DNA from: Plasmodiophora brassicae
Taxonomy: Eukaryota > Endomyxa > Phytomyxea > Plasmodiophorida > Plasmodiophoridae
NCBI GenBank assembly: GCA_039704465.1
Contig: JASFAU010000013.1
Span: 496,001-560,000, forward strand
DNA: 64,000 nt
Reading direction: 5' to 3'
Shown: positions 1-64,000 of the stretch, piece by piece
How the letters are laid out: the number at the start of each line of letters is the position of its first letter
Position numbering within the stretch: the stretch's first letter is position 1
Translations under genes and position numbers: made by a program
The notes under the pieces: model-generated
The model's database searches: none
Seen by the model: only the letters and a program-made list of their open reading frames with translations
What the model was told of the DNA's origin: nothing

Positions 1-1
1 C

Positions 2-91
2 ACCGCCCAGCGCCTGAAGAACGCCGAGCTCGAGGCGACGCTCGATTCGGCGTTGCACAGACCGTCGGGCAGCACCGATGGGGCGACATGA
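2..91 (+). CDS. 3' end of a truncated gene, coiled-coil-like tail
   Basis: The frame beginning at base 2 is open for 29 codons and closes with TGA at 89-91. The visible residues (for example QRLKNAELEATLDSALH) are rich in Leu, Glu and Ala with heptad-like spacing, as expected for the tail of a helical or coiled-coil protein. The rest lies outside the window, so no family can be named. It could also be an internal chance frame, but it has strong third-position GC like the neighbouring coding DNA. Confidence 0.4.
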   Translation, partial: TAQRLKNAELEATLDSALHRPSGSTDGAT

Positions 92-269
92 CGGCCAGGG
101 CCAGTGCAGGACGGTGGAGCGCGGTGACGTTTGCAAACGACGGGCCAATGTCGGATACAGTTGGGGCGCGAGATTCTTCTACTACTGGGGCGGGGGAACC
201 CTCGGCCGTTCAGTTGTGAGGTGACGCGTACCACTCGGGCGCACCTGGCTTGGCCCAGGGACGACGGGC

Positions 270-614
270 ATGGCTGGAGGCAGCGTGGTAGCGTTCGAGG
301 ACTGGGACCCGACGACAGCGGCGTTCCGGTGCGTTCTGGATGGTCGCGAGTCACTGCTGTCGGGGCGCGGGAAGGAGTTCACGGTGCACGATGAACCAGA
401 CAGGGTCCAGCACGATGACGACAGAGGGCGCCTGATGCACCTGGAGGGCCAGATCGTTGTCCTGCAGCGGTGCCTTGCGGTACGAGACGAGATGTGCGAC
501 GTTCTGCAAGACAGCGTTGGCAGGCTCGCGGGTACGATCGCTGGTCTGCAGGCCCAGGTGGCCGCGCTCGAGGACGCCATCGCGACCAAGGACATGGCGC
601 GTAACAGCCACTGA
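270..614 (+). CDS. Small coiled-coil protein, 114 aa, unknown function
   Basis: An intact ATG-to-stop frame of 114 codons. The first half (about residues 1-45) is mixed and acidic. The second half (about 50-110) is a run of heptads with Leu/Val at a/d positions, such as LEGQIVVLQRCL and LQAQVAALEDAIATKD, predicting a short coiled coil. No signal peptide or membrane segment is seen. I do not recognise the family. It may be a complete small gene, or the last exon of a gene with upstream exons I could not define. Confidence 0.45.
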   Translation: MAGGSVVAFEDWDPTTAAFRCVLDGRESLLSGRGKEFTVHDEPDRVQHDDDRGRLMHLEGQIVVLQRCLAVRDEMCDVLQDSVGRLAGTIAGLQAQVAALEDAIATKDMARNSH

Positions 615-942
615 AGTCGAACCGCAACGATGACGCCATACACGTAATGGGGACTCTTCGACACTGTATAAGCTATGCGGGGGAATCCTCGTCGGGGGGA
701 GGCGCGGCTGCTGCGTCTGGCCGGACGACAACGCTGTCTTCTGAGCCGAACGCGGTCCCGAATATATCGTCCTCCTCCGAGACGAACATCTTATCTGCAG
801 AGAGACAGAGAGGCAACACGTCACAAAGGCGGGCCTAGCGCCAGTGGCACGCAGCCGTACCGTCGAATGACACGGGCCAGGGTTCCCCATCGAACGGCGT
901 TGCCTGGTTGTTCATCGCGTCGAACCTACAGCACAGCCCGCG
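615..942. other. Intergenic, no supported gene
   Basis: About 330 bases between the small plus-strand ORF and the 3' end of the minus-strand SAPS gene. Open frames exist on both strands, but none has a recognisable domain or consistent codon use. This is probably the 3' flanks of two converging genes. Confidence 0.4.
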
Positions 943-3341
943 TCACCATCCGATCGAACCCGTCGTCAACCACGCCAGCCAAACTGACGCTGTCTGAGAT
1001 TGGCTGTTGTCTTCAATGGCGTCGAAATCATCAGAAAAGTCTGTTCGGTACTGATGCTGGGCTCAGACACGGGGACGCAACACACATGGACGATACGGTC
1101 AGGTACCTTGGCTCCGGCGTTGCCTGTATCGACCCTAACGCAACGGAACTTAACGCCTGGAAGGCAGCGAAATACAATAAACGCTTCGTACCCGTCGAAC
1201 TCGTCCTCATCGTCCGCGTCCAGATCGGCTCGCGACGGACCTAACACCGAGGGACCGGTTTGGGGATCCAGACCATTGACGTCGGGCCTGCCTCCACCGA
1301 GTTGGACATTCAACTTGCTGTTCTCTACGGCGAGGTCGGACTCGACGAAGGAAATCCACGATTCACGGTCTTCAGTGCCGTTAGACGAGCGCACGCAAGC
1401 AGGATGGCACGGCCCGCATACCGGGATGGATCCATTCAGGACTGATGGTTGAATCCCTGTCCACGCTGACGATCATGTTGAGAATGCGAATAATGTGGCC
1501 CATGTGCCCAAGCCGAACACCGTTGCGCTTCCGCATCTCCAGCCGATTTTGTTCGAACGCGGCCATGGCGCTTGCTACAAACTGCCCCTTCTGAAGGAAC
1601 TGCCGCAGTGCCCATGAGACGCGAGTGCGGCAACGAACGCGTGCAAGTACCAACCTGGTGCTTGAGCGCAGAGCTGGAAGCCGATGTGAATAGCGACACG
1701 GCAACTGTTTCGGTAATAAAGTGCAGCATGGAGTTCCACTGGTACTTGAAGAAATACGAAACAATGACGGGAACGAAATTCGTTGCCGCCAGCTGCGATT
1801 GCACAGCAACGTATCCTGTTCGCAAGAGAGCCAGGACAAGCTCCGCCGACTTTAGCCTTGCGTTGCCGAGAACCTCGACAATCCCGCCCATCACAGAAGG
1901 AACGGGTTCGGCAACGGGGGCAACCTCGATGATATAATGAAACAGGGTCGATAGATTATCACAAATGAGCTGGACGGGAAACGGCACCTCGTCACCAAAC
2001 GCCGGATCTTCGAACTCTGCAGGCGCATATAAGCAACCATCCTAAGCACTCAACGCGTACGGTTCGGAACCATGGCTCATAATAGCATGCCTTTGGACAA
2101 GGACCGACAACACAGCAAGACCATTATCGTAGGCAGATATTGGGCCGGATACGCAGTTGGCCAGCAGCGCAGACAGGACAGGGGGACTTTGCAATTGCCC
2201 AACTGAGTGACCGCAGTTAGCAGCGAACCACATGGTCGATGGGAATTCGGTACCCAGGTAGCTCGTAGTGGACGGAGGACACTTTAGGATCATGTCAACC
2301 AGCGCATGTGCAGCGTTTACGTGAACTAGCTCATGCTGATCGGGCCTCAGCATACTAACCAGCTCCGGAACCAGCTTTAGATTAAATAGCCACTAAGGCA
2401 CGGCACATTCAGCTGTTGCAGAACGTACGCAGGGACAAATACAAGACCTTGCGGTCGTTGATGTTTTCAGGGTTGCCATCATCCCAGCCAAGCATAATCT
2501 GCGCGAATGACAGGTCAGGACGGCCAACAACGACATGCCACGATCGCACGTTACGTACAATGACTTCAAGGATCGAGGTGTTCGCCACTCGTCGGACGAG
2601 GGCAGGTACGATCTACACAGAGCAGCGTTTAGATGGGACGTGTTGGCCGGCAGCGCTACGTAGACGTGCTCACCTGTGCGTGTTCCTCGATGTATTTCGC
2701 CAAATCATCGTACCGCTTCTGAATGAGAACAGACAGGACCTTGCGAACATGGCCGGCCCGTCGTGCGTCCAGCTAGGAGCGGGGGGTCAATGCCGACCAC
2801 CATAGGAACAGCCGCAGCAGTGCGTACGTGAGGTGGCGCCTCATTAGTCCCAACATGGTCGGTGAGGACGAACGAGAACAGCTTATCGAGGGCCGCTTCG
2901 CTTGACATAATGGCATCCGTTATTGCCCCGACTTCGCAGGCCACAATCTCGGATGCAACGAGCGCGTTCCTGAACACATGTTGGATGACCGGCAGCCAAC
3001 CAACGCACCCACAAACGAATCACCGTTCTTCCACGGATTCGACGTTCGACGACCCAGAGACGATCATCGTAATCATCTCGAGAATGACGTCCGGCCGGCA
3101 CAGGCTAGGGCGCGTTTGCCTCAGTCACGCAGCACCCCGCGAGCCCCGCGACATCACCAACGTACAAATCGTTCAGGGCCTTGTTCAGCGATTTGCACTC
3201 CTGGATGACGTCGTTGTCGGCCAGGACAGCGGCCAGCGTGCACGCCTCCGGGTCGTCCAGCATCGCCGCCAGCGACGACGCGGACGTGACGACGGCATCG
3301 GCCAGGCCGGACGTCCAGAACGACCCCTGCAGATCGCCCAT
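943..3341 (-). CDS. SAPS-domain regulatory subunit of protein phosphatase 6
   Basis: The SAPS/PP6R (yeast Sap155/185/190) family binds the PP6/Sit4 catalytic subunit and directs phosphatase activity in cell-cycle and stress signalling. The N-terminus is ATG at 3341; exon 1 (3341-3166) holds FWTSGLADAVV and the conserved NDVIQECKSLNKALNDF block. Introns 3105-3165 and 2970-3023 restore the frame through LCRPDVILEMITMIV and VEERNALVASEIVACEVGAI. Later exons carry further family blocks: the leucine-rich repeat-like KVLSVLIQKRYDDLAKYIEE, an HEAT-like VNAAHALVDMILK segment, LGNARLKSAELVLALL with FFKYQWNSMLHFI, the MGHIIRI motif, and WISFVESDLAVENSKLN. A last intron places the stop at 943-945. Middle exon edges are approximate. 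It is divergent from the Prp18 gene across 227 bp. Confidence 0.82.
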
Positions 3342-3568
3342 GGTCGACGATTCGCGTACCGCGACGCGTTCCTATCCCCGCGGGCGCTGCCGGGTCGCGT
3401 CCGTCCCTCACTCCGCCGGGCCGTCCGTGTGCCACACTGACTGGCCACCCGGATTCCGATGACGCGATTGTCGCCAAAACGCCGGCCGGAATACGACCGC
3501 ATTTGCACCTGTTTTTCCTGGCCGTGCTGGCCACGGAGGTGCGTAACGGAGCCGGCGCCGGCGGTGCG
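3342..3568. promoter_or_regulatory. Divergent promoter region between SAPS subunit and Prp18
   Basis: Only 227 bases separate the two start codons, which point away from each other. Any 5' UTRs and core promoter elements of both genes must lie in or overlap this GC-rich stretch. No TATA box is obvious. Inferred from gene layout only. Confidence 0.4.
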
Positions 3569-4780
3569 ATGGACGTGCTGGCGGATGAGATCGCGCGTGC
3601 ACGCAAGGAGGCCCAGGAGCGGCGTGCGGCGGCGGCTGCCGGGCGCCCGTCGAAATATCAGAGGCGGGGCGACCTGGAGCGATCCGCTGCGTCCGAGGTT
3701 GCGCAGGTGAAGGCAGATGGCAGCAAGGAGGCGGTGCCAGCGACGCCGCCCAGGGCGAGCGGTGACGGCAAGGAGGCGGAATCCGGGGCGGCGGCCGAGT
3801 CGACGCCGATTCTGCCCCAGGCGGAACTCGTTCGTCGTCTTCGCGCGTTCAGTGTGCCCGTTCTGCTGTTCGGTGAAACGCCAGCGGAACAGAACGCACG
3901 GCTGCGTTCCCATCGGCTCCAGGTGCGCGTTCTTGTCGAGACGTGGGTCTGTCCGCCCTGCCGCTGACTTGCGGTGCTGTCGTAGGCTCACGACCGGGCG
4001 CATGGGAGCGCTGCTGGCAAGTACGACAACCTGCAGCGGAAGATCGAGAAGGAGATCGAGAGCGAAATGGTACGATTGCACAGCAGTCGACGTTCAACAC
4101 ACGCGTGGTCCTGTGTCGGCTAACGCTGAATGGTCGCAGGCGGCGGCGCAAGTTGATGGCGGGCACCAGGCGGAATCGCCGCAACGGAATCGCAGGGCGG
4201 AACTGGAAAAGTACAAGGACCCCAAGTTCCGGGCCGACTTTGAGCACGTCGAAGACTACATTCTGTATTTCTTCAAGGTACGGCGGCGACATGTGGACCG
4301 CAGCCAGGCTCCCATCGTCTTACGATGCCCGTTTCGCAGAGGCTTCTGCTGCTCTGGGAGAAGTCGCTCAACGACAGGCCGGAAGAGGAGCGCAGGTCGG
4401 TCCAGGGCAGGAAAGCGGCGGCGACCCACAAGCAGACGCGCCTGTATATCAGGCCGCTTCTCAAACTGTTGAAGCGTCGCGACACGCCCGCAGACATCCT
4501 GAGGGACATCACGAAGATCGTCGATCTGGCCCTGCAGCGGGAGTACGTGCAGGCGAACGACTGGTACCTGCGCATGTCGATCGGCAATGCCCCATGGCCC
4601 ATGGGTGTCACCATGGTCGGCATCCACGAGCGCAAAGGTCGCGAGAAGATCTTCTCGCAGTCGATCGCCCACGTCCTTAACGACGAGACACAGCGCAAGT
4701 ACATCCAAAGCATCAAGCGGCTGCTCTCGTTCGCGCAGACCATCAACCCTAACCCTTCCAATACAAAGAACGTTGGATAA
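3569..4780 (+). CDS. PRPF18: Pre-mRNA splicing factor Prp18
   Basis: Prp18 acts in the second catalytic step of nuclear pre-mRNA splicing with Slu7 and the U5 snRNP. The model is join(3569-3922, 3986-4069, 4140-4277, 4340-4780), 338 aa, close to the usual ~340. All three introns (62-70 nt) are GT-AG and preserve frame. The N-terminal splicing-factor motif (PRP4-like) is in exon 1: [18 protein letters not shown]. The C-terminal Prp18 domain is in exon 4: [37 protein letters not shown], then [20 protein letters not shown] and [19 protein letters not shown], which are near-identical to the animal protein. The start [12 protein letters not shown] matches the family N-terminus, so the longer upstream frame is rejected. 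Confidence 0.95.
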
Positions 4781-4883
4781 CGTGTGCAAAGATCCCCCAG
4801 AATGCCATTCGTGATCCGATCGAAGGCGTACCTTTGGCAAGGTTGCTGTAGGCGGCGGCAGCCTCGCCGCCCCTTGCGCGCCC

Positions 4884-7508
4884 ATGGACAACGATGACGC
4901 CCGGATGACAACGATCAGGGATATCAAGCGGTTCGAGAAGGAGAAGCAGCACATGGCCGCCAGGATCGTCGAGCTGGAGACGCAGGTCGATGCGCTCCGG
5001 TTGCAGGTCGACGAAATGGGTGGCAAAAGCGCCATCCTGCTGCAGGAGCAGGAGGAGACGAAGCAGGCCATCATCGACGCCGACAACAGGGCCCGGGTCA
5101 ACAAGGAGATCGGCGCCAAGTTCGAGAAGATGTGCAAGGAGAAGGATGCGCACATCGAGGACCTCAGCAAGGAGATCAAGCGCCTGCAGGAGATCGCGCA
5201 GACGAACGGCGAACGCATCGACAGCCTCGAGTCGCAGCTGGAGCAGGTCGGCAGCGGACGGCAGGACCTGATCGACCAGAACACGCTGATTCTCAAGCTC
5301 AAGAAGCAGCTGAACCAGGCAACCGTCAGCGCCAGCCGCGAGCAGAACGACGTGCAGAACACGCTGCAGTCGACGAGCATGATGCTCCAGGAGATGCGCC
5401 TCGAGTACGAACGCTTCACCGAAACGAGCCGGGCCGAATTCCGGGAGCAGGTCGGCGCCAAGGACGGCGAGCTGGAATCCCTGCGGAATCGGTTCGAGCG
5501 CGCCAACCACGTCCACTACGAGAACGCGCGCCAGCTTCTCCTGGAACAGAACGAGATGGTCAACGCACTGCGGAACCAGTTCGACGAGTACAGGAAGGTG
5601 GCCGAGCACATGTTCCTGACGGAGGCGAAGAAGATGGAGTCGAAGCTGAACGCGCAGAGCCAGAAGCACGAGCAGGAGATGCGGTACGTTGTCCGCGCCA
5701 AGGACCTGCACTTCCGGCGCATGGTGACCGCCAAGGACGCCAAGATCATGAACCTGATCGAGGGCACCGACCTGCAGGCGTTCCTCGTCAAGCACGAGAT
5801 CGAACTCGAGCACCTGCGGCGACAGCACGAACGCGACCTGGAGATCGTCAAAGAGGAAGTCGAGGAAGCGCAGACGAAACAGTTCCAGGCGTTGCAGAAC
5901 AAGCTGGCCGTTCAGGAGCTGGACCTGGAGAAGGCCATGCAGGCCGCGAAGGACCTCGAGACGAAGCTGTCCGAGACCCTGGACGTCGTTCGGCAATCGC
6001 GTATGGAGATGGCCGCCAAGGAAGCCGCCCACCTTGCGCAGATGAACGAGATGCAGGAACAGGTGCGTCTCCAGCAGGGCACGATCGACGATCTGACGCG
6101 GCAGCGGGAGGTCCTGCGACACCGTCTCGTCCGCCTGAAGCTGAAGCTGACTGGCGAGGGCAAGGACGACCTGGAATCGCTGCTGAAGCGCCTGACGATG
6201 GAGACGTCGCGCCTGTCGCACATGTTCGCCTCGTTAGGCGCCCGGCATAAGACGTCGACCGAGCAGGCCGGCGAGTTACGCGCCCAGCTCGACCGGCAAC
6301 GCCAGGTCACGGTTGCGCTGAAGCACGACCTCAACGATCGCACCGAGAAGCTATGCGCCCTGACCAAAGCCTTCGAGCGCTTCCTGCAGTCGACGTTCAA
6401 CATCAGAACGCGAAACGCCACCGGACCGACGTCGTCGTCCCAGGAGCTGGTCCCCGCCACATCCGCCAGTGACTTGCACCTGATACCGCTTCCAGATGAC
6501 GCCGCCAAAGAGGGTACGTGACGGTTTCGTCTGGCCAGGCCTCGTTTCGACTGATGCGTCGGGCAGAATCAGCCGAAGCAGCGGAACGCGACGTGACCGA
6601 TGGGAACGCGTTCGTGTCCGATGCGGACTACGACGAGATCCTGCATCGGATGCGCATGCTAGGGCGCGGCATGCCCCTTCGCAAAGAGTTCGTGTTCGGT
6701 GCACCGCACGCCGCCCTGGTGGCGAACGAGCTGGAGACGATGGCGCCACCGTTGGCAGGAACGGTGAAACGATCGCTGGAGGTCGCCAGGCCGAAGCAGG
6801 CGTACCGGCAGCCAGCGAAACTGTCCCTGCTCCTCGACGACCAGGTGTTCGTCCGTCAGCACAACCTGCACGATTTGCAGGCCAGCCTGGACAAGCTGAA
6901 CAAGTTCAAGGCAATCACGGCGGCGTTCAAGTAAGGCAGGCACGATCGCCCGTTAATGGACGGGGACCTGACAGATGCGATCCCAGGGGCAAGGACAACG
7001 CCCTGGAGAAGATCGCAGGCGACCTGCTAGCGGAGAGACGGAACAGCAACGGCGGGATCGTGACAGATGGCACCGTCTGGGCCCATGGCGCCAGTGAAGC
7101 GGCGGCCGCGTCCATGGCCGACCTGTCCAGCGCTCCGATCTATGGCGCGCAGGGCGCCATGGACGACGACGCCGTTCGCCTCTACGACGACTTCGTCGAC
7201 AGGGCCGTCCGGGCGCCAATCCCCGGTGATAGCGACGCTGTCGACAACAGGCTCAAGGTCTCCCATTTGCAACCGGATTTCGAGGGTCCTGCCTGGAAGA
7301 GGAGCCCCGCCAGGCGACCTCGCGTACGTCGGACGCCATCGCTTGGCTGGCCACGCTGACACGTCTATTTCAGGGTCATCGACTGAGAGGATTGGCAATG
7401 CTGCCCGGGCCACCATCAGCGCCCAAACCGGTCAGCCTTGTTGCTCGCCCTGCGCCACCAAACAATAAGCCCAGCAACCCGAACGCCACGTCGGCACCCT
7501 CTTCCTAA
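4884..7508 (+). CDS. Long coiled-coil protein, 821 aa, unknown function
   Basis: Model join(4884-6513, 6567-6930, 6987-7323, 7374-7508). Three introns of 50-56 nt with GTACGT/GTAAGG donors keep one frame. Residues ~1-540 are almost uninterrupted coiled coil, charged with regular Leu/Ile/Met spacing, and contain a conserved-looking block LRHRLVRLKLKLTGEG near residue 415. After intron 1 the protein continues with a more globular helical part (DYDEILHRMRMLGRG, then LLLDDQVFVRQHNLHDLQAS) and finishes with a Pro/Ala/Asn-rich disordered tail. No signal peptide or membrane segment. The style resembles axonemal or centrosomal coiled-coil proteins, but I cannot assign a family. Confidence 0.75.
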
Positions 7509-7672
7509 GTCTTCATCCAATATATATACCTAGCTGCCGGTACTGTCTGCCATGGCGCGCCCCCACCTTGTCTGCTGGGGGGCACTAGCGATATTAGGGC
7601 AGGATGGGGTACGCTTGGCGTCGGATCGCTTATACAGAAGGAAGCGATCGCCAATGGGTACGGATTGCACAG

Positions 7673-8512
7673 ATGGCATCGACGGCGCCAGGTGGCGACA
7701 CGGGCGGCACCACGCCTCGACTCGCCGTGCAACGACGACGGCCACGAACGGCGTCGGTGACGACCGCTGAGGGGCACCCTGCAATCAGCAGGATCGGTCG
7801 GGCGAAACCCCATCGGCGACCAGGCAGTGCTCATGCACCGGCGCGCGTCGCGACCGAGCCTGACATCGATGACGATGACCCGCTGATGAAGCCTCCAACG
7901 CCACCGGGGTCGCCTCGTCTATCGAAAGCGTTGACGAAGGTGCCGAAGCAGAGGCGACGTCCAGCAGGCAGCAACATGTCGCCGGTGGTGTGGCGTGCCC
8001 TTGTGATTGCAACACGAGCCGCCCAGCAACGCGTCAGGGATTACTCCAGTCGCCAAGCCGCATTGATGAGCCTGCGTCCTGTGGACAATGAAGATCGCCA
8101 GGATGTAAAGGTGGACAGGTTCCTGCAGCGCATCGAGACGATCAAGAACCCGAGTGGGGGCGGAGCGCTCAGGACACATGCAGGCGTACCTAGAACCATT
8201 CTCACCAGTGATGACGAAATGGACATGCCAACGGACCCGGTGCTCCGACGGCGAGAGCGAATTAGAAGGCGGACGATGGAAGTGGAGAAAGGCGTGTGCG
8301 CGGCGAAACAGAGGTTGCGACGTATGAGGGAGTTGGAGAAGCTGGAGGACCTCGAGATCGATGTCATGCTGAAAGAAGCGAAGCAGGACGAATGTCGTAG
8401 GGAGCAGACGGCGCAGGACGCGGTGCACCGTGCCAAACAGCGAATCTGGATGTGGCGGACGAAACACAGGGGCGACGATGCCGACCAGATCTACAAATAC
8501 AAACCGTTCTGA
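7673..8512 (+). CDS. Basic, charged protein of unknown function
   Basis: An open frame of 279 codons from ATG 7673; an in-frame ATG at 7604 would add 23 residues. The N-terminal ~100 residues are disordered and rich in Arg, Pro, Thr and Ser, with an acidic patch followed by PPTPPGSPRL. The C-terminal half is strongly helical and charged (Arg/Glu/Lys), for example LRRRERIRRRTMEVEKG and LRRMRELEKLEDLEID, probably a long single helix or coiled coil. It ends with the aromatic tail IYKYKPF. No family recognised. It converges with the DUF155 gene, leaving 97 bases between their stop codons. Confidence 0.65.
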   Translation: MASTAPGGDTGGTTPRLAVQRRRPRTASVTTAEGHPAISRIGRAKPHRRPGSAHAPARVATEPDIDDDDPLMKPPTPPGSPRLSKALTKVPKQRRRPAGSNMSPVVWRALVIATRAAQQRVRDYSSRQAALMSLRPVDNEDRQDVKVDRFLQRIETIKNPSGGGALRTHAGVPRTILTSDDEMDMPTDPVLRRRERIRRRTMEVEKGVCAAKQRLRRMRELEKLEDLEIDVMLKEAKQDECRREQTAQDAVHRAKQRIWMWRTKHRGDDADQIYKYKPF

Positions 8513-8609
8513 TGTCACGGCAGGTGGGATGCATATGATCCCGTCGTAGTCGCCGCTTGGCAGGCGAATCGTGACGTTAATATAATGCGTATATATGTGA
8601 GGATGTTGG

Positions 8610-9972
8610 TCACATCGATTCAGCCAGGTCGTCGAGAAGGTCCCGCATGAACTGCTTTCGTCGAACGACGGCCGTGTGGATGTTGTGCAGGCAGAGGCAG
8701 ACCTCAATGCCTACCAGAACAACAATGATCCACTCCAGCAGGCTTGACTTATCCTAGAACGCTAGGCATTAGAGGCAGGGCAACAGGTGGTGAAGCTCGT
8801 TCGACCGTGTATACCTGTGACATGACATCAAGAAGGAACCGCGCCTGACTCTGCACAATCTGCAACTTCTTGGATAAACGAGCAAATCTTTCCGACAACT
8901 GGGAGAATGCATTGTCAGCCTAAACCAATAGGGACATCGCAGAGCTGGGCCGAACCTCAAATTCATCTCGAAGCCCATCCCACAGCGTTTGATTGACTGG
9001 TCCCAGGACATATTGCTGGCATTCGAGAACGCCAATGTGACTGACAACATCAGCGAGGATCAGGTTGTTGCCTGTGGCAAACTGTCAGCAGGCGTTAGGC
9101 GTGATGGACGGGTGTCATACCTCCGATCAGCTTAAACAGGGCGGACCGGCTGATTCCGATCACGCCATCAACAGACACGCATGAGTTCAGGTTGTGAAAC
9201 GTATGCAGAATGGCGTCGACTTTAGCTTCGTAATGTTCCAGGGCGACAGTCTGGAAGAGGCCAAACGGTCAGGGTAGACAGTGCAATCTTGCAAACAGAG
9301 TGATGACCTGGGCCATAATCTGGGAGACGATGTGAACACCGAGGCGGTCCAGCAGCGGTATGTCGATGAAGTCGTTGGTGAACGCCGTTTGCAACTCTTC
9401 AGTATGCACGGCGTAGTCTTCGCAAGGCAATTCATCAATGGGCAATTTCGTAGAGCAAGTCCTCAACAGCCGGGACAGGACGCTCGTCATCTGGCGGACA
9501 GTGGAGAGTCAGCTGGGCCGACACGCGTGCAGTGCATCCCCACAGACCTGGGTCTGGGAAGCGTTGAAGAACACAACGGACCCATACGGGAACGCAACGG
9601 CGATAGGGATCACACTTCGCCGGTTACATCCAAACTCCACAGGAACCGGGTCCGGTGAATTCGTGTCTTCCAAGCAGATGATGACCCTGTCCCGGCGTTG
9701 AATAATATCTTCCCGGAACAGTAGCCCAGACTGGATGGCGTGCAGGTCCAGTTGCTCCCTGATGGAGGCTGACATCAGTTTACACTGGTCGGCAACACCC
9801 AACGACTAGATTACGTCAAGTGGAATGATCGCAGGCGGACGATGCGATCAGCCGCAGGTGACGAGGAAGGCCGGGTCGGTGCAGTTGACTGTACGTCGAC
9901 TGCGTTCGTCACCATTCGCAGTCGGGATATCCTGCCTCCCACAACCCGCCGTAGTACAGAGCGCAGGGCCAT
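8610..9972 (-). CDS. RMD1/RMND1-type DUF155 protein, probably mitochondrial
   Basis: The family includes yeast Rmd1/Rmd8 and human RMND1, inner-membrane proteins needed for mitochondrial translation or meiotic nuclear division. Model complement join(9972-9895, 9784-9548, 9490-9308, 9250-9121, 9071-8956, 8919-8815, 8753-8610), 330 aa. The N-terminus MALRSVLRRVVGGRISRLRM looks like a mitochondrial presequence. Family hallmarks in order: FPYGSVVFFN, then EDYAVH, GVHIVSQIMAQTVALEHYEA (formed by splicing), the loop WDGLRDEFE, LQIVQSQARFLLDVM, and a single C-terminal membrane helix LLEWIIVVLVGIEVCLCL. Six introns of 36-110 nt; the 36-nt one is the least certain. The start is chosen by the presequence and by intron 1 phase. 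Confidence 0.85.
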
Positions 9973-10164
9973 AGCGGCACCTCCAAAGCACGCAGTCCGG
10001 GACTGCAAGTCGGCGGCAACCCGAATGACAAGGGTGCTTCCCCTTCCGGACGCGACGGTCAGGTGCACAGTTGTGCACACGGTCAGTTATCGTTTTAAAG
10101 GAACCCCCGTTTGATGTATTTCTGTATTTCAGTAGTCTGGGGAGAGAGTGAAAGTCGGCGAACA

Positions 10165-12106
10165 TCACGCGATGATCGCTCCCATGTGAGGAACCCGGGT
10201 GATTCTGCAAGATGAGCTCGGGTAGCGCTCGCCGTCAATGTTGAGCTGAGCCGTCCTCGTTTTCGGGCGAAGAATAACTTCCCGAACGGGGAGGCTGAAT
10301 ACGCCTTGACGTTGAACATGCGTGCCATGTCCAATGTCGCAGGCAAGCAGTTTGAGCATGGCTGCTCGAGATAATCCGCGAGCGAACGTCAGGTGGGGCT
10401 TGCCATCGTCGAAACGGGCAGCCGGGGCGATTTTCATGCTGGACGTCGAGTAGGCGACATTAGACACCGTGAATAGATTCAGGTGGCCCTGGATTTGATT
10501 GGACCATGTTCCGTCCTCCTTCATGTAGGCCAGCTCGCAATCGTATGGTTGCTTTGAGAACAGCTTCATCAAGGCAGCGAACGCATACCTTAACCTATGG
10601 TCATTGCCAGTTAAACAAATGCCACTGTGCTAGAGCTCATTCGACGGACCTCCCCAACCAGCGATAGCGCTCGCCGTCAAAACCGATATCACTGACAAAG
10701 CCCCAGGATACGTGCAGGAACGAGTACGGCAGTCGGGCAGACTTGTCCCGGCTATCTTCTGGCTCCACGCGAATCAGGTCCATAGGCCGATACGTACCGT
10801 CAATGAACGCAATAGCGGCACGAGCAGCATTGACAGGAGCACCAAAAACTGACGCACAGAACCCATTTCCTGACCCTACGCCAACGTTAGCACCCAGGGA
10901 AGCCACATGGTAAACACTGAGGGCAACCCGTCGGTATGACTGCGATCGGCAACCCCTTGTCTTGGCGCTCGAGAAGACCTTGGACAACTTCTGAAGCGTC
11001 ATAGTTATGATTAATATCGCCAGTTTGGAATAGCACGTGACAATATAGCATACCGTGGACAACGCCATCACCGCCAATGCAGAGGATGGTATCAAACTCG
11101 GAGGCATCGAGAGTACGAGCCACCTCAGTAGCGTGCCCGCTGTGCTCTGTCGCTATCGCCGCTCGCCGTCAGCTACAAAGGACATCGCAGCAGCCTGACG
11201 AAGAGACTAACCGTAAACTTGGACGTCAATCCCTGCGGAATCCAGCAATGGCCTGATGTTCTGCTGGAACTGCCGCATGCAAGTGCCACGCCCGCTCAAC
11301 GGGTTCATAATCGCGCAGACCCGGCGCTCCCAGCTCGCCATCCGGTAATGCAGCGGGATCATCTTCGACGGTAGTGCCGTGGCAGCAGGACGCCGGTCTT
11401 CACCAGGGACCTTATCGGTTCCCGGTTCAAGCAGGTCAACCACGTCGAAGCGATTGAGGCCACGGGCGACGTCCAGGGCTGTCAATCCAAAGTCGTCCAC
11501 CGCATCCTTGTCTGCGCCGAGCTTAAGCAGTTGACTGACGGACGACAGGCGCCCACTCGCGCAAGCATAGTGGAGCAGCGATCCTCGTGAGGCATCGCGC
11601 CATTCCAGGATGTAGGGCGGCGGGCCCAGCGATGACATGTCGGCGCAAGCCTGTGTGACTTTGGCCATTCCGCTTGGGGTCAGCAACGCCGACGCGAATA
11701 GGAACCGGGCGCCCTCGTGCGGAAGGGTCAACATCAACCTTAAATACGCCTCGAGCCGCAGACGCTGCCTGCGTAAACGACGCCCCTGACAGAAGAGGAA
11801 GAAGCAATCGCCGGTACGCCTGGCGAACGGCGGCGGAGGCAAGTACTTGCCAGAGCCCACCGCGTCCTGGCACCGCCTGTGGACGTCTTGGAAGTCCGAC
11901 AGCTGTCGAAGGACGCGCCAGGACGCCGAGCTGTCGAACGCCACGTCGATGACAAAGACAGGCGCGGGCCTCACATCCAGCACGTCAACGACCTTGGAGC
12001 GCACGAACCCGACGACACCGACAACGTCATCGGCAACGCCCACGCGACTGTGATCCGCTGGCGGCTGGCATTTGTGGACCGGCTGCCCCAGTTTTGCAGC
12101 CAGCAT
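10165..12106 (-). CDS. PX-ankyrin sphingosine/ceramide-type lipid kinase
   Basis: Predicted to phosphorylate a sphingoid base or ceramide using the diacylglycerol-kinase catalytic fold. Exon 1 from ATG 12106 encodes a PX-like phosphoinositide-binding domain (about residues 20-130, with PVFVIDVAFDSSASWRVLR and a PPPPFARR proline loop), two ankyrin repeats (SLLHYACASGRLSSVSQLLK, then DFGLTALDVARG), and the start of the kinase domain (ERRVCAIMNPLSGRG, the nucleotide loop). Later exons supply ILCIGGDGVVHG (the GGDG catalytic motif) and IPTGSGNGF, which is rebuilt exactly across a ~50-nt intron. The C-terminal lobe ends with LNIDGERYPSSSC and MGAIIA before TGA at 10165-10167. The PX-ankyrin-kinase order is unusual. 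The specific lipid substrate cannot be read from sequence. Confidence 0.82.
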
Positions 12107-12306
12107 GTCTCCCCGCAGCCGTGAAGGTGGCCGTCGCGCGCGTCGTCCACTAACAAGTTCAACTGCCAACCGAACCGGCTCGGACTCGGAGCTTCCGGTG
12201 GTCTATTTCTGCCGTAGTGGCCAGTGAAGCGGGGTGCGCATGGCTATGAGCTATCGCTTTCCGTACCCACCCATGACGATAACAGGCAAAACAAGGAACT
12301 CACAAA
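12107..12306. promoter_or_regulatory. Divergent promoter region, lipid kinase and M28 peptidase
   Basis: 200 bases lie between the two outward-facing start codons, both supported by spliced models. No clear TATA element. Inferred from layout. Confidence 0.35.
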
Positions 12307-15300
12307 ATGGAACTCGATGCAGGAGGTGCCCTTCGTAGCCGCCGCCGCCTCGGGGCGGTGTATGCCGACCGTGTGAAGGCACCTGCGTTGAAGGAAAGCC
12401 TTGTGGGCGACACGGTTACTACGTCATTTGGGTCGGTTGCCTGAACGAACGGTTGACTGTCGGATTAGACGGCAAATGCGAGGACAGATCACGATGTGGA
12501 TGAGCAGCGGGGGCAGTTGCTTGTTGGTGTCTTGATGATTGCGCCGGTTCTGATTGTTCAATTCCTGCTCCACTACCGGTTACCTGTTGTGGTACCAGTG
12601 GACGGGCCACCTTCGGTATTCAGCGAGGGGCGCGCTTTGCAGCACCTTCGTGTTCTCTGTGATGAGATCGGCCCGCGACCGAGTACGTGCGCCTCGTTTA
12701 TGTTTGTTTTAGTGCGGGTATGACAGCGTCCTGATCCAGTTGGGTCGGCTGCGAATTCGATTGCAACTCCTGCTTACCTGACCGAACATGTTCGCAAGAT
12801 TGCTCTGGATGCCCACCCGAACATTGCCATTGAGTACGACCTGCAAGAGACCACAGGGTCGTTCAATGTGCAGTATCGCGGCTTCCTGAACTTGACAAAT
12901 GGATACGTTCGAGTGAAGAACTGTGCGACAGCGTTGTCGGATGCGGCTGCTCATTTCAAGTTGACAATACGTAGTTGTTGTTAGGCTGAGCAGGAACGAC
13001 ATCCCCGAATCGAAGACGCACGCCATGATGCTGGGGACACATACGGATTCCTACCCGCATACCGGTTTGCTCAACAAAAGCCCATATCCACTGCAATGTC
13101 TCATGAATGCGATGTGATGTAGTTGGCGCCTCCGACGCTGGGGCACCAGTTGCCATCCTTCTCGAAGTTATGCGAGCTCTTGCTGTTGCACCTGGTGATC
13201 TCGCTCATAGCGTCATATTTGTGTTTAATGGTGGCGAAGAGTTTGGCCTACAGGCATCCCACGGGTGACTCTGCAACGGATCGCACATGCCCGTGCATGC
13301 GAGCTGATTCATGCCATAGCTTCATATGCTGTCATCCTTGGGCGAAATCGATTCGCGGGTTCATCAACCTCGACGCCGGCGGTGTTGGTGGTCGTGAAGG
13401 TCTCATCCAAACCGGGCCAAACAATTACTGGATTGCCAAGGCTTATGCTGAAGGTTAGTTTGCTGATCCATTACTGATGATATGCATTTGAAAAGGGCAC
13501 CTGACAGCTGCTCCTCACCCACACGCTGACGTCGTCGGCCAAGACCTTTTTGGCTCAGGGGTTGTCCCCAGCGACACCGATTTCCGCGTTTATGCAGAGA
13601 ACGGAAACATTGGTGGCCTTGACATGCTATACTACGAGAACAGCTGGCTGTACCATACCAAGGTCAGGTTATCATGTATAAAGCATTTGAAGTCAAACTT
13701 ATCCTTTCGCAGCACGACACAATAGATGCTATAACTCCTGGGTCCCTTCAGCATACTGGGGACAACGTCCTCTCTACGATTCGTCACATTATGGAGTCCC
13801 AGCTGTTCTTGAACCTCAACGAGGACGGTGACGAAATCAAGCAACCTGCGGTGTATTTCACTTTGAAGCCTTTCGGTTACATGATCTGGTAACAACGAAT
13901 GGTTGCTGACCAACCGAACTTCTAACGTTCTTCAGTGTAACGGGAAGAACCGCTATGCAGATCGAGTGGATCGCAATCATCTGGACCTTAGCTTACTATG
14001 CGAGGTGGGCCATGTCGCGCAAGTCTGTCGCCATTGCATGTGCAGAGGTCGTTTCGTCCGTCGTGGGAGTAACGATCATCTTCAGTTCGGCCGTGTTGAC
14101 TGCCGGAATGGTCGCCTTCATTCTCGCATACGTCGCGTCAGCGCCCTTGTCATGGTTTGAAGAAGACTGGTTATATTTCGTCAGGCGCACGATGAACATT
14201 TTACGATAGGCTTTCGTACCCGCTGGCGGCTGTTTTATTGTTCAGCTCCGCGTCACTGGCCGGAATTCTCGCCGTCCTGCGCGTTTCCCCGCGTTCTCCT
14301 AATCTGCATCACGGAATCCTGGGATGCTGGCTTATTCTATTGCTAACGGCATCCTATTGGCGACTCGGCTCTGCCTATCTGCCGCTTCTCTTCGTCATTG
14401 GATTGTATTGCTCGCGAAAATTGGTCTCTGTTGCGAAGCCATTCCACAACGTAGTGCTTTCCTCATTTGCGAGGTTCGGGCCACTTCTCATCCCGATTTG
14501 CACATTGTCCCAGACGGCTCATTCGACGCTCACGTTTTTCTTACCCACAATGAACCGTATCGGGAATCTGCCGGCAGACCTGGTCATTGCTGTGCTGATC
14601 TCTGTTTTCACCTGTCTTCTGACCTCTTGCGCTTGGCCTCTACTCCTTGCCCGTGGCGGATTGAGAAGCGTGTGGCGCGCGGTGGTAACTGTTCTAGCCT
14701 TGACAGCAATTGTTTGTCAGTTACTTCTCCCCGTGTACCTGCCTGAATCAAGTCCAAAACGGATCCTCGTTCAGCAGTCGATCGACCTTGATCACGGTTT
14801 CTCCAACAGAATTTACGTTATCTCCTTGGATCAGATTCCAGTTCAACGATTCTGGGCTAGCATCGTGAACAACAACAAGGATGATCCGCTGCTTCGCCGG
14901 TTAAAGCCTGTTGCTCACATTGATCCCACCGAATTTCAGGCATTGTACCCGCTTGCGGTCACCGCCATTGCCAGCGCATCTGCCCTGGATTCCCCCCGTT
15001 CGTATCGTCCGGCTATCCAGCCAAGTGTAAAACTTTCGCGAGACTCTCATTCCCGATCGCGTCGTGTCCTCGAGCTGACCGTCGACCCAGCTGGTGCGTT
15101 GTACGGTACGTTCAACATTTCCAGCGACTCTTCAATCGAATCCGTCGCATTGGATGGATTGCCTATTGATCTGCCAGCGACCCAAACTGTCGAACGCGGT
15201 TCCGATCAACGCAGCTCCTATTTCGTTAGGACGGTTGCTGGCGATGGTCGTCCGTTCCGATTGCTGCTATCAATCCCGCTAGGAGCTCGCATCCGCCTAA

Positions 15301-15335
15301 GGTCAGTGCCCGACGTTCTGCCTGCTTGGATGTAA
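12307..15335 (+). CDS. ERMP1/Fxna-like M28 metallopeptidase, multi-pass ER membrane
   Basis: Members are ER zinc aminopeptidase-like membrane proteins. From ATG 12307 an N-terminal cytosolic stretch is joined by a 55-nt intron to a signal-anchor helix ([18 protein letters not shown]), then [17 protein letters not shown] typical of the family. The peptidase core follows over several small exons: [11 protein letters not shown] (first zinc His), [19 protein letters not shown] (bridging Asp), [17 protein letters not shown] (catalytic/zinc Glu pair), [37 protein letters not shown] and [14 protein letters not shown] (last His). From ~13,950 on there are several hydrophobic helices, and a luminal C-terminal domain closes at 15335. 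A 43-nt intron joins the last two exons in frame (EEDW to LSYPLAAV). HTD and SDAG positions match active peptidases, so catalysis is plausible. Not every exon edge is fixed. Confidence 0.85.
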
Positions 15336-15716
15336 CCGTGTATCAGGTTCGAAGCAACCACATTTGGAGCTCCTACGGAAGACCTACAATTTATCGAACA
15401 GCATCTCGGCCGCCACAGTGCCGGTACACTCATGTGGCTGTCCATTTACGGCAGCTGGACGTTCTAGTTAAAATCATCACGGGTTTCCTGATCAAATGCA
15501 CCTGCGCCAAGCAATATCCAGATCAACGTTTATAATTGAAAACTGAGATTTTGGCGTTCCAACCCGTTTGACTGTCGGTCGGGGAAGCAGTGACACTGTA
15601 GAAGTCGGTGGCAGGCGGTTCGTTCGAAAGTCCAGCGGGCAGCGGACGCAGTGCAGCGCAGGACTGGGGAGGCTATACGGACCGCAAACCCCGTCGGCCG
15701 CGTTGCAGCCAGACTG
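15336..15716. other. Intergenic, with possible 5' leader of the LYR-PPR gene
   Basis: Between the M28 peptidase stop and the first ATG of the LYR protein. The stretch 15600-15716 is open in the LYR frame but lacks an upstream ATG, so it may be 5' UTR or an unseen first exon. Nothing else recognised. Confidence 0.35.
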
Positions 15717-17294
15717 ATGGCGTGGGGCGTCGTCCCACGCCTCTACCGGGCCGTGCTGCGCTCATGCCAACGATTCGACGTGCAGCCGAGGCCTCGCTCC
15801 ATTCATCCGATCTTGAACTGTCCGAAGCTGATGTACGATGTCTGCCCAGGTGGTCGTAGCGACCCCGGTACTAACGCGTGTCGCGGAACAGGAAGCTGAC
15901 CGGTATCGAGTTCTTCCTTTCAAACCAGACTGCAACCGACCTTGCCAGGAAGTCGTTCCGGTCGGCACCGGACACAACGGAATCCGTTGATCTGGGGTTC
16001 CGGGTGCTTAGAGCCCTGGAAGAGGCGGACGAAATCGCCCATGAGCAGATGGTCGTAAATATGGACGATAGCGAAAGCGACTACGAAAGCGGCGACGATA
16101 GTGGGAGCGAATCGGACGACGAAGACGATGAGGAATCGGACCACGAAGAAGTTGAGCGTCACTCGCTCCTGCCGGTGAAGTGGCACAGCGGGCGCCTCAC
16201 GATCTCGCCGGAATATGTCCATGAATCGCTTGACATTGGCGATGTACTCTATGGGCCCAGCCAGAGGGCGCCTGCCGTGGAGACCAAGGAAGAGGAAGAG
16301 GCCAAGGAAGCGGATCAGGCGGTGTGGACGTTTGAACCGTCGTCGGATGAGGGGATTCGCGAGGTGCAGAGTGACCTAGCGGATGCCCTGGACCGGGATG
16401 ACGCGCTTGGTGTCCAGACAGCTCTGTCCGAGTTGCTGTCTAAAAGTGCTGTCGATGTTATCCCGTCGGGTGCCTATGCTGCTGTCATCGATGCATGCTG
16501 CTCCACGTTGCATTCCCATCTTGTTTTCCAGTTCATCGATGCTTTGAGGGACAGGGTATGCGTCTGCTTGCATCACGCGTAGCTGTATATATGACCATTA
16601 CCTAGGGCATTACGCTCGAGACCCACGATCTTATACCTATATTCGAGCACGCTGCTGCGTATGACGACCCGTCCACCGCGTTCGCTGCCCTTAAGGAAAC
16701 GAGATGGGCACCGGATCAATCACTAACGGTTGATGGCAAGATTGACTACCCGTCAATGCATGCGGTTATGTGGATTTGTGGCAACACGTGCAATCGGTCC
16801 GTCGTGGATCGTCTGGTCCAGTACATGCTGTCGCGCGGTGCCCTCCCAACTGTGGAGACCCAGCTCGTCTTGCTGCGCGCCTTGTGCTCCAAAGTGGATC
16901 CGGAGGTTCATGACGCCATCGACCTGCTTCACGAGATGGAGGAGAAGTGGGGCGTTCGGCCTACAACCGCGTCCTTCAATGTTATCCTGTTCTCCTTCTA
17001 CAACAGGTAACGCCACGATATCAGAGCGTCAATCAATTCGCTGAGACATCGTCTGCTAGCCCTGTCTACGACCTCAGTGACGCTCTTGGGATCCTGCAGG
17101 TGATGCACACCCGCCATCTGCGGCCGACTCGGGAGACGTATCAGGCCCTGCTCCTGTGCGCCGGCAAGCAATCGGCAGAAGCAAGCACCCAGCAGATCAA
17201 TGGTGTCCTTGCGTCCGTCGAGCAAGCCGGGTTCGACGTGAACGACCTGATCCGCGACCTTGCCAGTCGTGTCTCGTCAAGATGGCGCATGTGA
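15717..17294 (+). CDS. LYR-motif protein with PPR-like helical repeats
   Basis: LYR proteins are small mitochondrial assembly or iron-sulfur factors; PPR proteins bind organellar RNA. Here both appear in one frame: join(15717-15832, 15892-16555, 16606-17006, 17060-17294), 471 aa, introns 50-59 nt. Exon 1 has VPRLYRAVLRSCQRFDVQP, a good LYR signature. Splicing gives LMKLTGIEFF, followed by the second LYR helix pattern LARKSFRSAP and FRVLRALEEADEI. A strongly acidic low-complexity run (about residues 105-135, DDSGSESDDEDDEES) links to helical repeats: SGAYAAVIDACCSTLHSHLV, then LVQYMLSRGALPTVETQLVL and MHTRHLRPTRETYQALLL, which look like degenerate PPRs. Mitochondrial location is inferred. The LYR assignment is weaker than the repeat assignment. 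Confidence 0.68.
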
Positions 17295-17426
17295 TCATCG
17301 TCCCATGTAAAATATATTGCACTACTAGCTTTACTCCAGGCAGGCGAGGAGTCGGGTTCGCCTATCTGATCTGCCTGAAGGTGATACAGCAGCTGTGCCT
17401 CGCGCGGGGTCCGCCAAAACTGCTCA

Positions 17427-20245
17427 ATGCGGTTTACGCTTCCGCTGCGTCGGCACGCGTCGACGTACTGCCATGTGACTGTAGAGCGGAACGCGCGTAA
17501 TCTATGGGCAACGACAAAGACGGGTGCCGACAAGGGCACCCAGCCGCACTCGTTTTACGTGTTGCCCATGTTCCCGTACCCTGTACGGCCTGTGGCACAC
17601 CTCCTTCAGGTCGTATTGCTGACCGGCGCGTGCAGAGCGGGTCGCTTCACATGGGACACGTGCGCGTGTACACGATCAGCGACTGCATCGCTCGAGCACG
17701 TCGTATGATGGGCGAGGCAGTCCTGCACCCGATCGGTTGGGATGCGTTTGGGCTTCCGGCTGAGAACGCGGCCGTCGAACGAGGCATCAACGCGGAGACC
17801 TGGACCCGTTCGAATGTTGAGGAGATGCGGAAGGAACTGATGGCGCTTGGTATATCCTTCGACTATGATCGGGAGTTCGCGACCTGCGACCCATCGTATT
17901 ACCGGTGGACACAGTGGATCTTCACTCGCCTGTTCAAAGCAGGATTCGCGTACCAGGCTGAAGCGAATGTGAACTGGGATCCAGTCGACCGAACCGTAAG
18001 GGCGCTGCTGACCTTTGTTCCCATCGGAACACTAACACTGTTTACCATAGGTTCTTGCCAACGAACAAGTTGATTCAAACGGTCGATCGTGGAGGTCGGG
18101 TGCTATTGTCGAGCAACGACGTCTGAGGCAGTGGTTCTTCGCGATTCGTCGTATGGCTCCTGCGCTCCTCGCTGGTCTAGACCTGCTTGGCGAGTGGCCT
18201 GACGAGGTCAAGAAAATGCAGCGGGCTTGGATCGGCCGGTCGGCCGGCGCGAACATTACGTTCGAGTTACGAGCTCGAGGCGACCTGTCTATGGAAGTCT
18301 CGGCCTTCACCACGAGGCCTGAGACCCTGATGGGCGTTACCTTCATCGCAATAGCTCGCACTGCACCTGTCCTTCAGCGACTGAACGTATCCGCGAACAT
18401 TCCCCCTGAAGGAGACATCCGTCTAGAAGGAGTATTCGCACAGCATCCCATAACCGGGCACCAACTGCCGGTATTCGTGGCTGATTACGTTGTACGCGAC
18501 TATGGGACTGGAGTCGTCATGGGCGTTCCCGGTCACGATGAGCGCGACGAGGCGTTTGCCACCAAGCATGAGCTGCCTGTCGTCAATGTGATCGACGACA
18601 ACGGCGTCCTGACCAACAGTGGCCACGAGCTCAATGGGCTCACACCCGAAGCGGCTGCAGCCGTCGTCAGTACGATGCCGTTTGCTTCGTCCACTGTCCA
18701 GTTCAGGCTTCGTGACTGGCTCGTCTCGCGGCAACGCGTGTGGGGAACTGTACGTCAGCGTGTTGGAACCCGCGCTTCTTCGCCCATCGTTGATGTTGAA
18801 TGTCTCGACAGCCGATTCCGATTGTCCACTGCCCATCATGCGGCCCTGTTTCCGTTCCCGATGACCAGCTTCCTGTGGAACTGCCACACGCCTCTTTATT
18901 GAACCAGACAGTTCGTTCGCTTGCTGATGTACCGTCTTGGGTGTCAACTGCATGCCCTTCTTGTGGTTGTACCTCGGCTCGACGTGAAACGGACACGCTT
19001 GACACATTCATTGACTCTTCCTGGTACTATCTGCGTTTCCAGTCGCCTCATGACGAATCGGGCGCAATGCCTGCGAAAGCGAAACCTGTTGACGTCTACG
19101 TCGGCGGCATCGAGCACGCGATTCTCCATCTGCTCTACTCCCGGTTCATCAATCGTTTCCTGTACGAAGAGAAGTTGGTCGCCGAACCTGAACCGTTCAC
19201 GAAGTTGATCACTCAAGGCATGGTGCATGGTATCACATATGTCGACGAATCGACGGGCGAATACGTTCGCAGCGACGATGTATCTGTTAAGAGCGACGGG
19301 ATCGCCGTGCACAAGAAGTCTGGTCACCGGCTCAGCTCAGTGTACGCTAAGATGAGCAAGTCCAAGTACAACGGCGTTTCCCCATCGACTGTGCTGGAAG
19401 AGTATGGTGCCGATGTGACCAGGCTGTTCATCTTGTTCAAGGTCCCGGTTGCGCTTCAATGCACCGACGTTCTCGCTGATCCATCTGTCTCTTAGGCGCC
19501 ACCGTCGCAAGTCCTGGACTGGAACGAGGACGCCATCGTCGGTCAGACTCGATGGGTGAACCGCCTGTGGACGATGGTCGACTCGTTTGTCGATGACGTT
19601 AACGCGCGATGGGAGGGCGACGACGAGGTTGACGGGGACCACATATTGCGGGGCAAACTAATCAATGCTGTCGACGATACGATCAAGACGGTCACTGATG
19701 TCATGTCTCGTCGTTACTGCTTCAACGTTGCCATCGCCGAGCTCATGAAGCTGAGCAACACGATTAGCTCCGCCATGGGCAAAGTCGACACTGGCACCAC
19801 CGTTGATGCATTGCGCTCGTTGGTTGTGATGCTGTCGCCGTTCGCGCCGCATCTGGCCACCGGACTATGGTCGATACTCGGATCTGTTGAGGACTTTGAG
19901 GTGACAGGAGACGTCCATGAACAACCTTGGCCGAAGCCAACCACCGTTCGTAAGGAGCGTGCATGCAAGCGTATCAACGTCCAGGTGAACGGGCGACATG
20001 TGGTAACACTTCAGGTATGCCGTCCGGCCTTCTCATCTGGGCAGTCACTGAGCGACGTCGCCTTGCAGGTTCCCGCCAGCATAACGGCGCAGGACGACGT
20101 CCAAGACTTCGTCTTCAAGAACGAGCGAGTGGTCCGCATCCTGAGTCGACGAGGGCCCGTTGCCGAAACCTATGTGGACCCCAACCGATACGTGAATTTC
20201 GTCATGCAGCCGTCCAGCTCTACATCGCGACTTGTTGAATCCTAA
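17427..20245 (+). CDS. Leucyl-tRNA synthetase, bacterial/organellar type
   Basis: Charges tRNA-Leu for organellar translation. Model join(17427-17582, 17636-17995, 18051-18749, 18812-19441, 19496-20014, 20069-20245), 846 aa, the usual size for bacterial-type LeuRS. The N-terminus [16 protein letters not shown] looks like a mitochondrial presequence. Class I signatures: [17 protein letters not shown] (HIGH motif, restored by splicing), [13 protein letters not shown], the CP1 editing region with TTRPETLMG and [16 protein letters not shown] (editing-site residues kept), a zinc-like CPSC/CPSCGC region, [13 protein letters not shown], and [11 protein letters not shown] (KMSKS). The anticodon domain and C-terminal domain follow. 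Introns are 53-62 nt. The last intron is a multiple of three, so its retention would not shift frame. Confidence 0.95.
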
Positions 20246-20520
20246 TACACGCGCGAGTGACGCGCTCGACGTTGTTTTCGTCGACGCTGGAGGGCTTGTT
20301 ATGTACGTTTTGTGTCTCCGGCTTGGGCACACTGCCAGGGGCTCTCGGGCTTCGATGATGGCAACGCGTTTCGCAGTGCGTGGGGCGCCGAGGAGAGGCC
20401 TATTCTTGGACCCCGGGTCCGTGTGCATACCATGTCACGTCCGGCGACTGCGCCCTCCTCACACTACAAGGCCGGGGGGTGGACGTCGCATTCGATCATT
20501 TATTGGGTTGCCTCCGCAAG

Positions 20521-21834
20521 ATGCTATCGGTTCGCATCGCCGTGGTGACCTTGTTCCTGGTTGTGGGGTTAACCGCCGCAGGGGATGATACCGATGACCA
20601 GCTTCGCCAGCTGCGCAGCGAGCTGGAAGCCGTGCTCGCCAATGCCGTTGCTCGCGAGGCAGCTAACCAGGAACGGGTCGCCACATTCCAAGCTTCGTAT
20701 ATGTTGAAGACCACCCCGAGGCAGAAGAAGCGTGCACGTACAGCGTTGAACAAGGCGAAAGAATCATATGAACAGCAGAAACGTGACGAGGACAAAACCA
20801 TCGCCTCGCTCGAGGATCAGATTGCGCTGCTGGAGAAGCGTCTCGAGGACGGCGGAGACTCCGGTTATAACCTGCAGCGTCTCTTCCCGGATGAAGATGC
20901 ATCGCAGAAAGGCGCATCTGATGGCGACGAGCTCGACGATGGGGAACTGTCAGAGACCAACTCCGATGCGTCGCAGAAAGGCGCATCTGATGGCGACGAA
21001 CTCGACCATGGGGAACTGTCAGAGAACAACTCCGAATCCGGCCTAACCGACGACATGGAGCCGGAAAGGCAAGTCACCAGCGATGATGCCGAAGACGTTG
21101 CCATCAGCAGGCTCGACTCTGAACAGAATGATAACGATGATCTGATCCTGGAACCGGTGGATGCAGTTGTTGAGGCTGAGCCCGTCAATATCATCAGCCA
21201 CGTGACTGCGAACAACCGTCTTGCAGACGGTTCCTTGCCACGAGTTGGTTCAGTCGAAATCCTTCCTTTCGCTGAGAAGAACGGTGATGAGGGTAGCGCC
21301 GTGCTACGAGACGGCTCTTCGACGCCAAGTCCGGATGGAATTCCCACGACGGCAAGCCTGTTTGGTGACCATGGCCCCGGTAGCGCGTACGACATGATTT
21401 CCAACTTGCTGGACGCTTTGAGGGACGTCATGCAGGAACAGGAACGGGAAGTGGGCGTCGGAAGTGAAGGGGAGCAGGCGGATAACGAATCTTCCAGTTC
21501 TGTGTCAGAGTCGGAATCAAGCATCACAAGCCTATCCACCCCCGATGATCCAGAAGACGAGAACAGCGCGTACGGGCCCGGGCTGTGGAAGGAATTTGTG
21601 CAGAACAGGCAGCTGGACGACCTGAAACGGCAACTGGAAGAGCTGACATTGACCATGCGCCTGGTTGAGCGGATGTTCGCCCATGAACGCCGTGACCTGA
21701 TCGCCCTACAGTCATCCGTATACGCCGAGCTTCTGCGACAGGAACGCGCCCTGCTGACGATGATCGCGAACGCCGAAGAATCGCTTCCCGTGTCTGATGG
21801 CGTCGAAGCGGACGACAACGCAGCCGCTGCCTGA
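20521..21834 (+). CDS. Secreted acidic coiled-coil protein with a tandem repeat
   Basis: Single exon, 437 aa from ATG 20521, chosen because MLSVRIAVVTLFLVVGLTAAG is a clean signal peptide; the longer upstream frame would bury it. The mature protein starts with a coiled coil (about residues 25-120), then a very acidic Asp/Glu/Ser-rich middle containing two nearly identical 23-residue repeats (DASQKGASDGDELD and so on). A second coiled coil (about residues 365-425, LKRQLEELTLTMRLVERM) precedes the end. Ser-rich acidic clusters suggest heavy modification. No catalytic domain, TM helix or retention signal seen. Function unknown; possibly a wall, matrix or ER-luminal protein. Confidence 0.75.
   Translation: MLSVRIAVVTLFLVVGLTAAGDDTDDQLRQLRSELEAVLANAVAREAANQERVATFQASYMLKTTPRQKKRARTALNKAKESYEQQKRDEDKTIASLEDQIALLEKRLEDGGDSGYNLQRLFPDEDASQKGASDGDELDDGELSETNSDASQKGASDGDELDHGELSENNSESGLTDDMEPERQVTSDDAEDVAISRLDSEQNDNDDLILEPVDAVVEAEPVNIISHVTANNRLADGSLPRVGSVEILPFAEKNGDEGSAVLRDGSSTPSPDGIPTTASLFGDHGPGSAYDMISNLLDALRDVMQEQEREVGVGSEGEQADNESSSSVSESESSITSLSTPDDPEDENSAYGPGLWKEFVQNRQLDDLKRQLEELTLTMRLVERMFAHERRDLIALQSSVYAELLRQERALLTMIANAEESLPVSDGVEADDNAAAA
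20896..21033 (+). repeat. Two tandem 69-bp coding repeats
   Basis: Two copies (20896-20964 and 20965-21033) lie head to tail in frame within the secreted acidic protein. They differ at only a few bases, giving two amino-acid changes visible at the D/H and T/N positions. The near identity at DNA level points to a recent duplication, and this site may vary in copy number among strains. Confidence 0.85.
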
Positions 21835-21989
21835 TCATCTTGTGTCAGCCCCCCCGTTTGGTACATCTCTCGGATGCGTGTGTGTTTGTTCCTGTCCAAA
21901 TCTGCAGTCTCGCGGTTCTGTGCGTAGGTTGGTACCGACTACAGATCACCGTCGCGACAAACTGCGAACTGCCCCGTGACTGCGCGTCG

Positions 21990-23448
21990 ATGGAGAATCG
22001 GCGACGACGGCACGTCGCGTCAGATACAGCGAGGCAGCAGCGGTCGCCGAACGTAGATGATGATCGCCATGACAGGCCGCAGGCGTCTGTGCCGCAGGGA
22101 CAGCCACAGTGGCTTCGCGATGCGGTTCGGGAAGGGCTGGCGATGAAGGCGGCTGCCGCTGCGGCGCCGCCGTCGGAGGCGCCAACGCCTGCCAGTCGAG
22201 ATGAACACGAGATCGAGCTGAATGACTATCAGGTTGGATGGGGTTCCTTGCTTCTGCGAACCGTGACTGAATTGTTTCGTAGGTCAGGTTGCCAACTCCA
22301 CCGTCATCTCCTCGAAAGAGGCTCGCCGAGGAGGAGGACGATGCCGCGCTGGCATCGAAGCGTGCCAAACCGGTGAAACCGTATACCTCGACAGTTGCCA
22401 GTGTGGCCAAGATTGGTTGCCGGAGCGTGGATGAATTTGAACGCGTCCGAACCATCAGTGAAGGAGCATACGGCGTTGTCCATGAGGCCATAGATCGCGC
22501 GACAGGCGAAGGTATACTATCGCCGTTATTACCGATACGCCGCACGTATTCATATCATGCCTAGTGGTTGCTTTGAAGAAGATCAAAATGGACACTTCTG
22601 GGGCCGGGTTTCCAGTAACGTCTCTCCGAGAAATCAACATTCTGATGTCCTTAAACCATTCGAATTTGGTGTCTCTTCGGGAGATTGTCGTTGGAAAGCA
22701 TCCCGGATCGGTTTTTATGGTCATGGAGTACATGACCTATGAAGTCAAGTCGCTTATCAAGGCGAAGAAGGAGCCGTTCTCGCAAAGCGAGGTCAAGTGT
22801 CTGCTTCAGCAACTGCTTCGTGGCGTCGCCTACCTCCATTCGCACTGGATTATCCACCGGGATCTGAAGACATCCAATCTGCTGCTTGATCATCATGGCG
22901 TTCTCAAGATTTGCGATCTCGGCTTGGCGAGGAGATTCGGTGATCCGCTCAAGCCTTACTCGCCCCTTGTCGTCACGCTTTGGTACCGCTCTCCTGAGCT
23001 TCTACTGGGTTCCCCCATGTACAGTACCGCGGTCGACATGTGGAGTGTCGGTTGCATATTCGCTGAGCTATTGACGAAGACGCCGTTGTTCGAAGGCGCG
23101 CGTGGCGAGCTTGACCAGCTGCACAAAATCTTCTCCTTGGTGGGTTCGCCCACCGAGTCGAACTGGCCTGCGTATTCGAAACTGCCTCACGCCCAGAACT
23201 GGACCTGGAAGCCATGTCGAGGGCGTCTTTCCGAATTGCTCCCACGAAGATCCGTCACCAGCGCCTCATACCTAACCGGGAAAGGCCTTGACTTGCTGCA
23301 GCGGCTGCTGGCATTGGATCCTGACCAGCGAATATCTGCCAAAGAGGCCCTGGAACACGACTGGTTCAAAGAGGCGCCGAAACCTCAAGATCCGGCTATG
23401 ATCAGCACTTCCATACCTGCTGACGTATTACGGGGAGCACGTGTATAA
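21990..23448 (+). CDS. CDK11: Cyclin-dependent kinase 11 (PITSLRE-type)
   Basis: CDK11 kinases act with L-type cyclins in transcription and splicing control. Model join(21990-22232, 22283-22511, 22565-23448), 451 aa. The N-terminal ~110 residues are basic/disordered. The kinase domain begins [20 protein letters not shown], as in CDK11. It has VVALKKIKM (Lys), [12 protein letters not shown] (the PSTAIRE-equivalent, PVTSLRE instead of PITSLRE), [15 protein letters not shown] (catalytic loop), [10 protein letters not shown] (DLG in place of DFG), [14 protein letters not shown] (activation segment, SPE instead of APE) and [18 protein letters not shown]. All catalytic residues are present, so it should be active. 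The introns are 50 and 53 nt; the second splits the VVALKK block. It converges with the FAD oxidoreductase gene. Confidence 0.94.
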
Positions 23449-23542
23449 TCTCTTACGCGTATACTAATTGAAATACAGATCCATGCACCATTTAGGCGAC
23501 GAAGTCGACCTGACGTCATCGGCTATGTGGTCCCGTTACCGC

Positions 23543-26118
23543 TTATCGGGATTGGGACATGCTCCCGCCGCTTGCCTTGGACCACGCTAACGAGCGTGAT
23601 GTCCCGCCGCCGCCGCTGCTTCCTTCGTTGGCCTTGCCGCTTTCGACCATGTACTCGAAGCGCGTTCGGCCCTTGTCGACCTTCGGCCAGCAGAATATGT
23701 CACTGGTCTCGCATCCGTTCGGCACCTGTTCGGACGGCTGACTGAACATCTCTGTCTTCCGATGCAGGACTCGTATCCGTCTTGGAAGCTGTTTGTCGCA
23801 ATCCCACTCGGTCCTTGCGGTCATCATTTCGGCTGCATACGGTGCCTTGTCCGGTTCGGTTCTGAACACGGTGATCGTATCCAGCGTGGTCAGCTTGCAA
23901 TCCAGGATCGGTCGTTGGATAACGACCCGATGTACATGTCGAATGAATTCCGTCGACTTCTGGAGCGACAGCAGGATTCGGTATCGGTCGAGGATGCGGC
24001 CACACGCGTCCGACGTTTCCCTGCCGAACCAGTCCATCTTCTTCACGACGACGACTTCGCTAACGTCGGCCAGCGACGGTTGCCGCGTGACAATCTGCCC
24101 GAGAGGGTTGTCGAAGTTCGACACGAACGACGGCTCCGGCGTGATCCTCCCACTACCTCGTTTCCATTTCCTCATGCGGCCGCCGGGCAACGATACCCTG
24201 CCCAGCTCGGCGTCAGCGTACCTCGTGGATGACGACGGCAGGACAGCAGATTCGTAGCCAGTCGAGATATTCAACCACGCGACAAGGAGGTGATATCTGC
24301 ACCTGACGATCGGTACTTAATATTGCTTAACGCCGTTTCTCCTGCAGAGCAGCCCCGCTTCATCGTGGATTGAACCTCGGGGCCGACACTCGGGACAGAT
24401 AGTTCTGATCGTACGCAGCGAATGCACGATGGCCGGTATGGCTTAGGTTGTCGCGCGTCCATTCCGTCTTCGACACGAGCAGGTTGGCGTCCAGCAGGTG
24501 GTTGTTCAACGTCGTTCCCTGTTGCGGTGTCAGAGCAGCCAGATCAGGGTGCCATCGCGCCCCACCGTCGAGAACGGTTTCCCAAACGCGGCATCACCGA
24601 CGAGCACAATCGGGACGTGCTGTTTCACGTCATCGTAGTCGGCCTCGACATACGCTGTCGCTCGTTTCGATTTGAAGTGCGCCGCCGCCAACTTGTGCAA
24701 CGAGCACGGCATCGGGCCAACGCGTCCCTCCATGTCAGCCTGTTCCGGGGGACGTTCATAACGAATAATTGTACCACCGGCCCAGTTGGTTACCAGGATC
24801 TGGCGAACAGCAGCAACGTGCCCTTTCCGATCGCTCCCGGTGCCCACGCGGGCGGCAGCCCAAGCCTGTACCATGGTCCCGTGTCGATCCTGCTCGTCGC
24901 AGGCGGTGCCTCGCTCGAACAGGTCGTTGTGGATGCCGATGATCCAGAGACGGCCACGAGAGGAGGAGGACGTGCTGGGCGGCCTGACCAGGATCCGCAG
25001 GTTGGACGGGTTGGGCACAAGGTGAACGCATTCGGCGAGGCGTTCGACGGTGCCGGTGTCGGCGGCATCGCCACCCTTCAGGAACGTGAAGATCAGGGCG
25101 TTCTCGCTGCGACCGACGCTGACCTGCATGCCCAGGCGCTCTCTAACGCCCGGCGAAGGCGATCCGCGCCCACCAGCCCAGATGACGCAGTCGGCACCCA
25201 TGTCCAGCATCTCACGGTTGCCTTGCACGTTCCGATGCTCAACGTGGACTCCAAGCGTGCGCTCCAGGAACGGACGGAAGCGCCGCTCCAGGGCGTTGAT
25301 CGGACAGGACGGCAGGACATCGTTATCCACGCTGGGAATCACCCGGGATAGCATCGCATGTGTCGCATGGTGGATCACGATGGTCTGCGTTCGTCGACCC
25401 CATTCCTTCCCTGATCGCCGCTCGAAAACGTGTATGATGGGGAACGCCGGCGAACGAACAAACTTCAGCTCGCCGTTGCTGTTTGCTAGAAGCCTGCCGT
25501 GCTTCATACAGATGAGGATGGCGGTGAAGAGCCCAACGGGTCCAGCTCCGATTATGCTACCCGGAAACGTTATAAGGACGTTGCGGTTAAGGCGCCAGGC
25601 GCCTACCAGATTCTCGTTGGCCTCGATGAGGCAGATGCGGGCGCGGGACGCGGTAGCGGCCTTGGAGGCTTCACGGTGGACTCTGGCCTAAAGCGTTGTC
25701 GTCTGAGTTCCAGGGCGTCCATCATGGATCGCTGTTTGGCGACGATCTCCTTCTGCAGGTCAAGTTCGCGTTCCCTCTGTTTTCGCAAGGCGACCGCGAT
25801 CCGCTTCATGGCGGACACTTGCGCATCGGCGACGAACGTGGACACCAACGATTGTTCCTGGGGGCGATAGGGCCTCGGAAGCTTCCTGGATTGAGATGGA
25901 TTCTTACGGTTCAGGTGGCGGTGTCGCGACGGGGCCGACGACGGCCTGGAGCGCTCCCCGATGTGCTCATCTGGTGACGATACAACCTGTTCGCGAACCG
26001 AGGGGGCGGACTGCCTCCGGTGCGAAATAATCGGAACGAGCGTCCTCGGAACGGACGCCGGCACGGGTTCGGCTCCTGAACAATACGTGCGTCCCCGTAT
26101 CAGCATCGCCATCGACAT
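23543..26118 (-). CDS. FAD-dependent oxidoreductase with long N- and C-terminal extensions
   Basis: A Rossmann-fold flavoprotein of the monooxygenase-like group. Exon 1 (26118-25607) encodes ~170 basic, disordered and helical residues (SRHRHLNRKNPSQSRKLPRP and a helix near MKRIAVALRKQRERELDL). A 50-nt intron then joins exactly into CIIGAGPVGLFTAILI, the FAD GxGxxG motif. Exon 2 (25556-24566) ends in the second FAD motif IVLVGDAAFGKPFST, continued by exon 3 as GTTLNNHLLDANLLV. From there two endings are possible: stop at 24360 (553 aa), or a fourth intron 24297-24375 leading into a 754-nt exon to 23543 (799 aa total, frame preserved). The extra domain has GRVSLPGGRMRKWKRGSG and VVVVKKMDWFGRE but no family I know. 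If not fused, 23543-24178 may be its own gene. The substrate is unknown. Confidence 0.72.
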
Positions 26119-26663
26119 CGACAGGACCGTACTGGATATATACGCCTCGGGCACGCGCCCCTACGCACGTCATCGTCCTCATATGATCATCCCTCCCCCG
26201 GGACGAGAATGGAACCTCCACCAGTATCGCCTGCTTCCCTCCGTCCGCCAACCAAACCCAATGCGGTTTACTCAATGGGACGGCATCGGGGTCAGTTAAC
26301 AGCCTGCAGGCAGCTCTGCGTTTGGAACGATCAGGTGTCCCGTGTCCGCGGTACCACGGAGTCCTGTTTTGGGGACGTGTGGCGGTTCCAGCGAGGGGAG
26401 GATGGATTTTCGGATCCCCGTCCCGAAAATACTTAATCGCTCGGGGCGTGACGCTCTCAGTCGAATCTGAGACTGGCGGTCTACCTATATCGCTAGGCCC
26501 ATAGGCAGGCGAAGGGATAGGCCCATTGCGAACCCGGGGGCGGACACGGGCGGCCAGCAGGGTACCCTCGTGCGATCCCGGTCCCTATTCGACGCACATT
26601 GGGACGGTTGGCCGCGGCCGTCGACGAATATCGCGTCGTGCTTGACGTCGCGTCGTCGGCGCC
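26119..26663. promoter_or_regulatory. Divergent intergenic region before the giant HECT gene
   Basis: 545 bases between outward-facing starts of the FAD oxidoreductase and the HECT ligase, the longest divergent spacer here. It is AT-richer than coding DNA. No definite motif identified; it must hold the promoters of both genes. Confidence 0.4.
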
Positions 26664-29600
26664 ATGGGCAACAACCCGTCCATCGTTGGGGATGTCGGCG
26701 CCAGCGACGAAACCGACGAGAAGTGCGTTCCCCTGAATGACGGACCGTGCTAATTTCTCATCATTGGCGTGCAGGCTGGTCGCCGCCAACGAGGACATTT
26801 TCGAAGAGGGATTCCTGAAGCGATACGCCCGCGATTTCAAACGGCCCCGCTTCAAGAAATTCGACACGCGACCGGAATCGACCGGGCCCGTATTCGGGTT
26901 CCGCCCGCACACGAAGAAGGTCCAGCACGAACTCATGGAGGACATCGCGAGCCTAAGCAGCGACCGGAAATCGAACGCGTATTCGATTGAGATCAACAAG
27001 CGCATCCACGCCATTCGCAAGATCCACAATGCGGTCCGGCGTGAGATCGTTCGCGATCGGAACCGGACGCAGGCCTCCGCGAACGCGCTCAAGAGCCGCA
27101 TCGAGACGGACGCGCCGCCGTTGCCGGCCAGCGCGAAGATCGGCATTAAGACGTCGGTGAAGATGTTCCTCATCTTGATCAAGTCGGCGCAGCAGACGGA
27201 TTCCGGCGTCATGGATGACATCCTCGACCTGCTGTGCGAGATCCTCGATGATACGCCACCGTTGACGCTGACTGATGGGCCGAACTTCAGCCCCGACATC
27301 GCCAACGGCCTCCGACCTCTGCTGGACTACATTCGCGCGCTGGTCATCTCGGGCGACCATTCCGCTGAACGGCGCTCCAAGGCGACCACGGTCCTGTTTG
27401 GGATCGCCCTGGCTCGTGGGTCGCTGCTCGAGCTGCTGTCGCTCTGCAAAGTCCTGCTTGCAAGTGACCGTGAAGGCAAAGGCGGCCTGTTCGCCATCGG
27501 CTCGTTCCTGCGCTGCCTGACCAGTCATCAGTCGAGCTCCAGGAACGGCGGCAGCACACTGGCGGCGGCTGGCTCGGATGGCCCCGCGTCCGCCGAGGCT
27601 CTCCACTCCAACGTCATCGCAAAGGCCGCCCTAGTCGACCCCTCCGCTGCTCTTGTGCGCAAGCTATCGTTAGCATCCGAAAGGCGGCACAGCCTGACGA
27701 GCCTCGGCGGTGGGGCCACACTTGCAAGTGCTCGTCGTCGCGGTAGTGTCCCGGGATTTGATGGGGACGACCAGAAAGAACCCGCTGTTGACGGTATTGC
27801 TTCTGACACGCGTTCGGCGGTCTCTCCGAGCGCGTTTCCACACGCGCCAGACGAGGTCATGCGGCGTTGTGTACCTGATCTGGCCGGGTTGAGCTCGCAG
27901 GACCCTGTCGACAGCCGCATTGCGATTCTTGTAATCATCGCGCAGCTCGACCGGCTGTCACAGCCATTCGCCCGACAACCCGATGAGGACATCTGGAATG
28001 ACGACCCAAATCGCCTTGCCGTCCTGTACAAACCGCTGTGCGTCGACGTCAAGCCCGAAACGCTGGTTGTTCTATCGGACATCCTCGACGCCGTCTCTCC
28101 TGGGTACTTCAACAGCCGGGCGTGTCCCGATTCGATGTACATTCCGAACATGTACATCGTTGTTGCCTGTCTTCGGATCCTGAAAGTGCACTTGTACCAA
28201 CTGGTCCGTGCCAAGTTGCCGCATAGCGAGTTCAGTATCGGCCCCGATGTTGTCGACCGTATCCGTGTCCAAATCTTTCGGTTCCTGGAGACGCCATCGG
28301 CTGCACGCTCAGACGAAGTGCTGATGGGCACGTCTGCGATCGTCTCGTCTGTTGTCCAGTCTGAAGCCGCGCAGATACTTGCCGAAGCATTTGAGTTCTT
28401 CTATTCAGCTGTGTCTGACCAAGTTGCTTACTTGGGTCGACTCATCGGCAAGTTCAACGCAGCCAGGGCCAGAGCTGACGCCCCTGTGGCTGCGGGCGAC
28501 GTTTTATCCGGACCTGAGCGCGACCTTCTCGAGCTGCTGTTGTCCCGCTTCGCATCATTCAGCGCCGGCTCGCTTCTGCTGGATGAACTTGAGCAGGCGT
28601 CCTTGCATGGGTCTCCATCGCCATCCAGCCCCATGGTGATGGGAGTTCTGAACAGCCTGATTTCGGCTAGCGTCAACGAAGTAACCGATGCCCTTCGTTC
28701 CACAGGCAAGACACTGCCGGATTCAAACATCCTGGTAATCTTGCAGAACTTCCAGAAACATCTGCTATCAAGGGCAGGCCTGTATTTGGAGCCGCCTGCA
28801 GCGGCTTCATCCGAATCCACAGGCCGGAACCGATCCAGGCACTCGGAATCCGACGTTGTACCTCAGCCTGCCGGTGATGATGACGATGAACAGGCAGCTG
28901 GTGGAGTTTCCTCGTCTACATCCCCAGTTCGGCGGCAGGCTGACGCTCTTGATACGGATGGGAACATGGATGTTAATGATCCGTCTTCCGGCAACAACAC
29001 TACGGATGATGCGAGCGGGGCCCCCATGGCTACGAGAGCGGTGGATGAAACGATGGCCGAAGCGGCCAATGGGCATGCAATCTCTACCTCTGGCCCGCCC
29101 CCGTTGGATCGCGACAGTGCAAGTTCGTCTATGGTCGAATCGTTACCGGAGGTCGAGGACCCTGAGAAGATCCGCATCCGCCGGGCGATGCTGGCCGTCG
29201 TTTGGGAGTACAGCAAGACACTACTGTCGGCGTCCTTTGGCGTGGTCCGATTGGCATCTGACATTGTCGCCAACGACCAAACTTCTGAAGGTCTTAGGCG
29301 CGTCGGCGAAGACATCTTACGGGAATCTCTGGTCTGCAAGCTGACGCGGCCCTTAATTGCGTCTTTGTGCCTGTTCGCCGGCCAGGCCGATGGCCCTGAA
29401 ATGGCTCTGTATCTTCTTCCGATCTTGTCAGAGTTCTTGACGCAGTGTGACCGATTGTGCTGCTTCGTTCGCGAAATCAGTCTGCCGGAACACGAAATGT
29501 CGGTGGACAAGCGCCGCGTCGTACAGAGCCGTCACCCGTACAGAAACAATGTTGATCGGGAGGAGGTAATCACGATCAAGGATGCTCAGTCGATGGTCGT

Positions 29601-32600
29601 CACTTTCGACACAACCCGATGCAGTACGCAGTCTGAGGAGGATTACGTACAGCTGTTCCGGCTGCCCAACAAGAAGGATGCTCTGACTGACCGTCTGTTT
29701 GGTCCCGCTGACGGCAGCAATTGGCCTGCTGAACCTATCGCTGTGCCCGGTGACACTGTGGTTGTCTACTTCCACTCCGGTTCTTCTGGCTCTGGCTGGG
29801 GATATCGGCTCAACGTTCTCGGTACTGTTCTTGTGACACCGCTCTCTTGGCTTGACGACTTCACTGCGAATATTGCATGGATCTGTGGGAGGCTGGGAGC
29901 GGCGCTTATTGTGGGCCCGGCTGTCGGACGGTCTGAACGGGAGCTCCAGGGTTCAAATGCTGCTCTGTTCAAATCTGGTGTTGAACAGTCGCACGGCCTC
30001 TTCCCGTGCCTTTCGCCTTTTCTTATTGAATCTGGCCTTGACCTTAATGATCCAGCATTGGCTCCTGGTGATGTGCATCGGCCTCAGGAGAAACCTCCTG
30101 GAAGCCCTATGCAATCCTTGATGTCACCAGGCGATCAGATGCGGTTCCTTCGAAGCATTGTGGCAAACGAGGACGTTGGGCGCATTCTACTTGCCAAACT
30201 CAACCGGCTCATCCCCGATCGGCATATCGTCCAACGGTCTGTGTCCGATCACGCCAACAAAGCGACGGCTGGTGTATTCGCAGTCCTTCTGAAGCACACG
30301 CGTTGCGTCGAGCTGGCAATGGCCGTCGTGAACACGCAGGATGACGATGCCAAACCACCGGATAGAATCGTCCGCCTTTGGAAGAAGGCCCAGGAGATGA
30401 AGCTTGAACTGCGTTCGCTGAAGGCTCAGGGCGAGGATATTGACGCGTCGCTAAGCGTCATTGGGGAGCGTGTCGAATTTCTGCTTCACATCTGTGCGGA
30501 CGACGGGTTCGCTGCCGTCAACGAGCCTGACGGTGGCGCAACTGGAAACGACTTCCCGTCCTGCGGTAGCGACAAGCATGGCAACGGAACTGAGGCGTTT
30601 TTAACGACATCGTCTTCGGAAGGCGACCTGGCAATGCTAACGGCTATGCAGAATGGGAACTTCGAGTCTGCTGTGAGCTCGGAGTCGGCATCTGGCGGCC
30701 CAAGCTCTAACTTGCCCTCGCGTGCCAATTCCATAACAGAGCTGACCGGACCCCTAATCCTGATGCAGAAATCGAACAAGTGGACGCAAGCCCGTGTGAT
30801 GACCAAACTTCTCAAGAACACAATGAAAGCGCTGCGCCGTCTGAAGGAGCTCATGCTTGTACGAACACGCCTGGCTTCCGTTAAGCAAGATCCAGAATCT
30901 GTCTTGATTCGCGTTGTCATGAAGTTCATGCTGGCTCGTTACGTTGACCTTGATGCCATTAACGAAGGCTTGGTCGCTCAGAGAACCAGGGCCGTCATGC
31001 GACTTCTCGGTCTTCGGCAGTTCTTCAAACTGGTCAAGTCGGTCCGACGGCCAGGCCTTCTGCCAGAATTGCTTTTCCATCTCAATGCCGCGTTTCGTCG
31101 TTCTTCTGATGTCGGCACCAAGGTAGCAAAAGTCACGAAAAGGCATCTTACTGCGGATGTCCCTACCGTCGGCCCAGTTCTCACCGAGCAGTTGCACGAG
31201 ACATATTTCGACATTGTATCATCGCTTATGACGCGGGATGAACTCGATGACGTTTCTCGCCTTCACCTTCTCGACGTTTGCAACATCGATTTCGCTCCTC
31301 ACGATTTGATGATCTTGCATCGAATCGGCCTTGTGGAGTGGCTGGCGCCCATCTTTGCATTCACTGGGTCGAACAAGGCCCTCCTTCTCGATGACGTTGC
31401 CCGTTCAAATTGCGTTCGCCAAGCTCACTTGAGGCGCTGCCCTTGGAACATCCGTTTCGGGGCGTGGTCCTTGTTCCGAATGCTTGCGTATGCAGCGTCC
31501 AGTAATCCCGCTCCATCGATTGATTGCCTCGACGTCATATTGCGAACATCTTTTGAGCATATTTCATTGCTCTGGCGGATGCGCCAACATCAGGAATCAT
31601 CATCGGCTATGCAGTTGCGATCTGTGCTTGCCGACGCCGCTGACATGGAAATCGACCAGGATGGCCGCGGTGCCCAACCCAATGTGGCTCGTGTCTCATG
31701 GCAGTGCCGACGATGTACGTTCTTCAACGAGAACGCTTCCGAATCATGTAACCTATGCGCTTTGAGCTTCGAGGAGAACGAGGAGCTGGCACGACAGGAC
31801 GAGGAACTCGTCAGCGAGGACGTCGAGCAGAAAGGCCTCGAGTTCGTTTATGAGGCCGACTTCGATACGAAAGGTGTTCTCTACTACTTGGGCACCTCTG
31901 GCGGCACGGAACCTTGGCGTAACCCACACGACCTCGGCGTTGTAAAGGTTACCTCGTCGTCTGTTCAGAGTGACTCGAACCCGATCTCTTCTGTTGTCGG
32001 TCGAACTGCTGTCCGATGTGTGACACAGCCTTCTCCGAACCAATGGTTCGCAGTCGATCTTCTTGAGCACTCTCTTATTCCCACTCGGTACACTCTCCGT
32101 CACTATTCCTCGTGGGACACTGAGGCTCTTCGTTCTTGGAACCTCGAGGGATCCAATGACGGATCGACATGGGTCGTTCTTCGAGCTCATCAGAACGATC
32201 GGTCCCTGGAGAAACGTGGAGCTACTCACACTTGGGATGTTTCCAACTGCACTGAATCGTATTCCCATTTCCGAATCTTCATGACCGGGCAAAACTCAAA
32301 CGACCACTGGTATCTCGCTTTATCGGGAATCGAGTTTTACGGTATCCTTGATGGCGACGCTGAGCTCATATCGTCGTCGACGAGCGCCACTTCGCAGGGG
32401 CGTGGGTCGGGGCATGACGCAATGCATCGTGCCCCTTCTGGAAGCACACATGATTACTGGGATATACGGGATACGCGAGAAATTGAATTCGGCGGCGACG
32501 ATCCGACTCGACCAACTGTCATTACGCACACCAATACGACTGAATCATGGCATACCGTCAAAGGTGTCCAAGCCTATTCGTTTGGTCGACATCTTCTCGA

Positions 32601-35600
32601 GTTCCGAATCGACCGGGATGGACATGGTAGTAATTCGTGGAAATTTATTATTGGCGTTGTTCCCCATCGGTTCATGATCAATAACACGAGCACATGGATC
32701 GGATCGCAGGGTGGCTGGGGCTACATCGGCGGCCTAGGTCACAAGAATTACAATTCCAGCACGAACCGGCCCTATGGCGCCACGTACACAGCTGCGGACA
32801 CTGTTGGGGTCCAATTGGATTTCGATGCGGGGACCATTGAGTTCTTCAAGAATGGCGTCTCGCAGGGTATCGCTTTCGACAACCTTACTGGCCCTGTCTT
32901 CGCTGCAGTCTCCATGACCGGCTATCAATCAAGGGTCGCCTTCATGCAAACTCCTGTCCCTGAAGAAGATCCACGGATTGCTGATATCGACCACACATCA
33001 TGGCACGTTCGCATTCGCGAAGCACATCTCGGAGACGCATCTGTATTCTGGTTCAAGAACGATTTCGATGACGTCGGTCTTCGAGGACGTCCTATTACCC
33101 GTCAGGAAGCGCCCGCTGTCGGCGAGCTAGACGCGTATCTCAACCAGTATCTTTGGATGCTTCTTCGATGCTGCCCCTTCCCAGCTGTCCAGAAGATCCT
33201 TACGTCGCGTTCATGGATACGTATGATTCTCGATGCAGCGGCGCATGGATCGCCTCTTGGTCGCCTACTTGCAGTTCGAATCTGCCGGTATATTCTCCCA
33301 GGAATCTCTCCTAGCGATGACAGACTGATTTCGTCGGCCTTCCAACTGCCGTCACCTACAGCGTCCCCCACCATCGACAATTCTCCCGGCTCATCAGCCA
33401 TGGTCATCGACGATGGCTGTACTGCTAATGTTGCTAGCTCCTCGCGTGCTGCTCCAGGAGCGTCTCGCAAATACGAGCTGATTGCTGAATTTCTTGAGCG
33501 CGCCGCTGACGCTAGCTTCCAGTTGCCTCCTCGGTGTGATCCCTCCTCAGCGCGTTCCGCAGCTATCGATGACGTTGAGTCCAAGTCTCGAAAAGCAGCG
33601 ATCGATGCGTCTCTTCGTCAGTATAAGCAACGGTGCAGTGCGCGTTCTGGGCCTGCTTCTCTTTCATTCGAGGTCAGACGTGGTACGATTGAAATTTCTG
33701 GTTGGCATCATCTCAAATCTACAACGGGCTTTGCCACTGCGGTTGCCGATGTCTCCGTCTCCTCTGGTAAGTGGTACTTCGAAGCTGTCCTTGAGTCCGC
33801 TGGCCTTCAGCAGATCGGGTTCTGCCTTGCGGAATTCAGCCCTGCTGGTGCCGGAGACGGTGTTGGTGACGATAAAGTCTCCTGGGCCTACGACGGGCTA
33901 CGTGGTAAAAAGTGGCACGACGGTTCGGCAGCATACGGAGCAAGTCAGGCGCCATGGAAAGTGGGCGATGTTGTTGGCGTTCTTCTCGACCTAGATGGTT
34001 CGGGGGAAATTCGGTACACCCTGTCTGGCCAGGACCTTGGTCTCGCCTTCTCCAACATTCGGGGAAACGCCTCGGGCGATTCGTCAAAGCGCTGCTCGGG
34101 CGGTGCGTCTGTGTATCCTGCCATTTCAATGTCGGCCGGAGAAAGCATTCGTTTCGTGTTCGACCCGAGTAAATGGACCCACAATCCCCCTGATGGCTAC
34201 TTTCCTCTTGTTGGCGATAAGCCCACTGTCCAGCAGAGTCGATTTGTTCCCTGGAGCATCGAGAGCGATGCTCTCGGAAGCGAATATGTGTCATTGTCAC
34301 GCGTCTTGATGCGGTCTACCCTCTGGAAAGTTCTCTTCAACGATGTTCTCTGGTCCGGGTTGCAGCATCTCGTCAGAATCCCATCGGAGTTCGATTCGTT
34401 GTGTCGCGTTCTCCGCTTGCAACATTCGAAAGATCTCGACTGGAGCGCGCCAGCTGTTCCTGGAGAGTTCTGCGCCGCCGTTCGTCGTGTCGTTTCAGCT
34501 CTATCTGTACTCGGTGGCAATATCGAATCCATCCGGCAGGGCGCGCGGGTCGCAGTGGATTCAACTGATGGCCAGTCGTTGGAAGGCACCGTCACTCGCA
34601 TCGTTCGTGAACCGAACCGGGGCATTGTCGTCGTTGTCAACCTTGACAACGGGGATGATGTTACTGTGAGCGAGGCTGCTCAGCTTTCTGCTCGATCGAA
34701 CGTCGAACTGTCACTCTCCCATATAAAGAACCCTTCCGAGCTTCTGAGGCTGCTGGGCACGTTCCTATCGACTCCGATTTCAAAGAACGTCGCTCGTCTA
34801 CCCACTGCTCGCCAGATCCTCATGCAGATGCATCGGCAAGCGCTCAAGGTTCTTTTGGGACTGTTTGAGAATCCTGATTTCGTTGCGCTTTTCATCGATG
34901 CTGGATTCGGGAACCTGATTGGTCAGCGGGCCCTTGCAACTACGGAACCCCTGGCGGATGGTCTCGTCAACATGACCAGCAACCTCGAAGCGCGCGCGCT
35001 TGCACTTGAGAAGCGCCGACGGGAGTTGCATGATCCGGAATGTGCTGATGAAACGGGAAGTCTGCTTCGCTTCTCCGGCGATGTAGTCTACTCGAAGTCG
35101 GTGGGCCCATCTGAGGTCAACGCGCGTATTCCAGTGATCTCGTTTGACGATTCGACGTTCGTTGAGCAACTCTCGGCTCCCGACGAGTCGCGCATTGAGG
35201 AATTGTGCATTTGGAGCGACAGCCTGTTTATAACTGGCTTGCGCGTCACCTACCGATCTGGCGACAACTCGGGTGCGACTGAAAATGCCCCTCGCCATGT
35301 TGGGTCTACTAGCGACGTTGGCACTTCTACGATCGTCTCGTTCAAGTCTGATGAGTATATTGTTCGGATGGAAGTGATGTGCTCTCCAGCTCCTTCCGAG
35401 TCTCCAACGGCTGGGAGTCCGGACGCATATGCAATTTCGTCTCTAGTCATAACAACCAATCACGATGTCGTCTACAAATTCGGTCGATCACATGGCGATA
35501 ACAGCCCGATTGATGCTGCGGACGGCAACTCTGCGTCAGTCACCGTCAACACAGGGCATGGGGTTGTCGCGTTTTACGGTCAGATCGCATCTCACCTGTT

Positions 35601-38600
35601 AACAATTGGACTTGTGGAGCGTCCCGTCAAACGAGTCAAGCTGCGGCACTTTACCTACATCTCAGATATGGATGAGAACGGCATCATCTACTTCTTGGGT
35701 TGCCGAAACGGTACGGCTCCGTTCCAAAATCCAATGACGCTTGGGATTGTGGAAGTTACAGTTGCCCGCGTCAAAGCCGACTCGGCTCCAGTTTCTGCTG
35801 TTGTTGGACGAGAAGCTGTTCGTTGCCTGTGCAATGACATGCACAACGGGTGGTTCTGCATTGACTTCAAACGCTACCTTGTACGGCCTACCCGCTACAC
35901 GCTGCGTCATTATTCTTCCTGGGACACCGAAGCTCTTCGGCACTGGAAGTTCCAGGGCAGCGTGGACGGCTCCGACTGGGTTGTTCTTCGTGACCACGTT
36001 GACGATACCACTCTAAGTCGCAAAGGGCAAGCCGCAACCTGGGAGATTCCTGCTCAGCCGCACTACTTCCGTTACTTCCGAGTACTTATGACCGGCAAGA
36101 ATTCAAACGGGCACAACTACCTGTCTTTGAGCGGATTTGAACTATACGGCGACCTTACCGAAGAGATCCACGAACTTCGTTCGCCCATCGCATCAGCTGG
36201 AGGTGATATTTCAGAATCGGCGTCAACGATTGATGGCGCTGCAACCACAAGTACAAGCACTGCGGACGACGATGTCGTCGTATTGCCTTCTCTTCAAAAG
36301 CGTCGGAACGATGCTTCGGGTCCCGCTACGCTCCTGTCTCCACCTAATGCAACGCTTGCTGGCGCCTTGAGCAGCGGTAGCACCGTTCTCACATCCACTA
36401 CGAGCAGCGACGTTCTGACAACTATCGTTGCGCCTTCATCTGCTCAGACGGCTCTAGAACCAGGGTTGGTTTATTCTTGTGGACACGGCGGCTCTGGTCG
36501 CCTCGGACATGGCAACAACAGCGCTGTCCAGATTCCTAAGTTGATCGAAGGTTTCGATGGTCACAAAGTCGCGTCACTGTCCTGTTTCAACCAGCATGTA
36601 CTTGCTCTCACCGAGGGCGGGCATGTGTACAGTTGGGGCAACAACGGAGAAGGTCGCCTGGGTCATGGCGACACAACCGCTGTAACGCGCCCGAAGCTTA
36701 TTTCCGCTCTTGAGAACACCAAATGCGTCCAGATATGTGCAGGGAACTCATTCTCTGCTATTCTCGATTCCGAGCACCGTGTCTGGGTCTTCGGCAAAGG
36801 GAACGAGGGCCAGATGGGCAACGGGACAATCACTGACCAGAAGACCCCCATCATGGTTAAAGGGGCCTTGGAGATGGTCGAGATTGTCCGGATCGGTGTC
36901 GGTGCATTCCACTGCCTCGCTCTGACAGCTTCGGGTGATCTCTACGCATGGGGTCGCAATCTACGTGGCCAGCTTGGTCTAAATTCCACTGCCAAGAAGA
37001 AACTCATGCCCGAGAAGGTGCAGAACGCCTGTCCGGCTTTCGTGGAAGTTCGTGGTGGCTGGGACCATTCAATGGCTCTTACATCTAGCGGTCAGCTGTA
37101 TTCATGGGGCAACGGCTACGAAGCGACTCGTCCGGCAACTGGGCATGGCACGAACCAGAACATTCTTTCGCCCAAGCTCGTTACTGCGCTGAAGGACAAA
37201 GTCGTCGTCCGTATTTCGGCTGGATGGGATCATTCGATGGCGCTTACCAAAGACGGAGAGGCTTACTTGTGGGGCGGAAATCCAAGCGGGGTTCTTGGGA
37301 CGGGAACGACAAACCAAGAAAGCACTCCGAAACTCCTCGGAGGTGATATTGCCAAGGAACGCATTGTCTGGATCGACGGCGGTCAGACGCACACATGTGC
37401 CGTTACCGAGAAGGGCGAATTGTGGATGTGGGGTTCACTTCTGGGGCAGGAAAGCAAGGTTCCCCGGAAGGTTGACGTATCATCATCTCCTCACGCCAAT
37501 TTCCAGTATGTTGTCTGCGGCGACAAGTCGAACTATGCTGTAACCTGCGAGGCACCAAAGCGGGTCCCACCTACCCCGATTGTTGCGATTGGTGCAACGG
37601 ACGTGACGTATCCCCCATATCCTCAGTCCGCTTTTCTTCTGGGTCCTCCCAGTGGGTTCTTTGTTGGGTTTGCTGCTGTGAAGCCGTCTGCAGCCACTTT
37701 CAAGGCGCCCCGCCTCGATTTGCAACTGGTTTCGTCCGATGGCGGGCAACATAGCGAACAGTTCAAAGCATCCAACGTTCTCGTCGATAATGATGAGGCG
37801 TACTGCACGACTCAACGCGTCAACGTGAATATTCTTGCCGAACCCGATCCATCTGGTCACCACATATACGTCACGGGCGTGTTCGCCCGAAATCCGGATC
37901 CCGAGAGTTTCACTGCCCCATTACGCGCAGCGCTTGTCTTCGTTTTGGATGACCCGACGGAAGTGTCGGCCACTGACCGCTTCAAGGATTGGACGATCCG
38001 AGAATACTCTGACTATATTGCCCGCAAGCGAGCTGCTGCTTCAAGCGAGAACGCCTCCTCGATATTTGACGAGCCGCTTGCAACGGAACCTGTTGCATTC
38101 ATTGACTTGAGCAACAACGTTGAATCGTATGTACAGTGCGACTTGATTCGTGCTGGGCGCTACGTCCTGTTCAAGCTGCTGGATTCTCGCTCGAAGGAGG
38201 CCAACATTGACGTTGAGTACCTTTCTGCGTTTGGCTACGTCGACGAACTGCCCATCGAACTAGAGCAACGACACGCTGAGCTGTACAGACGGACCCCGAA
38301 CGACGTCCGTCTGGAATTGGATGCCCGAAAGCGTCAGCAGGTTCGCAATTTCGCGAACGATACGATTGCGTCGTACAGGGGCGCGATTATCATTGCACCC
38401 GAGAACACCAAAGATTCTGGTTTGCTTCCCAATACCCCGACCTCAGCTCTCCTGACACGTTTCGAGTGTGATTCTTGTATGACTGCCAGTGGCGTAACGG
38501 TTTGTGTTCGTTTTAAGCCGGACTCGCCATCATCCGCAGCTTCAACATCGTCTTCGACTGGCATTAAGCCGACAAACGTTCTTCTTAGTCTTGTGATGCT

Positions 38601-41600
38601 ACCTGAGAGCAACTGTAAAGTTGAATTGCTCGCAGATACTTCTTTCCGCGTGCTGGTCCTCGCCGTGGCCGATGGTAATGGCACAGTTGTCTCGGAAGAC
38701 ATTCTTCTTGACGACTTTTCTGGAGAGTGGCATCACGCCTGTCTTGTGCTCGATCGTCGTTCTCCTGCTGGCGATCGTCTTTTAGTTGGGGTTTCGGCAT
38801 TCCTTGACGGAGCTTTGGCTTGTGCCGTTGTCGTTCCAGGCAAGGGGAAGTCAGAATCCTTCGCTGCTAGCAAACTGCTCTCCGCATCTGGTAATGTCAT
38901 TGTCGGACAAGGCATCCATGGCCAGTTCCGGGAAGTTGGCGTTTGGGGTTTTGCCCTGGACTGCAAGCAGGTTCACGATCTGTGCCAAAGTTCCCTTGAA
39001 TTCTGTGTCGCTGATTGTGAAGAGGCAGCACTGCACGCACTGCAGGTGTGCACATTTGAAGCAAACATGTTGACTTGCACTGGCGAGTGCGTTCTTCAGC
39101 AGGCAACTAAGCAACAGCAAGGAACTGCAACATCGGAAGCATCCGAGACTTCGAATGCTTCCTCGCGATCTTCTGATAGCTTCGTTGTTGTCAACCCCGG
39201 CGGCTACATTCACGTAGACCGTGTGCTAAGCCGGAAACCGTTGATGGACGCGTACACCGTTATTATTGATGCGAGCTTACCGTCGCTTCCCGCGACTGAA
39301 GATGCTGTTCTTATTCGTTGCTCCCAGGCTGCTATAGGTGTTCGCCCCGATGGCAAACTGAGTATTCTGGGTCGCCTCGACTATAAGAAATCCGCTCGGA
39401 AACTAGCAGCCGGCGTCTGGTACAGGATAGTTCTCTCCGTGGACTTGCAGAAGAGCCAAGTATTTGTCTTCGTCAACGGAATGCTGGCGGCCTCTCTTAC
39501 TGGTCCCGAGGATGCCCTCCTAGCTCGCGGGGGACCATTCTCTTTGCCGGCGGCGTTTGACTTGGGACTTGGCAATAACGCTTGCGTGGTTAACATTAAG
39601 CGCGTCCAAATTCGCAGCAAGCCGTTATCCCAATCGAATGCGATTCGCCTACGTTCGGCAGACGATCCGCTTGAGGATGGCCGTGATATCAACGTGGTCG
39701 CGCGGTCGCTCCTGAAGATGGGTTATTCCCTACGGTGGTGTGTCAAGGCGCTCACTGTCACCAACATGGATCGTCGTCTGGCTAGTGACTACATTCTCAA
39801 GAACGCCATTACGTTGCTCGGAGAAGACCGGCTCGAAGAGCATAACAAGGCTGCACAGACTTTGAGTCTGATGGGCTTCCCTCGGAAGGCGTGTGCGCTT
39901 GCTCTCTCGCGGTCGAATAACGATACGGCTGCCGCCATTCGGTACCTTCTCGACAATGCTGAACAATTATCCGACACCGTTCTGTTTGACGATTCTTCCG
40001 CCGTTGAGAACCCTGAGGCCCATAGTGCCGATTCTACCGGCGTTGGAGCTTCTATTGGGTCATCAGGCGATGACCAGCTTCGTAACCTCAACATGGAGAA
40101 GAGTGAAAGCAACAACGCTGCATTCCGCATTCTGAAGAACACGAAAGAGTCCATGGAGGCGTCACTGGACGACCTTGTTCAACGAACGGCCCCGAAACGC
40201 ACTGTCGAATATCCAGAGCTGCAGAACCTCAACAAGAGCGAGCTTCATCAGGCGATGGTGGCAACCGAGAACGCACTCGCGATCACGTACTCGCGGAAGT
40301 GTGTCTTGTCCATCCTCCAGAACTGGCCGCCCGGCACGCCGTTGTCGCTGCGCGTGTTTGGCGATGACGACTTCCTTGTTAAGTTTATGCGTCTAGTTGA
40401 ATTCTCCCAACTCAGTGATGGGCTGGACGTCCTTCGCGCTTCTCTTCTCCGTATTCTCGATCGTGAAGAGTCGTCGATTAACGACGCCCTTCACACGGAT
40501 AGCATGTCGCTGTCAATGCTACGACAGTTCGCGCCAGTCGCTCGTCAACTGCTTGCAGAAGCGTTGAACCATATGGTTGGGGTCATTTCCGACCCTCACG
40601 TGAAGGTCCTCAACGAAGCGGATGCACTGTCCCATCCGAACCCTGGGCTTGTGATCTGGATACTTAACCTCTTTGCCGAGTTCATCCAGGAGGTTGGCCC
40701 TCTGAAACCTGCATCCGGGGCGATTTCCGGGGAACAGGCCGACGTCACGTCCACTTCCGCGTCTGGTCCAGGTCCAGCAGGCGCAGGTGCTGGCGGCGAA
40801 GTAAGCCAAAGGCGCGACTCGACAATCTCGTCGTCGACCACTCATCTTGGCCGCACTGTTTTCTCTGGGCCTGTCGTCAACCTAATCTTCGAGGTCATCG
40901 CCGTCTCAAGTGGCGATCAGCGGTTGTCGTTTGTCCGTCTTCTGTCGCATTTGATTCGGTTGGGCGTCGGATTTGATTCTACGCGATCGTCGGTTCTCAA
41001 GGACCTCATGAACCACATGCACGTCGCTCAGAGCAGCAAGGGCGTCTATTCCGCGTTCTTCCAAGCCCTCATTGAGCTCAATGTGTCCATTGAGAAAATT
41101 GAGCTGGCTCGTATCCAGGAAGAAGAGACCGAAATGGGGGCAGCGAATGCTGCTGCGACCCCCGATAGTGAGGAAACTTCTGACAAGCCACCCGTAGCAG
41201 CTGAACCTGTGGAGCAGCAACAGGTTACTGAAGAACCTGCGCCGTCCCAAGGCATACAGTTCTCCTTTTCCGAAGACATGGACACCAATGGAATCCTGTA
41301 TTATCTCGGGACGAACCAGAACACGACGGCCTGGACGAATCCCTCGGAACTCGGTGTGGTCAAAGTGACTGCATCGTCGCTTATGCTTGATTCGAAGCCT
41401 GCGTCTGCGATTGTTGGTCGCGAAGCCGTTCGCTGTGTTACGAAACCTGTTCCGAACCAGTGGTTCACGATTGATTTCCTGGATCATTCGGTGACGCCGA
41501 CCCACTACACTCTTCGGCACTACTCATCATGGGATACGGAAGCAGTGCGGTCGTGGCGCTTCGAGGGTTCGAACGACGGTGTGTCCTGGGTTGTCCTTAA

Positions 41601-44166
41601 AGAGCACCGCAATGACGCTGCCCTCTGCCGCAAGGGACAGGCTCACACTTGGGTCCTGCCTCCGATCGAGGAGTCGTACTCTCAATTCCGGCTGTACATG
41701 ACCGACCAGAACTCCAACCAGCACTGGTACATGGCGTTGTCCGGATTCGAAATCTATGGCACGCTTGACGGCGATGCGGTCGCATGGGAGGAGGAAGAGA
41801 AGGAGTTCGTGTACCAGGAGGACATGGACACCAACGGAATCCTGTACTACCTGGGAACCAACGAGCTGACTGACTGGTGGCAGAATCCAGCCGAAATGGG
41901 TCTCGTTCGAGTAGAAGCATGTTCATTGCAGCACAACTCGATGCCGAAATCCGCTATCGTCGGACGCGAGGCTGTCCGATGCGTCTCGCAGCCCAACCAA
42001 GATCAGTGGTTCGTTATTGATTTCCTGGACCGAAGGATCGTCCCGACGAAGTACACGCTGCGCCACTACAGTTCGTACGACACGGAGGCGCTTCGCAACT
42101 GGCGCTTGGAAGGAAGCACGGACGGCACCAACTGGGTTTGCTTGCGCGAACATCGTGACGACCAGTCGTTGAAGGCCAAGGGGCAGCCGCACACGTGGGA
42201 CATCACCAGTACAACGCAGCCTGCTGAGTCGTACAGCAAGTTCCGCATCTTCATGTTCGGCAAGAACTCGAATGACCACTGGTACCTGGCGCTGTCTGGA
42301 TTCGAGATCTATGGGCGCATGACCGTCCGAACTGGGCAACGATCGACGAACGCTGCTGGCGCTCGCAGCAAGCCGCGGAATAAGCCCTGGTTTGAGAGCG
42401 TCCTCCTTGTTGATTCCATCGTCCGGTCGATTACCACGAAATCGGCGTTGCCGCGCCCGTTCTGCCGCAAGATCTGGAAGCAAGTTCTGACGTGGCCTTC
42501 TGAGAAAGGGCGCATGCGGAATGCTGACGAGGACGACCTGACGGAATTCGATGAGATCATGGCCTCGTTCAGTTCATCTGCCGATGAGGACCTTGTCTGT
42601 CTGGTGAATCGCATGGTCGAGAAGTCGACAGTCGATCCCATGCACATGAAGGCGTCTGAGTGGGATGTCAAACCCGATGAGCTGCTGCCGTACAGGTCCC
42701 TGGACGAGATTCCCATGTTCAATCTCCAGGTCCGCCTGTTCGTCCTGCAGCAGTTGAACATCCAGATTTCGTCTATCATGGGTCTGGTCGACTTCAGCCT
42801 ACCTGCGCACATGTCGTCGCTAGCCGATGGAATTCGATCCATTCGTGCACTGATCTTCTTCAAGACCAAAGAAGTGTTGTGGAACCGGGCCCTCGACGAG
42901 ACAAAGTGCCAGCCATCGGATCGCGAGCTCGAACTGGATCGCTTCCGATCCGTGAAGCTGAAGGAAATGAAGAAGACGGACGCCAAAGGCAAGCGGTCTC
43001 TCTTCGGGCAGGCCTTCCAGCAGCTGAACAATCGCGACCCGAAGATGTTCCGTCTCGAGAAGAACAAGTGTGCCTGGAAGACTGTCTTCAAGGGGGAGTT
43101 CAGCGACGACTACGGCGGCCCTTACCGGCAGTCGATCGAGGACTTCTGCAACGAGTTGCACAGCGACCTCCTACCTCTGTTCATCAAGTGCCCGAACGGA
43201 CGCGAGAACATTGGGACGAATCGGGAAAAGTTCGTGCCTCGGCCGTCATCCATCAGCCCTCTGCACCTGGCCATGTACGAGTTTGTCGGCAAACTCATGG
43301 GCCTCGCGATTCGGACGAAGAACGTGCTCGACCTGGACCTGCCATCGATCGTGTGGAAGCCGCTGGTATCAGACGTCATCACAGAGGACGATGTGCTTGC
43401 CATCGACCTGCTGTCCTTCAAGATCCTGGACGAACTCAAGAAGTTCGAGGTCAGCAACGACCTGCCCACCGAGTACTTCACCGCGTTCGTCAACTCGAAG
43501 TTCGTCGTGATCGGGTCCGACCAGCGTGTGTACCCGCTGGTGCCCGGCGGCCACCACATCCAGGTCACGTGGGACAACCGGCAACAGTTCGCCAAGTCGC
43601 TGATTCACTACCGCCTCAACGAGTTCAAAGTGCAATGCGAGGCCATCCGACGTGGGCTCGCCACCGTCGTCCCGTACCCGTTGCTGTCGCTGTTCACCTG
43701 GCACGAACTGGAAGTCGAGGTCTGCGGGCGTCCCAAGATGAACGTGGACCTGCTCGAACAGGTGACCGTCTACGAGTCCTGCTCGGCAACGGACCCCCAC
43801 GTCGTCCTGTTCTGGCGCATGCTTCGTGAGCGGCTCGATGACGTCGAGCGGTGCCAGTTCCTGCGTTTCGTCTGGGGCCGATCGCGCCTGCCGCTGAAAC
43901 AGGAAGACTTTGACCGCAAGTTCAAGATCAGTCGCATGCACCAGGCGGACCGCTCCCCAGACGACTACCTGCCGATCTCGCACACGTGCTTCTTCTCCCT
44001 GGAGCTCCCGCGCTACTCGTCGCTCGACATCATGCACCGGAAGATCCTGTACGCGATCACCCACTGCGTCGCCATCGACGCCGACGACACGTCCGTCGCC
44101 CAGGACGCTGCCAGACGGTCTGCCGACGTCGACGTCGACTCGGACAACGACAGCGACGTCGAGTGA
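26664..44166 (+). CDS. Giant HERC1-like HECT E3 ubiquitin ligase, ~5,816 aa
   Basis: Transfers ubiquitin from E2 through a catalytic cysteine to substrates. Exon 1 (26664-26722, MGNNPSIVGD...) joins across a 52-nt intron to one 17.4-kb exon starting at 26775; the apparent ATG at 26737 lies in the intron. Approximate residues: helical N-terminal region; CUB-like sandwich 930-1040; RanBP2-type zinc finger 1660-1690 (WQCRRCTFFNENASESCNLC); discoidin-like module 1 at 1708-1880; SPRY 1940-2080 and 2315-2495; jacalin-like 2805-2970; discoidin-like 2 at 2980-3145; RCC1 repeats 3250-3610; concanavalin/LamG-like 3910-4100 and 4175-4315; UBA pair 4325-4420; discoidin-like 3 and 4 at 4850-5015 and 5030-5200; HECT 5430-5796. 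The catalytic Cys is ~5758 in PISHTCFFSLELPRYSS, intact. An acidic tail follows. The order resembles HERC1 but with extra modules. Confidence 0.93.
41260..42318 (+). repeat. Tandem discoidin-like modules within the HECT gene
   Basis: Two adjacent ~170-codon modules (about 41260-41763 and 41803-42318) share MDTNGILYYLGTN, IVGREAVRC, TLRHYSSWDTEALR-like and YLALSGFEIYG motifs. Two more copies are at about 31837-32346 and 35650-36150 in the same gene. They look like galactose-binding/F5-8C-type beta sandwiches. Amino-acid similarity is high while codons differ, so duplication is old except perhaps in the tandem pair. Confidence 0.85.
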
Positions 44167-44200
44167 ACACTGTATTATATTCCCGAGACCTACTGGCGTA

Positions 44201-44206
44201 AATAAA
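44201..44206 (+). terminator. Candidate poly(A) signal AATAAA for the HECT gene
   Basis: A canonical AATAAA hexamer sits 35 bases after the TGA at 44164-44166, in an AT-rich stretch. The position fits a short 3' UTR before the next start at 44304. Confidence 0.45.
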
Positions 44207-44303
44207 GCAACGAGTCTCTACTAGTCCGTTGTCGTTCGGCGGCGCCTGCCCCGATCGATCGCCATGGCGTACCACTGCCGTATATCGCGTGTCGCGGGCG
44301 ACC

Positions 44304-45060
44304 ATGGCCTGGGTATGTGCCGTACGGGAGCGCGCCGTTGCCCGCGTCGTTCGCGACTACTTCGAGGAGACGGCCCTGGCGGAATCGTCGCGCCTGCTGG
44401 AGCTGCGCGCCGTCACGAGGATGCAGGCCTGGTGGCGAGGCACGCTGGCGCGTGGCCAGCTACGGCTCCTGAAGTCGGCGACGTTGACGTGCCCCCGCCC
44501 TACCGTGTGCTGACGGGGCCCTGGTGGCAGTAACTCGGCACGTCGTATCCAGGCCGCGTACCGGGGGTACCGAGGCCGACAACGGGCCGCCGACCAGCGA
44601 CGTTCGCACGTTCGCAGCCTGCGACGGGCCCTGTACAATGAAGCGGCGACGCTGATCCAGAAGATGTCAGGGGACGCAGGGGAGGGGTTCCTTGACCATT
44701 GCCCCAGGGCTGATCCGACGTCGCAGGTACCGAGGGTACATGTCCAGGCGCACGCGTGTCAATTTCTACGCCCGCAAGCGGTACATCGACGAGGTCGCTG
44801 AGCGCAGCCAGGCGCTGCGCAGGGCGATGCAGGCGGAGTTCGAGCAGCGCAAGGAGGAGGCTCGCGAACGCGAACAGCTCGAGGCGGCCGCCGAATTCTC
44901 GGGCATCACCTCGAACCTACACCACCTGCTCAGCACCGCCACCCAGGCCGGCATCTTCAAATCGCCATTCGGCGAGGTCTACTCGGCGAAAGCGTTCGAC
45001 ATCCCCGTCGAGGAGCACATCGCCGATGCGTTCAGGGTAGGTCCAGTATTACGACAATAG
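44304..45060 (+). CDS. SPATA17: SPATA17-like IQ-motif protein
   Basis: SPATA17 is a conserved IQ/calmodulin-binding protein of the axoneme and centrosome region. Model join(44304-44488, 44531-44665, 44727-45060), 217 aa. IQ motifs: VTRMQAWWRGTLARGQL in exon 1, ARRIQAAYRGYRGRQRA in exon 2, and MYRGYMSRRTRVNFYARK formed across the second intron. A helical stretch follows (SQALRRAMQAEFEQRKEE), then the diagnostic family block LHHLLSTATQAGIFKSPFGE. It ends at the TAG of 45058-45060. A GTAGGT just before that stop could instead be a donor to a further exon, so the C-terminus may be longer. The animal protein has a longer tail. It implies that the organism builds motile cilia. Confidence 0.82.
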
Positions 45061-45378
45061 GGCGCACAGTCCGTATGATTGTGTCTTCGGGGGTGCTGAC
45101 AGCGCGCGCCTGCCAGGCCACCCGGGCCAGAAGACAGCAACGGGCAAAACACCAACCAGGACGGCCCGGCGGCCCAGGAACAAAACGTGCTGCCGCGACA
45201 TAGGCCTGCCTCGAATACACTGCACTGCTGCGGCTGCAGGTTCCGGTTAGGGCGGACAGGGGTGGGGTGCAGCGCGTGTTCTGGATTTAGTCCTTCTGCG
45301 CGGCGTTGTGTGACCCGCGCCCGTCGTAGTGATACTTCGCAATGCGGAGGCAGTGGCACGGACTGTCCGTCTGACGTC
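45061..45378. other. Intergenic or unresolved 3' exon of the SPATA17-like gene
   Basis: The frame from about 45127 is open up to and through the start of the next gene and is Cys/Arg/Gly-rich (LHCCGCRFRLGRTG). It could be a last exon of the SPATA17-like gene or a 5' leader of the AAA ATPase. I cannot decide from sequence. Confidence 0.3.
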
Positions 45379-47125
45379 ATGTCGTTGGCGACGGCGACGA
45401 CGCTGTTCGAGGAGGCGGATCGCGACGAGCGCGCCGGGCGCCTCGACGATGCGCTGTCGCGGTACGAACGCGGCATCGCGATCCTGCTCGACCTGATCAA
45501 GGTGACGCCGAATCCGGTGACGCTGCGGAAGCACGCCGAGCACTTCCTCAGTCGAGCTGAGGCCGTCAAGGCAAGGCACAGTCCCCCCACGGTCGTGTGC
45601 TCGTCCTGCACGTTCTCATACAGGGTGGTTTCGTGCAGGGACGGAAGAAGCAGAGGCCCAGACAGGTACCAGTGTCGCGAGGCGAGTCGTTTCCGGCCCC
45701 GACCCGATCCAAATCGAAACCGTCAATGCCGGCGAAGTCGCCCGCTAGTAGCATTGCGAAGCGTCCAGCTGCCAGACCGAGAGGCAACGGGACGCCAGCC
45801 CGATCGACACAGTCGTCGTCAGGTACGGCTCGTCGTGTAATGTGGGCGGGTGCTCCGCTCACCGCCTGGTGTAGGGGACGACCTGCGCGCCCTCATTGAA
45901 TCGGAGATCATCGACACGGCGCCATCGGTCTCCGTCCACGACATCATCGGGCTGGAACAGATCAAGCGGGCGCTGTACGAGGCCATCATCCTGCCCAGGT
46001 TGACACCGGCGATGTTCACCGGGCTGCGGGCGCCGCCCAAGGCCATCCTGCTGTTCGGCCCCCCTGGCAACGGCAAGACCCTGATTGGTACGCGCGCTGC
46101 GCTCATGTGGCGTATCTCGGCAACCGAGTCGCCTGATCCGTTGCCTCCCGTAGCGAAGGCGGTTGCCGCTGAAGGAAAGGCAACGTTCTTCTCGGTGTCG
46201 GCCTCGACGCTCACGAGCAAGTACGTCGGGCAGGGCGAGAAGCTCGTGCGAACACTCTTCGAGGTCGCACACGAGAAGCAACCATCGATCGTGTTCATTG
46301 ACGAGGTTCGCGTCGCCACCTTCTATCCGCTCATTGGCTAACCCGATGGCAACAGGTTGACTCCATCCTGCCGTCTAGAGGCGGATCGTCGGAACACGAG
46401 GCTAGCCGGCGGTTGAAAACGGAATTCCTGGGTACGTCCGCTGTTCGAATACGTGACGTCGTCGAACCATTGTTCATGAGTGGGTGTCTCGCGTGCAGTG
46501 CGGTTCGACGGCGTCAGCTCGAACCCCAACGACCAACTGCTGATCATCGCTGCGACGAACCTGCCCGGCGAGCTGGACGAAGCTGTCCTTCGGTAAGCGA
46601 GTACCCGCGAGACTTGCGCCGAGGTTGGCCATTTGACGATTCCTTCGCGGGCGGCGCTACCAGGCGATTTGCTCGGAAGTTCTATATTCCACAGCCCGAA
46701 CCAGCAGCGAGACGCAACCTCATCACGTCGTTGCTTACCCGTCAGTCCATCCAGGTTGCCCAGTGGTGGCCCGTTGCTCATTGCAGCACCGTGTTTGCAT
46801 AGGGCACAACCATCGACATACCATGACGGAAGCTGAACTGACGGAGCTCGTCCGGTTGACTGAGGGATTCTCCGGCTCCGATCTCACTGAGCTGTGCAAG
46901 GAAGCGGCAATGTGGCCAATCAGGGAAATGGGCGACCAAATCACGCGGTCGAGAGCATCCGTCCCTGCCATCACGTTTCAACATTTTCAGCGGAGCCTGC
47001 AAGCCATCAAACCGTCAACTAGCAAAGAGTCGCTGGAGGAGTTTGAGCGGTGGAATCAGGCGCATGGAAGCAGCATCGTTGGGCTTGATGGCGTCGGGGC
47101 GTCCTCACAATGTGTTATATCGTGA
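45379..47125 (+). CDS. MIT-domain AAA ATPase, spastin/fidgetin/katanin group
   Basis: Meiotic-clade AAA ATPases sever microtubules or disassemble complexes. From ATG 45379, an N-terminal MIT domain of ~65 residues ([20 protein letters not shown], then [13 protein letters not shown]) is followed by a basic Ser/Pro linker ([20 protein letters not shown]). The AAA module begins [20 protein letters not shown]. Walker A is GPPGNGKT (~46056-46081); pore region [18 protein letters not shown]; Walker B IVFIDEV; then [39 protein letters not shown] and [11 protein letters not shown]. The C-terminal helix [10 protein letters not shown] matches the spastin/katanin ending. Several ~50-nt introns interrupt the domain (after LI of Walker A, inside the DEVDS site, after VLR), and exact edges of the first two are uncertain. 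Microtubule severing would fit neighbours with ciliary roles. Confidence 0.85.
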
Positions 47126-47163
47126 CGAAACGCGCTTCAAGTCGTTTAACAATATTTTGTACC

Positions 47164-50100
47164 CTATTGCCTTCCAATTTCGCTAGAGACCTGGCTCGCC
47201 ATTTCGTGGAGGACGTGATCGGACGGCAACGTGCTCTTGATCTGCAGCACGAGATCAGCGCGAGCAGCAGCCGAATGGAAATGTACGTACGGTGTCAACG
47301 ATGAACTTGATCGTCTCCGACTTCTGCTTCACCTTGTCGGCATAGGCGGCCAGCTTCTTGTCGCCTCGACTCTGCGAACGTGGGTCAGCTGTAAGCGCCT
47401 GTGTAGAGCCGTGCGAAACAGACGCACCTTGTAGTCATGTAGGGACCGCCGCATCGATTGTTGTTTAGCAGCAGCTTCTGCCCGCTCAGTCTCCAGCGTT
47501 TCGCGCAATCTGGCAAGCTCCTCGTGCAACGGTGACCCTTCGGATAGGTCGGGAGGAGCGGAACTGGAACCTGCGGCACGTAGCTGTTCCACAATGGATT
47601 CGTTTACCCGTTCCAACTCTGCCATCTTCTGCTTGTATGCGTCCACGTCTGAACGCAATTGGCGTTCCAGCTCCTCGACTCTTGACTGAGGGAGGCACTG
47701 TGACCATAGAAAACCAGGGACGAGTACTGCAATGTACCTGAAGGTGCTGCCTTTGCCCGTCGACGAGCTTGTGCGACTCCATCAACATGGCGTGACGCGT
47801 TTCGGTTGCTTCACAACGTCCCTGCATGCATTTGCTTAACACACGGGCAAATTACACTGAGGGCCTAGAAGAGGCGTACCTCGAGAGACGCTGCACGAGA
47901 GGATAAATCCTCTAAACGGCGCTGGAGGTCATCGCGCTCCACCTGTGCCAAGGAATTGAGACGGTCGACAAATAGCGTACCATGGCCAGCATCACCTTGA
48001 GGCAGGCAATGGTGTCCTTCGAGATGTCCAGTTGACGCTGAGCATGTGCTTCCGCGTCTTCTAGTTCCGCAGTCAGCTCATTGTTCCGTGCTTCCAGGTC
48101 AGTCTTTTCGTCCGATATATCCTTGACCTATATCGGCCAGCAATTAGCCAATGACGTCGCTGAGTATCGCTGCGAAGCCAATGAATACCTTTTGCCGGAG
48201 CTTGGCAATCTTCGATTCAAACGCTGCAGTACGCTCCGCCGCTGTTGCCGTTTGCGCACGAGCACTCTCGAGCTGTTCAGCAAACGAGCGGGCATCGTTC
48301 GCACTGCGGTCATTCAGACGAGCTATCTCTTCGCGAAGTGCCTGACGAAACGAGGTTACGAGGCGAGTGGCGCCAGTACTCGGCGACGCCTACTAACAAT
48401 GATCGTCGCATCACGGGACTGAAGCAACACGGCTAATTCTTGCACTTGCTGGCGGAAACCAGCCGCGTCTTGGGTGCTCATCTCGAGTCGCTCTTCAGCA
48501 GTAGCCGCGTCCTGAAAAACCGTCAGCAAGGAAAGAAATGGCGGACGAAAGGGTGAAGCCTGACAGCCTGAATCTGCTGTTCCAGAGCAGCGATCGTCTC
48601 CAGTGCGATCTGAAGCTCTTTGTCCGGCTCGCGAGAATCCATGCTGGTTTGAAGGGAGTGAATCGTTGCCTATAACATACCGTCAGAGCGAGTTCTGCTG
48701 AGCAATCGTGACCGTACCTGTGCAGCTGTGAGCTCGTCTGTGAGCATCCGGTTACTGTACTCCAAGTCCACGATCCGTTGACAGCTGATCTGACGTTCTT
48801 GCTCAATGAACTCTGTGAGCTCTTCCTTCTCACGACGCAAGCGTCGCAACTCTGACTGGCCAGAGGCAGCCTTGATTTCCAGGTCTTGCAGGCGCGCCAG
48901 CTCTAAAGCAATTTGTCACACGACATAAACTCCAACACCAGCAACTCCCAACCAACCAGATTCGAGCTGCGACTGCCGTAAACTATTGGCAGCAGCTTCC
49001 TCTTCAACTGCCGTTCGGGCTTTGCAGAGTTCCCATTCTCGGTCCGCCAGTGCCGACGTCTGCGCTTCGAACTCCTTCTTCTGCTGCTCAATATCTTTCC
49101 TCAGAGAGGAAACGATTGAGGAAGTCTGGCTCTTGTGCACAGCTTCGGAAACAGTAGCGCGAACAATCGTCTGCACCGATTAGCCATAACTCATGACAGT
49201 GCTTGTCACGTTGCCCACCTGAATCTGAACATACTTAATTTCCGCGATCGCACGCTCCTTCTCAAGAACGAGTTCTTGTTTCTGTTGGCGTTCCCATTCG
49301 ATGTCCTGTTCAAGGGACGCCATCCTCGATTTCAATGTATCCAACTAGTATAAACAATTTCAAAACCGGATAAGAGCCACTTGCTGCATCGCTCACTTGC
49401 CTGCCGACACAGATCGTGGCGCTGACGTGTCGCGTCTTGCAGCTCAGATTCTAAATCGTCAACTCGTTTCTCTGCTTCTGCTCGTTGCTGCTCGAGCATT
49501 TGCCACTCAGATGACAATTGCTGCTTATTTTGACACAAAGCATTAGCGATTTCGTGGTTCATCTAAAATAACAGTTAGCGACAATTCGCATCAGATTCAG
49601 AGCGGTACCTCGATGAGACGTTTCACACGAGGGACGGCAACATTAACAGCCTTCGCTAGGGTATCGACATGACGACTCCGCAACGCGAGGCGCTCATATC
49701 GCTGGATGTAATCTCCTTGACGATAGGTGGCCTCAAGATCCGCCAAGTCTTTCTTATGCTTAGCATATACACGCCTCAGATCGGCCTGTACCGCAGAGTT
49801 GAATTCTGGGTACAACTTATGCAACAAGCGCAGAACCGGCGCACCTGTGCATTCTTGTATGCTGCCTCCTGCTGCACCAGTTGCGCTCTTAGTTTCTGCT
49901 CTTCCTCACGAATCGTTCCAAGTTGGACTTCGGCACCTCGGATACGCGATATTTCCGCCTAGAGCGCGACGATGAAACAACAGGTTTTCGACGGCGCTAA
50001 CAGCTTGGAAACGCACCTTTGCTTCCGTGACCTGCCTTTCAAGGTCGCTGATAGTCGCAACGCTCGTTTCTGCTTCAGCCTGGAACGTCCGTCGCTCACT

Positions 50101-51216
50101 ACATACTCATCGTCAGATGCCACTCTGGATCATGATTGCACGTCGGTACCGACCTATCTATCTGGTGACTGAGCCTATCGATACGACTGATAAGGTCTTC
50201 CCGTTCGCGTTGTAACTCGGAACACGCTTTCAGCGCAGAGTTCAGGTCGCCTTGAACAGCGTGAAGCTCTGGGTGCCAACTGTCAAGACACGCCATGTAA
50301 TCCAGGCGCCGGTCCCGCGCGCATACCGTTTTCATGAGCCGACGCTCGAGCCTCGAAATCACTGGTGCGTTGGACATTCGCCTGCAGACCTTCGATTGTC
50401 GTTTCCTTCTTGGCGATCTTCTGCTCTAGCTCGATCACCTTAGCATTGAGCTCGCGCGCCTCGTCTCGCAGCAGTTGATTGCTGATACAGATCTGGTCGA
50501 TTTGCTCGCGAAGTTCTTGCGACGACATGCCTTGGAGGATCTCCGAGTCGGCAACGGTGTACAATTCCGCCGCCCGAGCTTCAGCGGCCGAAATTCGATT
50601 TGGAACGACAACCTGCGCAACTGACATTAAGACAGCTTGCTGGAGCAATGACGAAATGCCTTACCTCAAGTTTAAGCTCAAACGGAGGCTTTTTCGATTC
50701 TTCGACTAGGGCATTGAGGCCAATGATTTTCTGCTGGGCCTCCAGCCGCTCCTCGCTAAGCTGCGCTCTGAGTTCATCGATCATTTTCGCCTGCTGTTCG
50801 CATAGGCGGTTAACGCGGTCGAAGTCTGCCGAATAATTGACCGGTTGCGCGGCGTTACACGCCACATTCGCCAGCTTCTGCTGCGCCATTGCCAGCCGTT
50901 CCGCCAGCGACTGATTCTGATCATACAATCGCTGGTTCTCGTCGCTCAGACTGATATTCGACTCGATGGCATCCTTCAACTTCGAACACTTGATCTCGTA
51001 CGACTGATACAGACGCTCGCCCTCGTTCCGGATTTCGCTGAACTTCCGTTCGAACTCGCGGGCGTCCTCCGTCACGTTGATCAACTGCTCGCGCAAGCAC
51101 GCGCACTGGGAACATTCTCGCGACCCGGGCGCCTTGTCCGACAGTGCAAGGCATCCCTCGTCCGACGTCCGCGCCGCGTCCGGGTTGTTCTCCTTGTCAA
51201 TGTCGACGATCACCAT
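47164..51216 (-). CDS. Long multi-exon coiled-coil protein
   Basis: Starts at ATG 51216 with MVIVDIDKENNPDAARTS and, after a short CxxC stretch (SQCACLREQLINV), becomes almost pure coiled coil across at least eight exons down to 47164. Clear coding blocks include IESNISLSDENQRLYDQNQ, LRKDIEQQKKEFEAQTSALA and LHEELARLRETLETERAEAA. The last junction joins IKFIVDT to IKSTLPSDHVLHEMASQV and stops at TAG 47164-47166. Length is about 1,100 aa. Internal exon borders are not all resolved. No motor or other catalytic domain is visible, so it is likely a structural centrosomal, ciliary or Golgi tether-type protein. An ATG frame at 51412-51197 overlaps the start and may be an upstream ORF or an alternative N-terminus. 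Confidence 0.7.
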
Positions 51217-51566
51217 GTCGGATCATGCACAGCGGCGGCGGGTCCGCCAGTGCCAAAACGGAATCAAAATCCCGCGCGAACTCTGGCGATTGGACGGCCG
51301 GCGCCCCCTCTCCCGTAATCTCGAATACTATTTTGTTCGGTTCTGCAGAGCATGGCCTGGCGGAAGCAGTAGACGATTCCGGGGGTGGTTCTGCGGATGC
51401 ATAACGTGGCATTCAGAACAAATCGTGTCCGGTGGCAGCAACGTTCTTTGTCACAGTGCGCACGCAAACCAGGAAGGTTGAGCACCAGGCGGGCAAGGAC
51501 AGTCGAAAGAGAGGACTCCAGCAGTTCACCTTCGTCGGCACAAATTGCTACGGCTCGCAAAAATGA
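51217..51566. other. Promoter region of coiled-coil gene, tRNA 3' flank
   Basis: A 71-codon minus-strand ATG frame (51412-51197) overlaps the coiled-coil gene's start in another frame; it is a plausible uORF. Otherwise only the Pol III terminator is recognised. Confidence 0.35.
51559..51563 (-). terminator. Pol III terminator of tRNA-Leu
   Basis: A run of five T on the minus strand begins three bases after the tRNA 3' end, the usual RNA polymerase III stop. Confidence 0.8.
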
Positions 51567-51653
51567 TGCCTCCGACGGGAATCGAACCCGTGCTCGCCTT
51601 TCAGCGAATCAGGTCTTAAATCTGACGCCTTAACCAACTCGGCCACAGAGGCA
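51567..51653 (-). tRNA. tRNA-Leu, anticodon UAA
   Basis: The 87-nt minus-strand sequence folds as a class II tRNA. The acceptor stem is TGCCTCT with GGAGGCA (one T-G pair). The A box is TGGCCGAGTTGG and the B box GGTTCGATTCC. The anticodon loop is TTTAAGA, giving anticodon TAA, which reads UUA leucine codons. The long variable arm (about TTCGCTGAAAGGCGA) is as required for tRNA-Leu. No intron and no encoded CCA, as usual for eukaryotic nuclear tRNAs. Confidence 0.95.
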
Positions 51654-52227
51654 TCGATGACATTATGTACCGTCAATGCGCAGGATTATGTTTAAATAAC
51701 ATATCGTTGCACAAATTATCAAGATTGGGGCAGATTTGTGTGTGTCCAGTCGTGGTATGAGCGCCGGAGGCGGAAAGATATGGTCCACACATAAGTTCGA
51801 CGTGTTTGACCTGAAGCCAGATCCAATCGAGGTGCCTGAGGCACGATGAGCATGGGGCGCGAGATCGGTGAAACCTATGCTGAAAGGAGAACGTTAGGGA
51901 GCACAAGTTGCATCTCCCATTGGAGTACGCTGCTCCCGGAATCAGGATGCACCGGACGGAGTTGCAAGGGCATCGCTAATGGATAGCGGTGGGCAGATTA
52001 CGTTGCAGTCGTCATGTCGCTTCTCAGCACCCACAGATCGACGTCAATGCACGCGCCCGAAATGATTCGTAGACTTTATGCCGCACGGCCCATTCGTGTG
52101 GTACCTGACGCAACACGCTGTATGACTCAGCAGGTTGGAGTTGCAATGAATGATCGTTCTACTAGATGCGCACCGCGCTTGGTGTATTATATCGTGTGAT
52201 TATCTGGAGTTCGCTCGCCGGCGCTGT
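51654..52227. other. Intergenic, no supported gene
   Basis: 574 bases between the tRNA and the 3' end of the multicopper oxidase. Short frames occur on both strands without domains or splice-supported extension. It includes the tRNA 5' flank. Nothing else recognised. Confidence 0.45.
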
Positions 52228-54072
52228 TTACGGGAAGTCGCTTGGCAGTGGGTCTAGAGTCCCGTATCCGTTACTTGGTACAACATTGATCGCTACAGCC
52301 ATGCCCATGATCTGCGGAACCTTAGCGAATCACTCAATTGCGTAGGCGCGCTCAGGGCTTACCATATGAGATATGACATGGCAGTGAAACGGCCAGACAC
52401 CGGCATTGTCAGCCACAAACCTTAGCAGTGTCCATCCGCAATGCTGCCCTGGCGACAGCTGGTGCTGGAAGTACGCCCCGGAGAATGGGTACAGCGTCTC
52501 CGTGTCCCTGCGAATTGGGGAATGCCTCTGGACCCGGGCAGCTGCCTCCGGATCGAACGACCCGTTGCCTCGTGCAAGCACCCAGAACGACGTCGAATGA
52601 AGGTGCCATGGGTGCTCTTCGCAGATGCCGTTCAGCGCCGCCGTATTCACTAGAACGACATCGACTACAGACCCGACGGGAACGGCAGCCAGTGGGCGCT
52701 GGTTCTCGGGAAGCGTGTCCAAAGTGCCGTCATATGCATGTTTCAGCATGGAGCCCCCTGGAATGTCCTCCATTTCCAATGCGATATCATTGATTGCCCA
52801 GATGACACGTCCACGAGATAAGGATTTCTGTCGCCCGACTAGTACAAGCGTCGTGTCAGGGTCGCCCGTCGGGCAGCGATCCTCGTCGAACTTCGGATGC
52901 AACTGATCAAGAACCCACCCGACCTTTTCCTTTGGCAGGACTGGAAGTTCTGATGCAGGAGGAACGTTTGTTGACTTAGAAGAGTACCGAAGCAGGGCGT
53001 ACCCATTTGTAGGGCCCGACGGTCGATAACGCACTGTGATGGTCCGGTCAGTCTAACAGCTCATGCTACAGCACTAGACAAGGATGGATAACCTCCAGTC
53101 TTCATCCAGAAGTTGGATGCGGACGTCTGGTTCGTTGTGATCAGTACAGAGTATCGCTGGCCAGAGTTGATCTCCAGATGGTCCACGACGACAGGCTCCG
53201 TAATGGTGCCCTCGACCTCAACGATCGTCATCGGATGGCCAACGATGGAGAACGTGAAGTAGCCGAGGCCGCCAGCGTTGATAATACGCAACCGATACGT
53301 CCTGTCCGGGTCAACCGTGACGGCGGTGAACGCGTCCATAGGGCACAAGGCGGCATTCGCCACAGTGGAATCAGAACAGGACGACGGAGGAGAACGGCCG
53401 TTCGTCAGGATGGACTGTGCATCGCCGATCCATTTGAAAGGTGTTCCCATAAGACCGTCGATCAGCGACTCCATCGATGCATGCCACCAGTCTGACAGCA
53501 GAATGACTCGCTCGTCGTCGTAGTTCATCACGGCGTGATCGCGTTCGTCATTATGGACAATGAGAGCGCCGACCACGCTCTGGTCCAGGCCACTGTGGGC
53601 GTGGTAGAAGAACGTTCCGGATTCGCGTTCCCCCAGCTGTGGAGCGATCTCAGAAGCTATTGCTCGAACGGATGTGATACCCCTGACGCGAACCTGGACA
53701 CGGAGTGTGTACTGGGACAAAGGAGGAATCGGGGCCTGATTAACGCCAGCCGCACCATCATAGAACGGGGTCCCATGCTGTGCGATACCGCTACGCGGTG
53801 TAAGCAGGATCAGATCGTTCGACGGGCCGCGTCGCTTACTGTAAGTGGATCGAGATGCTGCCGTTGAGTTGCTGGTTGCGAACGGTGATCTCCAGGCGAT
53901 CGCCAGCGTTCGCGTGGATCTCGGGCCCTGGGAATTGACCGTTCACCAGCAGCGCGTCAACAGGAACACCGTCGGGCGCGACACTCCCAACATCGACGCT
54001 CAGGTCAACGACGACTAGCCGCCCCGCAGATGATGCGATGCAACAGATCAGTAATAGCACAGTAGGTGACAT
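52228..54072 (-). CDS. Secreted multicopper oxidase (laccase/ferroxidase type)
   Basis: Oxidises phenols, metals or similar substrates and reduces O2 to water outside the cell. Model complement join(54072-53840, 53790-53093, 53033-52363, 52311-52228), 561 aa, the normal three-cupredoxin size. The signal peptide is MSPTVLLLICCIASSAG. Copper motifs: SIHLHGIAQHG, built across intron 1 (Leu replaces the usual Trp of HWHG, both His kept); GTFFYHAHSGLD; EEHPWHLHSTSFW; and WPFHCHVISHMIMGM, formed by splicing the last 51-nt intron and restoring the type-1 axial Met. All ten His and the Cys are accounted for, so it should be active. The last small exon matters, since without splicing the protein would lose its axial ligand. 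The substrate cannot be read from the sequence. Confidence 0.92.
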
Positions 54073-54362
54073 ACGAGTGCCACAACCGGGAACTGGCGTG
54101 AAGACGGCACGTATCCAAAACGGTATGGCAGATTCCAGGTCGCACGGGCGCTGTACCCGCTGGAAGACAAACGGAGCCGCGTTCGGAAGATCACGTTACA
54201 GAGCAGGGCGGTACTGTACTGTTCCAGAAGGGCACGACCGTGAGTGCGTTCTGCCTCTGGGCGACTGATAATACCGATCCGACCGTCACAGGTCACAGAA
54301 ATGCCTCGATTCGCGTCCCAGTACGATGATAATAATTGCATGTATGGTGAAGATAACGTCAG

Positions 54363-55682
54363 CTATGCTGCCGGCGATTCTTCCAATAGCGTTGAACTGT
54401 GACGCTTATAACGCAAATGCTTGGCAAGTTGGACTGAGGCAGTCCCCGCTAGCATCGAGGCTGTCCATACCCATACGCTTGTCGAGCCAGTGCTAAGGCT
54501 TACTAATGCAGCAATCGGGACTGTCCCTGTCAGTCCCATCCCTGATACGCGCTTAGGTGAGAACGAGTGCATGCGCAAAGACACAAACCCACCGATGCCG
54601 AATAGCGTTGAACCTATGATCGACTGGTTCACGCTTGCAGCGTGCGAGTCCACCACCACAGACGCGGACGAATCGTCTGGCAACCGCTTGATGCGGGGCA
54701 TAATAAAGACGTTGCCAGCAACAGCCGTCGCAACGCCCTAAACGAGATTGAGCACAGAACGCAGTACACTTCAGTTACACAAGTACCAGTAGAACCGAGG
54801 GATCGGCTGCGGAAGACAGGCTCGTTAACGCAGCGATGTTCTGAGCGTTAGTTCTAGACCAGAACCACTATCAGGATCCACGGTAGAGAACTTGACAATT
54901 CTGTTGATTACAGGCCCATGAGTCCACATCCGAGACCAACGAGGGCACCTGACGAGAATGCACCCAGAACTGGAATAACGTTCGATTTCGTGAAACCATG
55001 CTGCCTATACCGCGGTTCGTTTTCTTCATGCTTCTGTGACGTTTCGAACCAACCTGAGAGCAATGAACAGTAGCCCGGCTGCGGTAAACGCGACCATAGA
55101 TGATCCATCAAACATTATGGCAGCGTCCATGCTGTGCCTAGCGGCGCTGGGATCGACGAAGAACAGGTCCGGGTTCAGATGGCCGACCAGCGATGTTCCG
55201 ACAGCGGCAGCACCCGCCGTGATAGCACTGACAGCCGATTCGCGTCTGCCCGACGACTGAAACCCACACTGCATTATGTGCGTCAGCATGCTGCCTCGTG
55301 CGATTTGAGCACCAATCCCCGCCTGGTGTGAATGTATCAGTGGTCGATCAGCCTAGCCAGCCCTTCTTGTGATGCCTACCAGCAAACCACTGCCGACAAT
55401 TGTGGGAAGCAGAGGATGCAACCCATCAACGACATTCAGCCCAACGTGACCAAACGCTGATTCCATCAGCGCGAATCCGGATAAGGCAGCACCGCTGGCG
55501 AACGCCAGATGCCGCGCTGCTGGCGCGCACCCGTCCTCATGCGGCGGACGCAACGACCCACCGAACGCGGCCCGCGCCAGCTTCCACGACGCCGGCGGAC
55601 GACCCAGGCACCGCCAGTGCGTCCAGCACCCGCCGACGACGCACGCGCCGCCCGCTATCGCCGACGCTGCTGTCGCCAACAT
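54363..55682 (-). CDS. YeeE/YedE-family sulfur-compound transporter, two-repeat type
   Basis: YeeE/YedE (TsuA-like) proteins are membrane transporters of thiosulfate or related sulfur compounds, chiefly bacterial. Exons on the minus strand give the expected two-repeat pattern. Repeat 1: FASGAALSGFALMESAFGHVG, then LLPTIVGSGLL joined by an intron to AGIGAQIARGSMLTHIMQCG, equivalent to the family GfG..l..GCtsgH..CG block. Repeat 2: VIPVLGAFSSGALVGLGCGL, then STLFGIGG joined by a ~45-nt intron to MGLTGTVPIAALVSLSTGS, equivalent to the G.G..G.CPGPAlvsl block. The key cysteines of the bacterial family are replaced (GCTSGH by GSMLTH, CPG by TVP), though the Cys of QCG is kept. A hydrophilic tail ends at TGA 54363. 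The start is uncertain: ATG 55682 gives LATAASAIAGGACVVGG, but another frame begins further upstream. Confidence 0.62.
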
Positions 55683-55997
55683 ACGGCGGCCCGCCCCGCC
55701 CGTTCCGGAAAAATGACCACACCCGGCACCCCCCGACCGCGTGCGCTGCATCGATGTGCAGTTCCGCGTTACCGTCGAGTCGCGAGACGGACATTCGGTA
55801 AGTGGCGCAGAGTCTGCCACTGTCAGACGGGGGAATACACACACTTCCCGATTCGGCGTGCAGCCAGTTGGCACATGCGTCCGGAAATGCGGCTGGCCGA
55901 GAGCTGCACCCTGCCACGGTGGTCCCCCGAGTCCGAAGAGCGTCGCGTCGGTCTTCCCGGCGGATACCGCGAATTGCAGCGCAGCTGACGTGCCGGC
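55683..55997. promoter_or_regulatory. Divergent region between transporter and DYW-PPR gene
   Basis: 315 GC-rich bases between outward-facing genes. The transporter's true first exon may extend into it: a minus-strand frame down from about 55830 (MSVSRLDGNAELHIDAAHAV) looks partly coding. Confidence 0.3.
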
Positions 55998-58091
55998 ATG
56001 ATGCGCGCCACTGCCCGATCCGCTGTTCGTTGTTCGCGCGTATGGCGTGTCGATGCGGCGTCGGGCGTTCAGCGACTCGTACGCGGGCAGCGGTTCACGT
56101 CATCGGCGGTGCCCGAGAGCGAGAAGTTCCCGGCGGTGGTGACCCCGGACATGGCACCGACGTTGTCCCTCAGTGAAATGTCGGAGGATTTCATGAAGAG
56201 GCCGACGGTCCAGTTGGCCGCGCAGATCTTCAAGCTCGACAATGATGCTGAACGGGTTTGGAGCGTTTATCAACGACTGCTCGAGTCGGGGCTTCGTGCC
56301 GATGCGCGTACGTTCCTGCCGATGATGCAATTCTGCAAGCGGTGCCTGCCCACGAAGGGCATCCAAGTGCTCAAGGACGCCATCGAGAGGACTGTTCCCA
56401 TCAACGACAATATGTTCTGCGCGTTCGTGGACGCCTGCACGAAAACGGACCCGCCCATGTTCCAGGAGGCATTCGACATGTACATGAAGATCGGGCCGCC
56501 TGTTCGGACCCACAACGGTATCATGGCCATGTCGCAGTTGGCCAGGGCAGCGGGGCGTGCCAATGATGCGCTTGTGCTGGTCGCACACTCGTCGAACCAT
56601 CATGTCAAGGTCAGCCAGAAGTTGCTGCGGAACTTTGCGTTGATGTGTGTCGAGGCGAACAGCAAGCAGGGCGCCGACATCGCTGAGCGAATCCTGAGCC
56701 TGATCCGGACGAACTGTGTATCACACTTCAGGGACATGGACATGTTCGCCAACGTTGTTCGCGCCTTGCTACAGCAAGAGCGCTGGCAGTCTGCGCTGAA
56801 CTCGATCATGCTGATGGACGCGCTGAAGGTGCCGCCGACCCCGCTCATCTTCCACATGATCCTGTCTGCCCTGGCGAAGGTCGACCGCGTATCGCAGGCC
56901 ATGCAGGCATTCAACTCGATGGTGCCCAGAGGATACGACATCGAGATCCCCGTTCTGTGCAGCCTGATCAGTGCCGCTGGTCGCGTTTCCGAGATCACGC
57001 CTTTGCAAACTGTTCATCAGTATTGCGTCGGCAAGGAGCTCATGCTGGATGACGTCGTTCTGAGCACTTTGGTGTCAGCTTACGCCAATGCTGGGCATTT
57101 GTACCGCGCCGAGGAACTGTTCCGTTCCCATTGCGAAGCGTCAACACCTGACCTTGTCACGTTCAACGCGATGATTGGCGCTTACGGCAACCAAGGTGCG
57201 CTTCAGAATGCGATTGACGTGTTCAACCAGCTCAAGGCCGCTGGTCTGACGCCGACGAAGTGGACACTGTCCGGTCTTCTGGTGGCCTGCGCTCATGTTG
57301 GCGATATCGGCCGCGCTAGAGAATTCCTGACCGAATTCGATGAGACCTGGAAGATTCCTCGCGACGTTCAGCACGTTGAGTACCTGGTCGATCTCCATGG
57401 ACGAGCCGGCGACCTCAACACGTGCGAGAAGCTTGCGTCTGAGATCGAAAGCCCCGACATCCGCATATGGCTAGCGGTACTCACTGGCTGCCGCGAACAC
57501 AGCGACTTGGAGCGCGCCGAGCGTGTGTTTGCCAAGGTTCTACAGTTGCCGGACATCACGGTTCCTCAATACCTGTCCGCGTTTGCCCTGATGATGAGTC
57601 TGTACGCACGAGCTGGCCGCAGCGACGATGTCAACAGGCTCCGAGAAAGCATGCGGACGCGAGGCCTGCTAAAGGAGACCGGCCGCACGACTCTGCAGCA
57701 ATCCAGCAAGAGTATCAACTTCGTCACCGCTGATATCCAGTACCATGCTGACCCTGGACTTCGTGACAACCACACTCAGCTGATGCAACGGCTGGCGGAG
57801 GACGGGTACAAACCAGATGGGTCGCTCATCATGAAACCGCTCGCGCATTACGAGGACGAAGCAAGATCTCTGTCTCTGCACAGCGAGAAGATATCGATTG
57901 CCTACGTCATGAAGGTGCAGCCGGACTGCAACGATCCAATCCGGATGGCCAAGCTTGCGCGGATGTGTCCTGATTGCCACGACGCCGTCAAGCACGCATC
58001 TTCCGTCCTAAACAGGGAGATATTCCTGCGCGACCTGACTCGTCACCACCGCTTCGTCAACGGCAAATGCTCTTGCGGAGACTACTGGTAA
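55998..58091 (+). CDS. DYW-type PPR protein, predicted organellar C-to-U RNA editing factor
   Basis: PPR tracts bind specific RNA sites and the DYW domain is a zinc cytidine deaminase converting C to U in organellar transcripts. Single uninterrupted frame, 697 aa. The N-terminus MMRATARSAVRCSRVWRV resembles a mitochondrial presequence. PPR repeats fill about residues 60-530, for example VTFNAMIGAYGNQGALQNAI and DVFNQLKAAGLTPTKWTLSG. After an E-like linker, the DYW domain contains the active-site LHSEKISIAYV (His and catalytic Glu), CPDCHDAVKHAS (zinc CxxCH), then FLRDLTRHHRFVNGKCSCGD and the terminal DYW triplet. All zinc and catalytic residues are kept, so it is probably active. The PG-box linker is divergent. 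It has no intron, unlike most neighbours. Confidence 0.93.
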   Translation: MMRATARSAVRCSRVWRVDAASGVQRLVRGQRFTSSAVPESEKFPAVVTPDMAPTLSLSEMSEDFMKRPTVQLAAQIFKLDNDAERVWSVYQRLLESGLRADARTFLPMMQFCKRCLPTKGIQVLKDAIERTVPINDNMFCAFVDACTKTDPPMFQEAFDMYMKIGPPVRTHNGIMAMSQLARAAGRANDALVLVAHSSNHHVKVSQKLLRNFALMCVEANSKQGADIAERILSLIRTNCVSHFRDMDMFANVVRALLQQERWQSALNSIMLMDALKVPPTPLIFHMILSALAKVDRVSQAMQAFNSMVPRGYDIEIPVLCSLISAAGRVSEITPLQTVHQYCVGKELMLDDVVLSTLVSAYANAGHLYRAEELFRSHCEASTPDLVTFNAMIGAYGNQGALQNAIDVFNQLKAAGLTPTKWTLSGLLVACAHVGDIGRAREFLTEFDETWKIPRDVQHVEYLVDLHGRAGDLNTCEKLASEIESPDIRIWLAVLTGCREHSDLERAERVFAKVLQLPDITVPQYLSAFALMMSLYARAGRSDDVNRLRESMRTRGLLKETGRTTLQQSSKSINFVTADIQYHADPGLRDNHTQLMQRLAEDGYKPDGSLIMKPLAHYEDEARSLSLHSEKISIAYVMKVQPDCNDPIRMAKLARMCPDCHDAVKHASSVLNREIFLRDLTRHHRFVNGKCSCGDYW

Positions 58092-58298
58092 ATATTCTAC
58101 TGGTACGTGGTGTAACATACGCGGTGCTATGTAGAGTAGAATACGAGTGCTGACGAATTTCCGCTGGGAGGCTAAGCACCACACACATATAGGACGGTGC
58201 CCTAATGTTGGCGCGCAGTCCGCACGGAGTCCGCGAGATCACGCGTCTCCCGTTCTCAAACTGGTTGTGTGGTCTATCCAGCCTTGCCGTCCGTCATC

Positions 58299-58751
58299 AT
58301 GACTGAGGTTGCCGCCCAGAGTAACCACGCGTCAGCCGTCTCTGAGACGGCGCAGCCGACTAGGTCTAGCGCATCTGGAAAGTTTCGATGAATTCGGTCT
58401 AATACTGTGTCCAGATTGTACACCCGTGGTGTCTTCGTCTCATTCAAGCGTCGCGCACACACGCTGATCCACAGCAAGGCGCTGATCAAGATTGAGGGTG
58501 TCAACGACAAGACTGACACTGACTTCTACCTGGGCAAGCGCGTCGCCTACATTTACAAGGCGAAGCGCCCGCAGAAGACCATCACCAAGGGTGCCGCAGG
58601 CCCCAAGACCTCCCGTTACCGTGTCATCTGGGGGAAGGTCCAGCGCGCTCATGGCAACAACGGGCTTGTTCGCTGCCGCTTCCGCACGAACTTGCCGCCT
58701 CAGGCGCTCGGAAAGTACGTTCGCGTCTTCATGTACCCCAGCCGGGTGTAG
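58299..58751 (+). CDS. RPL35A: 60S ribosomal protein eL33 (L35a)
   Basis: A component of the large cytosolic ribosomal subunit. Model join(58299-58381, 58415-58751), 139 aa. The 33-nt intron is the shortest supported here; splicing joins SASGK to [14 protein letters not shown]. Family signatures: [53 protein letters not shown] and [14 protein letters not shown]. The first ~28 residues (Ser/Ala/Thr-rich) are an extension absent from animal and yeast proteins. If the intron is not used, translation could start only at an internal site and the N-terminus would be lost, so the spliced start is preferred. Confidence 0.94.
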
Positions 58752-58839
58752 ATCCAGTCTGGCGCTGTTGTCTGCCATGATGGTTCTGATCCCAGTCAAG
58801 TCCCTAATACAGCTTTAAATGTCAACGCGAAGTTATGCG

Positions 58840-60399
58840 TCACAGTTCGTCTTTCTGTTTAGTGGTTTCGTGTTTGCTGGATTCGTCTTTTGCAATAACT
58901 GGTACGACTGCTGTAGTTAATTTTTCCGCTTCGTCTTGCTTCGTGCGACATATGATTTCGTGAACAACTGCACATAACCTTAAGGGTTCATGTGGCAGCA
59001 GTTTTGCAGGACGGTACGAACCTGGGGCCTTAACAATGAACTTGGGATGAGAGCATATCAGGGGCGTTTCGATCTCAACAAGGTAGTGACAGGTCGTGGT
59101 CTCTTTAATGCTGGCGAAACGAGAACTGTCCAAATCCTTGTTGCAAATGAACCGGATCTCGGTCTCACGCGGCGTTCCTGTTAGGTCGCAGACAGTTCCA
59201 TCCCGGTACGTCTATACAATGCGGTTATTCCATTAGTGACACTGGCAGAGTCCAACAAGCCCAACCTGCATGAAGTACGAAGATGAAGGGCTGTTATCGA
59301 ATGCCACAAGAGAAGTCTTTGCATTAATAGACTCCTCGTCTGTGCTCCCTTCCCAAGACCCAAGCGTGAAAGCCGCCGTTGTTACGGTTTCAAACCGAAT
59401 GATCAGGTCATCTTCCGCGCCGCTAATCCTGACTTTCTCGGCATGAAACTGGCGAACAAACTTCAGATGGCAGTACTCGTACGACCACCACCCCTTATTC
59501 TACTCTAGAATAGTCAGTCGCGGTTGTGATGAAGAGCGCACCAACCAACCAGGAATATGCACTTAGTTGCGAGAGGGCCAAGCAAATGGAAAGGAGTGTT
59601 GACAGGGGCGGAGGGCGTGCACACGAAGCCGACCTCAACATATGCAACGTACTACACATAGGTAAGCGTTCCAACGTGGCGTCGGCGTCGATTTACTTAC
59701 CGTAAACGGATGAGGCTCCTCGGCTTTCAGGAATGTCAGGACGCCAGGTGTCTTCTTGCGCTCGCCAGTCGGGCACGCCATTATAACCTTCGCATGCCGT
59801 CCATCCGTCCCCCCAGCATACTCTTGTGCGTAGGTGCCATCGTCTTCCCATCTGTCACTCTCGAATGTGCCGAGCGAGAACGACAGCACCTCCTTTGTGT
59901 CCTCGTAATGGATTTGCCGCACAGACACGAAAGGGCATATCTCGAAGGTCCAGAAGCCGGCGGGTTTCTGTACACATTTTCTTTTCACCTGTTTCTTAAA
60001 CTTCGCCAGTGCCTTGGATCGCCTATTCTCCAGCGACAGCTCTCCGGCGCTCTCGTCCTGGGCCTCATCAGCGTATTCGGTTTTCGAGTTCGCCGGTATT
60101 GTGCAAACAACACGCTGACCAAGAGGCGTCATCGTTGTGTATGTCGTAGCGGCACCATCAACATCGCTTGCCGACGTCTTTCCCGCCGGCGAATCGCCCA
60201 GCAGAACGACATATTTCGCCAGCGACGACCAATCTGCCAGGTGATCCACCTACGACACCACGGATCAGCCGCGCCACCGCCGCCCGGTGAACATATCCTG
60301 GCCGACCGGTTCGATTGCCCTCGACAGCTCAGAGGAATCGCCGACCGTGACGAGGCCGACGGCCAACCCCACGACAGCCAGGCACGACGTCATCACCAT
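58840..60399 (-). CDS. ER lectin with two MRH domains and KDEL tail, erlectin/OS-9 type
   Basis: Such lectins recognise trimmed glycans on misfolded glycoproteins and deliver them to ER-associated degradation. Exon 1 (60399-60307) is a signal peptide (MVMTSCLAVVGLAVGLVTVG). A 57-nt intron leads into exon 2 (60249-59701), containing the first MRH domain: AGFWTFEICPFVSVRQIHYE through HAKVIMACPTGE. The next exon completes it with YVAYVEVGFVCTP. The second MRH follows: GWWSYEYCHLKFVRQFHAE, YRDGTVCDLTG, TEIRFICNKD and ETTTCHYLVEIETPLICSHP. The protein ends in KQKDEL, an ER-retrieval signal. Two MRH domains is the erlectin (XTP3-B) layout. The short middle exon border near 59590 is inferred. Confidence 0.87.
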
Positions 60400-60735
60400 C
60401 CCACGGCGTCGATGGCCAATGTCGAATTTTTCTTGGAAACGCCGCCCGACGGCAGACTTTCTCTCTCACCCACAGGGGCAAATGGACACCGAAGGCGAGA
60501 ATATTCTGCACGCTGCCGGGTGCCGCGTCTAGTACTCCAATTGGACGACAATGGTATCGCGCGAGGCAGAGACCTTAAATATTAGGTATCTACGAACGGA
60601 GTTCGGGGCTACCTATGTACATGGCCAGGTGTCGCAAGTGGCAACTCCCCAATTCGATCCGGCACGTCCCCCGAGCGCCAATATTGCATGTGACTCGGTC
60701 GAGGTTTACCAGTACAATACAAATGATTTGTAATT
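60400..60735. other. Intergenic between two minus-strand genes
   Basis: Promoter region of the ER lectin plus 3' flank of the PL14-like gene. AT-richer at its right end (60700-60735). No gene supported. Confidence 0.4.
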
Positions 60736-61965
60736 TCAAAACAAGTAGATAACGGCAAGGCCGAGCAGGACGAGGACGTAGCTCGTTGTCGACGGGAAGT
60801 TCCGGCGACCGCTGTTAGACCCGACTGCCAGTACATTGGGTGATTCCGTCTTCGAGGTCATGGGCATCTGGGCGGGCGCAGTGCGCTTAGAGCTCCGAAC
60901 CACATGGGAACGCTTCCTGGTACTTGCCACTGGTGCCACTGGACGGGTCTTCTTCGTTGTCTGTGCCGACGCCAAGATCTTCCTGGATGTCTTTGCGGGT
61001 GTGTTCGCTGTTTTCGATGTCGCGCGCTTGACTTGGCCGTACGATCGTGAAGTGCTGGCGACGAACAGTTTGAAGTTACGAAAGTAGGCGTACTGCGTTG
61101 TCGGGCTGCTGAAACTGGAACTGCCCCCGCCGAAGAACGTATCGAACTTGATGCCGTTGAACAGGCGAATCGACCCGTATTTGACGATATAGCTGATGAC
61201 GACCTTACCGTTGTGGATCACTTGTGTAAGCCCGTCTTGCAGGTCGACCATGACCGCCAGCTTCTGCCACTGCCCCGTGAGCAACGCGAAGTTCCTGCCG
61301 ACAATGTCGCCGTAGGACGGGTCGCAGCAGGTCAGGACCTGACTGTTGGGACATATCGTAGGAGACGGGCAGTACGCCTGGTTGTTGACAGCGTAAATGT
61401 AGGCGGCACCCGCCCCCGTTGCGTTTCGCCACATCAGTCGCGTCGAGAAGCAATTCGGGTTGCTGCGATTCACCGACCCGCCTCCGCAATCGAATGTCGT
61501 AGACGAGATGCCATCAGCGCCCCAGATGCCAGGCAGTTTTCCTTCCTTGACGAAGATGAATCCGGTCGGGAAGAAGACTTCATATTCCAGGGTCATGCGA
61601 GTGACGTTCCAGTACGGGTACCCCGGGGCGCTGTACCATCCAGCGATGCCCAGTGCCGTCGACTGGCCAAAGTACCCGGGCCCATACGTCACTTGGAGAA
61701 CGCTGGTGTTCGTACGGCCCTCCGGATCGACGACGTTCGCACTGGATAGGTAGCCAGGGTACCAGCCGTCCTTGGAGTGCACCCAGCCCAATTGATCCAG
61801 GAACTGTTTCACCGTCGTGAACGACATCGGGCGAATCACTTGCCGGTCCTGGGTGTAGTCGAACAGCTCGGCATGGTTGCCGATGTAGACGTTCGAGAAG
61901 GACAGCGCGTCGGCGCCCTCGTATACAACCCAGAATGCGAGCGTCCACACATGCAGCAGCGTCAT
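60736..61965 (-). CDS. PL14-like polysaccharide lyase, secreted, GPI-like C-terminus
   Basis: PL14 enzymes cleave uronic-acid polymers such as alginate or glucuronan. The ATG at 61965 gives a signal peptide (MTLLHVWTLAFWVVYEGADA). The fold region matches the family: GWYPGYLSSANVV, TYGPGYFGQSTAL, RMTLEYEVFFPTGFIFVKEG, KLPGIWG, CFSTRLMWRNATGAGAAYIY, LLTGQWQKLAVMVDLQDGL and FDTFFGGGSSSF with QYAYFRNFKLF. Several Cys suggest disulfides. The last ~75 residues are Ser/Thr/Lys-rich and end in a hydrophobic tail (TSYVLVLLGLAVIYLF), fitting a GPI anchor or a C-terminal TM. An upstream in-frame extension lacks an ATG and is probably leader or intron. It may act on host, algal or self wall material. Confidence 0.8.
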   Translation of the reverse strand: MTLLHVWTLAFWVVYEGADALSFSNVYIGNHAELFDYTQDRQVIRPMSFTTVKQFLDQLGWVHSKDGWYPGYLSSANVVDPEGRTNTSVLQVTYGPGYFGQSTALGIAGWYSAPGYPYWNVTRMTLEYEVFFPTGFIFVKEGKLPGIWGADGISSTTFDCGGGSVNRSNPNCFSTRLMWRNATGAGAAYIYAVNNQAYCPSPTICPNSQVLTCCDPSYGDIVGRNFALLTGQWQKLAVMVDLQDGLTQVIHNGKVVISYIVKYGSIRLFNGIKFDTFFGGGSSSFSSPTTQYAYFRNFKLFVASTSRSYGQVKRATSKTANTPAKTSRKILASAQTTKKTRPVAPVASTRKRSHVVRSSKRTAPAQMPMTSKTESPNVLAVGSNSGRRNFPSTTSYVLVLLGLAVIYLF

Positions 61966-62412
61966 CGCAGCAGCGGCTACGATTCCCGTATGAAATATCC
62001 AACGGCAGGCTCGCGGCTTACCTACTATCTCGATCGAGATTGCGCCCGGCAGGTTTATAGCAAATATCTGAGCAGCGGCTCGACCTTCTGTCATCTCCCA
62101 GATCGCGATACGTCGTCCATTGCAATGCTTCGTTTTCGGCCATGCCACTGTCGACCCGGTCCGAACACATACCCGAGCGCCCTGTTTCCTGCAGCAGGTC
62201 TTCTCAATCGACGGCCAATATGTCGACGTCGTCTAGCTATAGAGCTGCTCAGCATTTAAGAGCATCTCCACCGGTGATCCATATCCATATATGGCCGTAA
62301 ATCTGCAGATAATTACCGAGAAACTGCACCCCACTCGTTGCAAGATATGGATTACCTTTAAACCCGTAGCAGATTTGGACAGATCTGGAACGGATTTGAT
62401 GATGGCAATAAA
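61966..62412. other. Intergenic, no supported gene
   Basis: 447 bases between divergent genes, including an AT-rich part around 62270-62420. Short frames only; no domains. Confidence 0.4.
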
Positions 62413-62967
62413 ATGGAAGACAGCGCGACAACGTCGTCGACTCCTGCTCGCCGCGGAAAGGCGTTCTTCCAGAAAACTTCACGTCTTCTGAAGAGTGAAG
62501 ACACCATCATCACCAAAGTGCACAAGGCCAGCAGTCATTTGCTGTACGGAGTGCGAAGGCGATGCTGATCACACGTCTGCTTGTGGTCGTGCTAGCTGCC
62601 CTTGCGGCGTCTGACGATTCAGAAGGCATGCGGTGTCGTTTGCTAGATGGCGATACGCTGATGTCGACAGGCTGCTGTAGAAGTGCCTGCCTTGCCTGAC
62701 AAAGCTGATGGAGGTGGTGAGTTCCCGGTGATAGAGCTAGGCGGAGAAGCCGTCAAGCTGGATTCCTTGGGCCCGATTGTGGTCAACCCAGATGGTGCGT
62801 GTTATGCATTTGCGGCTACGCTTTAGTAATAATTCTGGTCAGGCACGATGAGGCGAATCACGAACTGGAACAAATTGACGCCGGAAGAGCAGGAACGGAC
62901 GTTGCAGAAAATCGGGAAGCGAAACCGGGTTCGACAAGAGGATCTCGTAGAGAAGGCTGAGCTGTAG
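62413..62967 (+). CDS. Small conserved protein of unknown function
   Basis: The C-terminal part is conserved in style with a short protein family I recall from fungi and protists. PVIELGGEAVKLDSLGPIVV and NPDG join across a 48-nt intron (62795-62842) to TMRRITNWNKLTPEEQERTL and QKIGKRNRVRQ, ending at TAG 62965-62967. The N-terminus is unsettled. One option is ATG 62413 (MEDSATTSSTPARRGKAFF, basic, possibly mitochondrial), with an intron from about 62548 to 62670. The other is ATG 62563 with a signal-peptide-like start (MLITRLLVVVLAALAAS), which then needs a splice I could not place cleanly. I cannot assign a molecular function; the motif pattern is conserved without a known activity. Confidence 0.6.
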
Positions 62968-63586
62968 ACTATAAACATTGCAGAACGTCTTAGGTTCGGC
63001 GGGGCTCCCAATGGCAGCGCACCGTAATCCATCAATCGTCCTGCCACAGGCTTCGAACGCAGTTCGCAGGCTACTGGGTCCAGGGGCGTAGGTACCCCCA
63101 GTTCAGTTACCAGGTGGGCGGCTTTCGCCCGCCTGGTCGGACTCGGGCTTGAGTTCTCCGACTCAGTTGTCACACCGTCCGAATCCTCTTCATATCCGTA
63201 CTGGTTTGCTTTGCCGATTTCACTGCACACATCATGAGACCTGCATGTCGAGTGGACTTCGATTTTCAGACTTACAGAAAGTAACTTCCTTCATCAACCC
63301 TTTGGCGAACCTTGCCGAGCAGAATGGTCGCCTACTGCGACGCTGTCCGACTCGTGCGCGTACGACGTATATTAAGTTGTCGTTGATGAAAGACGATCAC
63401 AAGCGGAATGCCCGTCTGAACGTACTACGTTGTCGTCCACCGGATTCCCGATGTCGGGTTTTAGTCGTGCCACGAGTGGAGTCTTCGGAGCTGCTTGCGG
63501 CCTTTTCCGTTGCAGGCGGTGCGTGCGCTACAATCATAGGGCCTATAGGGCGCAGCCAGCCCAGCCCACCGACAAAACTGCGTAAA
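62968..63586. other. Unresolved region, possible minus-strand gene
   Basis: On the minus strand a ~55-nt intron would join LLGKVRQRVDEGSYFL to EIGKANQYGYEEDSDG and continue to ~63020 with AKAAHLVTELGVPTPLDPV. The composition is protein-like, but neither start nor stop could be fixed and the frame runs into the small conserved gene. I record it as a candidate only. Confidence 0.3.
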
Positions 63587-64000
63587 ATGTGCATCTACTG
63601 CGCCGAAGCTGTGCGTGGTGGGTCGTATGCTGGCGGAATGCAAGCGCCGGCGCCGGTGCCAGCGTCACCGTACGCAGCCGCCGCACAGCGGGCCGTGTCG
63701 GCCACGCCCCGATACGATCTCACCGTCAGCGAGATCGTCATGATGAGCCAGGTCCTTCCCGTGGTAAGGATCGAGTCGCGCCGGTCGCTGGATCGGACGT
63801 CGCTCCAGTCCTGACTGCGACCCTTTGCTGTAGTATGCGAACCGGGCACCCGATTTCGTGGAACGTTTCAGGAATCGCGAGTTTTATGGTTTCAGAGTTG
63901 ACGAGCTGCGAGCAATCATCAAGTTTATCAGGGATCGTCTCTACATGAGTAGGGTCGGCTTCCACGGCCTCCCCGCGTACGGCAGGAAGCAGGTGCTCAT
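63587..64000 (+). CDS. 5' part of a PIAS/Siz-like SUMO ligase with SAP-type motif (truncated)
   Basis: Cut by the window end. Exon 1 (ATG 63587, or 63638) has a Pro/Ala-rich start (MQAPAPVPASPYAAAA) and TVSEIVMMSQVLPV. A 70-nt intron (63764-63833) joins into YANRAPDFVERFRNREFYGF and then VDELRAIIKFIRDRLYMSRV and GFHGLPAYGRKQVL. The last stretch has the two-helix, hydrophobic-GLP-hydrophobic pattern of a SAP domain, which in PIAS/Siz ligases sits at the N-terminus and binds DNA. No PINIT or SP-RING is in view, so another SAP protein is possible. Confidence 0.55.

Follow-up and report, generated by a model that had tools for sequence, protein, structure and literature searches.

The window analysed here, a 64-kb stretch of Plasmodiophora brassicae DNA, carries at 26664–44166 (+) a giant HECT gene of 5,816 residues whose only intron, of 52 nt, lies at the 5′ end and whose HECT cysteine is intact. 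The genome, of 21 contigs and 25.3 Mb, agrees with this species, its HSP90 being 100% identical. We consider it likely that its product is a conserved, single, intracellular giant HECT E3 ubiquitin ligase with a predicted lipid tether and a HECTD3-like catalytic unit. As read from the sequence, the gene is continuous, its module order and MGxxxS N-terminus are conserved and its catalytic cysteine is intact; known parts are joined in an unusual combination, and the protein is one of a small, conserved group of giants. Modules were called by Pfam profile search, to which PDB matches and AlphaFold models were added:

26664–26722, +, exon 1, MGNNPSIVGDVGASDETDEK; carries the N-terminal MGxxxS, a predicted N-myristoylation signal
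26723–26774, +, intron, 52 nt, GT-AG (GTGCGT...GCAG), phase 2 (from the sequence)
26775–44166, +, exon 2, 17,392 nt including the stop codon (open frame)
26776–28806, +, N-terminal all-helical region, ARM/HEAT-like by look (AlphaFold model helical, mean pLDDT 64)
29506–29829, +, CUB-fold domain, open-frame residues 924–1031
31699–31758, +, RanBP2-type zinc finger, NZF-like, W-x-C-x2-C-x3-N-x6-C-x2-C (sequence pattern)
31825–32361, +, discoidin-fold (F5/8-type) copy 1 (Pfam PF00754; orthologous copy in P0003/P0004; limits from the alignment)
32509–32976, +, SPRY 1, limits approximate (Pfam PF00622, two stretches; PDB matches RanBP9/10 and TRIM9 SPRY)
33769–34164, +, SPRY 2, ryanodine-receptor-like (Pfam; PDB matches to RyR SPRY)
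35188–35613, +, jacalin-like domain (Pfam PF01419, E 2.4e-9)
35638–36162, +, discoidin-fold copy 2 (alone below the PF00754 cut-off, above that of Sad1_UNC; orthologous copies)
36451–37383, +, RCC1-like beta-propeller, one, six repeats (Pfam RCC1 4.3e-65; WD40_RLD best stretch)
39334–39636, +, concanavalin/Laminin_G_3-type region, best stretch of two (Pfam PF13385), the second not placed
39685–39804, +, UBA 1, limits by eye (UBA_7, two stretches; sequence)
39850–39957, +, UBA 2 (UBA_7/UBA; sequence)
41236–41772, +, discoidin-fold copy 3 (Pfam; orthologous copies compared)
41794–42336, +, discoidin-fold copy 4 (Pfam; 25.7 bits, below the cut-off in the whole-genome search)
42385–43116, +, pre-HECT helical domain resembling the HECTD3 D3NA region (AlphaFold model)
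43144–44067, +, HECT domain, catalytic Cys5758 at 43987–43989 (Pfam E 6.5e-64; TCFF motif)
44068–44163, +, acidic C-terminal tail downstream of HECT (sequence; similar tail in P0003)

The Pfam families comprise two SPRY, four F5/8-type (discoidin-fold), RCC1 with six repeats, jacalin-like, Laminin_G_3 and UBA_7 (two stretches each) and HECT. The RanBP2 finger named in the preliminary description falls below the Pfam cut-off (10.2 bits versus 27), but the cysteine pattern of the finger is visible in the window protein and in the related proteins P0003 and P0004. In the whole-genome search, two discoidin copies clear the Pfam cut-off individually and the other two do not (25.7 versus 28.2 bits); Pfam Sad1_UNC also matches the copies. 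HECTD1 likewise has a discoidin-like (Sad1/UNC-type) domain, together with ankyrin repeats and a MIB domain, the latter two not being listed in the Pfam scans of the window protein. The N-terminal helical region, which matched no Pfam family and is 42–47% identical in P0003/P0004, had been overlooked, as had the CUB fold. SPRY 1 is 65–71% identical in the same two relatives, and a jacalin-like domain is precomputed for both.

P0003 and P0004 are collinear with the window protein over its full length, with 15 of 15 and 14 of 15 modules matched at E ≤ 1e-3, and two more relatives carry most of the modules. The window gene has the order of the family, NTD-CUB-finger-discoidin-SPRY-SPRY-jacalin-discoidin-RCC1-ConA-UBA-discoidin-discoidin-helical-HECT. 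The same genome contains two further giant paralogues, C5 and C13b, both intron-bearing, of which C5 has apparently lost the catalytic cysteine. With four relatives and two giant paralogues, the combination is not unique, contrary to what had been suggested; it is uncommon, and no published description of the module set was found in literature searches, whose scope left out the main eukaryote-wide HECT survey (PMC3673628). Less complete resemblances are seen in P0009 (4229 aa) and a C1 gene of the same genome, which share HECT, SPRY and one discoidin copy with the window protein (P0009 also the finger match), but have only that single discoidin copy and no RCC1 match seen, and form a separate HECT clade (support 100). 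A putative ubiquitin-protein ligase of Trypanosoma cruzi, P0014 (3716 aa), shares HECT (39% identical), SPRY and Laminin_G_3 but, unlike the window protein, has no RCC1 or F5/8 family among its precomputed domains; the 16 HECT proteins of T. cruzi are reported to include SPRY, RBZ and Laminin G3 among their domains (PMC5976635, in excerpt).

On its sequence, the protein would qualify as a HECT E3 ligase, with a C-terminal HECT domain and a C-lobe catalytic cysteine (TCF motif); the active site, described earlier as intact, does contain the motif LPISHTCFF. HECTD3 is the best PDB match of the HECT sequence by a wide margin. In the AlphaFold model, the helical N-terminal (D3NA) domain is packed on HECT as in human HECTD3, and the two appear to superpose over 521 residues: HECTD3 aligns over 517–521 residues, starting at model residue 213–216, and the other 47 HECT entries among the matches listed over only 325–396 residues, the AlphaFold alignments being shallow (9 and 6 sequences). 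Two other HECTD3 conformers gave rmsd values of 12.1 and 11.2, reflecting either lobe rearrangement or a poor fit. The preliminary description had overlooked this likeness of the catalytic unit, helical domain included. To our knowledge, HECTD3 has no RCC1, SPRY, UBA or myristoylation motif. Its helical domain harbours the DOC domain as an insertion, whereas the pre-HECT helical region of our model contains no inserted beta domain and is preceded by the four discoidin folds. Human HECTD3 (861 residues versus 5,816 here) recruits substrates by this DOC domain (PMC13196369, in the part available).

Being nearest to HECTD3 by HECT similarity among solved ligases, the protein probably belongs to the HECTD3/HECTD4/Large-HERC branch, HECTD3 being grouped with HECTD4 and Large HERCs in published trees, and it probably represents a lineage-specific giant class within that branch. 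Our HECT tree, from which HERC1, HERC2, HECTD4 and HECTD1 are absent and which contains fragment rows (C5 with 181 columns, partly read through introns), gives weak support (37–75) to placement beside HECTD3. The HECTD3–Large HERC branch as its likely home is also what would be seen for a Large-HERC orthologue (HERC1/HERC2-like) with added domains, which we regard as rather unlikely. The Large HERCs HERC1 and HERC2 have ~5,000 residues with RCC1 and HECT, as here, RCC1, SPRY and HECT occur together in HERC1, and the HERC1 SPRY and the acidic C-terminal tail of HERC2 are both paralleled in the window protein (excerpts of PMC6692442 and PMC11577452). The RLDs of HERC2 and HERC1 are among the PDB matches of the RCC1 region; however, the best match is UVR8. 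Large HERCs have more than one RLD (PMC6692442, in excerpt), whereas the window protein has one, along with four discoidin domains and an N-terminal MGxxxS, and the genome contains another HERC candidate, the C4 HECT gene, with a 3,801-codon frame and an RCC1 region (one seen).

The preliminary description proposed an intracellular hub reading glycans or glycosylated ligands. This is consistent with the presence of jacalin-like, Laminin_G_3 and F5/8-type families, although these are fold names, and, for the discoidin copies, with a GH92 mannosidase as their top hit among solved structures (E 1.3e-8). Such folds, however, bind many kinds of ligand, and the SPRY and DOC/discoidin folds of intracellular ligases bind proteins. 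The HECTD3 DOC domain is itself called substrate-binding in a review (PMC13196369, same part), and we consider glycan reading improbable.

Only M, G, S6 and one D are invariant in the first ~40 alignment columns of the window protein, P0003, P0004, C5 and C13b. MGxxxS, which the preliminary description had not remarked on, is found in five of the seven family members examined, window gene included, and is lacking in the predicted P0005 and P0006 proteins, where the start sites may be wrong; by comparison, 87 of 9408 ATGs begin an MGxxx[ST], a background in which overlapping loci are counted more than once. The motif is a predicted N-myristoylation signal, and an N-myristoyltransferase (NMT) gene is present in the genome. 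That the protein is instead an effector, exported into the plant host and acting there, is very improbable: P. brassicae is a pathogen of plant roots (PMC6823432, in excerpt), but no hydrophobic secretion signal was seen by eye at the conserved N-terminus and the protein is conserved also in relatives.

The earlier claim of a single giant HECT gene is confirmed by the frame at 26737–44166 (+), open over 5,809 codons, and by the full-length collinear relatives. No other stop-to-stop frame in the window exceeds 700 codons, the length of the second-longest, and 20 base shuffles of the window gave a maximum of 298. The 52-nt intron is required to link the conserved N-terminus with the long frame in the alignment; TGCTAAT lies ~20 nt upstream of its acceptor, and the 5′ model first proposed is correct, and the predicted N-terminus aligns with those of two relatives and two paralogues. 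That a run of neighbouring genes was read as one, or that an assembly error produced it, is suggested by extreme length alone and is barely credible, having been largely refuted by P0003 and P0004 and by P0002 (other source, lgn), which is identical bar one difference in 5,809 residues.

The scarcity of introns had been given special meaning, which we reject, as long uninterrupted frames occur also at other loci: in this genome, 4 of 11 dynein heavy-chain (AAA_6) loci also lie in frames of more than 2,000 codons (maximum 4,628), and 3 of 13 HECT Pfam loci lie in frames of at least 2,000 codons, the window gene counted and the C5 giant outside the 13. The density stated earlier for ordinary neighbours, an intron per few hundred bases, agrees with the average published for this genome, where a gene has 4 introns of 60 bp (PMC4471660, in excerpt). 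The 5′ intron is missing from C5 and C13b genomic DNA and, judging from the proteins, from P0003/P0004, whose sequences may be spliced predictions or cDNA; gain of this intron in the window gene is therefore simpler, and reverse-transcriptase intron loss with a retained 5′ intron is not supported. Database relatives are biased to uninterrupted frames, so their missing introns prove little. A candidate common intron near residue 5699 was rejected, its positions in C13b and C5 differing by ~7 codons.

In the proposed HECTD3-like ligase, N-myristoylation would tether the protein to a membrane, and the CUB fold would make up the scaffold together with the N-terminal half, which is helical. Ubiquitin or ubiquitylated cargo may be held by the NZF-like finger and the UBA pair, while the SPRY, discoidin (DOC-like), RCC1, jacalin-like and ConA-like modules would bind protein partners, and the helical domain and HECT would pass ubiquitin from an E2 through Cys5758 to membrane-associated substrates. 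More tentatively, the protein may be the first representative of a hitherto undescribed class of giant HECT ligases, N-myristoylated and tethered to membranes, in P. brassicae and its relatives. These would combine ubiquitin-chain readers and ~10 substrate-binding beta modules with a HECTD3-like catalytic unit, and would include the paralogue that has apparently lost its cysteine, as a possible pseudo-ligase partner.

For clubroot biology, three giant HECT-type genes are flagged, none of which was found described in literature searches. The conserved six-residue motif yields a testable prediction of membrane targeting. The described HECT ligases known to us reach membranes via C2 domains or partners; if our reading is true, a lipid-anchored type would be added to them, and the HECTD3/HERC toolkit (RCC1, SPRY and DOC-like folds) would have been recombined into giants outside animals.

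The giant ligase gene is carried by a stop-free frame at 26737-44166 (+) of 5,809 codons, in a window where no other stop-to-stop frame exceeds 700 codons and where 20 base shuffles gave a longest frame of at most 298 codons. The preliminary description had placed the start at ATG 26664 and a 52-nt intron at 26723-26774. This model is supported because the spliced N-terminus, MGNNPSIVGDVGASDETDEKLVAANED, aligns with those of two database relatives, P0003 and P0004, and of two paralogues in the same genome. The product has 5,816 residues (open-frame residue plus 7 gives the gene-model residue), and its gene, modules, conservation and intact active site are read directly from sequence. The window also contains the following features:

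45100-46338 (+), downstream neighbour of the ligase gene: sub-threshold MIT match, then an AAA ATPase exon
55989-58091 (+), a single 700-codon frame for a PPR protein that carries an E motif and a DYW deaminase domain, the kind used for RNA editing in plant organelles, here in the genome of a rhizarian that parasitises plants (P. brassicae is an endomyxan rhizarian)
60739-62232 (-), polysaccharide lyase family 14 domain (E 8.6e-42)
51565-51653 (-), tRNA-Leu (taa), by ARAGORN and Rfam
4815-6518 (+), 568-codon frame with sub-threshold UBR4-like and phage gp19 family matches

The module order is conserved. By BLAST, all 15 modules were matched in P0003 (5,274 aa), in the same order, and 14 of 15 in P0004 (5,333 aa), where the small finger was missed, yet its cysteine pattern is visible; stretch by stretch, P0003 is 36-46% identical and P0004 42-47%. 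Two further relatives are P0005, with 12/15 modules matched, and P0006, with 14/15, but with a single SPRY taking both SPRY queries; in both, SPRY comes after the last discoidin copy and before HECT, and their precomputed Pfam accessions include Kelch-type families. A tree built from 25 HECT sequences sets the window gene apart together with P0003 and P0004 at support 100; the paralogue C13b joins them with 93 and P0005/P0006 with 92. Each of the four discoidin copies clusters with its own P0003 and P0004 counterpart (support 0.942-0.998), and the fourfold set therefore predates the split of these three genes.

The own genome was searched as 21 contigs totalling 25.34 Mb; the e3 assembly is reported as 25.1 Mb in 20 nuclear contigs and one mitochondrial (PMC6823432). 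The HSP90 encoded in the searched genome shows 100% identity across 669 residues with a Plasmodiophora brassicae entry (P0020), against 85-89% for the hits that follow. A protein search with the C-terminal third of the gene gave 28 matches. The genome contains two further giants, each split over several frames by introns:

C13:326978 to about 340.4 kb (340370), +, giant paralogue C13b (loci L030, L028), with introns and an intact TCFF motif
C5:1163178 down to about 1147.4 kb, -, giant paralogue C5 (loci L031-L033), with introns and N-terminal MGAGVS

C13b lies about 180 kb from the window gene on the same contig, and no clear discoidin match was seen in it. C5 matches in the helical N-terminus, CUB region, two discoidin copies, SPRY, RCC1, UBA and HECT. 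At the position of LPISHTCFF it reads DITVYAREF, continuing in frame as RLDLPEYSS, and its catalytic Cys therefore looks lost in the frame as read, making C5 a probable catalytically dead pseudo-ligase. Contigs C1 and C3 carry smaller relatives, and C4 carries a HECT gene that has a single RCC1 region.

The preliminary description had singled out the scarcity of introns. The gene is indeed an outlier against the published mean of four introns per gene of 60 bp each (PMC4471660), but this is not peculiar to it, as other giants in the genome deviate likewise: long frames occur at 3 of 13 HECT loci (5,809 codons, the window gene, then 3,801 and 2,875) and at 4 of 11 dynein heavy-chain loci (4,628, 2,875, 2,576 and 2,170). 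The 5' intron is missing in C5 and C13b and, as judged from the proteins, in P0003 and P0004; the most economical reading is that it was gained locally.

MGxxxS/T is a mark of N-myristoylation. The first six residues are MGNNPS in the window gene, MGNDLS in P0003, MGSAQS in P0004, MGAGVS in C5 and MGAGQS in C13b; M, G and S6 are constant while the intervening residues vary, and within the first ~40 alignment columns of these five sequences only these and one D are invariant. The predicted starts of P0005 and P0006 differ (MDSEQ and MEGGL). Among the sequences used here, 87 of 9,408 ATGs (0.9%, overlapping loci counted more than once) begin MGxxx[ST], a guide rather than a probability because the five genes are related. 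The genome encodes an N-myristoyltransferase C-terminal domain (E 3.1e-71).

The single parts of the ligase are already known. No myristoylated HECT ligase was seen by title or abstract among the matches listed, nor, among the listed papers, which lie outside the eukaryote-wide HECT survey PMC3673628, were the module combination, the motif on a HECT giant or the family itself. Novelty is lowered because a Trypanosoma cruzi survey reports HECT proteins with SPRY, RBZ and Laminin G3 (PMC5976635), and because P0009, a 4229-aa protein, and the C1 gene already combine HECT with discoidin and SPRY modules.

We propose that an N-terminal myristate would anchor the ligase to a membrane, with the helical half and CUB forming its frame. 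The acidic tail resembles that of HERC2, which stabilises the C-lobe (PMC11577452). The finger and UBAs would hold ubiquitin, the beta modules may select protein partners, with putative sugar binding by the jacalin-like domain possible, and a HECTD3-like unit would carry out ubiquitin transfer.
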